A stretch of DNA of 64,000 nt from Halogeometricum limi (GTDB lineage: Archaea > Halobacteriota > Halobacteria > Halobacteriales > Haloferacaceae), in NCBI RefSeq assembly GCF_900115785.1, contig NZ_FOYS01000006.1:62001-126000 (forward strand), given 5' to 3'. The notes beneath the pieces are model-generated. The model ran no database searches. It was not told where the DNA came from and saw nothing but the letters and a program-made list of their open reading frames with translations. Position 1 is the stretch's first letter; every line of letters begins with the position of its first letter. Made by a program: the position numbers and the translations under genes. Below are positions 1 through 64,000 of the stretch, one piece after another.

Positions 1-858
1 CGACTCGTCTGCGAGGATAGTCGAGTGCGCCCCGATCAACGTCTCTCGGTCGTACCCGGTCATCTCGAGGACGGCGTCGTTCACCTCCGTGATGAGGAAG
101 TTCTCGTCGAGGGTGTATATCCCGTCGTCGATGGTCTCTAAGATGCGCTCGTACCGGTCGAGCGACTCTCTCGTCTCCGTCTCTTCGGTCACGTCTCGCC
201 AGCGGATCGCGAGGCCGTCTCGGAGGGGGACCGTCCGCACTGCGACCCGCCGACCGTCGTCCAACGTCTCCTCGAACGCCGCGGCGCTCTCCGAGAGAAC
301 GGACTCCCAGCAACGCGGAGCGACCGCGCGCGCGTCTGCCCACGCCCGCCACAGCGTCTGGTCGCCGGGTGCGGGTTCCGTCTCGCGGACGACGTCGTCG
401 AACGCCGTCGTCGCCGAACGGAGTCGCCACCGACGGTCGAGGACGCACACGGCGTCGTCGAACGCGGCGGCCGAGTCGACGAGGTCCGTCGTGGCGACGG
501 TGTCCGCCGCGTCCAGTTCGGTGACGCCCGTGACCCACGCCAGTCGGGAGGGCAGTGTGTCGTCGGGGGGGAGTACGTCGTCCGCCCCCGCGCGGTACGC
601 GCGTTCGACCGTCTCGTCGTCGGGGTCCGGAAAGACGGCGAGGACCAGTCCGCCGATTCCGCTCGCTCGTTCCGTCGCTTCGATGCTCGTACAGACGATG
701 CAGTCCGCGCGCCCGTCCGACTCGACGTCGGCGGCGTCTCCGAGGGCCGTTCGCGTGTCGGCGAGCAACAGTTCGCGAACGTGCGTCGTGTGGGGGCCGT
801 CACCGAGGAGACTCACCCGTACCTCTGCGGACTGCGATGGAGTCGACTCGGCGGTCAT
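1..858 (-). CDS. PAS-domain sensor protein, 3' end outside window
   Basis: Reading leftward from the ATG at 858, the frame stays open to base 1 (286 codons), so the C-terminus lies outside the window. The first 110 residues look like a degenerate response-regulator receiver, with an 'RAGADDVLPP' stretch resembling the end of a receiver fold. A first PAS-like domain follows at about 130-225, then a clear PAS domain from about 235 ('ILETIDDGIYTLDENFLI...MTGYDRETLIG'). Haloarchaeal proteins of this shape usually continue into more PAS/GAF domains and a histidine kinase or HTH_10 output, which cannot be seen here. A TATA-like element on the minus strand near 882-893 is about 28 bases before the start, fitting a leaderless transcript. 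Confidence 0.85.
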   Translation of the reverse strand, partial: MTAESTPSQSAEVRVSLLGDGPHTTHVRELLLADTRTALGDAADVESDGRADCIVCTSIEATERASGIGGLVLAVFPDPDDETVERAYRAGADDVLPPDDTLPSRLAWVTGVTELDAADTVATTDLVDSAAAFDDAVCVLDRRWRLRSATTAFDDVVRETEPAPGDQTLWRAWADARAVAPRCWESVLSESAAAFEETLDDGRRVAVRTVPLRDGLAIRWRDVTEETETRESLDRYERILETIDDGIYTLDENFLITEVNDAVLEMTGYDRETLIGAHSTILADES

Positions 859-1013
859 GACGAGTGGGTTGCGCTCCCCCGGCAATAAGTGGTCGTTTCA
901 GACTCGCAGAGAAATTCATTATTTTGTGAATGTATCTGGAATGCTCCAGGAATGCGGCAATATTATATTCTTATTTAGCTGAATGTCTGCTAATCAGGCT
1001 AGTTAAGTAGGAA

Positions 1014-1025
1014 GATTAATAAATT
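1014..1025 (+). promoter_or_regulatory. TATA-type promoter of the terpene cyclase gene
   Basis: The AT-rich element GATTAATAAATT lies about 25 bases before the ATG at 1046. That is the normal distance between a haloarchaeal TATA box and the transcription start, so the mRNA is probably leaderless and the start choice is supported. Confidence 0.5.
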
Positions 1026-1045
1026 AGACCCTAATTAATACGGGT

Positions 1046-2023
1046 ATGTCGGGGAGAGCAGCATACCAACACTCGGATGGTGTCCTTGGGGGGAACCACG
1101 CAGAGTGTATCGAGGAAGTCCAAGCAACCGAACTACCACCAGCAATCGTCGAACTCTCGAACGAGTACGACCGTCGGGTCGGCGACCGCGACGTGTTCCT
1201 CTGGAAGTGGATTCACACCCTGTTCGACGCGTTCACGCTACCCTGCGTGCCGTCGGAGGCGTGGGAAGAAGTGAAGGAGGCGAAGACGGTGTTCACGATG
1301 TTCATCACCGTCTTAGACGACGTCGCGGACCGGTCGGGGGACGGTGCGACGTTCGAACAGGCCCGCCGCATTCCGTACTCGCCCGAGTCCGTCGACTCGG
1401 AAGCGCCCGGCGTCGACACCGAAGTCGTCGAGTTCGCCGCGAAGCTCTGGGACGACGTTAACGAGCGATTAACGGACGCTCCGTGCTACGAAGAGCATCT
1501 CGACGTGTTCCGGTTCGACATCCGACAAGCGCTCAACGCGATGGAGTACGCGCGCGTCGTCAACGACAACAAAGACATCGCCAACATGGCGGAGTCGCGC
1601 CACCACGGTCCGTTCAACATGGTGATGTTCCCGTACGCGGGGATGGACCTGATGTGGACGCCCGACTTCGACCGGAACGAACTGGGCGAACTCCGGAATC
1701 TCCTCTTGGACCTCCAGAAGATGGCCCGTATCGGAAACTGGGTGACCACGTGGGAACGCGAACTGTTCGAGAACGACTACACCGCGGGAGTCGTCGTCGA
1801 GGCACTGGACGAGAACATCATCACGACCGACGACGACCCCGAGAACGCTATCGCGGCGATCAACGAGCACGAAGTCGTCGACCAGTTCGAGGAGGAGTGG
1901 GAACGACGCTACCGAGAGGTATCGGCCCGCGACTACGGCATCGATAGCTTCGACGCCGACACCCTCGTCCGCGGGATGCGGACGGTCATGGAGTTCCACC
2001 TCGGAAGCTACGGGCAGAAGTAA
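1046..2023 (+). CDS. Class I terpene synthase (terpene cyclase) candidate
   Basis: This 325-residue protein carries the marks of a microbial class I terpene cyclase. An aspartate-rich metal motif DDVAD is at 91-95. The second metal motif NWVTTWERE is at 231-239 and matches the NSE pattern N-x-V-x-T-x3-E. An arginine (R185 in 'ESRHHG') sits exactly 46 residues before N231, the usual place of the diphosphate sensor. The 140-residue gap between the metal motifs and the total length are also typical of the family. The C-terminal 'HLGSYG' occupies the place of the usual Arg-Tyr pair, with Ser for Arg. Such enzymes ionise a prenyl diphosphate in the cytosol and cyclise it; substrate and product cannot be told from sequence. 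It converges with an isoprenoid-synthase-like gene and a regulator. There is no export signal. Confidence 0.75.
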   Translation: MSGRAAYQHSDGVLGGNHAECIEEVQATELPPAIVELSNEYDRRVGDRDVFLWKWIHTLFDAFTLPCVPSEAWEEVKEAKTVFTMFITVLDDVADRSGDGATFEQARRIPYSPESVDSEAPGVDTEVVEFAAKLWDDVNERLTDAPCYEEHLDVFRFDIRQALNAMEYARVVNDNKDIANMAESRHHGPFNMVMFPYAGMDLMWTPDFDRNELGELRNLLLDLQKMARIGNWVTTWERELFENDYTAGVVVEALDENIITTDDDPENAIAAINEHEVVDQFEEEWERRYREVSARDYGIDSFDADTLVRGMRTVMEFHLGSYGQK

Positions 2024-2483
2024 CGCCGCGCGCGGACCGCAACCCCGCGACCACGGGCCGACGGTCCACTCTTTTCTCTTCTTTCGACTCCGTTCTGAGC
2101 GACTGGTGAGGCGGTCGCGACGACGGCACCGACGGACGCCCTTCCGCGAACGACGAGACTCACGCCGCCACAGTAATAGACGCTCGTCCAGAACGGTGTA
2201 GCGATAAAAAAGTTGAGACACTTCCGAAGCCCGCCGGTTATGAGTCTATTAACGACACCAAAACACTCGTATCGATTTCGGAAGCGAAAAATAAACTCCT
2301 AATATGGTGAATTGAAAACCCGATACTCTGGACGAATGTTTCGTATACCTGACTTCTGGGGGCCGATATTTTCACTACCCTCTCGTCTGCCTTCGAACAC
2401 GTCGTCCGAAGAGTATCTATTACAATCATACGTATGTAACGTGGTTTTCTGAAGGTCAGTGTTTCCGGGCGTCGCACGGGACT
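2024..2483. other. Intergenic region between convergent genes
   Basis: A T-rich tract near 2070-2085 could terminate the terpene cyclase transcript. Bases 2195-2450 are AT-rich, and a short open frame there shows no haloarchaeal protein character. I see no gene. Confidence 0.5.
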
Positions 2484-3392
2484 TCACCGGCGACCGACGC
2501 TCTCGCTCGATTCGGTCAGGGCGGCCGGGAGGTCCGCGGGTCGTCGTTCCAGCGTCTCCAGTTCCGCGCAGTACCCCGCGCCGGAGTACTCGTAGCGAGC
2601 GAGGAGTTCGTCGACGAGTTCCACCACGTCGGCCGTGTCGGGGTACGTCCGCAAGAGCCATCGGATGGGCGTCTCGATGCCGTCGCGTCGGTCCTGTTCG
2701 ACGTCCCGGACGTCGTCGTAGACGAGGTAGTGCGCTCGGTGTGTCCGGAGGTCGGCGCGGATTCGAGCGGCCGTCTCGTCGTCGAGTCCGCCCAGAAGCG
2801 CCGGAATCGCCGCGAACACGTCGATATCTGCCGCTCGGTAGTCGTACACCGTCCCCAGTACGTCCATCGCCTCTCGCTCGGTTCCGACCGCCCGGAGGGA
2901 CGGACGAGCGTACCGTTCGACGAGCGGAATCCGAGCCGAGGTCAGAAAGTAGTCCGCGACGGCCGTGCGGACGGTCTCGCGGTCGACGTCGGGGACGCTG
3001 AGGAAGGCGAACTGACTCGCGTACGCGACGTTGACCGCGAGTGCCAACCGGTAGTCTCGTTCGGCGTCCCGCGTGTCGATGAACGCGTCGAACATCGTCA
3101 TCAGCACGTCGAGTCCGACGAGGACCCGTGCGACCGTCGAACGCTCGTCGGCGGTCAGTTCCGCCTCGACGGCGACGAGCGCCGGAATCGCGCGGCGGAG
3201 TGCGCTCTCGGCACGCCAGGAGTCCAGCGGGAGGTTCAGACGGCCGCAGAAGGGGTCCGCGTCCACCCACGAGGGGAGCGTCTGCTCGGACGTCGCGGCA
3301 CACCGGAGCGTGTCGTCTCCGAGTGCCGCGTAGACGTCAGCGAGGTCGCTCTCCTCGCTTTCGAGTCCGAGTGCCTCGAACCAGTCCGTCAT
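2484..3392 (-). CDS. Isoprenoid-synthase-fold (polyprenyl synthetase-like) protein
   Basis: The protein has 302 residues and is mostly helical. The segment at 225-238, YDDVRDVEQDRRDG, closely resembles the second aspartate-rich motif of trans-prenyltransferases (DDxxD followed by D and G). The region where the first motif belongs reads FDAFID (D102, D106), so the usual DDxxD has lost its second Asp. It may be a divergent prenyl diphosphate synthase, a terpene cyclase-like enzyme, or a non-catalytic relative. It starts 48 bases after the stop of the regulator gene on the same strand, so the two are probably co-transcribed, and it converges with the terpene cyclase candidate. A role in supplying or using the same prenyl diphosphate is inference. 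Confidence 0.6.
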   Translation of the reverse strand: MTDWFEALGLESEESDLADVYAALGDDTLRCAATSEQTLPSWVDADPFCGRLNLPLDSWRAESALRRAIPALVAVEAELTADERSTVARVLVGLDVLMTMFDAFIDTRDAERDYRLALAVNVAYASQFAFLSVPDVDRETVRTAVADYFLTSARIPLVERYARPSLRAVGTEREAMDVLGTVYDYRAADIDVFAAIPALLGGLDDETAARIRADLRTHRAHYLVYDDVRDVEQDRRDGIETPIRWLLRTYPDTADVVELVDELLARYEYSGAGYCAELETLERRPADLPAALTESSESVGRR

Positions 3393-3440
3393 CGCCTCTC
3401 ACCGTCCGTTCGGGACGCACCCCCAGTCCGAGCGGTCACC

Positions 3441-4268
3441 TCAGGTGCCCGCGCTGGCGGCGGAGTCGTCCGGGAGGAGGTCCGCTCCGCTCGTGATTTC
3501 GCGCGTCGTACGGGGTCGAAACTGCTTCCACATCTGGTGGCCCCACTCGTAGGCGCGTTCCGTCTCCGTCGTGAGGATTCCCCGGGGGTTCCCGTCGTCG
3601 TCGTAGACGACGATTCCGACGAGCGCGTGCGGTTCCTCGACCAACAGCAGACCCATCGGGAGCGTCTCCGGTGTGACCCATACCGTGAGGTTCCCGCTGT
3701 CCAGCGCGTTCGTGATGGCCTCGGGGTAGTCGGCGACGAGATACTCCCACGACGGCACCTCGAAGATGAGTTCCGCTTCGAGTTCGTCGTTCACGAACTG
3801 CTCGTAGAAGAGGTCGACGTAGTCCGGAAGGACGACGGGACCGAGACCCTTCAGCGCCGTCGCCTCCCGGACGATACGCTCGACGACAGCGACGGGCCGA
3901 ATCGGCGCGTACCGCTCTGCGAACACCGTCTCGGCGCCTTCGAGGACGCCGAGCGTGATGTCGGTGTCCACCGGCAAGTGCGCGAGCAGTTTTCGCGGAA
4001 CGTAGATGTCTTCGACCGCCTGCCGGTGGCGCCTGTGTTCGTCGTACAGGAGTCGCCCGGCGAGCGTGAGTTCGTATCCGCCGTCTATCGACCGGACCAA
4101 CTGGTGCGATTCGAGTTCGTGCAACGCGTTGTAGACCGTCGACCGAGAGAGTCCGAGCGACCCGACGAGGTCGGCGCTCCGTCTCGGCCCCGCCGTCAGT
4201 TTCTCGACGACGTCTACGCGTCGGGCGACCACGTCGTCGGCTTGCTCGGAGTTCGTCTCGGCGGCCAT
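3441..4268 (-). CDS. Winged-helix transcriptional regulator, FilR1/DUF1724 type
   Basis: The protein has 275 residues. An N-terminal winged helix-turn-helix spans about 15-75 ('SADLVGSLGLSRSTVYNALHELESHQLV' region, followed by the wing). The rest matches the layout of the FilR1-type middle domain common in haloarchaeal and methanogen regulators, where it is thought to sense a ligand. It is the first gene of a probable two-gene operon with the isoprenoid-synthase-like gene, so local control of isoprenoid genes is a reasonable inference. A TATA-like element at 4303-4313 and a 10-base palindrome at 4321-4330 precede it. Confidence 0.75.
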   Translation of the reverse strand: MAAETNSEQADDVVARRVDVVEKLTAGPRRSADLVGSLGLSRSTVYNALHELESHQLVRSIDGGYELTLAGRLLYDEHRRHRQAVEDIYVPRKLLAHLPVDTDITLGVLEGAETVFAERYAPIRPVAVVERIVREATALKGLGPVVLPDYVDLFYEQFVNDELEAELIFEVPSWEYLVADYPEAITNALDSGNLTVWVTPETLPMGLLLVEEPHALVGIVVYDDDGNPRGILTTETERAYEWGHQMWKQFRPRTTREITSGADLLPDDSAASAGT

Positions 4269-4302
4269 CTTATGCTCGAGTGAAACATTGCCACCGAACG
4301 AA

Positions 4303-4330
4303 GATATCTATAGAGCCTAGCCTACGTAGG
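4303..4330 (-). promoter_or_regulatory. Promoter region with palindrome upstream of the FilR1-type regulator
   Basis: On the minus strand a TATA-like element (4303-4313) lies about 35-45 bases before the ATG at 4268. Directly upstream of it is the perfect palindrome CCTACGTAGG (4321-4330), placed where an activator or an autoregulator could bind. Confidence 0.4.
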
Positions 4331-4632
4331 GTGGGTGACCCGAACTTCCCCGACGGTCGACTGCCCCCGCCTCGGTCGTGGCCGGACCGGAACGCGTCCA
4401 ACGCCGTTGGACGTGGCCCGTCCGTTTGTACTCGTCTCTCTCGGTCGTCTCGCCGCGCCGGACAGCGTTCGGGGTTACCGGACGGAGACCGCCTGAGACG
4501 CTGGTCACCGGACGATTAATGTGGCGCTCGCGCGTACACGTAGTGACTGATTCGCCGCGTCACCGTCGCCACCGGGGGGAATCCCTCCGCCGACTTCTCA
4601 CGGTGCGCGGCTTCAGAAACGGGACGCAACAC
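4331..4632. other. Intergenic region between divergent genes
   Basis: This is G+C-rich non-coding sequence. Open frames run through it but lack acidic haloarchaeal composition. No further signal is seen. Confidence 0.4.
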
Positions 4633-4995
4633 ATGAGTACCTTCGACGAACGAACGGCGGACGACTTCGACGGCCGCTTCGACGAACGCCCGCTTCCGGT
4701 GACGCTCCAGTATCTCGACTATCGCTGCTCGCGGGACGGTATCCCCCTCGGTGAGTGGCTTCGAGCGATGTACGAGACGGGCGGGGCGGTGTGTCTCCGA
4801 TGCCAGAAGATGGGCGTCGAACTCTTCTTGTGTTGGGACGAAGACGCCGCCGCATTGCGGGAGGTGACTCGGTTGGCCGACGGACTGACGCTCCGACCGA
4901 CGGTAGCCGACCCGGTCCGGACGAGTGCGATGCTGACCGTCGCCGACACCATCGAACCAGTTCTCGCGAGTGAGACGCCGTTCGCGACTCGGTGA
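4633..4995 (+). CDS. Small conserved-looking haloarchaeal protein of unknown function
   Basis: The 120-residue product starts at the ATG at 4633. The longer upstream frame is basic and not protein-like, so I place the start here. It is acidic at the N-terminus and contains a C-x-x-C pair in 'VCLRC' plus further cysteines in 'YRC' and 'LCW', which might bind a metal. I do not recognise the family. It lies upstream of an HTH_10 sensor gene on the same strand, with a 69-base gap. Confidence 0.65.
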   Translation: MSTFDERTADDFDGRFDERPLPVTLQYLDYRCSRDGIPLGEWLRAMYETGGAVCLRCQKMGVELFLCWDEDAAALREVTRLADGLTLRPTVADPVRTSAMLTVADTIEPVLASETPFATR

Positions 4996-5064
4996 CCGAT
5001 TCTGTCATATGCATGTGACTTACTCACGGCCCTGAACTAGCGTTATGCGGTCGGCAGACCATCG

Positions 5065-6633
5065 ATGAGCATGTCGCAGCGTGGGGGTTCGGTCGCTCGT
5101 CTGCCGTTCGAAGAGGTGGTGAAGGATGTCGAATCGTACGCGGTCCTCACGCTGACAGCGGACGGTCTGATCACGAGTTGGAACGACGGCTGTGCCCGCC
5201 TGTTTCTCCGGTCGCACGAGGAGGCGGTCGGCCACCCGTTCGAGACGCTCGTCCAGCAGTGGGGCTCGGACTGCATCGCGCTCTCGTCGCTGTTGGCGCG
5301 TGCCGAGAAAGCGGGTCGAAGCGAGGGCGAACAGTGGTGTCGCCGCTCTGACGGCGCGGTCTGCAAACTGCACGTCGTGGTCGAAACCGTCGACGAGGGG
5401 GGGTTCCTCGTCGTCGTCGCCGACACGACGCTGGGTCCGGCGACTCACGCCCCGTGGGACAACGAGGGCGAACTGGCCGTCCTCGACAGTATCCACCGCG
5501 TCACCCGGGAACTCGTCCGAGAGGTGACGACGGCTTCGGGCGGGGAGCACACCGAATCCACCCTCTGTGACCTCCTCGTCGAACTCCCGTTCTACACCGA
5601 GGCGTGGGTGGGCGAGTGGGACGAGACGCAGGGAGCGCTGGTCCCGCGCACCGGGTCCGTCGACGAACGAAACTACCACTTGGTCGCGACGGTGAACCCC
5701 GCGTCGCTCGGACTCACGACCGGGACGACGTTCGTCGCGCACCCGGCGAGCGAGGACGAGTTCGGCGAGGAGTCGACTCGGGAGTCGGTGGTGGAGTCGA
5801 CCGTCGTGGTTCCGATGGCCGACGGGGAGACGGTGACCGAAGCGCTCGTCGTCCACGCGCGTCGCCGCGACCCGGTCGGCGAACACGAGCGGATGGCGCT
5901 CGCGGCACTCGCCGAGACGGTCGCGTTCGTGAAACACGCTCGCTGGCACGACCCGAGACCGCGAGACCAGACGAGCGTGGAGTTCGAGTTCGTGAGCGAA
6001 CGTCCCTCGACGCCGTTCGGCGTCGTCGCCGCACAGTGCGAGTGTGACTGCTGGGTCGACGATATCGTCTCGACGACCGACGGCACCGCCGTCCAGTTCT
6101 TCTCGGTCCGCGGCGAGTCCCCGTCCCGGGTGGCGCGCCTCTTAGACGGGATGCCGGACGTCGAAGCGTATCGGTTCGTCGACCGCGGGGTCGTCCTCCG
6201 AGTCATGGGCCGCATCGGGCGTGCGGACTTTCTCACGAAACTGGTCGACGCCGGTGGCGCCGTCCAATCCGCGAGTGCGGACTCGGGCCTGTCTCAGGTC
6301 GTCGTCCGCACCACCGCCTCGAACGCCGCCCGCATCGCTGGACTCGTCCAACGCGACTACCCCGAGTGGGAGATGACGCGAAAGTGGACCGTCGCACGGA
6401 CGGCGGGTGCCCCGACGTACGCCACCGCGTCACTGGAGAACAGACTCACCGAGAAACAACTGACTGCGCTTCGGATGGCGTACCTCATGGGGTACTACGA
6501 CCACCCGCGGAAGGCGACTGCCGAAGAGGTGGCGGCCGCCCTCGGTATCTCCGGGTCGACGCTCCACCAACATCTCCAGGTCGCCGTGCGGAAACTCCTC
6601 GAGACGTCTCTCCGACAGACTGGGGTGCAGTAG
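5065..6633 (+). CDS. PAS-GAF-BAT-HTH_10 sensor regulator (bacterio-opsin activator family)
   Basis: The 522-residue protein has a PAS domain (about 18-125), a GAF-like domain (about 140-295), the bacterio-opsin-activator linker domain (about 305-450) and a C-terminal HTH_10 domain (about 460-515: 'LTEKQLTALRMAYLMGYYD...LGISGSTLHQHL'). Proteins of this type sense redox, oxygen, light or small ligands through PAS/GAF domains and bind DNA through the HTH; none has a kinase domain. It is followed by a larger protein of the same family at 6791, probably an ancient tandem duplication. Confidence 0.9.
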   Translation: MSMSQRGGSVARLPFEEVVKDVESYAVLTLTADGLITSWNDGCARLFLRSHEEAVGHPFETLVQQWGSDCIALSSLLARAEKAGRSEGEQWCRRSDGAVCKLHVVVETVDEGGFLVVVADTTLGPATHAPWDNEGELAVLDSIHRVTRELVREVTTASGGEHTESTLCDLLVELPFYTEAWVGEWDETQGALVPRTGSVDERNYHLVATVNPASLGLTTGTTFVAHPASEDEFGEESTRESVVESTVVVPMADGETVTEALVVHARRRDPVGEHERMALAALAETVAFVKHARWHDPRPRDQTSVEFEFVSERPSTPFGVVAAQCECDCWVDDIVSTTDGTAVQFFSVRGESPSRVARLLDGMPDVEAYRFVDRGVVLRVMGRIGRADFLTKLVDAGGAVQSASADSGLSQVVVRTTASNAARIAGLVQRDYPEWEMTRKWTVARTAGAPTYATASLENRLTEKQLTALRMAYLMGYYDHPRKATAEEVAAALGISGSTLHQHLQVAVRKLLETSLRQTGVQ

Positions 6634-6790
6634 CGGCGTTCAGACGAGACTCGAACCTGCGCGTCGGGAGACACCTTCACGACGCTGACACAATCGCCCA
6701 GACGGACGTGTCCACCGTGGTACGTGACGTACCGTGATATCGAGGTATCATACGTATGCTGTGTTCTCTCGTTTATCTAGCGGTGATTGG

Positions 6791-9574
6791 ATGGCTACAT
6801 CTGTTCCGGATGGGGGAGCGCAGTTCTACGAAGCGGTACTCGAGGGGAGCATGGATGGGTTCGTCGTCGTGAACGGCGACGGCGTCGTCGTCTTCGTCAA
6901 TCCGGCGCTCGAACTGTTTCTCGGTCACGCTCCGAAGAGCCTCCTGGGGAGGCCCGTCGAGAGTTTCGTCTCGGGCGACGAGGTGGGGTTCGTCGTCCCG
7001 CCCGACGACGAGACGGGTCAGAGAGGCGAGCGTACGCCGAACCGAACGGTCGAACTCGTCGACGCCGACGGACGAACCGTCACCGTCTCCAGCGTCGTCG
7101 AGTACCTGACGCACGAGGACGCGCCGTTCACGGCGTGTCGGTTCTCGCTGGACGGGTCGGACGTCGACGGAGAGCGGACGTACTACGCGCCGTTGTTCGA
7201 GGACGCCGCCGACCCCATCCTCCAGTACAGCCATCGCGAGTCGACGGCGACGGTACGCGCGGTGAACGAGGCGTTCGACGTCGCGTTCGGGGAACTCGGC
7301 GACGTGACCGGGCGAGCGGTGTTCGACGTCCTCGCCGAGGTGGGAGCGCACGAGGACGTCCGCGAGGACGGGACCGGGTTACGTCCCGACGAGACGCGCC
7401 TGGAGACGACGGTTCGGAGAGCGACGGCGGGGGAGACGCGAGCGTACGCCGTCCGCTCGATACCCGTCGAACGGACGGGGTGGCACGGTGGGTTCGTCGT
7501 CTTCACCGAGGCGGATGCAGAGGCCGGCGTCGAGACGACACACTGGGAGTCGACGGCGCTCGAAACGACGCTCGCGGGCATCGCCGTCCTCGACGCTGAC
7601 GGGCGGTTCGCCGAGGTGAACCGGGCGACGGTCGAGATGTACGGTTTCGACCGGTCGGACGCCCTCGTCGGTGAGTCGTGGCTGAGCTTCTACGACGAAC
7701 GCGAAGCCCAGCGTCTCGAGACGGCGGCGGTTCCGAGAGTCGACGAGACGGGGCAGTGGGCCGGGGAGACGGTTGCTCGCCGTGCCGACGGGACGGCGTT
7801 CTACCAAGAGTTAACGCTGACGAGACTCGACGACGGGGGGATGTTCTGGATCGCACAGGACATCTCGGCGCTGGAGGCGACGGTCGAACGACTCGAAGCG
7901 CTGACGCAGGCGAGTCGTCGGTTGATGGCCGCGGAGACGACCGACGAGATAGCGCGCGCCACCGTCGAGACGGTCGAAGACGTCCTGGGGTTCGACGTCG
8001 CCTGCGTCCGCCTGTTCGACCCCGAACGGCACACGTTCGAAATCGCCGACTCGACGCCCGAAGCGCGAAGACTCGTGGAGACGTACCCCGGGTTCGACCT
8101 CGACGCGTCCAACGCCGGGCGGGCGTTCCGGAACGAGGAGACGGTTCGCGTCACGGTCGACGAGGTGGGACTCCTCGCCGAGTCGACGGCGCTCCACGTC
8201 CCCCTCCCCGAGTACGGGGCGCTGACGGTGTACGAACTGGCGGCAGCGGAGGACGAAGTCATCTCGAACCACCTGCACCTCCTCGCCACGAACGTCTGCA
8301 CCGCACTGGAGCGGACGATTCGGGAGGCGGAACTCTGTCGGCACGAACGAGAGATTCAGTCGCAACACTCCGAACTCGACACGCTGAACCGCATCAACAC
8401 GCTGCTCTTCGAACTCACGCCGCGGCTGATGACGACCACGACGCGGTCGGAAGTGTACCAGACCGTCTGCGAGGAACTGGCAGCCTCGGAGTTCTACGAG
8501 AGCGCGTGGGTCGGTGCCGTCACGACGATAGACGGTCAACTCGAACTCCTCGCGGAGGCCGGGTTGGACGAGGGCTACCGGCGGTCGCTGGAGACGCTCC
8601 CGGTGACGTACGTCGCCCAAGGGACGGTCGCAGAGGCCGTGCAGACCAAAGCGCTGCACATCGCTCGTCGGTACCGCGACGACCCGGACGAACAGTCGGG
8701 GACTCCGGGAACCCGGACCGTCGAAGCCGTCGCCGCCGTTCCCCTCGTGCGCGGGGAACAAATATACGGCGTGCTCGTCCTCGCGGCGTCCCGCGACGAC
8801 GTGTTCACCGAGAGCATCCAGCGCCACCTCGAGATGCTCGGAGAGGCCGTCGGGTTCGTCGTCGGGTCAATCCTGAACAGCGAACTGTTGCTCTCGGACC
8901 GCATCCTCGAACTGGAGTTCCAGACGGCGTTCGAGGACTGCCTCCCGGTGGCGTTCTCGAAGGAACTCGGCTGTCGGTGCGAGTTCGAGATGTTCGTCCC
9001 GCTGGAGACGGACCGCTGTCTCGTCTACCTCCAGATGAGCGGTGCGGACCCCGAAGAAGCGCTGGCCGTCGCCGCGTCGATAGACAACGTCGACGACTGC
9101 CGCGTCGTCAACGAGTACGACGACGAGTTCCTCTTGGAACTGACCGCGGAGAAGACGATAATCGAGACGCTGATGCGCGTCGGCGCGGCCGTCCCGTCGA
9201 TGGTCGCCGAAGACGGCACCGCTCGAATCACCGTCGAGACGTCGCCGAAGGCGGACGTTCGGAGCATCACCGAGACGCTCCGCGGACAGTTCCCGGACGC
9301 ACAACTCGTCACGAAGCGGGAGGTGTCCCGGCAGGTCCGCACGGCCGCCGAACTCCGCGAGGGACTCAAAGACACGCTCACCGACAAGCAGTTGCTGGCC
9401 ATCGAGACGGCTCACGTCGCCGGGTTCTACAACTGGCCCCGCGGGACGAGCGCGAAGGAACTCGCGGCGTCGCTCGGCGTCTCCGCGCCGACGCTTCACC
9501 AGCATCTCCGGAAGGCCGAACAGAAACTCGTCGAGGCGTTCTTCGCCGAACGGGACCGTCACGCGGCCGAGTGA
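6791..9574 (+). CDS. Multi-PAS, double-GAF, HTH_10 sensor regulator
   Basis: Starting at the ATG at 6791 (MATSVPDGG), the protein has 928 residues. The order is PAS (about 10-120), PAS (about 135-255), PAS (about 262-375), GAF (about 385-520), GAF (about 535-690), bacterio-opsin-activator domain (about 715-860) and HTH_10 (about 870-920, 'LTDKQLLAIETAHVAGFYNWPRG' region). The upstream in-frame extension is less typical, so I prefer 6791. It is a cytosolic one-component regulator with five sensory modules. It lies immediately before the acidic-repeat gene cluster, making it a candidate regulator of that cluster (inference from position only). Confidence 0.88.
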   Translation: MATSVPDGGAQFYEAVLEGSMDGFVVVNGDGVVVFVNPALELFLGHAPKSLLGRPVESFVSGDEVGFVVPPDDETGQRGERTPNRTVELVDADGRTVTVSSVVEYLTHEDAPFTACRFSLDGSDVDGERTYYAPLFEDAADPILQYSHRESTATVRAVNEAFDVAFGELGDVTGRAVFDVLAEVGAHEDVREDGTGLRPDETRLETTVRRATAGETRAYAVRSIPVERTGWHGGFVVFTEADAEAGVETTHWESTALETTLAGIAVLDADGRFAEVNRATVEMYGFDRSDALVGESWLSFYDEREAQRLETAAVPRVDETGQWAGETVARRADGTAFYQELTLTRLDDGGMFWIAQDISALEATVERLEALTQASRRLMAAETTDEIARATVETVEDVLGFDVACVRLFDPERHTFEIADSTPEARRLVETYPGFDLDASNAGRAFRNEETVRVTVDEVGLLAESTALHVPLPEYGALTVYELAAAEDEVISNHLHLLATNVCTALERTIREAELCRHEREIQSQHSELDTLNRINTLLFELTPRLMTTTTRSEVYQTVCEELAASEFYESAWVGAVTTIDGQLELLAEAGLDEGYRRSLETLPVTYVAQGTVAEAVQTKALHIARRYRDDPDEQSGTPGTRTVEAVAAVPLVRGEQIYGVLVLAASRDDVFTESIQRHLEMLGEAVGFVVGSILNSELLLSDRILELEFQTAFEDCLPVAFSKELGCRCEFEMFVPLETDRCLVYLQMSGADPEEALAVAASIDNVDDCRVVNEYDDEFLLELTAEKTIIETLMRVGAAVPSMVAEDGTARITVETSPKADVRSITETLRGQFPDAQLVTKREVSRQVRTAAELREGLKDTLTDKQLLAIETAHVAGFYNWPRGTSAKELAASLGVSAPTLHQHLRKAEQKLVEAFFAERDRHAAE

Positions 9575-9743
9575 GTTCCCAGCGACGCCTCTTTCGGTAC
9601 AGATTCGGCTTCCTCGACCGCCATCCCGGTCTCGTTTCATCCTGTGACTTTCTCGACAGACGGACTGGTTACCTAACCGGGTTGGTTCTCGCGTGAACAC
9701 GGAGTAGGCCGCGGCTACACGCCACCCGAGAGCGATATTCACA

Positions 9744-9856
9744 GTATCCCACTCTAGTCGTACTGCCCTTCGGCACCGCGGGTCGCGGTTCGAACCGCTT
9801 GTCGGTGACGCGAGACGCGTGACGATGCGTGGGACGTAAGCACACAAGAGAAGACT
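9744..9856 (+). repeat. Leader of acidic-repeat gene 1, duplicated at 11011-11111
   Basis: This stretch and 11011-11111 both begin with GTATCCCACT, continue with TAGTCG and CTGCCCT, and end with a GTGGGACGTA block just before the start codon. Similarity outside coding sequence indicates that the gene was duplicated together with its 5' region. Shared regulatory sites are likely kept in the common blocks. Confidence 0.6.
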
Positions 9857-10864
9857 ATGTCGAACATAATTCGGAAATTGCTGGTAACGTTGATGGTGCT
9901 CTCCGTCGCCTTCGCGGGAGGCGTCGGGGCCGTCAGTGCGCAGTCCGAAGTCGAGGTGAGCAACGGTGACCTCGACATCGAACTCGACGGGACGGAAATC
10001 GAGCGAAACGACGGTGACGTAGAGATCGAAGACGACGAGTCCGACCTCGACTTCGAGGTCGACAGTGACGGAACGCTCGACATCGAGAGCGGTGACGTCG
10101 AAATCGAGCAAGACCGCGACCGCGTCGAAGTCGAGAACGACGACGGCGACGGCCTCGACTTCGAGTCGTCCGACGACGGACGAACGGTCGACATCGAGAG
10201 CGGTGACGTCGAAATCGAGCAGAAGAACGGCGACGTCGAGATAGAGAACGACGACCTCGACTTCGAGGTCGAAAACGACGGCCGCAAAGTGGACATCGAG
10301 TCCGGTGATGTCGAAATCGAACAGGACGACGACGAACTGGAAGTCGAGACCGACGACTTCGACTTCGACCTCGACGGTGACGGCAGATTCGACTTCGAGA
10401 GCCTCGAAGGCCCGGTTGACATCGAGTTCAACGCCGACGGCTCCATCGAAATCGAGACCTCGCGCGGTGAGATAGAGATCAGCGCCGACGGGAAAGTCGA
10501 AGTCGACTTCGACGACCTCGAGTACGAGAACGACGACGGTAAGATCGAGTTCGAAGACGCCGCTAACGACATCGAACTCGACGGTGACGAACTCGAGTTC
10601 GAGACCGACGACCTGGAGTTCGAGAACGATGGCGACGGTGACCTCGAGTACGAGGACGCCGACAACGAAATCGAACTCGACGGCCAGGACCTCGACGTCG
10701 AGACCAGCAGCGGTCTGGACCTCGAGAGCGACGGTGACGGTGACGTCGAGTACGAAGACGACGACAACGACATCGAAGTCGACGGCGACAGCTTAGAGGT
10801 CGAGGGCCGCAACGGCCTCGACGTCGAAGCCGACGGCGACGAAGTCGAAGTTCAGTTCAACTGA
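9857..10864 (+). CDS. Exported, extremely acidic beta-repeat protein, paralogue 1
   Basis: The 335-residue product has a Sec-type signal peptide (about 1-29, ending 'AVSAQ'). After that it is almost entirely repeats of about 33-36 residues built around phrases such as VDIESGDVEIEQ and DLDFE. In the first 56 residues after the signal, 25 are Asp or Glu. Acidic and aliphatic residues alternate, the pattern of amphipathic beta-strands, so a beta-solenoid or stacked beta-hairpin fold is likely; the pattern recalls DUF4097-type adhesin repeats, though the family is not certain. No anchor, lipobox or sorting signal is seen, so it is probably released or held by ion bridges. Two paralogues follow at 11112 and 13798. 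Function is unknown; a cation-binding matrix role is inference. Confidence 0.8.
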   Translation: MSNIIRKLLVTLMVLSVAFAGGVGAVSAQSEVEVSNGDLDIELDGTEIERNDGDVEIEDDESDLDFEVDSDGTLDIESGDVEIEQDRDRVEVENDDGDGLDFESSDDGRTVDIESGDVEIEQKNGDVEIENDDLDFEVENDGRKVDIESGDVEIEQDDDELEVETDDFDFDLDGDGRFDFESLEGPVDIEFNADGSIEIETSRGEIEISADGKVEVDFDDLEYENDDGKIEFEDAANDIELDGDELEFETDDLEFENDGDGDLEYEDADNEIELDGQDLDVETSSGLDLESDGDGDVEYEDDDNDIEVDGDSLEVEGRNGLDVEADGDEVEVQFN

Positions 10865-10913
10865 GCGCGACTTCCCACCCACCCGAACACGCACCACCGC
10901 AGTGCGACCGACG

Positions 10914-10925
10914 CGGACTTTTTGT
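10914..10925 (+). terminator. T-tract terminator candidate after acidic-repeat gene 1
   Basis: CGGACTTTTTGT occurs here and again, identical, after the third paralogue (14858-14869). A short run of T after a gene is typical of archaeal termination, and conservation between copies supports function. Confidence 0.45.
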
Positions 10926-11010
10926 GAATCTTCGGTTACCTAGCCGGTGTCGTCTCCGGCGTCGAACAGCCTAGGCGTCACCTCCACACCCGTGAGAAAC
11001 CTCTGTTTCG

Positions 11011-11111
11011 GTATCCCACTGTAGTCGCAACTGCCCTCCGCACCACGACTCGCGGTCTACCCCGGCGTCGACGATGCGAGACCTGAGACGACGTGTGGGA
11101 CGTACGCAACT
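11011..11111 (+). repeat. Leader of acidic-repeat gene 2, copy of 9744-9856
   Basis: See the copy at 9744-9856. Blocks GTATCCCACT, TAGTCG, CTGCCCT and GTGGGACGTA are shared, with small insertions and substitutions between them. Confidence 0.6.
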
Positions 11112-12128
11112 ATGACGAACGTAATTCGAACAGTACTGGTGGCGTTTATGGCGCTCTCCGTCGTCCTCGCGGGCGGCGTCGCGAGCGTCAGTGCACAGCA
11201 GTCCGAAGTCGAGGTGAGCGACGGCGACGTCGACATCGAACTCGACGGACAGAAGGTGGAACGAAAGGGTGGAACTCTCCAGATAGAAGACGACGAAGCC
11301 GAACTCGACTTCGAACTCGACAGCGACGGGAAGTTGGACCTCGAGAGCCGGCAACTCGAGGTCGAACAGGACGGCGACGACGTCGAGATAGAGAACGACG
11401 ACGGCGACGGCCTCGACTTCGAGTCGTCCGACGACGGCGCTCGAATCGACGTGGAGAGCGGCGACGTCGAAATCGAGCAGAGCGACGGCGACGTGGAGGT
11501 CGAGAACGACGACCTCGACTTCGAGACGTCCGACGACGGCGACCGCGTCGACATCGAGAGCGGCGACGTCGACATCGAACAGGACGACGGCGAGTACGAA
11601 GTCGACACGGACGACTTCGAGTTCGACCTCGACGGTGACGGCAAGTTCGACTTCGAGAGCCTCGAAGGCCCAGTCGATATCGAGTTCAACTCCGACGGCT
11701 CCATCGAAATCGAGACCGAACGCGGCGAGATAGAGATCAGCGCCGACGGAAGCTTCGAGGTCGACTTCGACGACCTGGAGTACGAGAACGACGGTGACGG
11801 TGACATCGAGTTCGAGGACGCCGACAACGAGATCGAACAGGACGCCGACGGCGGACTGGAGGTCGAGACCGGCGACCTGGAGTACGAGAACGACGGCGAC
11901 GGTGACGTGGAGTTCGAGGACGCAGACAACGACATCGAACTCGACGGCGAAGACCTCGAAGTCGAGACGAGCGACGACCAGGACCTCGAAAGCGACGGTA
12001 ACGGCCGGGTCGAGTTCAGCGACGGTGAGAACGACATCGAAGTCGACGGCGACCGACTCGACTTCAAGGGTCGAAACGGCCTGAACGTCGAACTGAACGG
12101 CGACGACGTCGAAGTGTCGCACGACTGA
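11112..12128 (+). CDS. Exported, extremely acidic beta-repeat protein, paralogue 2
   Basis: This is a 338-residue paralogue of the preceding protein with the same plan: a signal peptide ending 'SVSAQ', the mature start 'QSEVEVSDGDVDIELDG', then tandem alternating acidic/aliphatic repeats to the C-terminus. A less repetitive middle segment ('DFESLEGPVDIEFNSDGS') is conserved between copies, so the array has a defined centre and not only free repeats. Its leader is a duplicate of that of paralogue 1. The product is predicted to lie outside the cell and has no visible anchor. The small gene on the other strand (12304-12471) and the DAC-domain gene come next. Confidence 0.8.
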   Translation: MTNVIRTVLVAFMALSVVLAGGVASVSAQQSEVEVSDGDVDIELDGQKVERKGGTLQIEDDEAELDFELDSDGKLDLESRQLEVEQDGDDVEIENDDGDGLDFESSDDGARIDVESGDVEIEQSDGDVEVENDDLDFETSDDGDRVDIESGDVDIEQDDGEYEVDTDDFEFDLDGDGKFDFESLEGPVDIEFNSDGSIEIETERGEIEISADGSFEVDFDDLEYENDGDGDIEFEDADNEIEQDADGGLEVETGDLEYENDGDGDVEFEDADNDIELDGEDLEVETSDDQDLESDGNGRVEFSDGENDIEVDGDRLDFKGRNGLNVELNGDDVEVSHD

Positions 12129-12303
12129 ACGCGAACCCGACCGACCGCGCGAGACCCTCACGGGTCACCGCGTCCGCTGTGTATTTTGTCGACTCTGCCG
12201 AAGAACACCGGACGGAGTGGTGTGCGCCGCGGCGGGCGGCGTCGGCACGCCTACTCGGATAGCTATCGGAAGAAGGAGGAGGGCGAGGAGGTGAACACGA
12301 CGA

Positions 12304-12471
12304 CTACGCCAGGTCCGCCGCGGACACCGGGGCCGTCGAGTTGATCCACGCGTCGGGGTTCAGCCGGTCGTATATCATCACCGTGCCGCCCGCGAGGATC
12401 AACTCGACGTAACGGCCCGTGTTCGGTTCCTGTGGTGCTTCAGTTCCGTTGTTGGGGTCGACTGTGGCCAT
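12304..12471 (-). CDS. 55-residue haloarchaeal small protein, DUF7331-like
   Basis: The minus-strand frame encodes 55 residues with the core 'RYVELILAGGTVMIYDR' followed by 'NPDAWI', a pattern I associate with the haloarchaeal small-protein family DUF7331 (from memory). It has no Cys, no signal peptide and no membrane segment. Its function is unknown. It is surrounded by plus-strand genes, so it is its own transcription unit. Confidence 0.65.
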   Translation of the reverse strand: MATVDPNNGTEAPQEPNTGRYVELILAGGTVMIYDRLNPDAWINSTAPVSAADLA

Positions 12472-12934
12472 GGTAGTTGCCACACGGCGGTACTGGCGGG
12501 GGCGGCGCCGTCGCGCTTCGTCGCCGGACCCGAGACACCGTCTTGTGGTCTCGACTACTAGTACGTGCGGTTGGTGCCTGTAGTTCGCCGTTCACAGGAT
12601 AGGTCGCCCGGCACCTACGAGCGTAGGACACCGTTCACCAGCCGAGAACTGCGACCCTCTCGCGTCGGACTCGTCTCTCGGACTTCGGGGCGACGACGCG
12701 ACGGGTCCGAGGCGGTGCCACGAATCCTAGGGCCGTCTGACGCTAGCCAGTCAGGTAGTAGCTACTACAGCGTTCCGAGCGAACTGTAGGTTGTCTCTCG
12801 TGAGACGCTCGGAGACGACGAACACCGACTCCCGCTGACGCCCTCCACGACGCCCTCACTCGACCGACTCCGACAACACCGAGAGATTCAGTATCTCGCT
12901 TCGCCGACGCACACCGGCGAGCACACGACGGACA
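12472..12934. other. Intergenic region with tandem palindromes upstream of the DAC gene
   Basis: This is non-coding. Besides the inverted repeats at 12737-12768 (listed separately) I see no gene. Bases 12885-12900 contain a weak TATA-like AGTATC about 40 bases before the DAC start. Confidence 0.4.
12737..12768. promoter_or_regulatory. Two adjacent inverted repeats upstream of the DAC gene
   Basis: CTGAC-GCTAGC-CA-GTCAG (12737-12754) is followed without a gap by the perfect 14-base palindrome GTAGTAGCTACTAC (12755-12768). They lie about 170-200 bases before the DAC start codon. They could be operators, or hairpins if transcribed. Confidence 0.4.
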
Positions 12935-13453
12935 ATGAGTACCGAACAGACACCCACCGAACTCGTCTTCCGCTGTCTCGAACGGCTCCGTCTGCACTTC
13001 CCCCACTGGGGAGAGACGTTCGTCAGAGGCCCCGGGTTGTACGTCGCAGTCGTCGACCCCGACGTCCTACCCACCTACGCCCAACCGTTGGGAACGAACA
13101 GATGGCCCGTCGCCGAGACGCCCACTGTCTTCGACGCAGAGCAACTCTACCGGACGGCCACCGCGGTGGCCTACGCGATGGACGGTGCCGTCGTCGTCGA
13201 ACCGGACGGTCGGATTCGCGAACAGATGGTCCGGTTCTTCGACCTCGACGACGAGCGAACGGCGGACGACGCCGGCCCCGAGTACCGACCGTGGATGGGT
13301 ACCAGACACGTGAGTGCCGTCGAGACGTCCCTTCGAGCGGGCGTCTGCGCGACGCTCACGCTGAGCGAAGAGACCGGACGCGTGACGATGTTCCGCGACG
13401 GTCGAATCGTCTCCGAACTCCCGGCCGCCGAGGCCGTTCCCACTCACGAATAA
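12935..13453 (+). CDS. Stand-alone diadenylate cyclase (DAC/DisA_N) domain protein
   Basis: The 172-residue product is little more than a DAC domain, which in active members condenses two ATP into c-di-AMP. The DGA motif is at 83-85 ('AMDGAVVV'), the GTRH motif at 122-125 and the SEETG segment at 144-148, all in canonical order. The RHR signature reads RHV, so the third position differs and activity is uncertain. Haloarchaea normally have one DacZ-type cyclase with an extra N-terminal domain; this protein is shorter and lacks it, so it is probably a paralogue. It is soluble. It sits between the second and third acidic-repeat genes, which suggests, but does not show, a link to osmotic or envelope control. 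Confidence 0.75.
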   Translation: MSTEQTPTELVFRCLERLRLHFPHWGETFVRGPGLYVAVVDPDVLPTYAQPLGTNRWPVAETPTVFDAEQLYRTATAVAYAMDGAVVVEPDGRIREQMVRFFDLDDERTADDAGPEYRPWMGTRHVSAVETSLRAGVCATLTLSEETGRVTMFRDGRIVSELPAAEAVPTHE

Positions 13454-13797
13454 CCGATGTTTTCGGCGCTCACCCGACGACTGACGAGCGACGGCAGCCA
13501 AATTTTTCCTGACACGTCTTCCGAGAGACCTGTCGAACGGCGTCGATAACCGTCCGACGACGGACCGAACGGTTACCGAAGCGGGTAGGGGGCGTGTCAG
13601 TTAACGGGTCAGGTACAGACTACTCGGAACTCCCAGTCGAATCTGTGGTTGTCTCCCGGGGACGGCGGTTCGCCGTTCCACGGTGGTGCCCTCCTTCGCG
13701 GGAACACACGGGAGGTCCGGGGACGATGTCCTCGTCCACGCGGGTTGTACCCGTCGCGGGGACTCGTCTCCGGCGCGGTGACAAAGAGAGAAAACCC
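13454..13797. other. Upstream region of acidic-repeat gene 3
   Basis: This is a non-coding leader. It lacks the strong similarity that the leaders of paralogues 1 and 2 share. An in-frame open frame from 13594 extends paralogue 3 upstream, but it is arginine-rich and precedes a perfect signal peptide, so I treat it as non-coding. Confidence 0.45.
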
Positions 13798-14805
13798 ATG
13801 AAGAGCGTATTTAGAACTGCACTGACCCTGATTATGGCGCTGGTCCTCGTCGTAGGACCGGGAGCGATGGCCGTCAGTGCGCAGTCTGACGTCGAGGTGA
13901 GTAACGGCGACGTCGATATCGAAGTGAACGGACAGGAAATCGAAAAGAGCGGCGACCGCGTGGAAGTCGAAGACGACGAGTCCGACCTCGACTTCGAGGT
14001 CGAAGACAACGGCGCGACCGTAGACATCGAGTCCGGTGACGTCGAAATCGAGCAGAAGGACGGTGCCGTGGAAGTCGAGAACGAAGACCTCGACTACGAA
14101 ACCTCCGCCGACGGCTCTGAAGTCGACATCGAGTCCGGCACGCTCGAAATAGAACAGAAGGACGGCGCCGTGGAAGTCGAGGACTCCGACCTCGACCTCG
14201 ACTACGAGACCTCCGACAACGGCGCGGTGGTGGACATCGAGTCTAACGGCGTCGAAATCGAACAGGACGGCGACGACGTGGAAGTCGAGAGCGACGACGT
14301 CGACCTCGAATCGAGCGACGGTAGCTTCGACTTCGAGAGCATGAGCGGTCCCGTCGACATCGAAATCGACGCTGACGGCACCTACGAAGTCAAGTTCGAC
14401 GGCGGCGAGATCGAGTCCGACGGCAACGGCGAACTCGAAGTCGAGTTCGACGGCCTCGACTACGAGAACGACGGCGACGGTGACCTCGAATTCACCACCG
14501 ACGACGTCGACATCGAACAGGACGGCGACGAACTCGAACTCGACACGGCCGACGTGGAGTACGAGAACAACGGTGACGGCGACCTCGAGTTCGCCGACGC
14601 CGAGACTGACATCGAACAGGACGGCGCTGGCCTCGAAGTCGACACCGAATCCGGCCTCGACTACGAGAACGACGGCGACGGTGACGTGGAGTTCGAGGAC
14701 GGCGAGACCGACATCGAACTCGACGGTAGCGACCTCGACGTCGAGGGCCGCAACGGCCTCGACGTGGAAGTCAACGACGACGAGACGGAAGTTCAGTTCG
14801 ACTGA
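13798..14805 (+). CDS. Exported, extremely acidic beta-repeat protein, paralogue 3
   Basis: Starting at the ATG at 13798 (MKSVFRTAL), the 335-residue product has a signal peptide ending 'AVSAQ' and then the same acidic/aliphatic repeats as the proteins at 9857 and 11112. It is the most diverged copy: 'DYETS' units replace many 'DFES' units and the central segment reads 'FESMSGPVDIEIDADG'. The same T-tract sequence follows it as follows paralogue 1. The start is chosen because the signal peptide begins there. Confidence 0.8.
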   Translation: MKSVFRTALTLIMALVLVVGPGAMAVSAQSDVEVSNGDVDIEVNGQEIEKSGDRVEVEDDESDLDFEVEDNGATVDIESGDVEIEQKDGAVEVENEDLDYETSADGSEVDIESGTLEIEQKDGAVEVEDSDLDLDYETSDNGAVVDIESNGVEIEQDGDDVEVESDDVDLESSDGSFDFESMSGPVDIEIDADGTYEVKFDGGEIESDGNGELEVEFDGLDYENDGDGDLEFTTDDVDIEQDGDELELDTADVEYENNGDGDLEFADAETDIEQDGAGLEVDTESGLDYENDGDGDVEFEDGETDIELDGSDLDVEGRNGLDVEVNDDETEVQFD

Positions 14806-15452
14806 ACCCCCGCACTCGGTTCCCGAACACCGTCTGACGCCCGCGGGGGCGACGAGACGGACTTTTTGTACGCGACGGTTACAGTTCTCCGAGTGACGGC
14901 CGCACGTCTACGGTGACGTCTACACGCCTGTGACGACGCTCACACGTCCGTGGGCCTGCGGTTCCGCTCACAGTCGGTGTGAGTCGTTCTGACCGTCGGC
15001 GTCGCCCACCTCGCTCGCGAGTTGCGTGGTCATTTTGGCTGTTCGGCCGTGACCATCCCGGTCTCCGAAGTCGAGAGCGCGCCGCCCCGATTCCCCGAGA
15101 CGACCGCCGGCGGGGACCGCGACGAACGGAGACCGAGACGCCGAGAGCGAACGTGACTGCGACAGCAGGACGCGACTGCGATGGACGCGTGCGTACCGAC
15201 GAAGCGGCGGAGTGCGACGACGCTAGGAAGCGAGGACGCCGTGTCGCAGAGTCTCCTCTCGAACCGTGACCGCGAACGGTGCGCCGCTCGTACATCCTGA
15301 CCGTCTCTCGCCGAGAGACGGCACTGTTCTCCTCGCTCTCTGTTCACCCTCTCCCGTCTCCCGGCGTACTCGTCACATCGTCGCGACGCTCTGCGAGGGT
15401 GGAAATCAGGAGAACGGCCGAAAAGGGAGAGACGAAGAGAGAGCGCCGACGT
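14806..15452. other. Long intergenic region
   Basis: After the T-tract at 14858-14869 this is G+C-rich sequence with arginine-rich open frames in several frames and none of haloarchaeal composition. I see no gene or repeat. Confidence 0.45.
14858..14869 (+). terminator. T-tract terminator candidate after acidic-repeat gene 3
   Basis: It is identical over 12 bases (CGGACTTTTTGT) to the sequence after paralogue 1, and GGTTAC follows shortly downstream of both. Confidence 0.45.
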
Positions 15453-16763
15453 TCAGCGGATGAAGATGTTGATGCGGTCGTTGTCGGAGACGATGTTCCG
15501 GTTGAGACGCGTCGTCGGCGAGCGGAAGACGGCGATACCGACGTCGTTCCGTCTGACCGTCGACCCGGTCACGAGCGTCTGAGACGACGTGCGGACGTCG
15601 ACACCAGTCCCGCCGTTACTGGTGACGAGAGCGTCTCGGACCGTCGTGTTCGAGGCGCTGAGGACGCTGATACCGGTCTCGTCGTTCCGTTCGACGACGG
15701 TCTCGGTCAGGCTGGTTCCGTTCGAGAAGTCGACGGCCGCGCCGACGACGACATTGTTCGAGAAGTCGCCTTCCCGAACGCTGGTCCCCTCGGAACCGTC
15801 GACGAGGAGGCCACCCAGTTCGTTCCGTTCGCTCGTCACGCCGAACAGTGAGGTGTCCGTCGCGCCGAGGACGACGACGCCGACGCCGTCGTTCCGGGTC
15901 AGTTCGCTTGTCACCACGGACGCGTTCGTCGCGTTCCAGAGGAGGATACCGAACCCGCTGTCTCTCACCTCCACGTCTCGAACGGTCGTCGCGTCCGCGC
16001 CGTCGACGTAGACGCCGACGTACCACCCGGTGACTCTGAGGTCGGTGACGGTGACGTTCGTGAGCGCCGGTTGCTCCGGAGCGGTGTCGTTGTCGGGCGA
16101 CTCGGCCGGTGGAGCGGTGTCGTTACCGGGTGTCTGTCCCGGGGGAACGGTGTCGTTGTCCGGCGTCTCACTCGGTGGTGTCGTATCGTTGTCGGGAGTG
16201 TCGTCCGGTGACGTGTCGTTTCCGGGCGCGTCCGTCTCGTTCGCGGACGCCGGAGACCGCTCGACGGGCCTCGTGGGCGTCAGCGGCCCGTCCGCTCCCA
16301 GTATCTCGTCGGTGGGCGCGTTCAGCGACGTGGCGGTGAACATCGCCGGTGGCGACTGCGCGCCGTCGTTCGGTGTCGATTGGTTCGGCGTCTCGTTCGG
16401 CACCTGCGGCGTCGGGTCGACGGTCACCGCGGCGCTCACCGGAGCCGCGAGTTCGAGGGACCGTCGGTCGTCGCGGAAGTTCGAGGCGGACGGGACGTTG
16501 TCGCCGTCCCAGGTGCCTTCTATGCGCTTTCCGTCGCCGTCGAGGACCACGTCGCTCGCGGCGATTCGGATACACGTCGCGTCGGTCACGTCTCTGAGGT
16601 TCTCCGTGAGGACGTACCGACCGGGTTCCGTAATCGTGGTACACGCGTCTATCGGAGTCGGTTCTGCTGCCACTGGTTGGATGGTCGCGAAGGGGCCGGC
16701 CGTCACACTCGCGACGAGGACCAACGTCACGGCGATAACTGCGTATCGGATGCGTCTGTGCAT
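15453..16763 (-). CDS. Exported right-handed beta-helix (NosD-like) protein with sequon-rich linker
   Basis: The start at 16763 (MHRRIRYAV) gives 436 residues with a Sec signal peptide ending 'QPVAA'. The first part ('CIRIAASDVVLDGDGKRIEGT') is the typical opening of a NosD-type parallel beta-helix. A linker of about 130 residues then intervenes, rich in Pro, Asn, Asp and Thr, with five NDT triplets and at least three other N-x-S/T sequons. The helix then resumes with about ten rungs ('TVRDVEVRDSGFGILLW...VTSNGGTGVDV'). Such proteins bind or modify polysaccharides outside the cell. The linker is a likely target of AglB N-glycosylation. A TATA-like element at 16787-16794 on the minus strand supports this leaderless start over the Met at 16790. 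Confidence 0.8.
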   Translation of the reverse strand: MHRRIRYAVIAVTLVLVASVTAGPFATIQPVAAEPTPIDACTTITEPGRYVLTENLRDVTDATCIRIAASDVVLDGDGKRIEGTWDGDNVPSASNFRDDRRSLELAAPVSAAVTVDPTPQVPNETPNQSTPNDGAQSPPAMFTATSLNAPTDEILGADGPLTPTRPVERSPASANETDAPGNDTSPDDTPDNDTTPPSETPDNDTVPPGQTPGNDTAPPAESPDNDTAPEQPALTNVTVTDLRVTGWYVGVYVDGADATTVRDVEVRDSGFGILLWNATNASVVTSELTRNDGVGVVVLGATDTSLFGVTSERNELGGLLVDGSEGTSVREGDFSNNVVVGAAVDFSNGTSLTETVVERNDETGISVLSASNTTVRDALVTSNGGTGVDVRTSSQTLVTGSTVRRNDVGIAVFRSPTTRLNRNIVSDNDRINIFIR

Positions 16764-17038
16764 CGTTTCGAGTACGCGAGGTATCGGCATAAGACTGCGT
16801 GAAGAATCGTTACCAATTGGAACCGGCGTTACTCCGCGGGACCGCGGTTTTCCGCGGGTAGAACGGCTCTCGGTGCCGATAGGGTGACGTTCTTTGCACG
16901 CGAAGTACCACTCGTCGAAGGGCGACTCGCCGACCGTCGTATCTCGACGGGCGTTCGTCTCCACTGCCCTCGGACAAACGCCCCTCCACGCCGTACTGAG
17001 CGCGGCGGCGGAGTCGGTGGCACCCCGACGCCCGAACA

Positions 17039-17737
17039 ATGACCCGCCTGAATCAGAAGCCGCCAGCGCCCGCCGGGAGGACGGTGGAACTCGAGTACCG
17101 AATCAGAGACGACCGCGTCTTCCTCGTCGCCGAGTCGGGCAAGATGAACTGCGAACTCGTCCTCAACGAGGTGGTCCCCCAGTCGGGTGGAAACCTCTTG
17201 GAGTTCGTCACGGTCCGCGACGCCCCGGCGGACAGTGTGCTCGCGGACGCACTCGACCGCCCCGACGTACTGGACGCCCGCGTCATCACCGAAGACGCGG
17301 ACGCCGGACTCTTAGAGCTCCTCGTGACCGACCCCGAACTCGTGGGACTGGTCGGCGACGCCCGTGCGATTCCGCGTCTCGTTCGCGCGGACCGGGGCGT
17401 CGGCCACGTCGTCGTCGAGGTGCCGCCGGGCGGGGACCCGCAGCGAGTCGTCGCGATGTTCCGCGAGCGCCATCCCGGGTCGAAACTCGTCGCGCGCCGC
17501 GAACACGACGGCGCTCCACTCTTCACCGAGTACGTCCTCCGCGAACGAGTGCTCGACGAACTCACCGACCGGCAACGAGAGGTCTTTCTCACCGCCTACG
17601 AGATGGGCTACTTCGACCAACCGCGCCGGGTGTCTGCCGTCCAGTGTGCGGACTACCTCGGTATCTCACAGTCGACGTTCAGTCAACATTTCCGCGTCGC
17701 ACTTCGGAAGATACTCGACGGGCTCTTGGCCGTCTGA
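17039..17737 (+). CDS. HTH_10 (bacterio-opsin activator type) transcriptional regulator
   Basis: The 232-residue protein has the bacterio-opsin-activator domain (about 15-160) and a C-terminal HTH_10 (about 175-228: 'LTDRQREVFLTAYEMGYFDQPRR...LGISQSTFSQHF'), without PAS or GAF domains. Such short forms respond to a signal through the BAT domain itself or a partner. It diverges from the beta-helix gene and ends 30 bases before the end of the oppositely oriented repeat-protein gene, so it could control either neighbour. Confidence 0.88.
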   Translation: MTRLNQKPPAPAGRTVELEYRIRDDRVFLVAESGKMNCELVLNEVVPQSGGNLLEFVTVRDAPADSVLADALDRPDVLDARVITEDADAGLLELLVTDPELVGLVGDARAIPRLVRADRGVGHVVVEVPPGGDPQRVVAMFRERHPGSKLVARREHDGAPLFTEYVLRERVLDELTDRQREVFLTAYEMGYFDQPRRVSAVQCADYLGISQSTFSQHFRVALRKILDGLLAV

Positions 17738-17767
17738 GCGTCCGAACGTGGCTCGTCCGGTGGACGG

Positions 17768-18280
17768 TCAGTCGTCCCGACGAACCTCCAGCAACTGACC
17801 GTTCTCGTCGTAGATTCGAACGACTTTGTCGCCGTCGTCGTCCTTTCTCTCGCGGCGGCGGAGCACACCGTTCTCGTCGAACTCCTCGCGTCTCTCGTCG
17901 CCGTCGTCGTCCTTCCTCTCGCGGAGGCGGAGGACGCCGTTCTCGTCGTACACCTCGCGTCTCTCGTCGCCGTCCGCTTCCTCCTCTTCGAACAGGCGGA
18001 GGACGCCGTTCTCGTCGTACACTTCTCGGGTCTCGTCGCCGTCGTCGTCCGTCACTTCGCGCACCGTTCCGGACGGCCCCGTACAGAAGTAGAACTCCTC
18101 GTCGTCGTCCTTGTAGCGGACGAACCGAGCACACCGTTCTGTCGACCCGCTCCGGTACTCGACGTCCGCGGCCGACGCCGGTGTGGCCGCGGCGATGACC
18201 CAGAGCGCTCCCGATACCGATAGTGCGGTCGCTCGGAGATATCGACGCCGAGTCGGACCGTGACGTCTCTCACGCTCCAT
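17768..18280 (-). CDS. Exported protein of about five 22-residue YDENG repeats
   Basis: The 170-residue product has a Tat-like signal ('TRRRYLRATALSVSG', cleavage near 'ASAA' at about 38) and then a tandem array. Each unit reads roughly D-D-D-G-D-E-R-R-E-V-Y-D-E-N-G-V-L-R-L-x-E. The YDENG-x-L core resembles MORN or YwqK-type repeats, which form beta-hairpins; the DDDGD clusters could bind cations. A cysteine pair (C51 and C67 by my reading) lies before the array. The function is unknown. Neighbours are the HTH_10 gene (tail to tail) and the subtilase gene, which lies upstream on the same strand. Confidence 0.7.
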   Translation of the reverse strand: MERERRHGPTRRRYLRATALSVSGALWVIAAATPASAADVEYRSGSTERCARFVRYKDDDEEFYFCTGPSGTVREVTDDDGDETREVYDENGVLRLFEEEEADGDERREVYDENGVLRLRERKDDDGDERREEFDENGVLRRRERKDDDGDKVVRIYDENGQLLEVRRDD

Positions 18281-18359
18281 GCCTCTAGAGAGGCGTCGTT
18301 CGCGTATAACTGAGACGCAGTTTCGTCGACGCCGCGCGAAACTCCGCGGGGGAACGCAG

Positions 18360-20204
18360 TCAGTCGTCGCACCCCTGCGTCTCGAACTCGACGGGTTCGC
18401 CGCGCACTTCGACGTCGTCGCTGATGCCGACGGCGACGTACACGTACGTCGTGTCGGGTTCGAGGTCTTCGACCTCCTCGTCGAAGTCGTCCGGGTCGTC
18501 CGTGTCGCCCGCCTCGACGCGGCGGAGCGTTCCGCTCTTGTCGCCCTTCTCCCAGCAGTCGAAGACGGTCACGACTTCCTCGACGCGCCCGTCGACGCTG
18601 GTCACGTAGCCGACCAAGTCGGCCTCGTCCTCTTCGACGTCTTCTGGCTCGCCCGTCTCGATGCTGAACAGGTCCGTCGGGTTGGCTCCGGTCGTGAAGT
18701 CCGTCTGCCGACCGGTGACGCGTTCGCCACCCGCCACCGCGAACGCCACGAAGGCGTACGTCGTGTCGCTGGAGAGGCCGTCGAGCGTCGTCTCGAATGC
18801 GCCCGTCTCGGAGCGTTCGCCGACGTCGACCGTCTCTTTCGTGCCGTCTTCGTCGTCGACGTCCCAGTACTCGAAGCCGACGGTGGCGGCGGACTGCTCG
18901 CCGAGGCTGTCGAGCGACCCCGTGATGGTGGCGCTCGTCTTCTCGACGTCCGTCGCGCCGCCCGTGGAGACGGCGAAGCCGTCGCCCGTGTCACCGTCGT
19001 CGCCACCGTCGCTTCCCTCACCGACCGCGGCGTCGACGTTGAGCAAGCCGTTGCCCTGTTCGTCGTCGTCCATCCCGAGGTCCTCGGTGGTCGAAGCGAG
19101 TCGGCCGCGAATCTCGTCTGCGGAGTAGCCGGCGGCCTTCAGCGTGGCGACTGCGCCCGTGACGTGCGGCGTCGCCATCGACGTGCCCGAGTAGTACTTG
19201 TAGTCTCCGTCGATGACGGTCGAGGGGATTCGGACGCCCGGTGCGACGATTTCGACGGCGTCGCCGGTCAGAGAGAAGTCGGCCAAGTCGTCGTCGTCGT
19301 CGGTGGCACCGACCGCGATGGCTTCCGGGTAGGCCGCCGGGTAGTGGACCGACTTCTCGTCGGGTTCCTCGTTACCCGCCGCGGCGACGACGACGACGCC
19401 CTTGTCCGTCGCGTACTTGACGGCGTCGTGGATTATCTCCGAGGAACTGGTGCTCCCGAGACTCAGACTCGCGACGTCGTAGCCCTGGTCTGCAACCCAC
19501 ACGAGACCGTCGGCGATGCTCGATGCGCTGCCCGACCCGCTCGCGGAGATGACTTTGACGCCGTGGAGCGTCGTGTCCGGACAGACGCCGACGACGCCGC
19601 CACTGTTCGAGACGGCACCGGCGATACCGGCGCAGTGGGTTCCGTGGCTGTGGTCGTCGTCCCAGTCGCGGCGACAGCCGTCGTCACACGGGACGGTGGC
19701 GTAGCCCTCGCCGAGGTTGGCCTTCAGGTCCGGGTGGTCGCTGTCGATACCCGTGTCGATGATGGCGACGTGCGTCTCTTTGCCCGTCACACCCTCGTCG
19801 TGGACCGTATCGGCACCGATTCGGTCGACACCCCACGGAGTGACCTGACGCTCGACGTCGACTCGCTCGACGCTCGACTGCCCTTCGACTTCGTGGCCGA
19901 GAACCGAGAACTCCGTCTCCGTCTCGACGTATCGAACGCCCGGTCGAGCCTGTATCGACGGCTCCGTGCTCACCGGGAAGTCGCCGACGACGACGTAGCC
20001 GCGGTCTCCGAGGTCTAGTTCACGAACGACGCGTTCGGCACGGTTCTTGACGGCGCTCGCGGCGGACTTCGATTCGGTCCCCACGATTCGCCGTTCTGTC
20101 GACTCGGCCGCCGACGCTTCTCCGACGAGTCCAGCGCCAGCCCCGAGGACACACAGCATCCGCAATAATTCACGCCTTGACGATTGCTTCGCCCAATCGG
20201 TCAT
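18360..20204 (-). CDS. Tat-exported subtilisin-like serine protease (halolysin type) with two Fn3-like domains
   Basis: Starting at 20204 (MTDWAKQSSRRELL) the protein has 614 residues. A Tat signal is at 8-33, an inhibitor-I9-type propeptide at about 40-120, and the peptidase S8 domain at about 125-380 with the triad D150 (IIDTGID), H187 (HGTHCAG) and S342 (GTSMATPH), and oxyanion N278. After an acidic glycine-rich linker come two beta-sandwich domains (about 395-490 and 500-605) that look Fn3-like and similar to each other. It is an extracellular protease that folds in the cytosol before Tat export and matures by removing its propeptide. It could process the exported proteins encoded nearby, but general nutrition is equally likely. 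A TATA element at 20231-20238 supports the start. Confidence 0.92.
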   Translation of the reverse strand: MTDWAKQSSRRELLRMLCVLGAGAGLVGEASAAESTERRIVGTESKSAASAVKNRAERVVRELDLGDRGYVVVGDFPVSTEPSIQARPGVRYVETETEFSVLGHEVEGQSSVERVDVERQVTPWGVDRIGADTVHDEGVTGKETHVAIIDTGIDSDHPDLKANLGEGYATVPCDDGCRRDWDDDHSHGTHCAGIAGAVSNSGGVVGVCPDTTLHGVKVISASGSGSASSIADGLVWVADQGYDVASLSLGSTSSSEIIHDAVKYATDKGVVVVAAAGNEEPDEKSVHYPAAYPEAIAVGATDDDDDLADFSLTGDAVEIVAPGVRIPSTVIDGDYKYYSGTSMATPHVTGAVATLKAAGYSADEIRGRLASTTEDLGMDDDEQGNGLLNVDAAVGEGSDGGDDGDTGDGFAVSTGGATDVEKTSATITGSLDSLGEQSAATVGFEYWDVDDEDGTKETVDVGERSETGAFETTLDGLSSDTTYAFVAFAVAGGERVTGRQTDFTTGANPTDLFSIETGEPEDVEEDEADLVGYVTSVDGRVEEVVTVFDCWEKGDKSGTLRRVEAGDTDDPDDFDEEVEDLEPDTTYVYVAVGISDDVEVRGEPVEFETQGCDD

Positions 20205-20230
20205 CGCTCGGCTGTAGTTATGGCCACTAG

Positions 20231-20238
20231 TTATATGC
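20231..20238 (-). promoter_or_regulatory. TATA box of the subtilase gene
   Basis: On the minus strand this reads GCATATAA, about 27 bases before the ATG at 20204, giving a nearly leaderless transcript. Confidence 0.5.
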
Positions 20239-20443
20239 ACTGCCGATGCTCAGCGCTCCCGAGCCGGATTGCACCGATAGACACCAAGTTGCGTTATCGT
20301 CTGTCATTTCATATGATAACAACCCACATGATTTTTGCCCCGATTAGTTACCCCTTTCCACCCCGACACGAACGGACTAGGTTGCGGGAAGGTTACTGGG
20401 CTAGCGTCGGAGTCTTACCGGTTTCACGACCTACTGGTGGCGT

Positions 20444-20821
20444 ATGTCCGAGATATCCCATCAGCGACCGCCCGAGACGAACCGAACCGACCCCGAGACG
20501 AACCGACTGGACGACCAGACCGCGCTCACGACGCTCGCTTCGCTCATCGGACGGAAGTGGCACCTCGTCGTCCTCCACCGACTCGACGACGGTCCGAAGG
20601 GGTTCAGCGCCCTCCTCAGCGAGATAGACGGCATCTCGAACAAGGTGTTGGCGGACCACCTCAAAGACCTCGAATCGAAGCGACTCGTCGAACGTGTCGT
20701 CCGCAGCGAACGACCGTTCCGGGTCACCTACTCGCTGACCGACCACGGCGAGTCCATCCACTCGCTCGTCGTCCCCGTCCTGAACGGTTCGGTGGACGTC
20801 TTCGTCGAGGGGGACAGATGA
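20444..20821 (+). CDS. HxlR-family winged-helix regulator
   Basis: The 125-residue protein has the HxlR signature 'LASLIGRKWHLVVLHRLDDGPKGFSALLSEIDGISNKVLADHLKDLE' layout (about 30-110), which makes a dimeric winged helix. It has no cysteine, so it is not a thiol sensor of the YodB type. Its stop overlaps the ATG of a 35-codon frame (ATGA), whose stop in turn overlaps the GTG start of the DUF4397 gene. The three may be translated as a coupled operon, which would make the DUF4397 protein its likely partner or target. Confidence 0.88.
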   Translation: MSEISHQRPPETNRTDPETNRLDDQTALTTLASLIGRKWHLVVLHRLDDGPKGFSALLSEIDGISNKVLADHLKDLESKRLVERVVRSERPFRVTYSLTDHGESIHSLVVPVLNGSVDVFVEGDR

Positions 20822-20925
20822 CCACGCTCGCCCGTCCCGCCGTTCGACTCGCTCGCCGGGCACGTCTCGTCTCCGGGGACCGGTTCGGCGTCCCATCGCT
20901 GTTCGTACGCGAGGACCGACCGTGA
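20818..20925 (+). CDS. Possible 35-residue coupling peptide
   Basis: This frame begins in an ATGA overlap with the HxlR stop and ends in a GTGA overlap with the next gene. The product is arginine-rich and not acidic, so it may only be an open spacer read by coupled ribosomes. It is reported because of the double overlap, not its sequence. Confidence 0.25.
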   Translation: MTTLARPAVRLARRARLVSGDRFGVPSLFVREDRP

Positions 20926-22487
20926 CGCGCGTTCGTCGGTCCGTCCTCGCGCTTCTGTTGGTCGTCGTGGTCGTCACCGCCGGGAGTGTTCCCCTGGGCG
21001 TCGCGGCGACGACGGCGTCGCCAGCCGCCGCGACCGCTGTCGACTCGACTGCCCGTCTCGACGGACTCCAGACCGGTCTCGCGCAGTCGGACCCGTCCGG
21101 GCTTCCGACGGAGACGGCCGACCCCATCGCCCAACAGACGCCGGCCGAGAACGTCACTCGGGTCCGCGCGATTCACGTCGCCCCCATCGTCCCCGCCCTC
21201 GACTTCTTCGTCGAGAACGACGTCGTCGTCGCCGACATCGCCTACGGGCGAGCGAGCGAGTACGTCCGCGTCGAACCCGACCGGAGAGATTACGAGTTCG
21301 AGATAGAGGTCAACTCGTCGGGTGACGAGATATTCGAGACCGAAATCGAACTCGAACAGAACGTGGACTACTCCGTCGTGATGGCCGCGCGGACGTCCAG
21401 TTCCGGAGCGATCAGCTTCCAACCGGTGCTCACGACCGACGACTACGCTCGACCGACCGCAGAGAACGCCTCCGTCCGAATCGTCCACGCGTCGCCGGAC
21501 GTCTCGCGGTTCGCGATGACCGTCGAAGAGACGGACACGGTGCTCGCGAACGGTCTCTCGTTCCGCCAGTCCGGTGACTACGTCACCCTTCCGGCGGGAG
21601 CGACGACGCTCGAACTCCGCAGTTCGACGCCGTCCGGAGACGTTCTGGCGTTGTTCGACGTCCCCCTCCGCGGGGGCACCGCTTACACCGTCGTCGTCAC
21701 GGGTTACGTCGACGTCGAAGACGCGCCCGTCGACGTCCCCGTCGAACTCGTCGTCGTCGCCGACGTCGGCCCGGGAAGCGACGCCCGGATTCCGGCGAGC
21801 GAAGAAGAGACTCCCGCCACACCGCCGTCTATCCGCGCGGTCCACGCCTCGTCGTTCCTCCCGGCGACCGACGTCCGTATCGACGACCGAGTCGTGGCCG
21901 GCGGACTCTCGTTCGGCGACGTCAGCGCCTACGAACCGGTCGAGTCCGACACCGGCAACTACTCCGTCGACATCGCGGTGAACTCGACGGGCACGAGCAT
22001 CTCCAGTGGCGTCGTCCCCCTCGCCTCCGGGGAGCGATACACCGTCGTGATGGCCGCGACGGTTCCCGAACCCGGCCGAATCGCGTTCGCGCCCACGCTC
22101 CTCGTCGACGACTTCGAGACGCCCGCCGCGGACACGGCCGCCGTGCGAGTCGTCCACGCGTCGCCGGACACCGCGTCGCTCGACGTGACCGCCGTACAGA
22201 CGGGGACTGCGCTGGCGAGCGACCTCTCGTTCCGCCAGTCCGGTGACTACGTCGTCCTCCCCGCCGGCGTCGTGACGCTCGACGTCCGTGCGGACTCCAC
22301 CGACGGGACGAGTGCCGCCGAGACGGTCCACGCGACGCTCGAAGACGGCTCCGTCTACACGATATTCGTCGTCGGCTTCGTGAACCCGGACGCGACCGGA
22401 TTCGACGCGCCCTTCGAGGTCCTCCTCGCGGAGGATACGAGCGAACGCAGTCAGTCGACCGTCCCCCTCGAGTGCGGTGCGGTCTGA
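20922..22487 (+). CDS. Exported DUF4397-repeat protein
   Basis: The 521-residue product uses a GTG start and has a Sec signal peptide (about 1-29, hydrophobic run 'VLALLLVVVVVTAGSVPLGV'). The mature part contains two copies of a roughly 200-residue unit. Each unit has two DUF4397 halves, marked by 'RAIHVAP' or 'RAVHASS' and by 'VRIVHASPD' or 'VRVVHASPD', with the phrase 'LSFRQSGDYV' in both units. DUF4397 domains are extracytoplasmic beta-sandwiches of unknown role. There is no C-terminal anchor. A 'REDRP' tail from the preceding small frame overlaps its start by four bases. Confidence 0.85.
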   Translation: MTRVRRSVLALLLVVVVVTAGSVPLGVAATTASPAAATAVDSTARLDGLQTGLAQSDPSGLPTETADPIAQQTPAENVTRVRAIHVAPIVPALDFFVENDVVVADIAYGRASEYVRVEPDRRDYEFEIEVNSSGDEIFETEIELEQNVDYSVVMAARTSSSGAISFQPVLTTDDYARPTAENASVRIVHASPDVSRFAMTVEETDTVLANGLSFRQSGDYVTLPAGATTLELRSSTPSGDVLALFDVPLRGGTAYTVVVTGYVDVEDAPVDVPVELVVVADVGPGSDARIPASEEETPATPPSIRAVHASSFLPATDVRIDDRVVAGGLSFGDVSAYEPVESDTGNYSVDIAVNSTGTSISSGVVPLASGERYTVVMAATVPEPGRIAFAPTLLVDDFETPAADTAAVRVVHASPDTASLDVTAVQTGTALASDLSFRQSGDYVVLPAGVVTLDVRADSTDGTSAAETVHATLEDGSVYTIFVVGFVNPDATGFDAPFEVLLAEDTSERSQSTVPLECGAV

Positions 22488-22509
22488 ACGTCCGGCGATT
22501 CGGTTCTTT

Positions 22510-23907
22510 TCAGTCGTGTTCGGTCAGTTCGACGCGGAGTTCGTCGCCGCGCTGTGTGACCTCGAACCACGGTCCGTCGAGTTCGACGTTCTCCCCGCGT
22601 ATCTCGACGTCGAACGACCCTTCCGGAAGTCTGATTTCGACGTCGAGTCTGTCACCGACTCGTTCGTAATCGACGGTCGGCCCCTCGACGTACACGTCCT
22701 CTCCGTTCCGTTCGATGCGCCACTCGCCCGACTCGACGTCGAAGTCGCGCCGGTTGTCCTCGGCCTCGAAGTCAACGTCGACGCCCCGGACGCGGAGTTC
22801 GCCGCCTCGCTGTTCGATGTCGAACCCCGGCCCGGTCACCTCCACGTCGTCGCCTCGCACCTCGACTTCGAGCGTCTCGTCCCCGACCGAAATCTCGACG
22901 TCGATGCGCCCGTCGTCGTTCTCGTAGTCGACGCCCGGCCCCTCGACGTCGACGCCGTCGTCGGTGTGGACGACGCGGAACGTGCGCGTCGGTGCGGATT
23001 CGAAGGTCGTCTCTTCGGCGGTGACGCTCGACTCCTCCGCGGCGGCGTCTCCCGTCTCGGACTCGTTCTGTGCAGATTCGTCCGCTCTCGTCTCGTTTCG
23101 CACCACTTCGCCGTCTCCCTCCTCGGGCGTCGTCTCCGCGCCGACTCCCGTAGAACGCTCCGTCACGTTCGGTGCGCCCGCCCGACCGTCGTCGCTCGTG
23201 ACCGCCGTGTCACTCCCTTGGGCGTCGAGTTCGCGGGTCTCTGGATTATCGGCGTCCCTCTCTCCCGCGACACTCTCGGCGGCCGAACTCGACTCTGACG
23301 CTGGCGTCGACGTCGGACTGGGCGTCTCCGGGGACTCCGTCTCGGTGGCCGCCGGCGAGTCGGTGGCGTTCGAGGAGTCCGAATCGTCCGGTGTCTCGGT
23401 GGACGCGTCCGCCCCGTCCGACTCCGAGGCGTTCTCCGTCTTCGACTCCCCGCTCACGTCGCCTCCCGCCGTCGACTGACTGTCGGTGCTCGGCGTCGGT
23501 TCGACGTCCCGTACTACATCGTCTGAGCGACTGAGACCCGCACCTCGGGTCAGTTTCTCCCGCTCTCGCGTTCCGGATTCGGTTTCGGGTTCGGACTCGG
23601 CTTCGGACTCCATCTCTGCCTCGGATTCGGAATCAGCGCTCGGGGTCGAGTCGTTTCGAGTCGCCGTGACCGTCGTCTCCGACTCGGTGTCGTGGTCGCC
23701 TTCGGCCGCCGCTTCTACCTCGGCGGGAGGGACGAGTTCGGTGACGGTTCGCTGGACCATCTGGACGTCCACTCCGGCGGAACTGAGCGCAGAGACGAGT
23801 ACGATCAGCGCCACGATGGAGTGCTTGTACATTGGCTCACCCAGTCGAGAGACGACCGTCTCGGCGAGTCGGAGTTCTCTCAGCGTAGATATTCGTCTCG
23901 TTACCAT
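22510..23907 (-). CDS. Stalked surface protein with C-terminal acidic beta-repeat module
   Basis: The 465-residue protein has an N-terminal hydrophobic segment ('YKHSIVALIVLVSALSSAGV', about 26-46) that may be an uncleaved anchor or signal peptide. A long low-complexity stalk follows, rich in Ser, Thr, Glu, Asp and Pro (about 70-315). The C-terminal 150 residues are beta-repeats such as 'VDVEGPGVDYENDDGRIDVEI' and 'GFDIEQRGGELRV'. The repeat style is that of the three acidic proteins at 9857-14805 but with more Arg and Gly. The ATG at 23907 is close to a minus-strand TATA-like element (23925-23931); the Met at 23832 is the alternative start. It is probably displayed on the cell surface. Function is unknown. 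Confidence 0.7.
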   Translation of the reverse strand: MVTRRISTLRELRLAETVVSRLGEPMYKHSIVALIVLVSALSSAGVDVQMVQRTVTELVPPAEVEAAAEGDHDTESETTVTATRNDSTPSADSESEAEMESEAESEPETESGTREREKLTRGAGLSRSDDVVRDVEPTPSTDSQSTAGGDVSGESKTENASESDGADASTETPDDSDSSNATDSPAATETESPETPSPTSTPASESSSAAESVAGERDADNPETRELDAQGSDTAVTSDDGRAGAPNVTERSTGVGAETTPEEGDGEVVRNETRADESAQNESETGDAAAEESSVTAEETTFESAPTRTFRVVHTDDGVDVEGPGVDYENDDGRIDVEISVGDETLEVEVRGDDVEVTGPGFDIEQRGGELRVRGVDVDFEAEDNRRDFDVESGEWRIERNGEDVYVEGPTVDYERVGDRLDVEIRLPEGSFDVEIRGENVELDGPWFEVTQRGDELRVELTEHD

Positions 23908-24306
23908 ATGAACGACGAACCTATTTTGAGCGGTTCGCGTCGTCTAATCGAGTCCGAGAGTGGTTCGGGTGGGCGACGACCGGCCGACTCCGAGAGACGG
24001 CCCCGACGACTTCTGCACCCGTCGAGTTTACAACGACTTCCGTCTGCTCGTCGTCCTGACGTCTTCCGGACTTCGGCTAGTGCGGTTCGAGCGAAACGCG
24101 GAGTCCGACGCCCGACGTGTTTCGAACGGGCTATTTTGACCGCCGAACTGTTCACGACTGTCCAACGGGACAACTGAACTGCCGAAAGACGTGATTCGCT
24201 CCGCTCGCCTCCCCTCGGACTGGACGAGGTGCGTCCGTTCGAACGTCGTTTCCAGGCCCTCCGACGCCGAACAGTCGTGGTCGGTACCGATAGAAGGGAA
24301 ACGTAT
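23908..24306. other. Intergenic region upstream of the stalked protein
   Basis: CTATTTTGA occurs at about 23922-23930 and again at about 24131-24139; the first is in the promoter position of the 23907 start. No gene is seen. Confidence 0.4.
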
Positions 24307-24870
24307 CTATTCAGACGCTCGGGAGCCGACCGCTTCTTGCACTCCGAGCCAGTTGGTGACGGTTCCGCTCTCGTCTTCGAGCGGCGTCAGCGACACGCGG
24401 TTTCTGAACGGCGTCCCGTCTCGTCGGTAGTTCGTCAGTTCGACTGTCACCGACTCCCAGATGTCGACCGCTTCGTGCAGTCTCTCGACGGCGGGTCTCT
24501 CCGTCTGTGCACCCTGCAGCAGTCGGGGGTTCTCGCCGTGCAGGTCGCTCATCGAATACCCCGTCAGGTCGCGCCACGTCCGGTTTGCGACGCGGATTGG
24601 GTTGTCTTGGTACGCCGGCCCCGACAGCGTCAGTCCGAACGGGGCGTCGTCGAACACCCACACTCGCCAGACGAGTTCGCGTTCGCGGGCCGTCAGACCC
24701 GAACGAACGTCGGTGTCCACCCCGGCGTCGAGTTCCGCGAGTCCGTCGGCTACGGCCCGCTCGACGCGGGCCGCTCCGGGTCCGTGTTCCCGCAGGAGCG
24801 GTTTCGCCTCGGTTCGGAACGTCCGTTCGTCTGCGTCGAAGAGTGTCGCGAGCGTCCGGCGGAGCGCCAT
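24307..24870 (-). CDS. Single-PAS (LOV-like) protein
   Basis: With the ATG at 24870 (MALRRTLATLF) the product has 187 residues. The N-terminal 80 residues are helical. A PAS domain fills about 85-185 with LOV-like features ('ANRTWRDLTGYSMSDLHGENPRLLQG', 'YRRDGTPFRNRVSLTPL'). Where flavin-binding LOV domains have the reactive Cys (NCRFLQ), this protein has Pro (NPRLLQ), so a photo-adduct is not expected. No output domain is present; it may act through a partner such as the divergent transducer gene at 25163. An in-frame TTG at 24900 is an alternative start. Confidence 0.75.
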   Translation of the reverse strand: MALRRTLATLFDADERTFRTEAKPLLREHGPGAARVERAVADGLAELDAGVDTDVRSGLTARERELVWRVWVFDDAPFGLTLSGPAYQDNPIRVANRTWRDLTGYSMSDLHGENPRLLQGAQTERPAVERLHEAVDIWESVTVELTNYRRDGTPFRNRVSLTPLEDESGTVTNWLGVQEAVGSRASE

Positions 24871-25162
24871 CTGTGTCTTCGCCTTCGCGTGCGGGCGCAA
24901 ACGTCTGTCGCCTTCCCGGAGACTCGGTGGGGCGGCACGCTGCGTCGGCGTTCCGGACGGATTTTTCGGACGACGAGTCGGTCGGAGTATCTGTTCTGAG
25001 TTTCGAGCTGTCCGCGTCCAGCGAGAGCCGCAAACGTTGCCGAACGGACTAGTACGACAGAATGCGGTCTTTCTCTCCGTACGGTATCTCCACTGCAGAA
25101 AGTAATATCACCATTGATAATTTTCTCCATATCTTGATATGCTCCTCTTCCCGTTGGTGAGT

Positions 25163-26518
25163 ATGAGCGAAACCGCGATGACAGGAGAGCGCCGGACCGC
25201 CGATACGGACGCGTTGTACGCGCCGCCCGCCGACGCGTCCGAAACCGACCGTCTCCGCCACGAACGCGACTTCTGGCGTCGGCAGTTCGAACAACTCGTC
25301 GAACAGTTCCCCGAACCAGCGATGGTCGTCGACGAGGGCGGCTATCTGACGCACTGGAATCAGCCGATGACGGAGTTGCTGGGTCGCTCCGGTGCCGAAG
25401 TCATCGGCGAACACTCCCGAGACGTCATCGGAACGAACGACGTGGACGAGATTCTCGCCGAGACCATCGTCCGGACCGGCGAGACCATCCGCGAGGACCG
25501 AGTCCGCTCGGGTGCCGACACCGACGGCGAACCGTGGCACGTCCGGGCCGCCGGTCAACCGCTCACGACCGCCGACGGCACCGTCGTCGGCGCGTTCGAG
25601 TTCGTCAGTCGCGTGACGGAACTCGTCGAACAGCGACGGGAGGTCGAACGGGTGGGGAACCGCATCGAAGCCGAGGTCGAAGGCGGCGTCGAGGAGTTGC
25701 TCGAGACGTCTCGTCGCGTCGCCGACCGGAGCCGAGAGATAGACGACACCGCGGGCGAACAGGCCGAACATCTCTCCGCGGTGCGCGCGGAGATGGAGTC
25801 GCTCAGCGCGACGGTCGAAGAGATAGCCTCCAGCGCCAACGAGGTGAGTCGGCGGACGAAGGCGGCGGGCGAACGGGCCGAAGCGTCCGAAGAGGCCGCA
25901 GAAGAGGTTCTCGCTCTGATGCGTGAGGTGTCTGCGGCGAGCCGAGAACTGAGCGAGAACCACGAGGAACTCCAGTCGTGGGTCGCCGACATCGACAGCA
26001 TCGTCGACGTCCTCGACGACATCGCGGGACAGATCAATCTGCTCGCGCTGAACGCCTCCATCGAGGCCGCCCGCGCGAACGTGAAGGGGAACGGGTTCGC
26101 CGTCGTCGCCGACGAGATAAAACGACTCGCCGACCAGTCGAAAGAGGAGGTGAAAGACGCCGAGAACGTCGTCGCGCGCGTCACGGAGAACACGACGGAG
26201 ACGTCGGCGAGCGTCGAGGAGACGACCGAACGGGTCGAGGAGACGGTCGACCGAGTCGAGTCGTTGAGCGAGAACCAGAGCCACATCAGAGAGACCGTCA
26301 CCGAAGCGTCGACGAGCGTGGACGAGATCGCCCGGGCGACCGACGAACAAGCCGACAGCGCCGAAGAGGTGGCGAGTATGCTCAACAAGACCGTCGACGG
26401 CGTCGACACGGTCGTCGGCGAGGTGCGGGCACTCACCGGCGACAACGAGGAACTCGCGACGAAGGTGGTCGGCGTCCGCGAGACGGTGGGCGAACTCAGC
26501 GCGGACATCAACCAGTAG
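25163..26518 (+). CDS. Soluble PAS-containing methyl-accepting transducer
   Basis: With the ATG at 25163 (MSETAMTG) the protein has 451 residues. A PAS domain (about 45-150, 'FPEPAMVVDEGGYLTHWNQPM') is followed by a long coiled-coil signalling domain with the conserved hairpin tip 'IDDIAGQINLLALNASIEAARA' equivalent, here 'VLDDIAGQINLLALNASIEAARANV', at about 285-310. No transmembrane segment is present, so it is a cytosolic Htr-type transducer that would feed the CheA/CheY system. The adaptation sites are expected on the flanking helices rich in Glu and Gln. It diverges from the PAS gene at 24307-24870. Confidence 0.9.
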   Translation: MSETAMTGERRTADTDALYAPPADASETDRLRHERDFWRRQFEQLVEQFPEPAMVVDEGGYLTHWNQPMTELLGRSGAEVIGEHSRDVIGTNDVDEILAETIVRTGETIREDRVRSGADTDGEPWHVRAAGQPLTTADGTVVGAFEFVSRVTELVEQRREVERVGNRIEAEVEGGVEELLETSRRVADRSREIDDTAGEQAEHLSAVRAEMESLSATVEEIASSANEVSRRTKAAGERAEASEEAAEEVLALMREVSAASRELSENHEELQSWVADIDSIVDVLDDIAGQINLLALNASIEAARANVKGNGFAVVADEIKRLADQSKEEVKDAENVVARVTENTTETSASVEETTERVEETVDRVESLSENQSHIRETVTEASTSVDEIARATDEQADSAEEVASMLNKTVDGVDTVVGEVRALTGDNEELATKVVGVRETVGELSADINQ

Positions 26519-26608
26519 GGCGCTCTCGGTCCGACCCGGCACGACCTGACCCGTCACGACCCGCCCCGCGCGACCGTTTATCCGCACACCCGACGAACCG
26601 ACGGTACC

Positions 26609-28060
26609 ATGAACCGTTCTGCGCTGCCCGACGCCGGATTCATCGACCCCAGCGGAGCGAACGACGAGGCCGTCAGAGACCTCACAGAACGGGTCGTCGA
26701 CGGTCTCCTCGCGCAACTCACCGGGGCGTCGGAGCGGTCGCCGCTTCCCGACGACCCGACTTCGCTCTCGGCGGCGATTCCCGACGAGTCCCGAGAAAGC
26801 GCCGAACTACTCGCCGACCTCGAAGCGGCCGTGGAGGGGTCGATGAACCCCGCCGCCCCCGGATACATCGGTCACATGGACACGGTGCCGACGACGGTGT
26901 CCGTGCTGGGCGACCTCGTCGCGTCGGCGGTCAACAACAACATGCTGAGCGTGGAGATGTCGCCCGTGTTCTCCGAGTTGGAAGTCCGACTAACCGAGAC
27001 CATCGCTACCGAGTTCGGACTCGGCCCCGACGCCGGCGGCGTTCTCACGAGCGGAGGGACCCTCGCGAACCTCCACGCGCTTGCGGTCGCCCGAAACGAC
27101 TCCTTCGACGTTCACGAAGGTGGTCTGGCCGCCGTCGACCGCGAACCGGTCCTGTTCGCGTCGTCGGTCGCGCACACCTCTCTCCAGAAGGCCGCGATGC
27201 TGCTCGGACTCGGTGCGGACGCCGTCGTTCCCGTCGAGACGGACGGCGACTCCCGGATGGACCCGGTCGCACTGGACCGTGCGGTGACGGACGCGAGAGA
27301 GAGCGGTCGAGCACCCTTCTGCGTCGTCGCGACGGCCGGAACGACGACGACGGGTAACGTCGACCCGCTTCCGGCGATACGGAACGTCGCCCGCGAACAC
27401 GACCTCTGGTTCCACGTCGACGCGGCCTACGGTGGGGCACTCGTCTTCTCCCGCCGAGAGCGCGACCGCCTCCGCGGAATCGACGCGGCCGATTCGGTGA
27501 CGTTTAACCCGCAGAAGTGGTGCTACGTGGCGAAGACGTGCGCGATGGCGCTGTTCGCCGACGCCGACGTGCTTCGCGAGGAGTTCCGAATCGGTGCACC
27601 GTACATGCGGGGCGACGACGCGATACCGAACCTCGGCGAACTGAGCGTCCAGGGGACCCGCCGGGCGGACGTGCTGAAGTTGTGGCTCACCTTCCAACAC
27701 CTCGGACGCGACGGACTCGAACAGTTACTGGACGAGAGCTACCGCCTGACCGCACTCGTTCGTGACCGGGTCGAGCGCCGCGACTCGCTCGAACTCGCCA
27801 GCGACCCGGAGACGAACATCGTCTGCTTCCGGGCGACGCCCGACTGGTGCCCGCGGGACGAACGAGACGAACTGAACGGCCGACTCCAGCGAACGCTCCT
27901 CTCCGAGTACGACGTCTTCGTCTCGCTTCCGACCTACCGAGGCAGTCGATGGCTCCGCACCGTTCTGTTGAACCCGTTCACGGGCGAAGAGACGCTCGAC
28001 GACCTGTTCGAGGGCGTCGACACGTTCCTGCGCGCGGCGCGGTCCGAGTACGTCTCCTAG
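26609..28060 (+). CDS. Group II PLP-dependent decarboxylase (aspartate/glutamate/diaminobutyrate/aromatic type)
   Basis: The 483-residue cytosolic enzyme has the fold-type I PLP signature: ring-stacking H189 ('[11 protein letters not shown]'), the D271 phosphate/pyridine contact in 'HVDAAYGG', and the Schiff-base lysine K303 in 'NPQKWCYV'. The N-terminal '[16 protein letters not shown]' region is typical of this family. Substrate cannot be fixed: members decarboxylate L-2,4-diaminobutyrate, aspartate, glutamate or aromatic amino acids. The neighbours do not form an obvious pathway with it. Confidence 0.88.
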
Positions 28061-28092
28061 GCCCGTGTCGGCGCGGAAGACGCGATGGGCGA

Positions 28093-29067
28093 CTACTTTC
28101 GCCGCCCCCGCGCCGCCGCACGGGCGGACGTAGGAACTCCTCGGGGAACCCGCAGGTCCGCGCCCTCCTTCGGCGGGTCGCCCGTGTAGTCCTTCGGTGC
28201 CATCCGTCCGCCGACGCCTCGGCAGTCGACGAGGTGTGGTCTCGCGCGGCCGTGCCGACTCCCCGAGGTGATTCGCGTCGCGAACTGCAACCGCTCGTAT
28301 CTCGGCTTGTTGAAGAACGCCCACCCGCTTCGCGCCGGTCCGGCCTTCGTGTAGGGTTTCGCGGCGACGCAGTCGACGCACGTCGACCCGTCGGTACCGA
28401 GTCGGAAAGCCGTGTGGGCGAACTTCTCCGCGTAGACGTTCTGCAGGTGGACGTCGCCGCCGTATCCGGCGTGTCGGTCGTTGCGGTGGGGCGGATTTCC
28501 GCTGTTCGAACAGTAGAACGGCTGGTACCAGTCGGTCACGAACCCGTTTCGGAACGTCGCCCGCCCGGCGTGGTCGATGGCGGTGAACGCGAACGCGTGG
28601 CCCCCTGCGTCGTTCGACCCGCCGGACGTCGTCCCTCCAGTGTAGAACCCGTCCAGGACGAACCGCTCGCCCTTCGGAACCATCACGGCGAAGACGTGGC
28701 CCACGCCGCCCGCCCGGGCGTTCACCCCGCGTTCGATGCCGACGTTCGTCCACCGCCCGCCCGAGTCGACAACGATACGGACGGACCCACCGTTCGGCAC
28801 GACGAGCGTGTTCGACAGGTCGTCTTCGGAGGTTCGGAACACCCTGCTCTCGCCTCGTTCCAGTTCGATGACGGACGGTCCGACGTCGTCGACGCTCATC
28901 TCGTCCGGACCGTCCGCCGCGGTCCGAATAGCCGTTGGGGCCGCGGGCGACGACCCTCCGACCGCGAACCGCGCCTCTGGGGGTCCGGCTCTCCCACTCG
29001 TGAGAAACGCGCCCGCGCCGGCTAGTCGAAGGAAGCGCCGTCGCGGGAGGAGACGCTCCTCGTCCAT
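28093..29067 (-). CDS. Tat-exported haloarchaeal protein, beta-helix-like
   Basis: The 324-residue product starts MDEERLLPRRRFLRLAGAGAFL, a clear Tat signal. The mature part has short beta-strand runs with Gly and Asn turns ('ATFRNGFVTDWYQPFYCSNSG', 'GDVHLQNVYAEKFAHTAFRLG') that suggest a parallel beta-helix. It contains a Cys pair in 'TCVDCV', and the C-terminus is basic. I do not recognise a specific family. It converges with the decarboxylase gene. Confidence 0.75.
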   Translation of the reverse strand: MDEERLLPRRRFLRLAGAGAFLTSGRAGPPEARFAVGGSSPAAPTAIRTAADGPDEMSVDDVGPSVIELERGESRVFRTSEDDLSNTLVVPNGGSVRIVVDSGGRWTNVGIERGVNARAGGVGHVFAVMVPKGERFVLDGFYTGGTTSGGSNDAGGHAFAFTAIDHAGRATFRNGFVTDWYQPFYCSNSGNPPHRNDRHAGYGGDVHLQNVYAEKFAHTAFRLGTDGSTCVDCVAAKPYTKAGPARSGWAFFNKPRYERLQFATRITSGSRHGRARPHLVDCRGVGGRMAPKDYTGDPPKEGADLRVPRGVPTSARAAARGRRK

Positions 29068-29388
29068 ACCAGTCCTACGTCGCGAACCAGCATCCCCGAG
29101 CGGGTACCATCGGGATACCGTCGATACCCTCGCGCTCGTGTTACTGTTCGGGACCGAAGCAATGGCCCAGGGCTCACCCCGTTTGATCGGTGGGGGACCC
29201 TTGGGTACAAAGCTGGTTGGAAAAAGGGTACTGGCAAGGAACCAGTAGCATTCTACATCGAAAACGGAACGAGGTTGTCCGCGGCACAGGTTAGGGGCAA
29301 AACAAAGACACCGCTCTTCCCTCGAACATTCAATAGCGACAAGCGACCATATTTATCATTCCATCTACATATAGTTCCACACGAAAAC
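29068..29388. other. Divergent promoter region, entry to AT-rich stretch
   Basis: G+C falls sharply from about 29230 onward. A TATA element near 29349-29356 serves the small frame at 29389. No other gene is seen. Confidence 0.4.
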
Positions 29389-29553
29389 ATGAAAGTGACA
29401 CTAACTAAACCACGCGTATATTTGTGCGTCTTGTTGCTAATACTAGCATCTGGGTATGTTAGACCGTCCAACGACCGTTCTAATTCGGTTGCCATCTTTA
29501 ATGGTTCTAACCTAGGTTCTGAAACAGCAGTCGAAGCGTCTCTCTTTCCTTGA
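29389..29553 (+). CDS. Possible 54-residue exported peptide in AT-rich DNA
   Basis: The frame starts MKVTLTKPRVYLCVLLLILASGYV, a credible signal sequence, and ends after a short polar tail with two N-x-S/T-type sequons. A TATA-like element (ATATTTATC, 29349-29357) stands about 33 bases before the ATG. It may be a real small exported protein or the stub of a truncated surface protein. Codon use is unlike that of the neighbouring genes (low G+C). Confidence 0.35.
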   Translation: MKVTLTKPRVYLCVLLLILASGYVRPSNDRSNSVAIFNGSNLGSETAVEASLFP

Positions 29554-30019
29554 TTCACCCGAATCCACGCATCAGAGCCGCTCTCTCCGGTACGTAGTCT
29601 CAACTTCCAAACAAGCTATTTACTATAGCACTATAAGATTTATAGATTGCATATTGCCGGCTTGGAGTGGCTGTAACGCACGAATTCGGCATTTTAGCAT
29701 TGCTCCCGATTCACTTTGTTTTAGCCCAATAAAACAAAGTCTGTTTCAAGGGTTAACGCTGTCTGTCGGCCTTACTCGATACGCGATACGCATTGGGCCT
29801 TAGTAGGGGGAAGCAGTCGCTTTCAGTCTCCGAGACACGCCCGATATCGGATTCGATTCCCTTCGGCAAGTAGCTTCGTCGACGAAGAACCAACGCTCGT
29901 GTGGGGCACCGCTCTCGAACGGAACGCCGGCGCGAATCACCCGTGGCGGACACGAACGTCTCGGTTCGAGAGCGTCCGACGACAACTATTTGACGGCCAC
30001 TGTCGATTCTACGTACATA
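29554..30019. other. AT-rich intergenic region with a hairpin
   Basis: Besides the inverted repeat at 29713-29740 I see only scattered TATA-like runs (for example around 29618-29650). Confidence 0.4.
29713..29740. terminator. Perfect 11-base inverted repeat with 6-base loop
   Basis: ACTTTGTTTTA and TAAAACAAAGT flank the loop GCCCAA. The stem is AT-rich and would also give T-runs on both strands, so it could be a bidirectional terminator. A relic end of a mobile element is the alternative. Confidence 0.4.
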
Positions 30020-30625
30020 ATGTGGCCTCATGGACATTTATCGGTCGGGTATATACTCTACTCCGCGTACACGCGTGTACAACTCGACAGACCGCCCGAG
30101 TGGCCTGCGATGTTTCTCATACTCGTCGGTACGCAACTTCCCGACCTGATCGACAAACCGCTCTGGTTGCTCGGTATCCTCCCGAGCGGTCGAGCACTGG
30201 GACACTCACTCCTCTTCGCCGTTCCTCTCGCCGTACTTGTGACGCTAGCGCTGCGGCGCGTGTTCGACGCACACTGGTTGGGAGTCGCGTTCGGTATCGG
30301 GTACGTCTCTGCGTTGCTCGGTGACGGGGCTCTGTTCTTGATACAGGGCACTCTCACCAGAGACCTCGTCGAGATTTCGTTCTGGTTCTGGCCGTTCAAC
30401 TTACCCGCAGGACAGATCGTCGACGCACTCGGCGTGACTCCGGGAATCGCCGCGGCCATCGCACAGAAGAGCGCGTGGACCGCTGCAAACCTTCCGGACG
30501 GTGCGCCACTGAGGCTGTGGATTCGGTCCTTCGAACTAGCCGCGACTGTCGTCGCCGTCTTGATGTGGATGTACGACGGGATGCCCGGTGTCGACACGCT
30601 TCGTCGCCTCTACTCGAACCGCTAG
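30020..30625 (+). CDS. YdjM/DUF457-like membrane metal-dependent hydrolase family protein
   Basis: With the ATG at 30020 (MWPHGHLSVGYILY) the product has 201 residues and five or six hydrophobic segments. The N-terminal 'PHGHLSVGYILY' and the later 'VGTQLPDLIDKPLW' and 'GRALGHSLLF' patterns supply the His and Asp residues typical of the YdjM/DUF457 family, whose activity is mostly unproven. It is a lone gene between two AT-rich non-coding stretches. Confidence 0.75.
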   Translation: MWPHGHLSVGYILYSAYTRVQLDRPPEWPAMFLILVGTQLPDLIDKPLWLLGILPSGRALGHSLLFAVPLAVLVTLALRRVFDAHWLGVAFGIGYVSALLGDGALFLIQGTLTRDLVEISFWFWPFNLPAGQIVDALGVTPGIAAAIAQKSAWTAANLPDGAPLRLWIRSFELAATVVAVLMWMYDGMPGVDTLRRLYSNR

Positions 30626-31318
30626 TTCGACGTCGAGACCAGTCGAGCGACGGTCCACCGACAGAGACCGACATCCCCGGTGGTATGACGAGGTTATGTA
30701 CCTAAATGTCAGAACTAGCACCTGAGGCGCACGAGGGGGGCTCGTTGACACCAACAGCGGAGAACCACCAGGCACGGATAGAGTCGGTCTAGAAGACACA
30801 GAATTCACGGTCGGACGGGGCTACACACCGAGCCCGCATTTTATGTCGGATTATTCCAAAAATGTCTATGAGAATATAATTCTGAGGTGGTTTCACAGCG
30901 TCTGTGCCGACCACTGAAGGATGCGGCCTTCGCAAACGACGCCAGCAGAACCGTCGGTGCTATCATTATATATATATCCTCTGGCCAGTGAATAAAACGT
31001 GTAAACTGATAGATTATTCCTCACGGACGTAAATTTGGAAGTGACTACCACGGAAGGCTGTTCGTCGCTCTCGACGGTTAGGAGTTACATTGTTACGCTT
31101 GTAATGGTATATTCGAAGACATCTAACTCGGAGCAGATGGGAGAGCGCGAATAGTTTTCGACTAACCCCGGTTTACGCGTTCGCGAGCGAGTTACGTGCG
31201 GGTCGTACTCTGGTACTCGAAGGAAAGACGACCGATTCGTCGATGAAAATCACGTGACGGTAGACGGCTGTCCGGCGAAGTAACGGCCCAACGAACCGGT
31301 AGAGAGTGTCTCTCTCCG
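30626..31318. other. Gene-poor AT-rich region before the glycan island
   Basis: Nearly 700 bases hold no recognisable gene. There are AT runs (a TATATATATAT tract near 30970) and a G+C-richer end (31173-31318) whose minus-strand frame could be a decayed gene fragment. It marks the edge of the glycan gene island. Confidence 0.45.
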
Positions 31319-32605
31319 TCAGTTGCGGAGGAGATATTCTCTGGAGACAGGTTCGGGAGCAGTGCCGCTTAGCACCTCGTAGTAGGCGTCGATGGAGCGA
31401 GTCGCCGTGAAGTTCTGCTCGAACGCCTCGCGTGCGTTTCTGCCCTGTATCTCGACGAGTTCGGGGTCGTCTCGCCATCGCCGTACCGCCTCGACGACGC
31501 CTTGGACGTCACCCTGTGCGACAGTGATTCCGGCGTCGGCCTCGCGGACGATGCGAGATTCGTCGTCGTCCGGTTGCGCGATACAGAGGACGGGGGTGCC
31601 CGCCGCCATCGAGGTGTACAGTTTACTCGACACACAGACGCCTTCGAAGCCCTCGCGGACGGCGACGATAGAGACGTCACCACAAGTGAGACTGTACGGC
31701 AGGTCGTCCCAGTCTTGATATGGGAGGAACTTCACCGTCTCGTCTTTCACGCCCAAGCGTTCCGCGAGTTCGACGATGTTTCGTTTGTTGTCCCCCTCGC
31801 CGATGATGAGGAACTGGACCTCCTCGTCTTCGAGTTCCGCCGCCGCTTCCACGACCGTCTCGAGGTCGTGAAAGTGCGCGATGTTCCCCGAGTAGAAGAC
31901 CGTAAACGGCTCGACCAGTCCGTGTTCGTCACTGAACCAGTTGTCCGCTTTCTCTCTCGGTTCGATGAACGTCTCGTCCTCCCAGTTGTGGATTATCTCG
32001 ACCTTCTCGGGGTCGAACCCCGGGCCGGCCCGCCGAATCACCCGCTCTCTCATCACGGGGCCGAGGACGACGACGTGTGCCGCGTCGTGCAGAGCGTACT
32101 GGTGGAGTCGTGACCAGAGACGAGTGACGAGGTCGTCTTCCGAGAGGTATCCGAGTTCCACCGGTTGGTCCGGATAGAGGTCGTAGACGACGTACGTGTA
32201 CTCCCAGCCACGGAGTTTGGCGACCGCCCACATGGCGACCGGGAGCATCGGTGGGTTCGAGACGAACACGAGTTCGCGCTCGCGTCGTGGTCGACTGACG
32301 AGGAGTGCGACCGACATCCAGACGGTGAAGACAGCCCAGTTGAACAGGCGTCGCGGGAGCGACGACTGGCGAAACTGCGGCGCGCGGATGCGCTTCACTA
32401 AGACACCGTCGTGTACCGACGTTCGAGGCTGTCTGTCGTTGGAACCGCTGTGATAGTTCGGTTGGCTCGTGTAGACGGTCATGTCCAGCCCCCGGTCTTC
32501 CAGGCCGACGGCGAGTTCCGTCATCAACTGGCCCGTCGACGCCGTATCGGGGTGAAAGTACTCGGTGACGAGTGCGAACTCTTTGTCCGCGTTCGTGTCG
32601 CTCAT
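31319..32605 (-). CDS. Family 4 glycosyltransferase (WcaI-like)
   Basis: The 428-residue protein has the GT-B layout: an N-terminal Rossmann domain ('ALVTEYFHPDTASTGQLMTELAVGL') and a C-terminal donor-binding domain with 'VFYSGNIAHFHDLETVVEAA', 'FLIIGEGDNK' and the retaining-GT4 E-x7-E region near 'VREGFEGVCVSSKLYTSMAAG'. It transfers a sugar from a nucleotide donor onto a growing surface glycan at the cytosolic face of the membrane. It starts just downstream of two epimerase genes on the same strand, in a likely operon of three. Confidence 0.9.
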   Translation of the reverse strand: MSDTNADKEFALVTEYFHPDTASTGQLMTELAVGLEDRGLDMTVYTSQPNYHSGSNDRQPRTSVHDGVLVKRIRAPQFRQSSLPRRLFNWAVFTVWMSVALLVSRPRRERELVFVSNPPMLPVAMWAVAKLRGWEYTYVVYDLYPDQPVELGYLSEDDLVTRLWSRLHQYALHDAAHVVVLGPVMRERVIRRAGPGFDPEKVEIIHNWEDETFIEPREKADNWFSDEHGLVEPFTVFYSGNIAHFHDLETVVEAAAELEDEEVQFLIIGEGDNKRNIVELAERLGVKDETVKFLPYQDWDDLPYSLTCGDVSIVAVREGFEGVCVSSKLYTSMAAGTPVLCIAQPDDDESRIVREADAGITVAQGDVQGVVEAVRRWRDDPELVEIQGRNAREAFEQNFTATRSIDAYYEVLSGTAPEPVSREYLLRN

Positions 32606-32609
32606 CGTC

Positions 32610-33629
32610 TCACCGTTCGTGGAGGAGCGTCTCGAGGTTCTCTTGGACGTACGCCTTGTCGCGGTTGTTCACGTACCAGTCGAGCGTGTTCTCGATGCCC
32701 TCTTCGAGGGTGTACTGCGGTTCCCACCCGAGAAGCTCTTCGGCTCGCGTCGTGTCCGCCGCTCGGTGTCTCACGCCGACGGGTTTGTCGGTCATGTACT
32801 CTATTTCGGAGGGTTCCCAGTTGAGCCGCTCGAATATCGCCTGTGCGGCCTCGTTGATGGTGACGTAGCGGCTGATACCCGCGTTGACGGGCGTCGCGTC
32901 GGTGATGTTCTCCGAGGCGAGTCTGAGCGCGCGGGTGATGTCTCGTACGTACGTGAAGTTACGCGTCTGTTCGCCGTCGCCCCAGATGCGGAACGGGTCT
33001 TGCTCGGCGTAGGCTTTGGCCATCAGGGCGACGATAGCGTGCGTCTCGTTCTCACGCGGGCCGTACGCCGTGAAGATGCGGACGGAACTGGCGTCGATTC
33101 CGTACTGTTCGTGGTACGCCTGCAGCGAACGCTCGCCCATCAGCTTCGCCCAGCCGTACACCTCGTCGGCGTACGCGCCGCCTCGTTCGTCGAAGCTGAC
33201 CATGTCTTCGCTGAGCCGTCTCCGCTCTTGTTGAATGTCGGTGGGGTACGTGCAGGCGCTCGACGCGAAGGTGATTCGGTCGACGCCGTTCAGCGCCGCC
33301 GTCTCGAACACGATGTTGTCGAGTGCCATGTTCGTCGCACAGTTGGCGGGGTAACTCGAGATGTAGCCGCGCCCGCCGTGGTCCGCGGCGAGGTGGAACA
33401 CGGTGTCTACGTCTTTCGTCGCCTCGTCGGCGAACTCCCAGTGTTTGAGGTTCCCGCTGACGATTTCGACGTCGTCTCGGACCGATTCGAGGTTCACTTT
33501 CTCGCCGCTCGAGAAGTCGTCGGCGACGCGGACGTCCGCACCCGCCGCGACCAAGTCTTCCACCAGGTGGCTCCCGATGAACGATGCGCCACCGGTGACG
33601 AGGACCCGTTCGCCCGTCCACTCACTCAT
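32610..33629 (-). CDS. NAD-dependent sugar-nucleotide epimerase/dehydratase (extended SDR)
   Basis: With the ATG at 33629 (MSEWTGERVLVTGG) the product has 339 residues. It shows the GxxGxxG NAD motif ('GGASFIGSHL'), 'FHLAADHGG', the 'SSACTYP' strand with the catalytic Ser/Thr, and YxxxK in 'EVYGWAKLMGE'. The 'SSAC-x-Y' motif resembles GDP-mannose 3,5-epimerases. Its start overlaps the stop of the previous gene by eight bases (ATGAGTGA), so the two are translated together; this decides the start over the Met at 33644. Confidence 0.9.
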   Translation of the reverse strand: MSEWTGERVLVTGGASFIGSHLVEDLVAAGADVRVADDFSSGEKVNLESVRDDVEIVSGNLKHWEFADEATKDVDTVFHLAADHGGRGYISSYPANCATNMALDNIVFETAALNGVDRITFASSACTYPTDIQQERRRLSEDMVSFDERGGAYADEVYGWAKLMGERSLQAYHEQYGIDASSVRIFTAYGPRENETHAIVALMAKAYAEQDPFRIWGDGEQTRNFTYVRDITRALRLASENITDATPVNAGISRYVTINEAAQAIFERLNWEPSEIEYMTDKPVGVRHRAADTTRAEELLGWEPQYTLEEGIENTLDWYVNNRDKAYVQENLETLLHER

Positions 33630-34647
33630 CTTGCTGCCCTCCATCGGCCGCGACGGCCTGTCTCGTGTGTCCGAGTTCGTCCTCCGCCCACTCGTAGACG
33701 CGCCGGAGGCCGTCGTCGATAGAGATTGTCGGTTCCCACTCCAGCGTCTGTTTCATCTTGGTCATATCTGCGGCGTATCTGTCGGTTCCGGTCGGTTTCG
33801 AGAGGTCGTGTTCGATGGAGAGGTTCTTTCCGCTGATCTCGATGATTTTCTCGGCCAGCGAGGTGATGCTCACCACGTCGTTCGAGTTTCCGAGGTTCAG
33901 CGGCGTCCCGTCGGTGTCTGTCTCGACGACGCGAATCATTCCGTCGACGAGGTCGGTTACGTAGATGAACCCGCGTTCTTGGCTCCCGTCGCCGAACAGT
34001 TCTATCGTCCCGCCGTCCGCCGCTTCGATGACCTTTCGGCAGAGCGAGGGGATGACGTGACTGCTCGACGGGTCCAGGCTCTCGCGGGGGCCGTAGGCGT
34101 TGAAGATTCGGACGCTGTCGGTTTGCATCCCCGTGTCTTTGCGGTACGCGTCGCAGGCGACTTCGCCGAGAACCTTCGCCCATCCGTACGTACTGTGTGG
34201 GTCGGCGGGGATGCCCTGTTCCTCGGAGAACAGATTCAGGCCGTCATGTTGCTGGCGGTAGATACACGCGCTCGAGGCGAACAGAAACCGGTCGACGCCG
34301 TTGATACGGGCCGCTTCGAGCATCTGCTGATTCATGAGGACGCTCGGTGTGAGACCACCGACGTTCTCGCGCTGGATGTAGTGAATTCCGCCGACGCTCG
34401 CGGCGAGGTGGAACACGGTGTCTACCCCTTCGGTCGCCGCGACACACCCGCTGTGAGTCGTCAGGTCGACTCGTCGGAGTTCGATGTCCTCGAGGAGGTG
34501 TTCTATCTTCCCGAGGTCACCCCGAGAGAAGTTGTCCGCGACGACGACATCTGCACCCAGTTCGACGAGTCGTTCGGTCAGGAAAGAGCCGATAAATCCA
34601 CCACCGCCGGTGACGAGCACTGAACAGTCTTTCCAATCGACTATCAT
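33622..34647 (-). CDS. NAD-dependent sugar-nucleotide epimerase/dehydratase (GDP-mannose 3,5-epimerase-like)
   Basis: The 341-residue extended SDR has 'VLVTGGGGFIGSFL', 'FHLAASVGGIHYI', 'SSACIY' and YGWAK ('STYGWAKVLGE'). It is the closest paralogue of the next gene, and the two overlap by eight bases. Motifs resemble GDP-mannose 3,5-epimerase, and a GDP-mannose hydrolase-like Nudix gene lies just upstream, so the substrate may be a GDP-sugar; this is inference. Confidence 0.9.
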   Translation of the reverse strand: MIVDWKDCSVLVTGGGGFIGSFLTERLVELGADVVVADNFSRGDLGKIEHLLEDIELRRVDLTTHSGCVAATEGVDTVFHLAASVGGIHYIQRENVGGLTPSVLMNQQMLEAARINGVDRFLFASSACIYRQQHDGLNLFSEEQGIPADPHSTYGWAKVLGEVACDAYRKDTGMQTDSVRIFNAYGPRESLDPSSSHVIPSLCRKVIEAADGGTIELFGDGSQERGFIYVTDLVDGMIRVVETDTDGTPLNLGNSNDVVSITSLAEKIIEISGKNLSIEHDLSKPTGTDRYAADMTKMKQTLEWEPTISIDDGLRRVYEWAEDELGHTRQAVAADGGQQDE

Positions 34648-34789
34648 GTATAGTCTCTCAGCCGTTTCTATCTTATAACTTACTCTACACTATGGTTCAC
34701 GAGAATATCTGTATTCGAAGCGTCTCGACGGGGCCGAACAGAGCGCTGCACGGCGAAACGGCGGTTGCGGCCGAGAATCGTCGCGGCGC

Positions 34790-35269
34790 TCAGTCGAACA
34801 CCTCCTCCACTGCGTCGAGGTAGCGCTCGACGTACGGATGGAACGACGGGAACGGCGGTTCGAAGACGCGAAGTTCCGCGTGCTGGTCGTCGGGGCGCAG
34901 TTCGTCGGACTCCGGCCGGACGAGGAACGCGGTGGCGAGGTAGTGTTTTCCCACCACGTCGTCGAACTCCGACGTATCGTAGAAGTGCTCGAACGTCCCG
35001 AGTCGTCGCTCGACGGAGACTTCCGTGCCGAGTTCACCGCGAGCGACGCGTTGAAGCGCGTCGGTCAGCCGTTCACCTTTCCAGACGGTTCCACCGGGAA
35101 CGAACCACGTTCCCTTCGCGGGTTCGTTCTGTCGCTTGCCGAGGACGATGCCGCCGTCGTGTTCGACGACCATGTCCACGGAGACGAGGGGGACGTGCTC
35201 GACGACTGTCTTCCAGTCGTCGTCCGACAGACGGTGCGAATCATCGACTTCGTGGGGTAACTTCGTCAC
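34790..35269 (-). CDS. Nudix hydrolase, GDP-mannose mannosyl hydrolase-like
   Basis: The 159-residue protein has a modified Nudix box at about 59-81 ('GGTVWKGERLTDALQRVARG' then 'ELG'), in which the usual REUxEE reads RVARGE. The same kind of change is seen in E. coli GDP-mannose mannosyl hydrolase, which hydrolyses GDP-mannose with a different metal arrangement from other Nudix enzymes. The 'VPGGTVWKGE' and 'HFYD' segments also fit. It probably controls GDP-sugar levels for the adjacent epimerases. It is on the same strand as the epimerases, 142 bases upstream. Confidence 0.8.
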   Translation of the reverse strand: MTKLPHEVDDSHRLSDDDWKTVVEHVPLVSVDMVVEHDGGIVLGKRQNEPAKGTWFVPGGTVWKGERLTDALQRVARGELGTEVSVERRLGTFEHFYDTSEFDDVVGKHYLATAFLVRPESDELRPDDQHAELRVFEPPFPSFHPYVERYLDAVEEVFD

Positions 35270-35423
35270 GCGTGTGTGTAGCTCTCACGACGCAATGTAT
35301 CTGAGGGATTCGACGACGGTGGCCGTCGAGTCGGACCCGACCCGACGTTCTGTGAATGCTGATATTCACACTCCGTCTGCTATATGCTATTGATTTAACA
35401 CTAAGGAGGTGGATGAGGAAGGT

Positions 35424-36434
35424 ATGGGCTCGAAAGTGTTCATCACCGGAATCGCGGGATTCCTCGGGAGCCACATCGCCGACGCCTTCATCGAAGATGG
35501 GTACGAGGTGTGTGGGGTCGACAATCTCTGTGGAGGGTACCGAACGAACGTACCCGTCGAAGCGGACTTTTACGAGGTGGACTGCACCGATTTAGATGGG
35601 TTGAAGGATGCAATGGAGGGGGCAGATATCGTCTACCACGCCGCCGCTCGGGCGCACGAGGGCCTCAGCGTGTTCTCGCCCGCACAGATCAACGAGAGTA
35701 TCTATCAGGCGACGACCTGCACGTTGTCGGCCGCCGCCGACTGCGAAGTGGACCGTTTCGTCTACTGTTCGAGCATGTCCCGATACGGCGCCCAAGAGAC
35801 GCCGTTCACCGAGGACATGGAGCCGAAGCCACAGGACCCGTACGCGATCAGTAAGGTCGCGAGCGAGGAGATGACTCGGCTGATGGCTGAGATACACGGG
35901 TTCGAGCACGTCATCGCCGTGCCCCACAACATCATCGGACCCCGTCAACGATTCGACGACCCGTTCCGAAACGTCGCGTCGATATTCATCAACCGGATGT
36001 TGCAGGGCAAACAGCCCATCATCTACGGAACCGGCGAACAGAAGCGCTGCTTCACTTTCGTCCAAGACGGCGTTCGTCCCCTGAAAAAACTGGCACACCA
36101 GGACAACGTGGTCGGCGAGATAATCAACATCGGTCCGGACGACGAGTTCATCACTATCAACACGCTGGCGAAGGTCATTGCGGACATCCTCGAGTTCGAC
36201 CTCGACCCTATCTACATGTCCGACCGTCCGCAAGAGGTCAAACTCGCGAACTGTTCGGCAGACAAGGCGAGACGCCTGCTCGGCTACGAGACCGAGTACA
36301 CGCTTCGCGACGGACTCGAAGAGATGACCGACTACATCAAAGAGCACGGGCCGCGCGAGTTCGATTACGAACACCTCACGCTGGAGATCGTGAACGACCA
36401 GACGCCGGAGACGTGGACCAACCAACTCATCTGA
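35424..36434 (+). CDS. NAD-dependent epimerase/dehydratase (UDP-glucose 4-epimerase-like SDR)
   Basis: With the ATG at 35424 (MGSKVFITGIAGFLGSHI) the product has 336 residues, with the NAD motif at 7-13, 'YHAAARAHEG', 'CSSMSRYG' and YxxxK in 'DPYAISKVASEE'. 'PRQRFDDPFRNVASIFI' is typical of UDP-sugar 4-epimerases. A strong Shine-Dalgarno GGAGGT (35405-35410) is present, unusual in this mostly leaderless genome; GAGGAAGG just before the ATG may serve as well. It diverges from the Nudix gene. Confidence 0.88.
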   Translation: MGSKVFITGIAGFLGSHIADAFIEDGYEVCGVDNLCGGYRTNVPVEADFYEVDCTDLDGLKDAMEGADIVYHAAARAHEGLSVFSPAQINESIYQATTCTLSAAADCEVDRFVYCSSMSRYGAQETPFTEDMEPKPQDPYAISKVASEEMTRLMAEIHGFEHVIAVPHNIIGPRQRFDDPFRNVASIFINRMLQGKQPIIYGTGEQKRCFTFVQDGVRPLKKLAHQDNVVGEIINIGPDDEFITINTLAKVIADILEFDLDPIYMSDRPQEVKLANCSADKARRLLGYETEYTLRDGLEEMTDYIKEHGPREFDYEHLTLEIVNDQTPETWTNQLI

Positions 36435-36541
36435 GACGCCGCCGGTGACACGGTTCGGCGACGTACCGTCTCGGAGGCGCGGTGTGTGGTCTGTTCGGGC
36501 GTATTCTTTCTATCGTCGAAAATGGTAGCGCGCGTTTCTGT

Positions 36542-37879
36542 TCAGCGGTAGCCCAAGTCCTCTAGTCGCGCCTCCACGTCCGCGGTCAACTCCTCGTCGA
36601 CGGACTCCCCAACGTCGAGTTTGTGGCTCCGCAATCGGGCCTCTGCGGCGTCTTCGAGTCGCGCTACCGCTCGGTCCGTGACCGAACTCGGGTCGACACG
36701 TCGCATCGAGTCGACCTCGAAGAGGCGACGTTCGCCGGCAATTTCGTCGGCTTCGTAGAGCCAGTCGTCGGAGCGGACCCCGACGATGGGGTTGCCGCCG
36801 ACTTCGTGCTCTGCGACGACGTAGGCTCTGGACCCGACGCCCGGCGCTCGTCCCTCGTACGACTCCGGAACGTCCAGACCGAGAGCCTCGTGGAAGAGCG
36901 GCGGGAGGTCGAGGAGGCTGACGAGTTCGTCCGCAGCGTCCGCGACCGACTCCGGCGCGTTCAGCACGACGAGAGGGACGTGCAGGAGTTCGTCGTACAT
37001 ACGCTCGGGCTTGCCGTACTTGCCGTACTCACCGAACAGTTCCCCGTGGTCCGACGTGAGGACGACGAGCGTGTCTTCGAGCAGACCGTTCCGTTCGAGG
37101 GCGTCGAGGAGGCGCTCGACCTGCCGGTCGACGTATCTGATGGCGGCGCGGTAGAGCGCGAGCATGTCGTCGATGTCGTCCTCCGAGAGCGCGTCGGGGT
37201 TCCGAATCAGCGACGAGTACCACTCCGAGACGGTGGCGTTGTCGACGTGTTCGACGCCGAACGCCGCTCTGTCGGCACGCGGGGGGAAACAGGGATGGTG
37301 TACGTCCATGTAGTGTGCCCAACCGAAGAACGGCGTCCGCGTCTCTGACAACCACGCTATCGTGTCGTCCGTGATGACTTCGGCGCTGACGTACGGGCGT
37401 GACTTTCCGCTGACCGCTCTGTAGCCCGACTTCAGCAGTCCGGTGAAGTTCACCAGGTCGTCCAGTCGCTGGATTTTCGGATTGTTTATCTCGATGCCGC
37501 GGGGGAATATCTTCGTCGCAACGCCCATGAGGGGGTTCTGGTAGTCTTCGAACGCCTCGAACCCGACGTCGTAGTGAAAGTGCGACGAGAGGAACGGATT
37601 GCTGTGGAACCCGCCCGTAGCCAGTCCCCTGTCGCCGAGTTCGACGGCGACTCGCGGCCGTGCGTCGTCCAGCGGTCCGAGTCCGCCGTACGACAGTGGG
37701 AGCGTCCCGGTGAGCATCCCCGGGAACGACGTCGTCGTGCCCGGACCGGTCGCAAACGCACGACTGAAGTCGATTCCCCGAGACTCCAGTCGCGGCGCGG
37801 CGGAGAGCGAGGGCTTCATCGTCTGCCACGTGTCGTATCGAAGCGAGTCGATGGTCACGAGAAGGACGTTCTCAACCAT
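36542..37879 (-). CDS. Alkaline-phosphatase-superfamily enzyme (sulfatase-like) 1
   Basis: With the ATG at 37879 (MVENVLLVTIDSLRYDTW) the protein has 445 residues. The N-terminal 'TIDSLRYD' and the late 'SDHGELFGEYGKYGKP' provide the metal ligands of the superfamily. The nucleophile region reads 'GTTTSFPGMLTG' and lacks the sulfatase C/S-x-P-x-R signature, so phosphodiester, phosphoglycerol or phosphoethanolamine chemistry is as likely as sulfate removal. No membrane segment or signal is seen. It ends in 'LEDLGYR', a tail shared with the two other superfamily members in this island. Confidence 0.82.
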   Translation of the reverse strand: MVENVLLVTIDSLRYDTWQTMKPSLSAAPRLESRGIDFSRAFATGPGTTTSFPGMLTGTLPLSYGGLGPLDDARPRVAVELGDRGLATGGFHSNPFLSSHFHYDVGFEAFEDYQNPLMGVATKIFPRGIEINNPKIQRLDDLVNFTGLLKSGYRAVSGKSRPYVSAEVITDDTIAWLSETRTPFFGWAHYMDVHHPCFPPRADRAAFGVEHVDNATVSEWYSSLIRNPDALSEDDIDDMLALYRAAIRYVDRQVERLLDALERNGLLEDTLVVLTSDHGELFGEYGKYGKPERMYDELLHVPLVVLNAPESVADAADELVSLLDLPPLFHEALGLDVPESYEGRAPGVGSRAYVVAEHEVGGNPIVGVRSDDWLYEADEIAGERRLFEVDSMRRVDPSSVTDRAVARLEDAAEARLRSHKLDVGESVDEELTADVEARLEDLGYR

Positions 37880-38041
37880 GGTGCTCACCTCGGTTCTCGT
37901 CTTCGGTGAGAGTCGCTACCGCGTGTTTGCCGGTGAGAACGCCGTTCGCCTCCCGGACTGAGAGGTACACACTCATTACGTACCACTGTAAACTGTCTAT
38001 CGCATAATATTATTTTCTCTCTGAAAAGTGCGGTGGAGCGA

Positions 38042-39262
38042 CTACGAGTCGGCGATCGTACTGAGGAAGAACGCCGTGAACACCAACTGCATCCCGAGAA
38101 TCATCGCCGTGAGGGCGACGACGCTGCTGCTCAGACTGGGCAGAGCAGTGAGACCGCTCGCCCACCAGTTGAAGATGGCGTACCCCGAGTACAGCGCGCT
38201 TGCACCGAACACGAGTACGCCCGTGGTCGCCCCGTGTTCGAGTTGGACGTGGTCGATGATAAACCGAGTTATCGGGTCTTTCGCCTCGCGGACGGGTTCT
38301 CCCGCTACCGTCGCGAACGCGCCGAGACACGTGACCTGTGCGCCAACCAGAATGAACAGGCTTCCGGCGAGTATCGTCCGAATGCTCGGGACGAACGGAC
38401 CGATGGACGCACCGGAGAGTGCGACGAGCAAGACGAACAGTCCGAGCGACGAGAGGAGGATTCCCGGCCCCGAGAACAGATAACCGGGAGCGTTGATGAG
38501 CATGAACCGAACGTGCCGCCAGCCGTCTCGGAAACTGTCGAGTGTCGCCTCACCCTTACGGGGATGGTACGTTATCGGAACTTCCTCGATGACGAGTCCG
38601 CGCGCACCCGCCTCCATAATCATCTCGGAGGCGAACTCCATACCCGTCGAACCGAGGTTCATCCTCTCGTACGCATCGCGGCTGAACACTCGCATACCGC
38701 TGTGCGCGTCCGAGACGTTGGTTCCGTAGAACGTGTTCAAGAACCGCGTCAAGAGGGGATTACCGACGAACTTGTGAAGAGAAGGCATCGCGCCAGGGAG
38801 AATCTGTCCCTGAAGTCTCGAACCGAGGACCATGTCCGCCTTTCCGACACGTACCATCTCGACCATCGCCGGCAACTCCTCGAAGTCGTACGTCGTGTCC
38901 GCGTCACCCATCGCGATGAGTTCGCCGCGAGTTCGCTCGAACGCGTACCGGTACGCGTAGCCGTAGCCCGCGCCGTCGGGCGTTACCACCCGAGCGCCCA
39001 TCTCGCGCGCGATTTCCGGGGTCCGGTCCGTCGACGAGTCGGAGACGACTATCTCGCCCGGAATCTGTAGCTCTTTGAGTGCGACTTTGATTCGTTGGAT
39101 GCACTCGGCGATTCCCCCTTCCTCGTTCAGCGTGGGCATGACGACAGAGAGAACCGGCGTCTGCTCGCTTTCGGCAGTCACGAGATACTCTTCCTCCGCT
39201 GACTGCCCGTTCAGTTCGGTCGGAACCGACGACGTACCACTCGGCCGCGCTTGCGTAGACAT
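38042..39262 (-). CDS. Family 2 glycosyltransferase with C-terminal membrane domain (DPM/GtrB-like)
   Basis: The 406-residue protein has a GT-A domain ('LSVVMPTLNEEGGIAECI', 'VVSDSSTDRT', metal-binding 'GDADTTYDF', 'GSRLQG') and about four membrane segments in the last 150 residues. This is the plan of dolichol-phosphate mannose synthase and GtrB enzymes, which load a sugar onto a polyprenyl phosphate for flipping. It probably makes a lipid-linked sugar donor for surface glycosylation. The N-terminal 35 residues are a Ser/Thr/Glu-rich tail. Confidence 0.9.
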   Translation of the reverse strand: MSTQARPSGTSSVPTELNGQSAEEEYLVTAESEQTPVLSVVMPTLNEEGGIAECIQRIKVALKELQIPGEIVVSDSSTDRTPEIAREMGARVVTPDGAGYGYAYRYAFERTRGELIAMGDADTTYDFEELPAMVEMVRVGKADMVLGSRLQGQILPGAMPSLHKFVGNPLLTRFLNTFYGTNVSDAHSGMRVFSRDAYERMNLGSTGMEFASEMIMEAGARGLVIEEVPITYHPRKGEATLDSFRDGWRHVRFMLINAPGYLFSGPGILLSSLGLFVLLVALSGASIGPFVPSIRTILAGSLFILVGAQVTCLGAFATVAGEPVREAKDPITRFIIDHVQLEHGATTGVLVFGASALYSGYAIFNWWASGLTALPSLSSSVVALTAMILGMQLVFTAFFLSTIADS

Positions 39263-39722
39263 CCTATTTTTCCTCGAATTACCGCAGTTGCTCTGTTAGA
39301 CGATATCCCCGCGTCCGATTGACAAGTTGACAGTTGAACATAAGTCTTTTTCTATCATAAATGTGAGAGTCACAGATATTGAAGAGTTCTCGATTCAGTG
39401 ACGACGGTTCCAGAGTGGACCACCGCGTTTCATCCCCTCAAAGTAGCTTTGAACGGCGTTCAGCACCCCCGTTCGAAATCGTCGACCCGGTGGTCGAAAA
39501 GATATCAATATTGATGAATTCGTAGTAGTGCTGTCTGGATGATAGCCCCCACATAATATCATAAATAGTATATTTCGATAAGAAACTCGTCCTCGTCTGT
39601 TGAATATCGAAGATAAGAAAAGATATGTAAAATAATCTAATCTAGTTGTATAGCCCGTTCTCGGTTGACATACTATCATGCGATTACGAAAGAAGAAGCC
39701 GGTTCTCCGGTACAGGAAACGT
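39263..39722. other. AT-rich intergenic region with a small G+C-rich island
   Basis: AT-rich DNA surrounds a G+C-rich patch at about 39395-39500. Its minus-strand frame ends 'VQSYFEGMKRGGPLWNRRH' and could be the end of a decayed gene. TATA-like elements occur at 39550-39575. Confidence 0.4.
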
Positions 39723-40481
39723 ATGGGTGAGCAAGATGGAACAGACGAAATCCGCGGCGATTCGACCCGTTTGAGTCGCCGCTCGTATCTGGCACTCGGG
39801 GGAAGTACGGTTACAGCAGCCCTCCTCGGCGGTTGTCTCGGGGGGACGAGAGGCACCGCAGCGGAGATGCAACCGATTCGGTCGTTCGGCTACGGTGGGG
39901 CACCGGTCGTCGCCCAGCAGGCGATGGTCGTAAGCACCGCGACGAAAACCGAGACCGAACCGAACGACGACCGAAGTCACGCGACCAGCATCGAAGTCGG
40001 GGACACGGTCGCTGGCACGTTGTCGTCCGCAGAGGTCGACTGGTACGCGTTCGACGTCGACTCGGGGAGAACGTTCACCGCCGAACTCGAACGGGCGAGC
40101 GCGGACGGCGTCTCGCTCGTCGCCGTGTTCGGACCGGACGGCGACAACCTCGACCAGGTGTACGTCGGGAGCGATACACCGGTCCCGGTCACCGAAACCG
40201 CAGCCCAGTCTGGAACGTACTTCGCAGAGGTCGTCGACATCAACCAGAGCGCCAGCGACTACACGCTTCGGGTGAACTGGGCAGGAGACCAGCCGACAGA
40301 GACGCCCACGCCGACGTCGACTGAGACAGCCACACCGACGCCGACCGAGACGTCAACACCGGCACCATCTCCAACGCCGACGCCGACCGAGACGGCCACA
40401 CCGACGCCGACGCCCATCTCGGAACCGGAGTACGGAGTCGTCGGCTATGGCGAGGCCAAATACGGCGGCCAAGCCAGCTAA
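39723..40481 (+). CDS. Tat lipoprotein with PPC-type domain and Pro/Thr stalk
   Basis: With the ATG at 39723 (MGEQDGTDEI) the product has 252 residues. Tat arginines R19-R20 and a lipobox ending at C38 ('ALLGGC') mark a membrane-anchored lipoprotein. Residues 80-200 resemble a PPC beta-sandwich ('TETEPNDDRSHATSIEVGD', 'VDWYAFDVDSG'), often a carbohydrate- or protein-binding module. A TPTPTE-type stalk follows, and the tail 'YGVVGYGEAKYGG' is common at the end of haloarchaeal exported proteins. The GH26-like gene starts 39 bases downstream, so they are probably co-transcribed. Confidence 0.85.
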   Translation: MGEQDGTDEIRGDSTRLSRRSYLALGGSTVTAALLGGCLGGTRGTAAEMQPIRSFGYGGAPVVAQQAMVVSTATKTETEPNDDRSHATSIEVGDTVAGTLSSAEVDWYAFDVDSGRTFTAELERASADGVSLVAVFGPDGDNLDQVYVGSDTPVPVTETAAQSGTYFAEVVDINQSASDYTLRVNWAGDQPTETPTPTSTETATPTPTETSTPAPSPTPTPTETATPTPTPISEPEYGVVGYGEAKYGGQAS

Positions 40482-40520
40482 CGACCGCATCGAACGTCGA
40501 CAATCAACAAGAGAGAAACC

Positions 40521-41645
40521 ATGAAACACGGAATACTCACGATACGGAAGAATCAACTCGAAGCAATCGAACAGTGGCTCGGCCACGAGGTCGACCTCGT
40601 CACGACGACGTACAACCAAGGCCAGTGGGGAGCGAGCGGTATCACGTGGGACGACAGCAACAAGCTCTCGGTCCTCGAACAACTGTTCGGGAGCAACACC
40701 TCCCGACAGCTCGTCGTCGCCTACGAGATGGCCGGCGCGGACCGCGGCAACTACGAGGCAGTGGCCCGCGGCGACCACGACGACAAGCACCGAAGGCTCG
40801 CCCGCGAACTCGTCAGCATGGGCATGGGGGACACCATCTTCCGCCTGAACCACGAGTTCAACCTCGAGTGGGGCCACAAGTCCGCGTGGGACAACCCCGA
40901 CGCGTACCGCGACGCGTTCGCGCGGACCGTCCGAGAGATGCAGTCGGTCTCCGGCGCGAACTTCACGTTCTGTTTCGCCCCGGCGCGCAACCGCCTCGGC
41001 GTCGCCCCCGAAGCGTGGCCCGTTCCCTCGAAGTACTGGCCCGACGGCGAACCCGCACCCATCGTGACGCCGTCGCTGTACGACGCGCACGGCACCTACC
41101 CCGACGACCTCTCCACCGTCTCCGACAGCGAACTCGCCGACCTCCGGAAGAAGGCGTGGGGCAACATCAAGAGCCTCATTCAGATGTGGGAGAACTTCGC
41201 CGCCGAACGCGGTGCGGGCTTCGGGACGGCCGAATGGGGCGTCGCGAACGACGCCTACCCCAACCCCGGCGGTGGCGACAACCCCTCCTACATCCGGAAC
41301 CTCATCGAGTACGGTGAGTCGAAGGGATGGGAGTTCCAAGCGTACTGGAACGCCGCGTCGGCGTCGGGCGGTGGCCACCGCGTGTACCCGCCCAAGGCGG
41401 ACGGACTGCCGAACGCGTCCGCGGAGTTCCAGAACATCGTCGGCCAGCGCCTCAGCGGCGGCACCTCAGACGGTGGCTCCACCGGCGACGGGTCGACGAC
41501 CGACCCGGCCCAGTACGGCGACTACAACACCCCCCAAGAGGGAACGGTCGACTGGCACATCCCGCTCAACGAGAACTTCGCGGACATCGAAGCGGACATC
41601 AAGGACCTGGCCGCTCGCATCGCAGAGTTAGAGCAGTCCAACTGA
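40521..41645 (+). CDS. GH26-like glycoside hydrolase with C-terminal coiled coil
   Basis: The 374-residue protein resembles clan-A (GH26 mannanase-like) glycosidases. H111-E112 in 'RLNHEFN' fits the acid/base and E238 in 'GTAEWGV' the nucleophile. It has no visible signal peptide or Tat motif although its relative at 50901-52049 is a Tat lipoprotein. After a Gly/Ser-rich linker the C-terminus has 'WHIPLNENFADIEADI' and a short coiled coil, a module also seen in tail-fibre-like proteins where it drives oligomerisation. It may trim the island's polysaccharide inside the cell or leave by another route. It lies 39 bases after the PPC lipoprotein gene. Confidence 0.75.
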   Translation: MKHGILTIRKNQLEAIEQWLGHEVDLVTTTYNQGQWGASGITWDDSNKLSVLEQLFGSNTSRQLVVAYEMAGADRGNYEAVARGDHDDKHRRLARELVSMGMGDTIFRLNHEFNLEWGHKSAWDNPDAYRDAFARTVREMQSVSGANFTFCFAPARNRLGVAPEAWPVPSKYWPDGEPAPIVTPSLYDAHGTYPDDLSTVSDSELADLRKKAWGNIKSLIQMWENFAAERGAGFGTAEWGVANDAYPNPGGGDNPSYIRNLIEYGESKGWEFQAYWNAASASGGGHRVYPPKADGLPNASAEFQNIVGQRLSGGTSDGGSTGDGSTTDPAQYGDYNTPQEGTVDWHIPLNENFADIEADIKDLAARIAELEQSN

Positions 41646-41699
41646 CGCCGCCTTCGCGGGGCCACCCGCATCCGAAGGCGGTGCGACGAATCGGACGAA

Positions 41700-42929
41700 C
41701 TACCGGGCGGCCCGCACGACGCTGTCGAGAGACGCCCGAACGCGTTCCATCTCGCGTGACCAGTTGTACCGGTCCTCGACGGCACGGCGGCCGTTCTCTC
41801 CGAGCGCCCGTTGGTCGCTTTCGGAGAGTTCTCGGATGCGGTCTGCGGTCTGTGACGGCGTCGTCGCCGGGGGAAGGACGACGCCGCAGTTCTCTTCTTC
41901 GACGATGCGTTCGACCGGAGCCATAGCCGTCGCGAGCACCGGTAGTCCGAGCATCATGTAGTCGAACAGTTTGTTCGGGACGGTCAAGTCGGTGAGCGGA
42001 CTCACCTCGTGCGGGATGACGCCGACGTCCGCGGACGCGAGTATCTGCGGGACCGCTTCGGAGTCGACCCAGCCGAGGAACCTGACGTGTTCGTCGACGC
42101 CGAGTCGTTCGGCCTGCGCCTCCAGCGCGGACTTGTGCGGTCCGTCGCCGGCGACGACGAAACGGACGTGCGGGTCACTCTCGTGATTCAGTTCCGCCAT
42201 CGCGTCGAGAATCGTGCCGAGGCCGCGGAACTCGTTTAGAACGCCGACATAGACGAGCGTGAGCGCACCGCCGTCGGCCGCGACGGCCGCCGTCTCCGTC
42301 GTCTCGTCGGGAATCTCCTCGAGGTCGGGCGTGTTGCTCACGACGACGAGTCGACTCGGAGAGATGCCCTTTTCGACCAACTGCTCTCGGCGTTCCTCGA
42401 CGACGACCCACGTCTGGTCGGCGAGTGCGATAGTCGCTCGTTCCATCCCCCACACGAGACGTTCGTGCTGGAGTATCGACCCCACTCGCGAGTTCGACGG
42501 GAGAGAGTTGGCCAGACCGACGTAGTTCTCGCGGAGGTCGAACACGACCGGAACACCGACCAGTTTCGCCGCGAGAGCGGTCGGAATCCCCGCGCGGATA
42601 CCGTCGACGATGACCACGTCCGGTCGGTCCCGGACGAACTGCAGAACGAGCCAGAGGAACCAGAACGGATTCAGCGGAACCGACGCCCGGAGGACGGTGG
42701 CGAGCCTCGGGGTCCACCCCCACGAGAACCGTCGTACCGTTCCGTACGGCAAGTGCTCTGTCACCGGGTCGTCTTCGCCGTCCGCCTGCCCCCGGGCGGG
42801 GTCGAACGACGTGTTCCGAGCGTAGATGACCACGTCCTCGCCGTCTCTATCGAGGTACTTCGCGAACTTCTTCGTCCGAACTTGTCTGTCTACGGGATAG
42901 TTGCTCTGTACGGATATTGCTACTTTCAT
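41700..42929 (-). CDS. Family 4 glycosyltransferase
   Basis: The start at 42929 (MKVAISVQSNYPVDRQ) gives 409 residues; the extra upstream codons are not protein-like. It is a GT-B enzyme with 'VYVGVLNEFRGLGTILDAM', 'RFVVAGDGPHK' and 'NKLFDYMMLGLPVLATAMAP', which holds the acidic pair of retaining GT4 enzymes. It is cytosolic or membrane-associated and adds a sugar to the island's glycan. It diverges from the flippase gene. Confidence 0.9.
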   Translation of the reverse strand: MKVAISVQSNYPVDRQVRTKKFAKYLDRDGEDVVIYARNTSFDPARGQADGEDDPVTEHLPYGTVRRFSWGWTPRLATVLRASVPLNPFWFLWLVLQFVRDRPDVVIVDGIRAGIPTALAAKLVGVPVVFDLRENYVGLANSLPSNSRVGSILQHERLVWGMERATIALADQTWVVVEERREQLVEKGISPSRLVVVSNTPDLEEIPDETTETAAVAADGGALTLVYVGVLNEFRGLGTILDAMAELNHESDPHVRFVVAGDGPHKSALEAQAERLGVDEHVRFLGWVDSEAVPQILASADVGVIPHEVSPLTDLTVPNKLFDYMMLGLPVLATAMAPVERIVEEENCGVVLPPATTPSQTADRIRELSESDQRALGENGRRAVEDRYNWSREMERVRASLDSVVRAAR

Positions 42930-43148
42930 TGTCGTGGCTCCGCCGGGTGTTCGTCTGGCAGCCGTGCAGAGACAGTGTCTTGCCAACTAATTGAATTTAT
43001 GGGGTCGTCGACGACGGCAGTATCTCTCAGCGGGCCCGACTCCCGCCGCAGGAGAACGAGAGTCCCGAGACCCGTCGTCGTGGTCCAGACGTGCCCAGTC
43101 GGGGACCCACAGCAATCTTTTTTTGACACCTCAACGATACGTAGGCAG

Positions 43149-44606
43149 ATGAGCGACCCTGAATCGGAGAAACGCGACGGTGTACTCGGGCGATTCGTAC
43201 GAGATTTCGGACTCTACTCCGTCGCGAAGGTCGTTCCGGCGATAACCAGCCTGCTCGCTCTCGTCATCTTCACCCGGTTCTTCCCGCCGAGTTCGTACGG
43301 GATGTACGCGTTGGCGGCCACCTTCGTCGGTATCTTCAGTAGTCTCTGCTTCGACTGGGTCGGGCGGGCGGTGTACCGGTTCGCCGCGGAGATAGAGGAC
43401 ACCGTCGTCGTCGGTAACGCCGTCTCGCTCGTCACTCTCACCGCCGCAGCGTTCACGCTCCTCGCGACGGTCGTCTACTTTCTCTTCGAGCAAGAGATCG
43501 GAAAGTACCGACCGTTCTATATCGCCGTCGTCGTCGTCGTCGTCGTTCAGGGGTTTTTCCAGATATTCACGTGGTTCTTCCAGACGACGATGCAGTCGAA
43601 GCGGGTGATGGGCTATCGGGTTTTCGAGTCGGTGCTGAAGTTGGGTTTCTCTCTGTTCATCGCCATCGTCCTCCTCGAACACATCGTCGGATGGATATGG
43701 GGGGCGGTAGTCGCGACGGGACTCACCGTCCTCGCGATGGGCTACAAACTGGGACCGAGGCTCCTCCGGCCTCGCCTCCAACCCGAAGTAGTCACGCGAT
43801 TCTCGCGGTACGGGATACCGATGCTCGGCTGGATTATCGGTGTGCCACTCCTCGGGCAGGCCGACCTGGTCGTCCTCGAGTTTATCCGCGGAACCGCCGC
43901 CGTCGGCGTCTACTCGTCGAACTATCAGATAACAGATCGGAGCGTCCGACTGGTGTTCGCCCCCATCATCGCGGCGGCGTACCCCATCATCATGAACGCG
44001 CTGAACGATTCGGACGAAGAGCAGGTCGCAGACCTCCTCACCAAGTTCACCCGCTACTTCTTCATCATCGCGATTCCGACGTTCGTCGGCATCGCCGTCT
44101 TGAGTCTCCCGCTGAGTTCGATACTCCTCGACGACCGGTACCGAGAGGGGTACGTCATCATCCCCCTCGTCGCGAGCGGTGTGCTCTTCTTGAGCCTCGC
44201 TAACCTCGGCCAGATAAGCATGGAGATACGGGAGCGGACGAAAGTCATCTCCGGCGTCGTCCTCGGTGCCGTCGTCGTCAACCTCGTGCTGAACGTTCCC
44301 CTCATCACCTATTTCGGATACCTCGGTGCCGCCGTCGCGACGGCGGTCAGTTACGCGGTGTACGCGGCGTTCATCTACCGGTTCTCGAAGCAACACCTCC
44401 AGTGGAGACTCCCTACGAGGACGATTCGAAATTCGCTCGTCGGCGGGGTTTTGATGAGTACGCCGCCGGTGCTCCTGTACGTCACCGGGATGTACTCGAT
44501 TCCCCGTATCGTCGTCGCACTCACTCTCGGTTGTCTGCTGTACGCGATGGCGATGTTCTCGCTCGACGAGATAGACAGAGCGCAACTTCGCTCGATAGTC
44601 GACTGA
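43149..44606 (+). CDS. Wzx-like polysaccharide/lipid-linked oligosaccharide flippase
   Basis: Starting at 43149 (MSDPESEKRDG) the protein has 485 residues and about 12-14 hydrophobic segments, the shape of the MOP superfamily polysaccharide transporters. N-terminal 'YSVAKVVPAITSLLALVIFTRFFPPSSYGMYALA' is a typical beginning. It would move lipid-linked glycan from the inner to the outer leaflet. The long open frame upstream of the start is antisense to the GT4 gene and not used. Confidence 0.9.
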   Translation: MSDPESEKRDGVLGRFVRDFGLYSVAKVVPAITSLLALVIFTRFFPPSSYGMYALAATFVGIFSSLCFDWVGRAVYRFAAEIEDTVVVGNAVSLVTLTAAAFTLLATVVYFLFEQEIGKYRPFYIAVVVVVVVQGFFQIFTWFFQTTMQSKRVMGYRVFESVLKLGFSLFIAIVLLEHIVGWIWGAVVATGLTVLAMGYKLGPRLLRPRLQPEVVTRFSRYGIPMLGWIIGVPLLGQADLVVLEFIRGTAAVGVYSSNYQITDRSVRLVFAPIIAAAYPIIMNALNDSDEEQVADLLTKFTRYFFIIAIPTFVGIAVLSLPLSSILLDDRYREGYVIIPLVASGVLFLSLANLGQISMEIRERTKVISGVVLGAVVVNLVLNVPLITYFGYLGAAVATAVSYAVYAAFIYRFSKQHLQWRLPTRTIRNSLVGGVLMSTPPVLLYVTGMYSIPRIVVALTLGCLLYAMAMFSLDEIDRAQLRSIVD

Positions 44607-44685
44607 CGACGGTCGTACTCCTGAATTTTCTCGGTGTACGGCGCTCGAACGGCGGGTTCGGCGCACGGAGGGTCGTTTCAATCAG

Positions 44686-44694
44686 AATATATTT
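44686..44694 (+). promoter_or_regulatory. TATA box of the phosphodiesterase gene
   Basis: AATATATTT lies about 30 bases before the ATG at 44722, as expected for a nearly leaderless mRNA. Confidence 0.5.
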
Positions 44695-44721
44695 GCTGTA
44701 GCGTGCTGAATCAGTGACGTG

Positions 44722-46338
44722 ATGGATACGTTACTCATCGGACTGGACGGGCTCGACCCGGACTTGGTCAACGAGTGGATCGACGACCTGCCGACGCTAC
44801 GAACGCTGATGGAGTCGGGGTCGCACGGCCGTCTCCGTTCGTCCGACCCCCCGCTGTCCTCGCCGGCGTGGCAGTGGATGTTCACGGGCAAACAGGGGGG
44901 AAAACACGGCTGTTTCGGGTTCACTCGCCGGAAGGAGAACTCGTACGAACGGGTTCCCGTCAACCTGAGCGACGTCCACGCGGAGACGTTGTGGGAGGCG
45001 CTCGACGCCGCCGGCGTCTCCTGCGGCGTCGTGAACGTCCCTGAGACGTATCCGCCGACCGAACTCGAACACGGCTACATGATATCCGGGTGGCCGATTC
45101 CGAACCGGACGAACCCCGGGTCGCCACCGGAAGTCGTCACGGAACTCGAAGCCGAGATGGGCGAACGGTACAAGGTGAAGCCGACGGCGATGGGACCGGA
45201 GCTACAGGACTTCACGAGCGAACAGGTGTTCGAGGATATGAAGGCCGCCATCTGGCACCGAAAACGAGCGTTCGAGACGCTCTTTTCCCAGCACGACGTC
45301 GACGTCTTCTTCGGCGTCTTCACGGCGACCGACGTCGCCGGGCACTACCTCGTCGACGATAGACGTCGCCTGAAGCAGACGTACGTCGAACAGGACAAAG
45401 CCCTCGGGGAACTCGTCGAACTGGTCTCGGACGACACGGACATCATCGTCATGAGCGACCACGGTCACGGCGCACAGGGGGACCGAAACTTCCACGTGCT
45501 GGAGTGGCTTCGACAGGAAGGCTACCTCACAGTCGACACCGAGTCCGAGACCCGGTCTCTCGACAGACGACTGCTGCGTCGTGCGGGGCTGACCAGAGAG
45601 AACCTCCTCCGGGCGAAGAACCGACTCGGTATCGGTGACGTGCGAGAAATACTTCCGCAGACGCTGTTCGACGTGGCGAAAGAGACGATTCCCGCGGCGG
45701 ACGAGCGAGAGAGCGGACTCGCAGCCAGCGACGTCGACTGGAGCGAGACCACCGCGTACGTCGGCTCCGAGCAGAACGTCATCTTCCTCAACACCGAAGA
45801 CGTACACCCCGAAGGGACGGTTCCGCGAGAGCAGATTCCGGACCTCACCGCGGAGATACGAGACAAGCTCCTGTCGATTCGACACCCGGAACGGGACGAA
45901 CCGCTCGTCACCGACATCGGAACCCGCGAAGAGATATTCTCGGGACCGTACGAGGAGTACGCGCCCTGTATCGTCTTCGTCATGGACGGGATGCGGTGCA
46001 AGGTTCACACGGGGCTCAACGACGGGGAACTGTTCAGCGACAACGACATGGGAGAACACCGTCAGAACGGAATACTCGTCACCTCCGGACCGTCGTTCTC
46101 CCGACTCGGAGCCGCACCGGACCGCTCGATTCTCGACGTGTTTCCGCTCGCGTTGCTGCTCTCGGGGACGTCGATTCCGGAGGACGTCGACGGTGAGATT
46201 CCGTCGGAGCGGCTGGAACCGACGGCCGACCCGACGTTCCGCGAGAGCAGAGACGAAGCGCGAGACGTGGACACCTACTCGGCGGCCGAATCGGCCGACA
46301 TCGAAGAGCAACTGCGTGGACTCGGCTATCTCGACTGA
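44722..46338 (+). CDS. Alkaline-phosphatase-superfamily enzyme 2 (type I phosphodiesterase-like)
   Basis: The 538-residue protein begins 'MDTLLIGLDGLDPDLV' (metal-binding Asp) and has the nucleophile segment 'PPLSSPAWQWMFTG', 'FTATDVAGHYL' and 'MSDHGHGAQ', the order found in nucleotide pyrophosphatase/phosphodiesterase-type members. No signal peptide or membrane helix is present. It ends 'LRGLGYLD', similar to the tails of the members at 36542 and 49944. It may act on sugar-phosphate or lipid-linked intermediates (inference). A GTG directly before the ATG is an alternative start. Confidence 0.88.
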   Translation: MDTLLIGLDGLDPDLVNEWIDDLPTLRTLMESGSHGRLRSSDPPLSSPAWQWMFTGKQGGKHGCFGFTRRKENSYERVPVNLSDVHAETLWEALDAAGVSCGVVNVPETYPPTELEHGYMISGWPIPNRTNPGSPPEVVTELEAEMGERYKVKPTAMGPELQDFTSEQVFEDMKAAIWHRKRAFETLFSQHDVDVFFGVFTATDVAGHYLVDDRRRLKQTYVEQDKALGELVELVSDDTDIIVMSDHGHGAQGDRNFHVLEWLRQEGYLTVDTESETRSLDRRLLRRAGLTRENLLRAKNRLGIGDVREILPQTLFDVAKETIPAADERESGLAASDVDWSETTAYVGSEQNVIFLNTEDVHPEGTVPREQIPDLTAEIRDKLLSIRHPERDEPLVTDIGTREEIFSGPYEEYAPCIVFVMDGMRCKVHTGLNDGELFSDNDMGEHRQNGILVTSGPSFSRLGAAPDRSILDVFPLALLLSGTSIPEDVDGEIPSERLEPTADPTFRESRDEARDVDTYSAAESADIEEQLRGLGYLD

Positions 46339-46434
46339 ACCGGTTTCGCAGAGACGAGAACGCCAGCGAAGGATGCCCGCGAAACACGACACGGCCTAGA
46401 AGTATTTTTGATGTCATTCGACGTAACTGCACGC

Positions 46435-47349
46435 ATGACCGACACCTCGTCCGCCGACGAGACGTGGCCCAGCGTCGAGTTGATAGTGCTCAACTGGGAG
46501 AGCTACGAAGACACCGCAGAGTGTCTCGACTCTCTTGACGCTCTCGACTATCCGAACGTCCGAGTCGTCGTCGTCGACAACGGGTCGACCGACGGGTCCG
46601 GCGAGCGGTTGGCCGAAGAGTTCCCCGAGTACGAGTTCATCTTCAACGAGGAGAACCTCGGCTTCGCCGCGGGGAACAACGTCGGAATCAGGCGTGCGAT
46701 GGAACGCGACGCCGACTACGTCTTGTTACTGAACAACGACACCGTCGTCACCGAAGGCTTCCTTCGGCCGTTGGTGGAGACGGCGGAGTCGGGTGACCGC
46801 GTGGCGGCGGTCGGTGGTGTCAACCGCTACTACCACTCCGACGGGATTCACAACGCGGGGGTGCGTTTCCCCCTCGCACTGGGCGGAAAGACGATGCTCT
46901 GGGACAGACCGCGCGGCGAAGAACCGTACGAGTCGGACTACGTTCCGAGCTGTCTAGTTTTACTCTCGGCAGAGTTCATCGAACAGCACGACGTCCTCTG
47001 CGAGGACTACTTCATCGGCATGGAAGACACCGACCTCGCGTGGCAGGCGCGACAGAACGGCTGGAAAGTACTCGTCGACCCCCGGTCGGTCATCTACCAC
47101 AAGACGGGGATGACGTCCTCGAAGTCGCACTTCGTCGTCTATCACACCCTGCGCAACCGGTTTCGGTTCGCCTCGAACCGCCTCTCGTCCCGCCAGCGAG
47201 TGCTCTTCCTCGCTTCGCTGGGTATCCAGTTACTCGGGACGGTCCTGCTCTGGGCCGTCCGAAACCACGGTGACAAGATTCGTGCGGCGAAGCTAGCGCT
47301 CAAAGACCACGTCTTCGACCGACAACTCCGGTCGTACAGCCAACTGTGA
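46435..47349 (+). CDS. Family 2 glycosyltransferase (rhamnosyl/galactofuranosyl-type)
   Basis: Starting at 46435 (MTDTSSADETW) the product has 304 residues, with GT-A motifs 'LIVLNWESYEDTAECL', 'VVVDNGSTDGSG', 'ENLGFAAGNNVGI', the DxD-type 'LLNNDT' and acceptor-site 'YFIGMEDTDLAW'. This matches rhamnosyltransferases and mycobacterial-type galactofuranosyltransferases; a UDP-galactopyranose-mutase-like gene in the island (55286) fits the latter. A TATA-like GTATTTTT at 46402-46409 supports the leaderless start over upstream Met codons. Confidence 0.88.
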   Translation: MTDTSSADETWPSVELIVLNWESYEDTAECLDSLDALDYPNVRVVVVDNGSTDGSGERLAEEFPEYEFIFNEENLGFAAGNNVGIRRAMERDADYVLLLNNDTVVTEGFLRPLVETAESGDRVAAVGGVNRYYHSDGIHNAGVRFPLALGGKTMLWDRPRGEEPYESDYVPSCLVLLSAEFIEQHDVLCEDYFIGMEDTDLAWQARQNGWKVLVDPRSVIYHKTGMTSSKSHFVVYHTLRNRFRFASNRLSSRQRVLFLASLGIQLLGTVLLWAVRNHGDKIRAAKLALKDHVFDRQLRSYSQL

Positions 47350-47407
47350 TTCGAGCGAAACTGTAACTCGAACGTCGCCGGACGCGCACACGGTGATTCT
47401 GTGACGT

Positions 47408-47671
47408 TCAGATGCGGTTGAGGATGTCGAGGAAGTACCGCGTGACGATGAAGGCGTACGTGAGTGCCCACGCGGCGGTGACGAATCGGAGTCGTCTGCG
47501 CCACCGGGAAGTCCCGTGCGTCGGGGCGGTCGCTTCGAGGCTGAACAGGTACCCGACGAACCCCACGAAGAACAACAAGCGGACGTCGAAGGCGTCGAAC
47601 GCGACGAGAACCGCCAACGTGACGAGGAGCGACGAGAGATGCAGCACGAGGAAGCGAGTTCGGTCGTTCAT
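47408..47671 (-). CDS. Small membrane protein
   Basis: The 87-residue product has three hydrophobic segments (about 8-26, 28-45 and 64-84) with a basic loop 'SRWRRRLR' between the last two. I do not recognise a family. It lies between a glycosyltransferase and a large membrane protein on the opposite strand; small helper proteins are common in such islands. Confidence 0.6.
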   Translation of the reverse strand: MNDRTRFLVLHLSSLLVTLAVLVAFDAFDVRLLFFVGFVGYLFSLEATAPTHGTSRWRRRLRFVTAAWALTYAFIVTRYFLDILNRI

Positions 47672-47879
47672 GGAATCGGAGTCCGTGCACGGTCGGATGC
47701 GTCGAGAGAACTCGACGCGTTGCCGTCCATCGACCGAACTGTATTCGTGAACTGACTTAAATGTGAGCCACGACGCCGAGACGGTCCGTCACCCCTTCAC
47801 CGTCGGCTAATTCAGCGCACAGACCGGGAGAAAAGTTGAATACCGTTCATCGTGAACCAACGGCACGTATTTGTCGACT

Positions 47880-49859
47880 ATGCAACGTGACTTGACCGAC
47901 CTCCTCGTCCGTGCGTTCTTTCCCCTCGCGATCGCGGGAAGCGCTACCGCAGTCGCACTCGTCGGCGTAGTGTTGAATCCGAAAATCGCGCTCAAGGGAA
48001 GCTACGCGCTCATCGGGATGGTCCTCGCGTCTGTTATCTACTACGCGCTCCGGTTCGATCCCGAAGACGAGAGTGAACGCACCGGAGAGAGCCGTCACCT
48101 CGCGAAAGTCGTCTACGTCCTCGTCTTCCTCTCCGTCGCCGCAATCAACCTCTGGTCGGTCGAACGTGCGCTGGTGCTCCTGAGCGTCCTTCCACTCGGG
48201 TACGCACTGTTGGTCGTGCAACTCCAGCGCAGGACGGCGGGTGTGAGACTGCTCCCACAGATCGTCGGGTTGTACGCCGTCTCTCCGTTGACGCTGTACC
48301 TCGACACGGGGTTCTACTTCAGCAGAGGCGACACGATAAAACACATCGACAAGATCGAGCTGATATTCGCTCAAGGGACGACGTCCGCCCTTCTGACGAG
48401 CGACCTCTATCACTTCTTCCCCGGCCTGCATCTGATGACCGGGACCCTCAAAGAGATCGCAGGTATCGGTGCGTACGACGCGTTCATGCTGGCCGGGATA
48501 AGTTCGTACGCGATGCTCGTCCTCCTCGTCTACCTGGTCTACAGCCAACTGCTCAACGCCACCAGATTAGCCTGTGTGACCGCGTTCACGCTGACGATGC
48601 TGGGGCCGATACTGACCTACGCGACGTACTTCTTCCCGCAGGCGTTCGCGGTCGTACTCATCATGTTCACGATGTTCGTCGGACTTCGAATCCGCTACAC
48701 CGCATCTCGAACACCGCTCGTCCTCCTCACCGTGGTCCTCTCTTCGGCGCTGGCGTTCACGCACCACCTGACGCTCGTGTTCTTCGCGTTCCCCGTCGCG
48801 TTCGTGCTGTTCGTTCCCCCCGTCGCGCGCCGACTGTTCCCGAAGAGAACCGAGTTGAGAGAGCTAGCGACGCCACGCACGGTTCCGCTGGTCGTCGGCG
48901 GCGTGGCCGGGTTTTCGTACTGGATTCAGGCGGACGTGTTCTTGCAGGCCCTCGTCGCATCGCTTCATCGTATCTTCGGGAATCAGGTCGTCGGCGACAC
49001 GAACACCGAGACGTCGTCGCTGTTCGTCCGCGGCGTGACGGTGCCCGACCTGACCGTCGAGATGGCGGCACGGAGTCTGGTCAGTCCAGACGGCATCTAC
49101 AACACGCTGTTGCTCGCCGTGTTCGCAGTCGGTGTCGTCACGATACTCGGTAACCGGGACCGGTTCAAACGCCCGGCGATGTTCGTCCTCGTCGGTCTGT
49201 CGAGTGCGCTGTTGATGTTCCAGACACCGCTCGTCGCACTCGGCTACAAGCGCGTCCGATTGCCGCTGAGTTTCTTCTTCGTCATCGTCGTCGCCGCGGG
49301 GGTGTACTACCTCCTCAACAGCGACACGAGAAACGTCGTCGGGCGGGCGTTCGTCGTGCTACTCGTCGTCTCGTTGGCCGTCTCAGCCTCGCTCGTCACC
49401 GGCGACGACCTCTACGGAGTGCACAAAGGCCCCGACCTGGGTGAACTGCAACCGACGCCCGAACCGCAGAAAGAGTTCTCCGAACACGAACTCCGGAGCA
49501 TGGAGGTGGCGAGCCAGTACGCGAGGGCGTACGAGGTACCGGTAGAGACGGACTGGGTGACAGCCGGTGGTCTCGGTATCGACTTAGAGGCCGGTCAGAT
49601 GAAGGTGAAAGCGGGGCAGTTGCGGGCCGAAGAGGGAGCGCTCCTCTATCGAACGCGGTGGCCGCAACACAGCGTCGTCGTCATCACGGAACAGCGATTC
49701 GAGTTGGTGATGTCGGAGTCGGGTTACGACGAGTTGCTCGAAGAGAACTCGAAGGTGTACACGACGGGGTCGCTCGGAATCCTGTGGTCCGACGACTCTA
49801 TCCTCGTCGCGGAGAGTCTGGGGCAACAGCCACAGAACGACACCGCGGCGGGGGCGTGA
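47880..49859 (+). CDS. Large multi-spanning membrane protein (possible GT-C or polymerase-type)
   Basis: Starting at 47880 (MQRDLTDLLVRAFFPLA) the protein has 659 residues, with about 12 or more hydrophobic segments up to residue 510 and a soluble C-terminal tail of about 150 residues. The first long loop contains 'DTGFYFSRGDTIKHIDKIE', an Asp/Arg/His-rich segment placed where GT-C glycosyltransferases keep catalytic acidic residues. It could be a glycosyltransferase or polymerase using lipid-linked sugars outside the membrane. It does not match AglB: no WWDYG-type motif is seen. Confidence 0.75.
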   Translation: MQRDLTDLLVRAFFPLAIAGSATAVALVGVVLNPKIALKGSYALIGMVLASVIYYALRFDPEDESERTGESRHLAKVVYVLVFLSVAAINLWSVERALVLLSVLPLGYALLVVQLQRRTAGVRLLPQIVGLYAVSPLTLYLDTGFYFSRGDTIKHIDKIELIFAQGTTSALLTSDLYHFFPGLHLMTGTLKEIAGIGAYDAFMLAGISSYAMLVLLVYLVYSQLLNATRLACVTAFTLTMLGPILTYATYFFPQAFAVVLIMFTMFVGLRIRYTASRTPLVLLTVVLSSALAFTHHLTLVFFAFPVAFVLFVPPVARRLFPKRTELRELATPRTVPLVVGGVAGFSYWIQADVFLQALVASLHRIFGNQVVGDTNTETSSLFVRGVTVPDLTVEMAARSLVSPDGIYNTLLLAVFAVGVVTILGNRDRFKRPAMFVLVGLSSALLMFQTPLVALGYKRVRLPLSFFFVIVVAAGVYYLLNSDTRNVVGRAFVVLLVVSLAVSASLVTGDDLYGVHKGPDLGELQPTPEPQKEFSEHELRSMEVASQYARAYEVPVETDWVTAGGLGIDLEAGQMKVKAGQLRAEEGALLYRTRWPQHSVVVITEQRFELVMSESGYDELLEENSKVYTTGSLGILWSDDSILVAESLGQQPQNDTAAGA

Positions 49860-49907
49860 GAGCGGGTCACGGGAATCGTCGCCCCGCGCCGTCGGCCGGT
49901 CGAGGCT

Positions 49908-49917
49908 AATCTATATG
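49908..49917 (+). promoter_or_regulatory. TATA box of the gene at 49944
   Basis: TAATCTATAT lies about 27-36 bases before the ATG at 49944. Confidence 0.45.
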
Positions 49918-49943
49918 TCGCTACGAGATGAGCTATTGACAGG

Positions 49944-50882
49944 ATGTCGTTACTCCACCGGCTACCACAGGGCCTCGACAGGGCGCGTAAGTACTACTCT
50001 AACGAGGACGCCGTCACGGCGACGAAACGCGTCACCTACGACGTCCAGGCCGAAGCCGTGCGTCTCCTGTTCGACCACTTCCAAGAGGACTACGGGACGC
50101 CGATATACGAGCGAGACTGGGACGTGCTGATAATCTTAGACGCCTGTCGAGCGGACCTGATGAACGAAGTCGCGGACGACTACCCGTTCTTGGAGAAGTA
50201 CGAGACGTACAACTCCATCGGGAGTAACTCCGCCGAGTGGCTCAAGAAGAACTTCGTCGACGAGTACGCCGACGAGATGAAGAAGACGGCGATGGTGTCG
50301 GGCAACCCCCACACGGACGTCTACCTCGACGAAGACGACTTCGCTGTCCTCGACGAGGTGTGGCGGTACGCGTGGGAGAAAGAGGACGAACTGTTCAGGG
50401 CGAACTACATCACGGACCGCGCCATCTCCGTCATGCGCGAGCATCAACCCGAGCGGATGATCGTCCACTACATGCAGCCACACCACCCGTTCATCCCGTA
50501 CTTCGAGGGGTTCGAGACCGAACTTCACGGGAAGTGGCTCAACCAGTGGCGAGACGTCCGCATCGGACTCGCCTCGAAGAGCGAGAAATGGCGGCAGTAC
50601 CGGGACAACCTCCACTACGTGCTGGAGTACGTCGACTTGCTCCTCCACAGCATCGACTCCGATTCTGTCGTCATCAGCTCCGACCACGGGGAGGCCATCG
50701 GCGAGTGGGGAATCTACGGCCACTACGACGTTCCGCTGCAGGTACTGCGGGAGGTGCCGTGGATAGAGACCGTCGCCGAGGACAACGGAGAGTACGTCCC
50801 GGAGTTCACCCCCGAGCACACGGACAGCGAGGGAGCGAGACACGACGTCGAAGACCAACTCGAAAAGCTGGGATACCTGTGA
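49944..50882 (+). CDS. Alkaline-phosphatase-superfamily enzyme 3, short form
   Basis: The 312-residue protein has 'DVLIILDACRADLM' (metal-binding Asp), 'IGSNSAEWLKKNF' in the nucleophile region, 'MQPHHPF' and 'ISSDHGEAIGEWG', so it is a compact member of the sulfatase/phosphatase superfamily. There is no C-x-P-x-R sulfatase motif. It is shorter than most relatives and has lost much of the C-terminal subdomain. It ends 'LEKLGYL' like the other two. No export signal is visible. It is a likely modifier of the glycan or its lipid carrier. Confidence 0.82.
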   Translation: MSLLHRLPQGLDRARKYYSNEDAVTATKRVTYDVQAEAVRLLFDHFQEDYGTPIYERDWDVLIILDACRADLMNEVADDYPFLEKYETYNSIGSNSAEWLKKNFVDEYADEMKKTAMVSGNPHTDVYLDEDDFAVLDEVWRYAWEKEDELFRANYITDRAISVMREHQPERMIVHYMQPHHPFIPYFEGFETELHGKWLNQWRDVRIGLASKSEKWRQYRDNLHYVLEYVDLLLHSIDSDSVVISSDHGEAIGEWGIYGHYDVPLQVLREVPWIETVAEDNGEYVPEFTPEHTDSEGARHDVEDQLEKLGYL

Positions 50883-50900
50883 GGAGCGCGCGCAGTCGGA

Positions 50901-52049
50901 CTACGGTTCGCCGAACAACTGTCTGAACGTCTCGGAAGACTCCGCGAGATACGGGTACTTCTCCGAGCGGTACAGTTCCTCTGGACCGATGTAGTGCGGA
51001 CCCGCGACGAACCCCCAGAGGTTGTGCCATTCGACGACGTCGTTGTTCGCGAGCATCCAGTCGGCGAACTGTTCGAGGAAGTACGTGTTGTCTCCGCCGC
51101 CGGAGTTCTGCCACCCGTCGGCCGTCACACCGTACTCGGGGAACACGAGCGGTTTCTCGTGTTCGCGGGCGAAGTCCGCCCAGAAGTTCAGCCCGTAGTT
51201 CGCCTCTCGGCCTTCGAGTACTCCGTCCCACGCACTTTCTCTCCGGTCGGAGACGCACTGGTCGTCGCAGTCTTCGGGGAACGGGTAGCCGTCACCCTTG
51301 TCGTACACGGTCAGACCCACTTGGTCGACCCACTCGTCTCCGGGGTACGCGTCCGTCGGCACCATGTGCTTCTTCCAGATATTGGGCGCCCAGACGAACG
51401 AGAAGTCGCTCCCGTCGACGCTCCGCATCGACTCGACGACACGCTTCCACGCCTCGATGTAGAGTTCCGGCCGCCCGACGGCACCGTCGACGGCCCAGCG
51501 TCCGTTGAACTCCCACCCGGTGCGGACACACGCGCTTGCCAGACCGTTATCGACCATCTCGGACGCCAGCAGCCGATACTTGTCGTCGTGTTCACCGGCG
51601 GCGACGGCCTCCATGTCCGTCTCGCTCGACGGAAACATCTCGAACGAGAAGACGATTTTCCGACAGTCGAGTAGCTGTTCGAGGGGAAGTTCGAGCGGCC
51701 AGTTCTTCAGTCGGTAGTCCTCCCAACTGTCGTGGAAGAGAGCGAACGAATAGTAGTCGGCGGTTCGACCGAACCACTCCTCCCACGCCGGGAGGCTGTC
51801 GTCGGCGCCGAGGTAGATTCCGACGTCCGGCATCTTCGGCGGCGTGGGAGTGGGTTCGGCCGTCTCGGTGGCCGTGTCAGTCGGTCGGCTCGTCTCGGTC
51901 CGACTGGCGGTCTGTGACGTCATCTCTTGGCCTTCGCCCCGAGTAGCACAGCCTGCCAGTGCGGCGAGAGATGATGCGCCCGAGATGGCCGTCAGTCGTT
52001 TCAGAGCCGTACGCCGCGAGAGATGGGGAGTGGAGTCTGAGTCGTTCAT
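50901..52049 (-). CDS. Tat lipoprotein, GH26-like glycoside hydrolase
   Basis: Starting at 52049 (MNDSDSTPHLSRRTALKRL) the product has 382 residues, with Tat arginines at 12-13 and lipobox Cys34 ('ALAGC'), then a Thr/Pro/Glu stalk. The catalytic domain parallels the protein at 40521: both contain an 'EAVA-G-HDDK' segment followed by a strand ending in the acid/base Glu (E180 here, 'RTGWEFNGRW') and a later nucleophile Glu (E305, 'VFPEYGV'). It is therefore anchored outside the cell and could cut or remodel the exported polysaccharide. Start codons further upstream add a basic, unlikely extension. Confidence 0.82.
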   Translation of the reverse strand: MNDSDSTPHLSRRTALKRLTAISGASSLAALAGCATRGEGQEMTSQTASRTETSRPTDTATETAEPTPTPPKMPDVGIYLGADDSLPAWEEWFGRTADYYSFALFHDSWEDYRLKNWPLELPLEQLLDCRKIVFSFEMFPSSETDMEAVAAGEHDDKYRLLASEMVDNGLASACVRTGWEFNGRWAVDGAVGRPELYIEAWKRVVESMRSVDGSDFSFVWAPNIWKKHMVPTDAYPGDEWVDQVGLTVYDKGDGYPFPEDCDDQCVSDRRESAWDGVLEGREANYGLNFWADFAREHEKPLVFPEYGVTADGWQNSGGGDNTYFLEQFADWMLANNDVVEWHNLWGFVAGPHYIGPEELYRSEKYPYLAESSETFRQLFGEP

Positions 52050-52328
52050 GTGATTGCGTCGGTCGAGGGTGTGGTCGGTTTCGGTGGCAGTTCGTTCGTC
52101 GTGTACGTGACGCGCCCGCTCGTGCGTGGTTCGTCCCCGTAGAGACACCAAACGGTACCTCACGTCGTTCCGAGACTCAGCGATGAGAGTCTCGTGACGC
52201 GTAAGTTATACTCAAATTACACGTCATTGAGTTTGCTACGGCGGCAAACGTCAAAATGCTTCTGTATGGAATAGTCTGACACTCACTCAGACGGTAACGA
52301 AACGTGGCGTGTCGGTCGACAACGGGGG

Positions 52329-52907
52329 CTACCGGGTGCGTATCTCCTTGGCGGGGACACCGCCGACGATAGTGTAGGGTGCGACCGACTCGGTGACCAC
52401 GCTTCCGGCGGCGACGACAGCGCCCTCCCCGAGAGTCACTCCGTCGAGGATGGCACAGTTCGAACCGATCCAGACGTCGTCGTGGATGGTGATTCCCTCC
52501 GCAGATATCTCCTGTGAGGCCATGGGGACGTCACGGTCGGCGAACCCGTGGTTGGCCGCGACGATGGTCGTGTTCGGACCGATGAGGGCGTTCTCGCCGA
52601 TGGAGAGGTCCCCGTGACCCAAGAGGGCGGTCGAGACGTTGACGAGCGAGTTCGCTCCGATCTCTATCCGCCCCTCCGACGGCGCGACGACGACCGACTT
52701 GCTTATCGTACACCCTTCGTGTATCACTATCTCCCCGTTGATTCCGAACTTCGTGTCTCGCTCGATTTCCGCCGAACGGTGGATACTGATGTTGTGCCGG
52801 CGGTTCAACAGAGCGTTGCGAACTCTGCTCGCCAGCTTCGAGGTTGCGATAGTAGCGAACGTGAACGGCCCCTTCTCGAAGAAGAGGTGGATTGCTGAGC
52901 TAGTCAT
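52329..52907 (-). CDS. Hexapeptide-repeat acyltransferase (WbbJ-like)
   Basis: The 192-residue protein has left-handed beta-helix repeats ('GRIEIGANSLVNVSTALLGHGDLSIGENALIGPN', with 'IAxG'-like turns) and the catalytic His in 'AANHGF', followed by 'DDVWIGSNCAILDGVTLGEGAVVAAGSVVT' and a 'GVPAKEI' end. This is the O-acetyltransferase family that decorates polysaccharide sugars using acetyl-CoA. It is cytosolic and probably trimeric. Confidence 0.9.
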   Translation of the reverse strand: MTSSAIHLFFEKGPFTFATIATSKLASRVRNALLNRRHNISIHRSAEIERDTKFGINGEIVIHEGCTISKSVVVAPSEGRIEIGANSLVNVSTALLGHGDLSIGENALIGPNTTIVAANHGFADRDVPMASQEISAEGITIHDDVWIGSNCAILDGVTLGEGAVVAAGSVVTESVAPYTIVGGVPAKEIRTR

Positions 52908-53205
52908 TCACACGACACGTTACCCACTCGCTCCGGTCCGTAATACGTTCTTCCCTCGCGGTCGTTCGTCGACGCGAGCGAGTGGTCGAATCTACCCAAA
53001 ATTAATATATTGTCTTCGCAACATATAGGAAGATGACCGCTACTCGCCTCGCATCGGAGTCGGGTCGGCACCGACACAGAACGAAGTTCTCGGGGCGGCC
53101 CCGAGACACTGCGAGTCGCTTCAGTCCCCAAACCGGAACTCCGGAAGCCGCCGTAAAACGTATCGGTACCGTCAACGTGTCCACCCCACAGTTCGCACGG
53201 GCGTG

Positions 53206-54042
53206 ATGAACCGAGACGAACACCAGTACGCAGGCAGCACGAACAAACCAGAGGTTTCCGCCATCACAGAGCGTCCTCCCTTCGCCGACGACGAGTCGCG
53301 AATTCGGCAACTCACCGGCACCGTCCAGCGGAGTAGCCAGCGGCGTCGCCTCGCGTTCGTGCTGGCCGCGGTTGGTGTCCTCACACTCCTCGTGGCCGCC
53401 CTGTTGGAACCGTACCGCGAACTCCTCGTCGTACTCGGCGTCTTCGGAGTGTACGCGGCCGCGCTCGTCCTCTTTCTGCCGGAGCACGACAGCATCCGGT
53501 CGGACGTCGCGACGTACGTCTACGCGACGCAGAACAGAGACCGGATAGAGTTAGTTCGAGAGTTGGGACTGTCGGACGCCAGCGTGTACGTGCCGACGAG
53601 CAGCGGCTGTCGACTGTTCGTTCCGCGGAACGAGCAGTTCGAGCTACCCGACCCGGCGGAACTCGCCTCACGTCGTCTGCTTCGTGACCGTGACGGGATT
53701 CGCGGCGCCACGTTCCGACCGTGTGCAACGTGGCTCTACGACAGCGTTCAGCCGATAGACGGCGTCGATTCCCCGACGGAACTAGCGGAGGTGCTCAGAG
53801 ACACGCTCGTCGACGAGTTCCAACTGGTCGATAGCGTCGAGTCGGACGTCGATTCGGGCGGCGGCACCGTCGTCTTCGAGTTGACCAACTGCCGGTACGG
53901 TGGGGCGCAGTTCGACCACCCGGTGACGTCGTTCCTCGCTATCGGCATGGTCGCAGGGCTCGGCCGCCCGGTTACCGCCGAACAGCGAGCGACCGAGGAC
54001 GACGCGACGACGTTCGAGGTAGTACTCAGCTGGGAGCCATGA
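53206..54042 (+). CDS. Haloarchaeal membrane protein of unknown function, paired with DUF1616
   Basis: With the ATG at 53206 (MNRDEHQYAG) the product has 278 residues. Two adjacent hydrophobic segments (about 48-68 and 71-88) are followed by a soluble domain with a few Cys residues ('TSSGCRLF', 'RPCATW', 'LTNCRYGG'). I do not recognise a named family. It directly precedes a DUF1616 gene, so a functional pair is likely. A 39-codon frame links the two. Confidence 0.7.
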   Translation: MNRDEHQYAGSTNKPEVSAITERPPFADDESRIRQLTGTVQRSSQRRRLAFVLAAVGVLTLLVAALLEPYRELLVVLGVFGVYAAALVLFLPEHDSIRSDVATYVYATQNRDRIELVRELGLSDASVYVPTSSGCRLFVPRNEQFELPDPAELASRRLLRDRDGIRGATFRPCATWLYDSVQPIDGVDSPTELAEVLRDTLVDEFQLVDSVESDVDSGGGTVVFELTNCRYGGAQFDHPVTSFLAIGMVAGLGRPVTAEQRATEDDATTFEVVLSWEP

Positions 54043-54158
54043 CGGCGTCGTTCGACGGACTGGTCACCGGCCGCCGAATCGGGTCGAAACGGCGACTGCA
54101 CACGAGCGACGGACGCCGGCAGACGCCGAAGTCGACCGGGTCGCGGGAGGTGGGGTGA
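54039..54158 (+). CDS. Possible 39-residue coupling peptide
   Basis: The frame starts in an ATGA overlap with the previous stop and ends one base before the ATG of the DUF1616 gene. The product is rich in Arg, Ser and Gly and not acidic. It is either a tiny coupled protein or an open spacer that keeps ribosomes moving. Confidence 0.25.
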   Translation: MTASFDGLVTGRRIGSKRRLHTSDGRRQTPKSTGSREVG

Positions 54159-54159
54159 G

Positions 54160-55227
54160 ATGCCGAGACGGACCGTCTCGGCGGTCGACCTACTCGTCGT
54201 GGTCGGGTTCACCGCGTTCACGGCGATGCTGGTGTTCGCACCACCGGTTGACAGTCCGCCGTTGCGAGCGTTCTGTGGTGCCGTGTTCGTGCTGTTCGTC
54301 CCGGGGTACGCGCTCCTCGCAGTGCTGTTCCCCGAGCGGATATCCAGCGACCGAGTGCGACTCGCCGACGACATCCGGCTCTCGATACGGAGGGGGTTGA
54401 CCGACCTCGAACGAGCCGTCCTCTCGTTCGGGACGAGTCTCGCGCTCGCCGTCTTGGTCGGACTGCTCGTCGACGTCTCACCGTGGCGGTTGGGACTCGT
54501 CCCCGTCTTCGCTGGACTCGGGTCGCTGACGGTCCTGTTCGCGCTGGGTGCGGTGGTCCGTCGACGCCGGACCGCGGCATCCAGGCGCTTCGACCCCGAC
54601 CTGTTCCGCGGACTCCGTACCGGTGCGAGCGCGTGGCTCCGCCCCTCGTCCGGGACCGAGGTGGTGCTCAACGTCCTCCTCGTACTCGCGGTCCTCCTCG
54701 CGGGGTACAGCTTCGTCGCCCCCCAGGAGCCGACCGAGTTCACGGAGTTCTACCTCCTCTCGGAGCAGAACGGAACCCTGAGCGGCCAGGAGTTCGAGAC
54801 CGAACTCGTGAACGGAGAGCCTCAGACCTACGTCGTGGGCGTCGGTAACCACGAGGGCCAGCGGGAGACGTACACCGTCGTGGTCACGTTACAGTCGGAC
54901 GAGGCGAGCGGAACGACCCCCGTCGAACGGCGTGAACTCGACAGGTTCGAGGTGGCGGTCGGTGCCAATCAGACCGAACACACGAGACACACGGTCGAAC
55001 CGACGGTCACCGGCGAAGGCCTCCGACTGACGTACCTCCTGTACAGAGAGACGGTTCCGCCGAACCCCAGTCCGGCCAACGCGTACCGAGAACTGCACCT
55101 CTTGGTCAACGTCACGGAACCGACGACCGAAGACGACGCGTCGAACAGTTTTGATGGCGCGTGGCCCGACGTGGACGCGCGAAGCGGGGACAGCATCGTC
55201 GAGTCCGGTCTAGCGAGTCGCACGTGA
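54160..55227 (+). CDS. DUF1616 membrane protein
   Basis: The 355-residue protein has four hydrophobic segments in the first 190 residues, including 'FCGAVFVLFVPGYALLAVLFP', the usual DUF1616 hallmark, and a C-terminal extracytoplasmic beta-rich domain ('ELVNGEPQTYVVGVGNHEG', 'LVNVTEP') with N-glycosylation sequons. DUF1616 proteins are common in archaeal surface-glycan clusters, with no proven activity. It closes the plus-strand unit started at 53206. Confidence 0.88.
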   Translation: MPRRTVSAVDLLVVVGFTAFTAMLVFAPPVDSPPLRAFCGAVFVLFVPGYALLAVLFPERISSDRVRLADDIRLSIRRGLTDLERAVLSFGTSLALAVLVGLLVDVSPWRLGLVPVFAGLGSLTVLFALGAVVRRRRTAASRRFDPDLFRGLRTGASAWLRPSSGTEVVLNVLLVLAVLLAGYSFVAPQEPTEFTEFYLLSEQNGTLSGQEFETELVNGEPQTYVVGVGNHEGQRETYTVVVTLQSDEASGTTPVERRELDRFEVAVGANQTEHTRHTVEPTVTGEGLRLTYLLYRETVPPNPSPANAYRELHLLVNVTEPTTEDDASNSFDGAWPDVDARSGDSIVESGLASRT

Positions 55228-55285
55228 CGTCCAGACGTGATAAACAAGAGATACATTTACGTCGCCAGAAAGAATCAATAGATTG

Positions 55286-56533
55286 ATGCCTACAATCACA
55301 GTTATCGGTGCCGGCATGGCCGGGTGTTCGCTCGGCTACCTCCTGGACCAGAAGGGGTACGACGTAACGATAGTGGAAAAAGACCAGATCGGCGGGCTTC
55401 TCCGAGAGATAGAGTTCGACAGTGGCTACCACTGCGACTCCGCGCCGCACCTCCTGTTCTACGACGAGGAGGAAGAGGCCATCGTCGGTGAACTGTTCTC
55501 GGAGTTCACCGACCTCGCGGAGCACGAGTTCTACGCGGCGACGTACCCCCGAGGGGACCTCTCGGACCCGCACCACTACCCGGTGAGCAAGGCGAACATC
55601 GACAAGTGGGACGACGCCGACCAGATTCGAGACGAACTCGACGCGGCCCCCGGGAAGAAACCGGAGAAGTTCTTCGAGGACTACATGCTCAATCAGGTCG
55701 GACCGACGCTGTACGAGCGATACAACAAACATTACACGAAGAAACACTGGGGAATCGACCCGCAGCGAATCACCGGCGACTGGTTCGACTTCAAAATCAG
55801 TTTCCCGGAGAGCGAACAGGAGTTCTTCGGGGGCAGCGCAGACTACCCAGACGACAAGTACACCGACATCCTCGAAGAGATGGTGTCTGGCTGTGAAGTC
55901 GTGTTCGACGGTGCCGTCGGCCTCGAAACCGAGGGGTCGACGATTCGAGCGCTTCGAACGGAGAGCGGAGAGCGAATCGAGAGCGACCTGTTCGTGAGCA
56001 CTATCGACCCGAGCATCCTGGTCGACACCGAAGAGACGCTGAACTACCGGAGCATGATCATCCACGGGATGCACGTGAAGGCGTCCGAGCGGTTGTTCCC
56101 CGACCACGTCGACTGGGGGTACTTCCCGAACCACTACGAGTTCACCCGCATCACGGACTACGAGTTCACCCCGCAATCGATTCCCGACGACGAGTACATC
56201 CTCACCATCGAGTTCCCGTGCTTCCTCGACGACGACATCTGGTCGAAGCCGAAAGAGTGGTTCGACCAGTACATGATGGACTTCTTCGAAGAGCAGGGAA
56301 TCGAGGCGTCTCTCGTCGCGTCCGAGGCCCGACGCGCCCCGCGCGCGTACCCGCTTCCGGTGACAGAGGAGATAGAGAAGTTCGAGCGAATCAACGGCGA
56401 ACTCAGTTCGTACGAGAACATGTTCAACCTCGGTCGCGTGAGTACGTACGAGTACATCTGGATAAAAGACATCGTACAACAGGCGTACGAGACGGCAGAT
56501 GAGATAAGCGAGAAGGTGGACATTCTCGCATGA
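55286..56533 (+). CDS. UDP-galactopyranose mutase-like FAD protein
   Basis: Starting at 55286 (MPTITVIGAGMAGCSLGYLL) the product has 415 residues. The FAD-binding GxGxxG is at 8-13, a Glu for the ribose follows in 'VTIVEKD', and 'YNKHYTKKHWGIDPQRI' matches the conserved K-x-W-G segment of UDP-galactopyranose mutases. UGM converts UDP-galactopyranose to UDP-galactofuranose; relatives of this family act on other sugars or as amine oxidases, so substrate is not certain. A TATA-like ACATTTAC at 55252-55259 supports the start. It may supply galactofuranose to the GT2 enzyme at 46435. Confidence 0.82.
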   Translation: MPTITVIGAGMAGCSLGYLLDQKGYDVTIVEKDQIGGLLREIEFDSGYHCDSAPHLLFYDEEEEAIVGELFSEFTDLAEHEFYAATYPRGDLSDPHHYPVSKANIDKWDDADQIRDELDAAPGKKPEKFFEDYMLNQVGPTLYERYNKHYTKKHWGIDPQRITGDWFDFKISFPESEQEFFGGSADYPDDKYTDILEEMVSGCEVVFDGAVGLETEGSTIRALRTESGERIESDLFVSTIDPSILVDTEETLNYRSMIIHGMHVKASERLFPDHVDWGYFPNHYEFTRITDYEFTPQSIPDDEYILTIEFPCFLDDDIWSKPKEWFDQYMMDFFEEQGIEASLVASEARRAPRAYPLPVTEEIEKFERINGELSSYENMFNLGRVSTYEYIWIKDIVQQAYETADEISEKVDILA

Positions 56534-56787
56534 GTTCCCACACTTCACCATATTAAAACAGATTAGCAACAGAAACAGATTATAACCGAACAAGCATTTG
56601 AGGTAGAAACTTCGGAAGCGAACGGCATCGAGAGAGATATCCGGTAAAGTGCAACGTATTATATCTGCGTTCAGCGAATGTGGAGGGCGTCGAAGGCGTC
56701 CGGGAGGGAATCGAACGTCGAAACGCCGGTATCGGGGGACGCCGGTGCAATCAAACCCCTCCACTCACTATCAGGCACAGAGACCGT

Positions 56788-57258
56788 ATGGACAGACAAC
56801 GTGAGACGACCCGGGTGCCCGCGCACGCCCTCCAGCAGCAAGTCGCGGAGGCGGCGGGCGTCTCCGCGTCGCTCGTCGATATCGAAGCCGTCGAAGTCGA
56901 CGGCAGCACGCTGGAAGTGACCTACTCGCTCCCCGACGGGGACGTACCGATGGTCGAAGTCGTCGTCGACCACCCCGACGGACGGACCGATTCGACGCTC
57001 GTGGAACTGCAGGAACCGGCGGGGTTGAAAGTGTACGGCGAGACGATTCGCGTCGAGTACGCCGGCCGCGACAGCGAGACGAACGACATCCTCGTCACTG
57101 TCGACCAACGACGCGACGACGACTGGGTGACGCTCCTCGGGTGCGGACAGATGTGGGCCGTCGAGACCGAACGCGACGGCGAACCGGTTCGCGTGACGTG
57201 CCACGCGAAGACGCCGAAGCGACCGGGCGACGACGAGGACGACGCGAACGACGAGTGA
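56788..57258 (+). CDS. Haloarchaeal protein of unknown function
   Basis: With the ATG at 56788 (MDRQRETTRVPAHAL) the product has 156 residues: an N-terminal helix pair, a beta-rich core ('EVTYSLPDGDVPMVEVVVDHPDG'), two late cysteines and a very acidic tail. It has no signal peptide. I do not recognise the family. It is followed 54 bases later by a ribbon-helix-helix-like small gene on the same strand. Confidence 0.6.
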   Translation: MDRQRETTRVPAHALQQQVAEAAGVSASLVDIEAVEVDGSTLEVTYSLPDGDVPMVEVVVDHPDGRTDSTLVELQEPAGLKVYGETIRVEYAGRDSETNDILVTVDQRRDDDWVTLLGCGQMWAVETERDGEPVRVTCHAKTPKRPGDDEDDANDE

Positions 57259-57312
57259 GAGACGCACCGTCGCAACCGGTCACTCAAGTAGGAGGAGTCC
57301 GAACCCTGACCA

Positions 57313-57552
57313 ATGCCAATCGTCGAAGTGACACTGCCGGACGAGTTGCTGAGCGAGTTCGAACAGCTCGTCGACCAAGAGTTCGTGAGCGAGGAGCAGG
57401 CCGTCGAGGAACTCATCAGCATGGGTATCGACGCCTACAACGTGAACGTCGTCGACGAGTCGACGCCCGGTGACGACTTCTTAGACGGCGCGGAGAACAA
57501 CCTGTTCGACACCGCGAGCGACCCCGGCGGTATCGACGACGACCGCCTCTGA
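57313..57552 (+). CDS. Small CopG-like protein (DUF7120-like)
   Basis: The 79-residue product starts MPIVEVTLPDELLSEFEQLV, the pattern of a ribbon-helix-helix DNA-binding protein (beta-strand, then two helices), and has an acidic C-terminal tail of about 25 residues. It resembles the haloarchaeal family DUF7120 (from memory). It may be a small regulator; no toxin partner is adjacent. Confidence 0.75.
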   Translation: MPIVEVTLPDELLSEFEQLVDQEFVSEEQAVEELISMGIDAYNVNVVDESTPGDDFLDGAENNLFDTASDPGGIDDDRL

Positions 57553-57607
57553 GGCTCGACTTCTCTCGTTTTTCGACGTCCGTGAGCGGCGTCTCCGCGA
57601 GACCGGG

Positions 57608-58693
57608 TCACGTGAGGATCAACGGCACGGGCGTGAACGAGAGCGCACCCAAGAGGAGTGTGAGGCCGCCGACGACGAGTCGCGGCGAGTCCAGCGCCGA
57701 GTCGTCGATGGGGTCCGCGCTCCCGGCGCGCGCGAACAGGAGCGACAGGAAGCCCCAGACGACCCAGAGGCTCACCGAGTCGCCGTCGGCGAAGTAGTAC
57801 GTGTACGCGCCGAGGCCGAACAGCACCGGGGGAACGAGTCGCTGGATGGTCGCATGCGCGCTCCCGAACATGGCGCGGACGATGTGCCCGCCGTCGAGTT
57901 GGCCGACCGGGAGGAGGTTCAGGAACGTCACGAACGCGCCGACCCACCCGCCGACGACGACGGGATTGGCCATGAGAGACGGGTCCGCGTACGTCAGCGG
58001 TTCGCCGAGTGCGGCCGCTATCAACTGAATCAGCGGGGGGTAGCCGAGCGCCACCGGGAGTGCGCCGACTTCGACGGGCGGGAGGGTGACGCCGATAGCC
58101 GTCACGACCACCGTCGCGGCGAGTCCGGCGAGCGGGCCGGCGACGCCGATGTCGAACAGCGACTCTCTGTCCGGGAGCGTGTCGTTCATGCGAATGACCG
58201 CACCCATCGTTCCCAGCAGGGTGGGGATGGGAATGAAGTACGGGAGCGACGCCTGGACGTCGTGGTAGCGACTGGCGACGTAGTGGCCCGTCTCGTGGAC
58301 GCCGAGGACGCCCACGACGGCGGCGGCGAACGGCCACGCCTCGACGATACGCGCGGGGTTCGCGACGACGTCGATGCCGTACCACTGCGTCCCTGCGAAC
58401 AGCGTCGTCGCGACGGTGGCGAGAAACAGCACCACGTTCGTCGTCGGGAAGCCGTCGACGCCGACCGACCGTTCGGTGGCGACGAGGACGAACTCGCCGA
58501 GGTTCTTCTCGACTGAGACGGCGTACCCTCGGTCACGAAAGACGGGAGCGACGGCTCTCAGGACCGACTGGTGGTCCGACCGCGGTTCGCCGTAGTAGCG
58601 GACCTCGTCGGCGGTCGACTCCACTTCGTACACGTCGAACACCCCCGCGAACCGCGCGGGGTGTGGCGCGTCACCGAGAGCCGTCTCGCTCAT
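57608..58693 (-). CDS. Site-2-type intramembrane metalloprotease (M50)
   Basis: Starting at 58693 (MSETALGDAPHPARF) the protein has 361 residues. The zinc motif HETGH is at 133-137, and the third ligand region 'NLLPVGQLDGGH' is at about 259-270 (D267), both in membrane segments. The N-terminal 80 residues form a soluble domain common in haloarchaeal M50 proteins. It cuts substrate proteins inside the membrane, usually anti-sigma-like or membrane-bound regulators. The much longer open frame upstream is antisense to the LarA-like gene. Confidence 0.92.
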   Translation of the reverse strand: MSETALGDAPHPARFAGVFDVYEVESTADEVRYYGEPRSDHQSVLRAVAPVFRDRGYAVSVEKNLGEFVLVATERSVGVDGFPTTNVVLFLATVATTLFAGTQWYGIDVVANPARIVEAWPFAAAVVGVLGVHETGHYVASRYHDVQASLPYFIPIPTLLGTMGAVIRMNDTLPDRESLFDIGVAGPLAGLAATVVVTAIGVTLPPVEVGALPVALGYPPLIQLIAAALGEPLTYADPSLMANPVVVGGWVGAFVTFLNLLPVGQLDGGHIVRAMFGSAHATIQRLVPPVLFGLGAYTYYFADGDSVSLWVVWGFLSLLFARAGSADPIDDSALDSPRLVVGGLTLLLGALSFTPVPLILT

Positions 58694-58864
58694 CGTCGTC
58701 GCTAGGGACTCCGGGTACATATGTCCACAGACTCCCGGACAGCGCACCCTCGAACGCGAGCGATTTACGACTCCGAGTCGGGTTCTCGACGCGGACCGTC
58801 TCGGGTACCCGCCGGTGTGCCACTCCGTAACGTTCTTTGCGTCACCCGGTGCAGTCGAGATATC

Positions 58865-59116
58865 GTGGAGGTCACCATCCGATGCTACGGCGACGTGGCC
58901 GACGCGGTCGGAGCGGCGTCGCTCTCGCGCGTCCTCGAACCGCAGTCGACGGTCGGTGACGTGGTTCGCGGACTCGCCGCGGAGTTCGACGCGTTCGACC
59001 CCGAGTCGCCGTCGACCGAGTTGGTCTACCGCGTGAACGGCGGCGACGCCGAACGGACGACGCGACTCGCAGACGGCGACGCCGTCGTGCTCTCCGAACG
59101 CTCGGTCGAGGAGTGA
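58865..59116 (+). CDS. MoaD/ThiS-like ubiquitin-fold protein without C-terminal Gly-Gly
   Basis: From the GTG at 58865 the product has 83 residues and the beta-grasp pattern of MoaD/ThiS and archaeal SAMP proteins ('VEVTIRCYGDVADAVGAA', 'STVGDVVRGLAAEF', 'VNGGDAERTTRLADGDAVVL'). The end reads 'SERSVEE' and not Gly-Gly, so it should not be activated by an E1-like enzyme. An upstream in-frame ATG (58721) would add 48 basic residues and is less likely. Confidence 0.72.
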   Translation: MEVTIRCYGDVADAVGAASLSRVLEPQSTVGDVVRGLAAEFDAFDPESPSTELVYRVNGGDAERTTRLADGDAVVLSERSVEE

Positions 59117-59158
59117 CCGACCCATCGTTTTTTCTCGACCGGCGGTGAGGACGGCCCC

Positions 59159-60463
59159 ATGGAGTTTCCCGACGCCGAGGCGGTGAGTGAGATACTCGGC
59201 GACGTCGCGTTCCCCGCGTTCGCGACGGTCCGACAGACGCCGGAGACCGAGCGGATAGCGGACGTTCCGGCGGCGGCGCGCGAAGCCGTCGATTCGCTTC
59301 CGCTCGACTCGCTCGCGATGGGCGCGTCCGTCGCCGTCGGCCTCGGTAGTCGGGGAATCACGAGCGTCGTTCCCGTCGCATCGGCCGTCGTCACCGACCT
59401 GCGAGCGCGCGGCTTCGAACCGTTCGTCGTCCCGGCGATGGGGAGTCACGGCGGCGCGACGGCGGAAGGACAGGCGCGAACGCTCGACTCGCTGGGCCTC
59501 ACAGAGACGACTCTCGGGTGTCCGATAGACGCGCGGATGGAGACGATTACGGTCGGCGAATCCGGCCGCGGCGTCCACCTCGCGCGGTCCGTCGCGGCGG
59601 CGGACGCCTTCCTCGTCGTCAACCGCGTGAAACCCCACACGAACTTCACCGGCGACGTCGAGAGCGGCCTCTGCAAGATGACCGCCATCGGGCTCGGGAA
59701 ACGACCGGGGGCCGCCGCCGTCCACGAACGGGCGGCGGACGACGGCTACGTCCCGGCCATCGTCGAGACGATGGAGACGATACGCGCCGAGTCGCCGGCG
59801 ACGTTCCTCGGCGGCGTCGCCGTCGTGGAGAACTTCACGGAGGAGACGGCGCAGGTGGCGGGCGTGCCCGCCGACGCGCTTCCCGACGCGGAGACGAGGT
59901 TGCTCGATGCGGCCCGCGAGGCGATGGCGACGCTCCCGTTCTCGGACCTCGATGTGCTGGTCGTCGAGGAGATAGGCAAGGACGTATCCGGGACGGGGAT
60001 GGACACGAACGTCGTCGGCCGGTACGGCGTCCTCGGGAGCGACGACCCCGACGCGCCCCGGGTGGACCGAATCGTCGCGCTCGGGTTGACGGAGGCCACC
60101 CACGGGAACGGACACGGCATCGGTCTCGCGGACCTGACGACCACCGACGTCGTCGACTCCCTCGACCTCTCGCAGATGTACGCGAACGGTCTCACCAGCG
60201 GGTCGCTGTCGCGCGACGCGATTCCGGTCGCGCTTCCCACGGCGGAGTTGGCGCTGGCCGCCGCCTGTACCACCGCGGGGCGCTACGACCCCGAGACGGC
60301 CCGTATCGCGTGGATTCGAGACACCTCTCATCTCGGCGGGCTCCGCGTCTCAGAAGCGCTCGCCGAGGAAGCGCGCGAGAGAGACGGCCTCGCCGTCGAC
60401 GGCTCGTGGAGACTCGCCTTCGAGGAGGGAGCGGCGACGTTCGAACGGCGAGAGACGCCGTGA
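59159..60463 (+). CDS. LarA-like (lactate racemase domain, DUF2088) protein
   Basis: The 434-residue cytosolic protein has 'VAVGLGSRGITSV', 'PAMGSHGGATAEGQ' and 'VVNRVKPHTNFTGDVESGLCKMTAIGLGKRPGA', which I associate with the DUF2088/LarA-like family. True LarA needs a nickel pincer cofactor, and it is not clear that this branch does. No larBCE-type genes are nearby, so the reaction is unknown. A T-run between it and the MoaD-like gene suggests separate transcription. Confidence 0.7.
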   Translation: MEFPDAEAVSEILGDVAFPAFATVRQTPETERIADVPAAAREAVDSLPLDSLAMGASVAVGLGSRGITSVVPVASAVVTDLRARGFEPFVVPAMGSHGGATAEGQARTLDSLGLTETTLGCPIDARMETITVGESGRGVHLARSVAAADAFLVVNRVKPHTNFTGDVESGLCKMTAIGLGKRPGAAAVHERAADDGYVPAIVETMETIRAESPATFLGGVAVVENFTEETAQVAGVPADALPDAETRLLDAAREAMATLPFSDLDVLVVEEIGKDVSGTGMDTNVVGRYGVLGSDDPDAPRVDRIVALGLTEATHGNGHGIGLADLTTTDVVDSLDLSQMYANGLTSGSLSRDAIPVALPTAELALAAACTTAGRYDPETARIAWIRDTSHLGGLRVSEALAEEARERDGLAVDGSWRLAFEEGAATFERRETP

Positions 60464-60479
60464 GCGAATCGAAGCGCGC

Positions 60480-61952
60480 TCAGTCGTCGGCGGGTGCCGT
60501 TCGGGTGAGAGAACCGTCGCGCCACGTGCCGCGCTGGTACCAGGCGTACGCGATGGCCGCGCCGGCGACGTTCGAGACGGTGAACGCCATCCAGATACCG
60601 GTCGACCCGTAGTCGAACGACTGCGAGGCGAAGTAGGCGAACGGGAGGCGGATGACGCCGAGCATCAGGACGGAGATAGCGGCGGCCGTGAGCGTCTCGC
60701 CCGCGCCGCGGAAACTGCCCGTGTACGACCGCATGATGCCGATGAAGCCGAACGTCGGCGCGACCCAGTGCAGGAAGTCGACGCCGACGCGAACCACGTC
60801 GGGGTCGTCGGTGAACACCGAGATGATGGGCTCGGCGAAGACGAAGGCGAACACGCCCGCCAGAGAGAGGATGCCGAACATCGCGATGGCCGCGAACTTC
60901 GCGGCCTCCTCCGCGCGGTGTTCCTTCCCGGCGCCGATGTTCTGACCGGTCATCGTCTCCACCCCGCGCGCGACGGCGATTGCGGGGAGGAAGATGACCG
61001 AGAACACGCGGACGCCGATACCGTAGGCGGCGACGACGGTGGTGGGGAACATCCCGACGACGATGAGAAGCAGGTTCACGGAGAGCGCTCGACCCGTCCC
61101 CTCGATGGAAGCGGGGATACCGATAGAGAGGAGTTTCCGAAGGAACTCGAAGTCGGGCCACATCTGCGAGAGGTGAATCTGGACGCCGCGACTGCTACCG
61201 AACATGACGGCGAGGCCGACGACGAGTGCGAGAGACCGAGAGAACACCGTCGCGATGGCCGCCCCCTCGATTCCCGACCCGGTGTAGCCCGTCGCCGCGA
61301 ACAACTGCGATTCGAGCGCGGTGAGTCCCGTCAGCGAGAACAGCGGGTTGCCGTCGAACCCGAAGATGAGGATGGGGTCGAGGGCGATGTTCAGCACGAC
61401 GGAGCCGAACATGACGAGCATCGGCGTGATGGTGTCGCCGTACCCGCGCATGAGGGCGACGAAGACGAAGAAGCCGAACATGAACGGGAGGCCGAGCGAG
61501 ATGACCTGCATGTACCGCGTCGCGAGGGGGAGCACGTCCGGTGACGCGCCCAGAATATCGAGAAACGTCCCGACGGCGGCGTAGCCGAACAGGCCCAAGA
61601 GAACGGACCCCAGAAGCGAGAACGTCACCGTCTGCGACGCCGCGTACTCCGCGCGCTTCTCCTCGCCCGCGCCCGTGTGTTGGGCGACGAGGACGCTCCC
61701 CGCGACTGACAGTCCCATCCCGAGCGCGATGAGGAGAAACACCATCGGGAACGCGAAGCTGATAGCGGCCAGCGCGTTCGTGCTGAACTGGCCGAGCCAG
61801 AACGTGTCCGCGAGGTTGTACGCCGTCTGCAGGAGGTTGGTGACGACGATGGGAAGCGAGAGGTAGAACAGCGGTCTGGCGATGTCGCCGGAGGTGAGGT
61901 CGAACTCGTCGCGGGTCTTGAACACGCTGTTCAACCGGTCGCGGAGGCTCAT
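60480..61952 (-). CDS. MATE-family efflux transporter
   Basis: The 490-residue protein has twelve hydrophobic segments in two related halves ('LSLPIVVTNLLQTAYNLADTFWLGQFS' begins the first; 'LLSIGIPASIEGTGRALSVNLLLIVVGMFP' the second), as in MATE drug/sodium antiporters. Its start codon overlaps the stop of the TetR gene by four bases (ATGA), so the regulator and pump form one operon, the usual arrangement for a locally repressed efflux pump. Confidence 0.93.
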   Translation of the reverse strand: MSLRDRLNSVFKTRDEFDLTSGDIARPLFYLSLPIVVTNLLQTAYNLADTFWLGQFSTNALAAISFAFPMVFLLIALGMGLSVAGSVLVAQHTGAGEEKRAEYAASQTVTFSLLGSVLLGLFGYAAVGTFLDILGASPDVLPLATRYMQVISLGLPFMFGFFVFVALMRGYGDTITPMLVMFGSVVLNIALDPILIFGFDGNPLFSLTGLTALESQLFAATGYTGSGIEGAAIATVFSRSLALVVGLAVMFGSSRGVQIHLSQMWPDFEFLRKLLSIGIPASIEGTGRALSVNLLLIVVGMFPTTVVAAYGIGVRVFSVIFLPAIAVARGVETMTGQNIGAGKEHRAEEAAKFAAIAMFGILSLAGVFAFVFAEPIISVFTDDPDVVRVGVDFLHWVAPTFGFIGIMRSYTGSFRGAGETLTAAAISVLMLGVIRLPFAYFASQSFDYGSTGIWMAFTVSNVAGAAIAYAWYQRGTWRDGSLTRTAPADD

Positions 61953-62593
61953 TCGCCGTCCACCTCGTCGCCGGCACCGTCGTCAGCGTCACCGCCGTCG
62001 GTGACTGAGGTGGCGGCGGGAGCGAGGAGCGCCCGTTCGACGTAGCCGCGGAACGCCTCCAGCGAGTCGCCGAGGGCGGTGCCGACGGCGACGTTCTCCG
62101 TCCGCGCGCCCCGAACGTAGGTGACGACGAACGACGCCGCTTCCGCGGGGTCGACGTCATCGCAGAACGTCCCCTCGGCGACGCCGTCTTCGAGTATCGA
62201 GCGGACTTCCTCGGTGAGCACCTCGTCGAAGCGTTCGAGGCGCGAACGGTACGCCTCGTCGTAGGGTGCCTGCGCCTCTATCTCCAAGAGAGCCGTCCGA
62301 AACTCGTGCGGTTCGCCGTCCGTCGGCGGGAGCAGCACCGTCTCCACGAGCGACAGCAGTCGGTCCGCGGCGTCGTCGCCGCCGACGTCGGAGATTCGCT
62401 CTCGGAAGCGAGCGAGCAGTCTGTCGAGGAAGGCGAGCAACAGGTCGTGCTTACAGTCGAAGTGGTAGTGGAGTGCGGCCTTGCTCAGTCCCGCCTCGTC
62501 AGCGATATCCTGCATCGTCAACTCCGCGTAGCCGTGGGTCCGGAGTGCGCTGTGCGTTCCGTCCATGATGTCGGTTGCAGCGTCAGAACTCAT
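61949..62593 (-). CDS. TetR-family repressor of the MATE operon
   Basis: The 214-residue protein has the TetR helix-turn-helix ('LTMQDIADEAGLSKAALHYHFDCKHDLLLAFLD', about 25-57) and a ligand-binding helical domain, with an acidic Asp/Gly-rich C-terminal tail. It overlaps the MATE gene by four bases. A palindrome at 62628-62645 sits between its TATA-like element and start codon, so it probably represses its own operon until a drug or metabolite binds. Confidence 0.92.
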   Translation of the reverse strand: MSSDAATDIMDGTHSALRTHGYAELTMQDIADEAGLSKAALHYHFDCKHDLLLAFLDRLLARFRERISDVGGDDAADRLLSLVETVLLPPTDGEPHEFRTALLEIEAQAPYDEAYRSRLERFDEVLTEEVRSILEDGVAEGTFCDDVDPAEAASFVVTYVRGARTENVAVGTALGDSLEAFRGYVERALLAPAATSVTDGGDADDGAGDEVDGE

Positions 62594-62627
62594 GCAATCC
62601 GACCGAGAAATCGGTCACTACGTGTAC

Positions 62628-62645
62628 TGACTGGCTGGTCAGTCA
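62628..62645. promoter_or_regulatory. TetR operator palindrome
   Basis: TGACTGGCTGGTCAGTCA has perfect 6-base arms (TGACTG/CAGTCA) around a 6-base centre, the size and form of a TetR operator. It lies 35-52 bases before the repressor start codon, next to a TATA-like run GTTTTTGA on the minus strand, so binding would block transcription start. Confidence 0.65.
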
Positions 62646-62775
62646 AAAACCTTTCAGCTCTCGACGGAGGTGCCGCGAGCGGTAGCGTTAAACGGCGTAG
62701 AACGTCCGTGAGACCCCCACACACGGGAGTAGCACTGCGATGAGAGAGACCCGGAAGCGACCGAAGACGGCGCGG

Positions 62776-62952
62776 TCAGGCGAAGAACTGGTTCGCGTCG
62801 CCGAAGAACAGTCCCAGCGCCGGACGTCGCTTCTCTGCGAACGCCTCGAACGAGTCGCCCAGGAGGTCGCGCGCGACTTCTTCGGAGATGACGCCCGACT
62901 CGAAGAGGTCCCACACGTCCACCTTCTGTGACTCGGTCAGTTCGTCTGCCAT
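62776..62952 (-). CDS. 58-residue haloarchaeal small protein
   Basis: The frame starts at the ATG at 62952 (MADELTESQKVDVWDLFESG) and encodes a helical protein with a SHOCT-like pattern ('LFESGVISEEVARDLLGD') and a C-terminal 'LGLFFGDANQFFA'. No function is known. The longer frame upstream is basic and not used. It is transcribed away from the SDR gene. Confidence 0.65.
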   Translation of the reverse strand: MADELTESQKVDVWDLFESGVISEEVARDLLGDSFEAFAEKRRPALGLFFGDANQFFA

Positions 62953-63158
62953 CGTCACTGCTTCGCACTCGGGGGATATTGGTGTGCTCCCTGTTACACA
63001 CGTTAACATCCGCATAAGCCGCTGGAACGGTTCACAGAGGCCGGCGCGCGGAGAACGGTACCGAGACGCGAGTGAACTCCGCGGCCGGACCGACGCCGGC
63101 GAACCGAGAGTGACCGCAGGGCGTAGCGTTTTGAGGGCCACCGACGAACCGTGTTCGC

Positions 63159-63956
63159 ATGGACCTCGAAATCGACGGCGACGCGGCACTCGTCACGGCA
63201 TCGAGTAGCGGTCTGGGGAAGGCGTCCGCGCGGGCACTCGCCCGCGAGGGTTCGAACGTCGTGATGAACGGACGGGACGAAGACCGACTCGAAGATGCGG
63301 TCGCGGAGGTACGGGCCGACGCCGCCGACGGCGCGACGGTGGTCGGTCAGCCGGGAGATTTGACCGACCCCGACGACATCGAAGACCTGGTCGCGCGGAC
63401 CGTCGACGAGTTCGGCGGCCTCGACCACCTCGTCACGTCGGCGGGCGGCCCGCCGTCGAAACCGTTCATGGAGACGACCGAACGGGAGTGGTACGAGGCG
63501 TTCGACCTCCTCGTGATGAGCGTCGTTCGGACCGTCTGGGAGGCCGAAGAACACCTCCGCGCGGGCGACGGCGGCACCATCGTCAACGTCACCTCGCGAA
63601 GCGTGAAGGAGGCCATCGACGGCCTCGTCCTCTCGAACTCCGTTCGGATGAGCGTCATCGGGTTAGAGAAGACGCTCTCGAAGGAACTCGCTCCCGACGT
63701 GCGGGCGAACGCCGTTCTCCCCGGGTCGCACGAGACGCCGCGCATCGAGGAACTCATCGAACAGGGCGTCGAGCGAGGTGAGTACGGGTCGTATCAGGAC
63801 GGTCTGAACGACTGGGGGCAGGGAATCCCCGTCGGTCACATCGGCGACCCGATGGACCTCGGACGGACTGTCGCGTTCCTCTCGTCGCCGCAGTCGCAGT
63901 ACCTGAACGGAATCGCCGTCCCCATCGACGGCGGGGCGGGCGCGTCGAACCTCTGA
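63159..63956 (+). CDS. SDR-family oxidoreductase lacking the usual Tyr-x3-Lys
   Basis: The 265-residue protein has the NAD(P) motif 'SSSGLGKASARAL', 'SAGGPPS' and a C-terminal 'YLNGIAVPIDGGAGAS', all typical of classical SDR enzymes. The active-site segment that normally reads YSASK is 'LVLSNSVRMSV', so the catalytic Tyr and Lys are absent; a recognised branch annotated as FabG-like or 3-oxoacyl reductase-like has this change. Its chemistry is therefore uncertain. A TATA-like GCGTTTTGA at 63124-63132 is about 27 bases before the start. Confidence 0.85.
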   Translation: MDLEIDGDAALVTASSSGLGKASARALAREGSNVVMNGRDEDRLEDAVAEVRADAADGATVVGQPGDLTDPDDIEDLVARTVDEFGGLDHLVTSAGGPPSKPFMETTEREWYEAFDLLVMSVVRTVWEAEEHLRAGDGGTIVNVTSRSVKEAIDGLVLSNSVRMSVIGLEKTLSKELAPDVRANAVLPGSHETPRIEELIEQGVERGEYGSYQDGLNDWGQGIPVGHIGDPMDLGRTVAFLSSPQSQYLNGIAVPIDGGAGASNL

Positions 63957-64000
63957 GGCGACGACGTCCGAATGTCGGGCGCGACGCCCGCGGCAGACTG

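What the first reader, a model, noticed from the sequence alone, without database searches (positions are those of the whole stretch)
9857..14805. Three tandem paralogues of an exported hyper-acidic beta-repeat protein
Each is a signal peptide plus about nine 33-36-residue repeats in which Asp/Glu alternates with Val/Ile/Leu/Phe. In one counted 56-residue stretch 25 residues are acidic, high even for haloarchaea. The regular alternation implies a highly charged beta-solenoid, which could bind cations, coat the S-layer or form a matrix. I know of no described function for such a family.
Basis: partly seen in the sequence, partly recalled or inferred. Interest (0 to 1): 0.76.

Follow-up and report, generated by a model that had tools for sequence, protein, structure and literature searches.

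The report
Haloarchaeal secreted hyper-acidic sheet proteins
Three neighbouring genes encode secreted proteins that are nearly half acidic and are predicted to form long flat sheets with one oily and one negatively charged face; they sit in a recurring gene island with their own type of sensor-regulator, which points to an undescribed, regulated polyanion that salt-loving archaea put outside the cell.

Summary
Three paralogues (335, 338 and 335 aa; the third starts at 13798, not 13594) have Sec-type signal peptides, are 41-44% Asp/Glu with net charge -118 to -123, and repeat every 34 residues. The beta-solenoid reading is not supported. AlphaFold2 (pLDDT 91.7) gives 36 short strands, and the best fold matches are open single-layer beta-meanders (CPAP TCP domain, OspA). 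All 73 strand hydrophobics lie on one face and 86 of 87 strand acidics on the other.

The family has no Pfam, NCBIfam or PDB member. It is rare and patchy (12 of 391 class genomes; named carriers include Haloferax mediterranei). It lies in a recurring island with PAS/GAF-BAT-HTH_10, HxlR and FilR1-type regulators, a subtilase, DUF4397 exoproteins and a helical ~300-aa protein. In six other genomes with 34-66 HTH_10 proteins each, the closest relative of the window's regulator is the one at the acidic cluster. In other genera, regulators of the same clade sit beside unrelated secreted polyanions (Ser/Asp/Glu-rich, or Tat-exported), against 0 of 18 control HTH_10 loci.

Best reading: a sensor-controlled secreted polyanion that binds divalent cations and forms a surface layer or matrix. 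The regulatory link is well supported; the biochemical role is inferred.

The parts
9857..10864 (+). Hyper-acidic exoprotein copy 1 (335 aa, Sec signal peptide, nine 34-aa units)
11112..12128 (+). Hyper-acidic exoprotein copy 2 (338 aa)
13798..14805 (+). Hyper-acidic exoprotein copy 3 (335 aa from the ATG at 13798; the 13594 start is too long)
22510..23832 (-). Fourth, diverged member: signal peptide, Ser/Thr/Glu-rich linker, C-terminal acidic beta repeats
   Evidence: profile hits E 3e-10 and 2.5e-17; sequence and relatives in L040, L048, L063
6734..9574 (+). Dedicated PAS/GAF-BAT-HTH_10 regulator (start GTG 6734 or ATG 6851)
   Evidence: Pfam BAT 146 bits, HTH_10 73 bits; orthologues at acidic clusters in six other genomes; one clade
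5116..6633 (+). Second PAS-BAT-HTH_10 regulator, conserved next to the first in Halegenticoccus and Halomarina loci
17039..17737 (+). Small BAT-HTH_10 regulator; 63% identical relative directly downstream of an acidic gene in L048
3441..4268 (-). FilR1/HVO_A0261-type winged-helix regulator, conserved cassette member
2484..3392 (-). About 300-aa all-helical protein with LDEFID and DDxRDxxxD motifs; conserved cassette member of unknown function
   Evidence: no Pfam or PDB match
12304..12471 (-). DUF7331 small protein; a DUF7331-like protein also lies in the H. mediterranei cluster (below the Pfam cut-off)
12935..13453 (+). DAC (DisA_N) domain protein between copies 2 and 3
   Evidence: PF02457 35 bits, cut-off 27
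18360..20240 (-). Exported subtilase (S8); relatives near acidic genes in L040, L046, L047, L048, L063
20444..20821 (+). HxlR-type regulator, recurrent in the islands
20967..22487 (+). Exported DUF4397 protein, recurrent in the islands
15453..16763 (-). Exported NosD-type right-handed beta-helix protein with Thr/Pro/Asn linker (island member in the window only)
17768..18280 (-). Exported hyper-acidic MORN_2-type repeat protein
   Evidence: PF07661 34 bits, cut-off 29.6
9667..9678 (+). Inverted repeat GGTTACCTAACC upstream of copy 1, candidate operator (lead only)
10934..10945 (+). Near-copy GGTTACCTAGCC upstream of copy 2; the only other site with at most 1 mismatch in 64 kb

Best explanation
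The three genes are the structural output of a dedicated, sensor-controlled gene island. They encode Sec-exported, rod-like polyanions: each is a long single-layer beta-meander of about 36 strands with one hydrophobic face and one Asp/Glu face. The hydrophobic faces are probably buried by self-assembly (pairs, trimers or fibres). The acidic face then presents a dense lattice of carboxylates that binds Ca2+/Mg2+ and water at the cell surface or in an extracellular matrix. Transcription is switched by the adjacent PAS/GAF-BAT-HTH_10 regulator, probably in response to redox, oxygen or light; the co-encoded exported subtilase may trim or recycle the polymer. Shown here: paralogy, export signal, charge, repeat, strand amphipathicity, patchy family, and linkage to one regulator clade. 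Predicted: the fold. Inferred: assembly, cation binding, surface or matrix role, the sensed signal, the protease's part.
For: Export signals and lack of a C-terminal anchor. Amphipathic strands: 73 of 73 hydrophobics on one face and 86 of 87 acidics on the other, shuffle mean 52 of 73. Confident model, pLDDT 91.7, with matches to open single-layer meanders; the CPAP TCP domain is such a freestanding sheet with DG-type turns (PMC3776556). Tandem expansion in several genera. Dedicated regulator: the best homologue of window 6734-9574 lies at the acidic cluster in all six other genomes tested, 422-638 bits against at most 252 for the next gene outside the clusters, among 34-66 HTH_10 genes each; it is directly upstream and co-directional in the window, L040, L041, L046 and L048. 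Regulators of the clade pair with three unrelated kinds of secreted polyanion; 7 of 10 loci chosen by the regulator alone (3 of 6 genera) have one, against 0 of 18 control HTH_10 loci. The unrelated sequences share export and strong net negative charge, which argues that charge is the selected property. The regulators form one clade.
Against: No binding, localisation or expression data. The fold matches have low TM-scores (0.15-0.28 by query length for the best matches), the model is a monomer, and no coordinates were available to check strand pairing. The DxDGDG-like loops of some repeats are not conserved in relatives, so no specific Ca2+ site is shown. Three loci with the regulator (G014, G346, G414) have no acidic exoprotein in the 16-20 kb read around it. 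The seven regulator-chosen hits include four close relatives of one genus.
Confidence: 0.5

Rival explanations
1. Partner or substrate of the co-encoded subtilase: the acidic proteins are released, activated or degraded by the protease, or inhibit it, for example as precursors of antagonistic fragments like HFX_0892/HapP cleaved by halolysin.
For: Subtilases recur near acidic genes in the window, L040, L046, L047, L048 and L063; the window subtilase's best relatives in G409 and G407 are island genes. A protease-precursor antagonism exists in H. mediterranei (PMC12893001), which also carries an acidic cluster.
Against: HapP activity needs alpha-helical N-termini, while these proteins are predicted all-beta. 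In G013 and G368 the best subtilase relatives lie elsewhere, and G261 has only distant ones. The antagonism paper mentions no pHM500 or HFX_6 gene and no acidic protein.
Confidence: 0.14
2. Surface adhesin or binding scaffold: the sheet edge or hydrophobic face recognises a specific partner, as the CPAP TCP edge binds a proline-rich peptide of STIL, and the charge is only haloadaptation of a soluble scaffold.
For: Best fold match is the TCP domain, a peptide-binding edge sheet (PMC3776556). The invariant core DFES.SGPVDIE interrupts the repeat and could be a binding site.
Against: Charge is far beyond haloadaptation (41-44% against a 17% mean); the regulator clade also serves disordered-looking polyanions with no such repeat.
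Confidence: 0.15
3. True beta-solenoid, or intertwined trimeric beta-helix of the sarcoglycan/VgrG/phage-spike type, in which the three paralogues form a heterotrimer.
For: Weak sub-threshold Pfam hits to Sarcoglycan_1, DUF2345 (VgrG), a beta-helical trimerisation domain (26.4 bits, cut-off 27), LiaG and DUF2807. One hydrophobic face must be buried somewhere.
Against: All hits are below cut-off and may reflect composition; Foldseek top matches are single-layer sheets, not helices; copy number per locus is not three elsewhere.
Confidence: 0.15
4. Composition artefact or spurious ORFs in acidic, GC-rich haloarchaeal DNA.
For: High GC gives long antisense ORFs here.
Against: Signal peptides, dN/dS of about 0.35-0.5 between copies, and conserved relatives in several families with conserved neighbours.
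Confidence: 0.02

Closest known systems
CPAP/Sas-4 TCP10 (G-box) domain, PDB 4bxr
   Same: Predicted open single-layer antiparallel beta-meander with short DG-type turns; Foldseek E 1.7e-5, probability 1.00 (PMC3776556)
   Different: No sequence homology shown; TCP is about half as long, intracellular and eukaryotic; here one face is hydrophobic and the other acidic; TM-score only 0.17 (query) and 0.26 (target)
OspA single-layer sheet and MORN/MORN_2 repeat proteins
   Same: Strand-turn repeats in an extended sheet; a MORN_2-type acidic exoprotein lies in the same island
   Different: No MORN signature in the three proteins; not lipoproteins; far more acidic
Toastrack DUF4097 / DUF2807 / LiaG families
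   Same: Repetitive beta proteins of the envelope; sub-threshold similarity; a Tat-exported relative in L051 just passes DUF4097 (23.2 bits, cut-off 22.9)
   Different: The window proteins do not pass any of these models; no such structure among the top Foldseek matches
RTX and other Asp-rich Ca2+-binding secreted repeats
   Same: Secreted, Asp/Gly-rich turns, plausible divalent-cation binding
   Different: No nonapeptide GGxGxDxUx, no type I secretion signal; Sec signal peptide instead
'Aspartate-rich repeat' secreted proteins of hypha- and spore-forming haloarchaea (PMC10067837)
   Same: Secreted Asp-rich repeats in haloarchaea, proposed there to bind Ca2+
   Different: Identity with this family could not be tested (supplementary tables not available)
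Bat (bacterioopsin activator) and HVO_1357 regulators
   Same: BAT plus HTH_10 domains (PMC7824242)
   Different: The island regulator belongs to a clade linked to secreted polyanions; Bat and HVO_1357 themselves were not placed in that tree

Membership tests
Beta-solenoid proteins | Coil of parallel strands with a closed hydrophobic core | tested here: inconclusive
   The model has 36 short strands joined by 2-5-residue turns; fold matches are open single-layer meanders; coordinates not available for pairing analysis
TCP10/G-box domain | Fold similarity to an open antiparallel meander | tested here: inconclusive
   Foldseek probability 1.00, E 1.7e-5, but TM 0.17 to the query
TCP10/G-box domain | Sequence membership (Pfam model) | tested here: not met
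   No TCP10_C hit at E up to 1
DUF4097/DUF2807/LiaG (Toastrack and relatives) | Score over the curated cut-off | tested here: not met
   DUF2807 16.6 against 24.2; LiaG 21 against 285; DUF4097 not listed
Sarcoglycan / VgrG trimeric beta-helices | Score over the curated cut-off | tested here: not met
   Sarcoglycan_1 23.8 against 32.5; DUF2345 22 against 30.7; trimerisation domain 26.4 against 27
RTX proteins | Nonapeptide GGxGxDxUx repeats and type I secretion | tested here: not met
   Repeat unit is 34 aa without the nonapeptide; N-terminal signal peptide; no RTX Pfam hit
Secreted polyanion linked to a BAT-HTH_10 clade (grouping proposed here) | Regulator of the clade at the locus | tested here: met
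Secreted polyanion linked to a BAT-HTH_10 clade (grouping proposed here) | Divalent-cation binding outside the cell | not testable with these tools
   needs purified protein or cells

The most novel reading that the evidence does not exclude
Haloarchaea carry a mobile island type in which one clade of PAS/GAF-BAT-HTH_10 sensor-regulators controls a secreted polyanion layer, and evolution has repeatedly swapped the polyanion (amphipathic beta-meander, Tat-exported beta type, disordered Ser/Asp/Glu type) while keeping the regulator. The window's version would be a natural, self-assembling, freestanding beta-sheet polymer with one hydrophobic and one carboxylate face, an architecture described as unique when found in CPAP.
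Probability: 0.35. Interest if true: 0.82.

Novelty: new variant of a known kind. Interest (0 to 1): 0.62.

Why it matters
If true, a whole class of haloarchaeal exoproteins annotated only as 'hypothetical' would gain a common logic: regulated production of an extracellular polyanion. Because one cluster lies in the genetically tractable Haloferax mediterranei (pHME505, 145355-160347), the idea is directly testable. The fold would add a natural example of a long freestanding amphipathic beta-sheet, of use for materials and for understanding how proteins stay folded at molar salt. The regulator clade would give a first target set for an orphan group of the many BAT-HTH_10 regulators.

Tried and rejected
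First genome-contig scan with a three-sequence profile found nothing because its patterns were too specific; a wider profile worked. Viral contigs: no relatives. PHROGs and PDB sequence searches: nothing for the acidic family. PADLOC: nothing for it; only generic subtilase hits for the protease.

Promoter motif GGTTANNTAACC: clear only at copies 1 and 2, which may simply share recent ancestry; elsewhere the excess over control genes is slight, so it is kept as a lead.

AlphaFold2 of the ~300-aa helical protein alone failed (pLDDT 46), so its isoprenoid-synthase likeness rests on motifs only. I considered EF-hand-like DxDGDG loops as specific Ca2+ sites; they are not conserved in relatives, so they are not claimed. 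Nitrogen storage and gas-vesicle roles were considered and dropped for lack of any supporting gene.

The regulator tree is the quick version; the careful search did not finish.
Full report
Observation. The window comes from a haloarchaeon with a 3.6-Mb genome. The three ORFs are real: 9857-10864, 11112-12128 and 13798-14805. Each begins with a Sec-type signal peptide ending in SAQ and has a 306-309-residue mature part that is 41-44% Asp/Glu with net charge -118 to -123. Proteins of at least 150 aa from the window and from control loci in this and other haloarchaea average 17% Asp/Glu, with a 99th percentile of 33%. The 34-residue period and the acidic-hydrophobic alternation exceed every one of 1000 shuffles. 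Nucleotide differences between copies are more often synonymous than expected (dN/dS 0.35-0.51), so the proteins are under selection. Relatives differ by whole 34-aa units around a core motif DFES.SGPVDIE and share a C-terminal EGRDGFDVE motif.

Fold. A 12-sequence alignment gave an AlphaFold2 model of copy 1 with mean pLDDT 91.7 and pTM 0.83: 36 strands of 4-6 residues joined by turns of 2-5 residues rich in Gly, Asn and Asp. All 73 strand hydrophobics fall on one face and 86 of 87 strand acidics on the other; within-strand shuffles average 52 of 73. The top solved-structure matches are the CPAP/Sas-4 TCP domain, other open sheets (OspA) and ciliary proteins; the viral matches include MORN proteins. 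The TCP domain is described as a single-layer sheet of about 20 antiparallel strands joined by type I turns, often at PDG motifs, with no hydrophobic core, unique among natural proteins known to the authors (PMC3776556). TM-scores are low, as expected for long twisted sheets but also weak as proof, so I treat the open meander as likely rather than shown. A free sheet with one hydrophobic face should self-assemble; this is inference.

Distribution. In the same genus, none of four other genomes has the three genes. In the family, 3 of 170 genomes match; in an even sample of the class, 12 of 391. Named carriers are Haloferax mediterranei ATCC 33500 plasmid pHME505, Halegenticoccus tardaugens, Halomarina halobia and Haloarculaceae archaeon H-GB1-1. 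Most carriers have tandem or multiple copies. No relative was found in viral contigs.

Neighbourhood. The same neighbours recur around the acidic genes in distant genomes: a large PAS/GAF-BAT-HTH_10 regulator, a second PAS-BAT-HTH_10 protein, a small BAT-HTH_10 protein, HxlR and FilR1/HVO_A0261 regulators, a subtilase, DUF4397 exoproteins, a further acidic member with a linker, and a ~300-aa helical protein. The helical protein occurs in 9 of 391 genomes, 6 of which are among the 12 with the acidic family (hypergeometric p about 2e-8, ignoring relatedness).

Regulator link. In six other genomes with 34-66 HTH_10 genes each, the best homologue of window 6734-9574 lies within about 15 kb of the acidic genes in every case, at 422-638 bits; the best gene elsewhere scores at most 252 bits. 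I then searched 391 genomes with the regulator alone and read the loci of carriers lacking the beta-type acidic genes. Seven of ten have another secreted, strongly acidic protein: five have ~600-aa Ser/Asp/Glu-rich proteins (two genera), and two have other acidic exoproteins. G383, and G025 from the acidic-family search, have Tat-exported acidic beta proteins in tandem beside the same regulator type. Eighteen control loci around other HTH_10 paralogues of the same genomes have none (Fisher p = 1e-4 by locus, 0.01 by genus). The linked regulators form one clade apart from 19 other HTH_10 proteins (97% SH-aLRT, quick tree); most of them were chosen by similarity, so this supports but does not independently prove the grouping.

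Mechanism. The sequences of the three polyanion kinds show no common family in the profile searches run, yet share export and strong negative charge. The simplest reading is that the regulator controls a secreted polyanion whose charge is the selected property. At molar salt, a dense carboxylate surface can still hold divalent cations and water; a cell-surface or matrix role follows from export and lack of catalytic motifs. BAT-type regulators are known for oxygen-dependent control of bacterioopsin (Bat, cited in PMC7824242), so redox, oxygen or light is the likely input. These last steps are inference.

Known literature. No described family fits. [quoted passage not shown] whether they are this family could not be tested. 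A protease-precursor antagonism in H. mediterranei (PMC12893001) raises a protease-linked alternative, which I rate lower because that effector is helical and the text names no gene of this cluster.

Noticed in passing
window 12935-13453 (+): 172-aa DAC/DisA_N-domain protein between copies 2 and 3; it keeps a DGA motif but reads TRHVS where active diadenylate cyclases have an RHR motif (motif from memory), and it scores only 13 of 430 bits for DacZ. It may be a degenerate or sensor-type c-di-AMP protein.
   Followed up: partly
window 2484-3392 (-): About 300-aa all-helical family with LDEFID and DDxRDxxxD motifs, reminiscent of isoprenoid synthases, with no Pfam or PDB match; it co-occurs with the acidic family.
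   Followed up: partly
window 17768-18280 (-): Secreted hyper-acidic MORN_2-type protein with 23-aa repeats (69-bp DNA repeats); a second acidic beta-repeat type in the same island.
   Followed up: no
L097 6233-8113, L099 1933-3744, L100 13556-17483, L103 11457-13259 and 16155-18047: About 600-aa secreted Ser/Asp/Glu-rich proteins, in places as tandem pairs, beside regulators of the same clade; they resemble Ser-Asp repeat polyanions.
   Followed up: partly
L107 799-4842, L051 7765-12334: Tandem arrays of Tat-exported acidic beta proteins (MADLSKRQYLKYAGAS...); one in L051 just passes the DUF4097 (Toastrack) cut-off.
   Followed up: partly
L056 1500-4625 and 12001-16492 (H. mediterranei pHME505): Five hyper-acidic exoproteins (46-52% Asp/Glu) in a model organism, all annotated hypothetical; some carry an extra C-terminal segment (such as DLTREEIIELGTTVGADDYDDLADMDVE) not seen in the window proteins.
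   Followed up: partly
L055 9149-9712: A remote 187-aa acidic beta-repeat exoprotein elsewhere in the window's own genome (C3:84176-84700).
   Followed up: no
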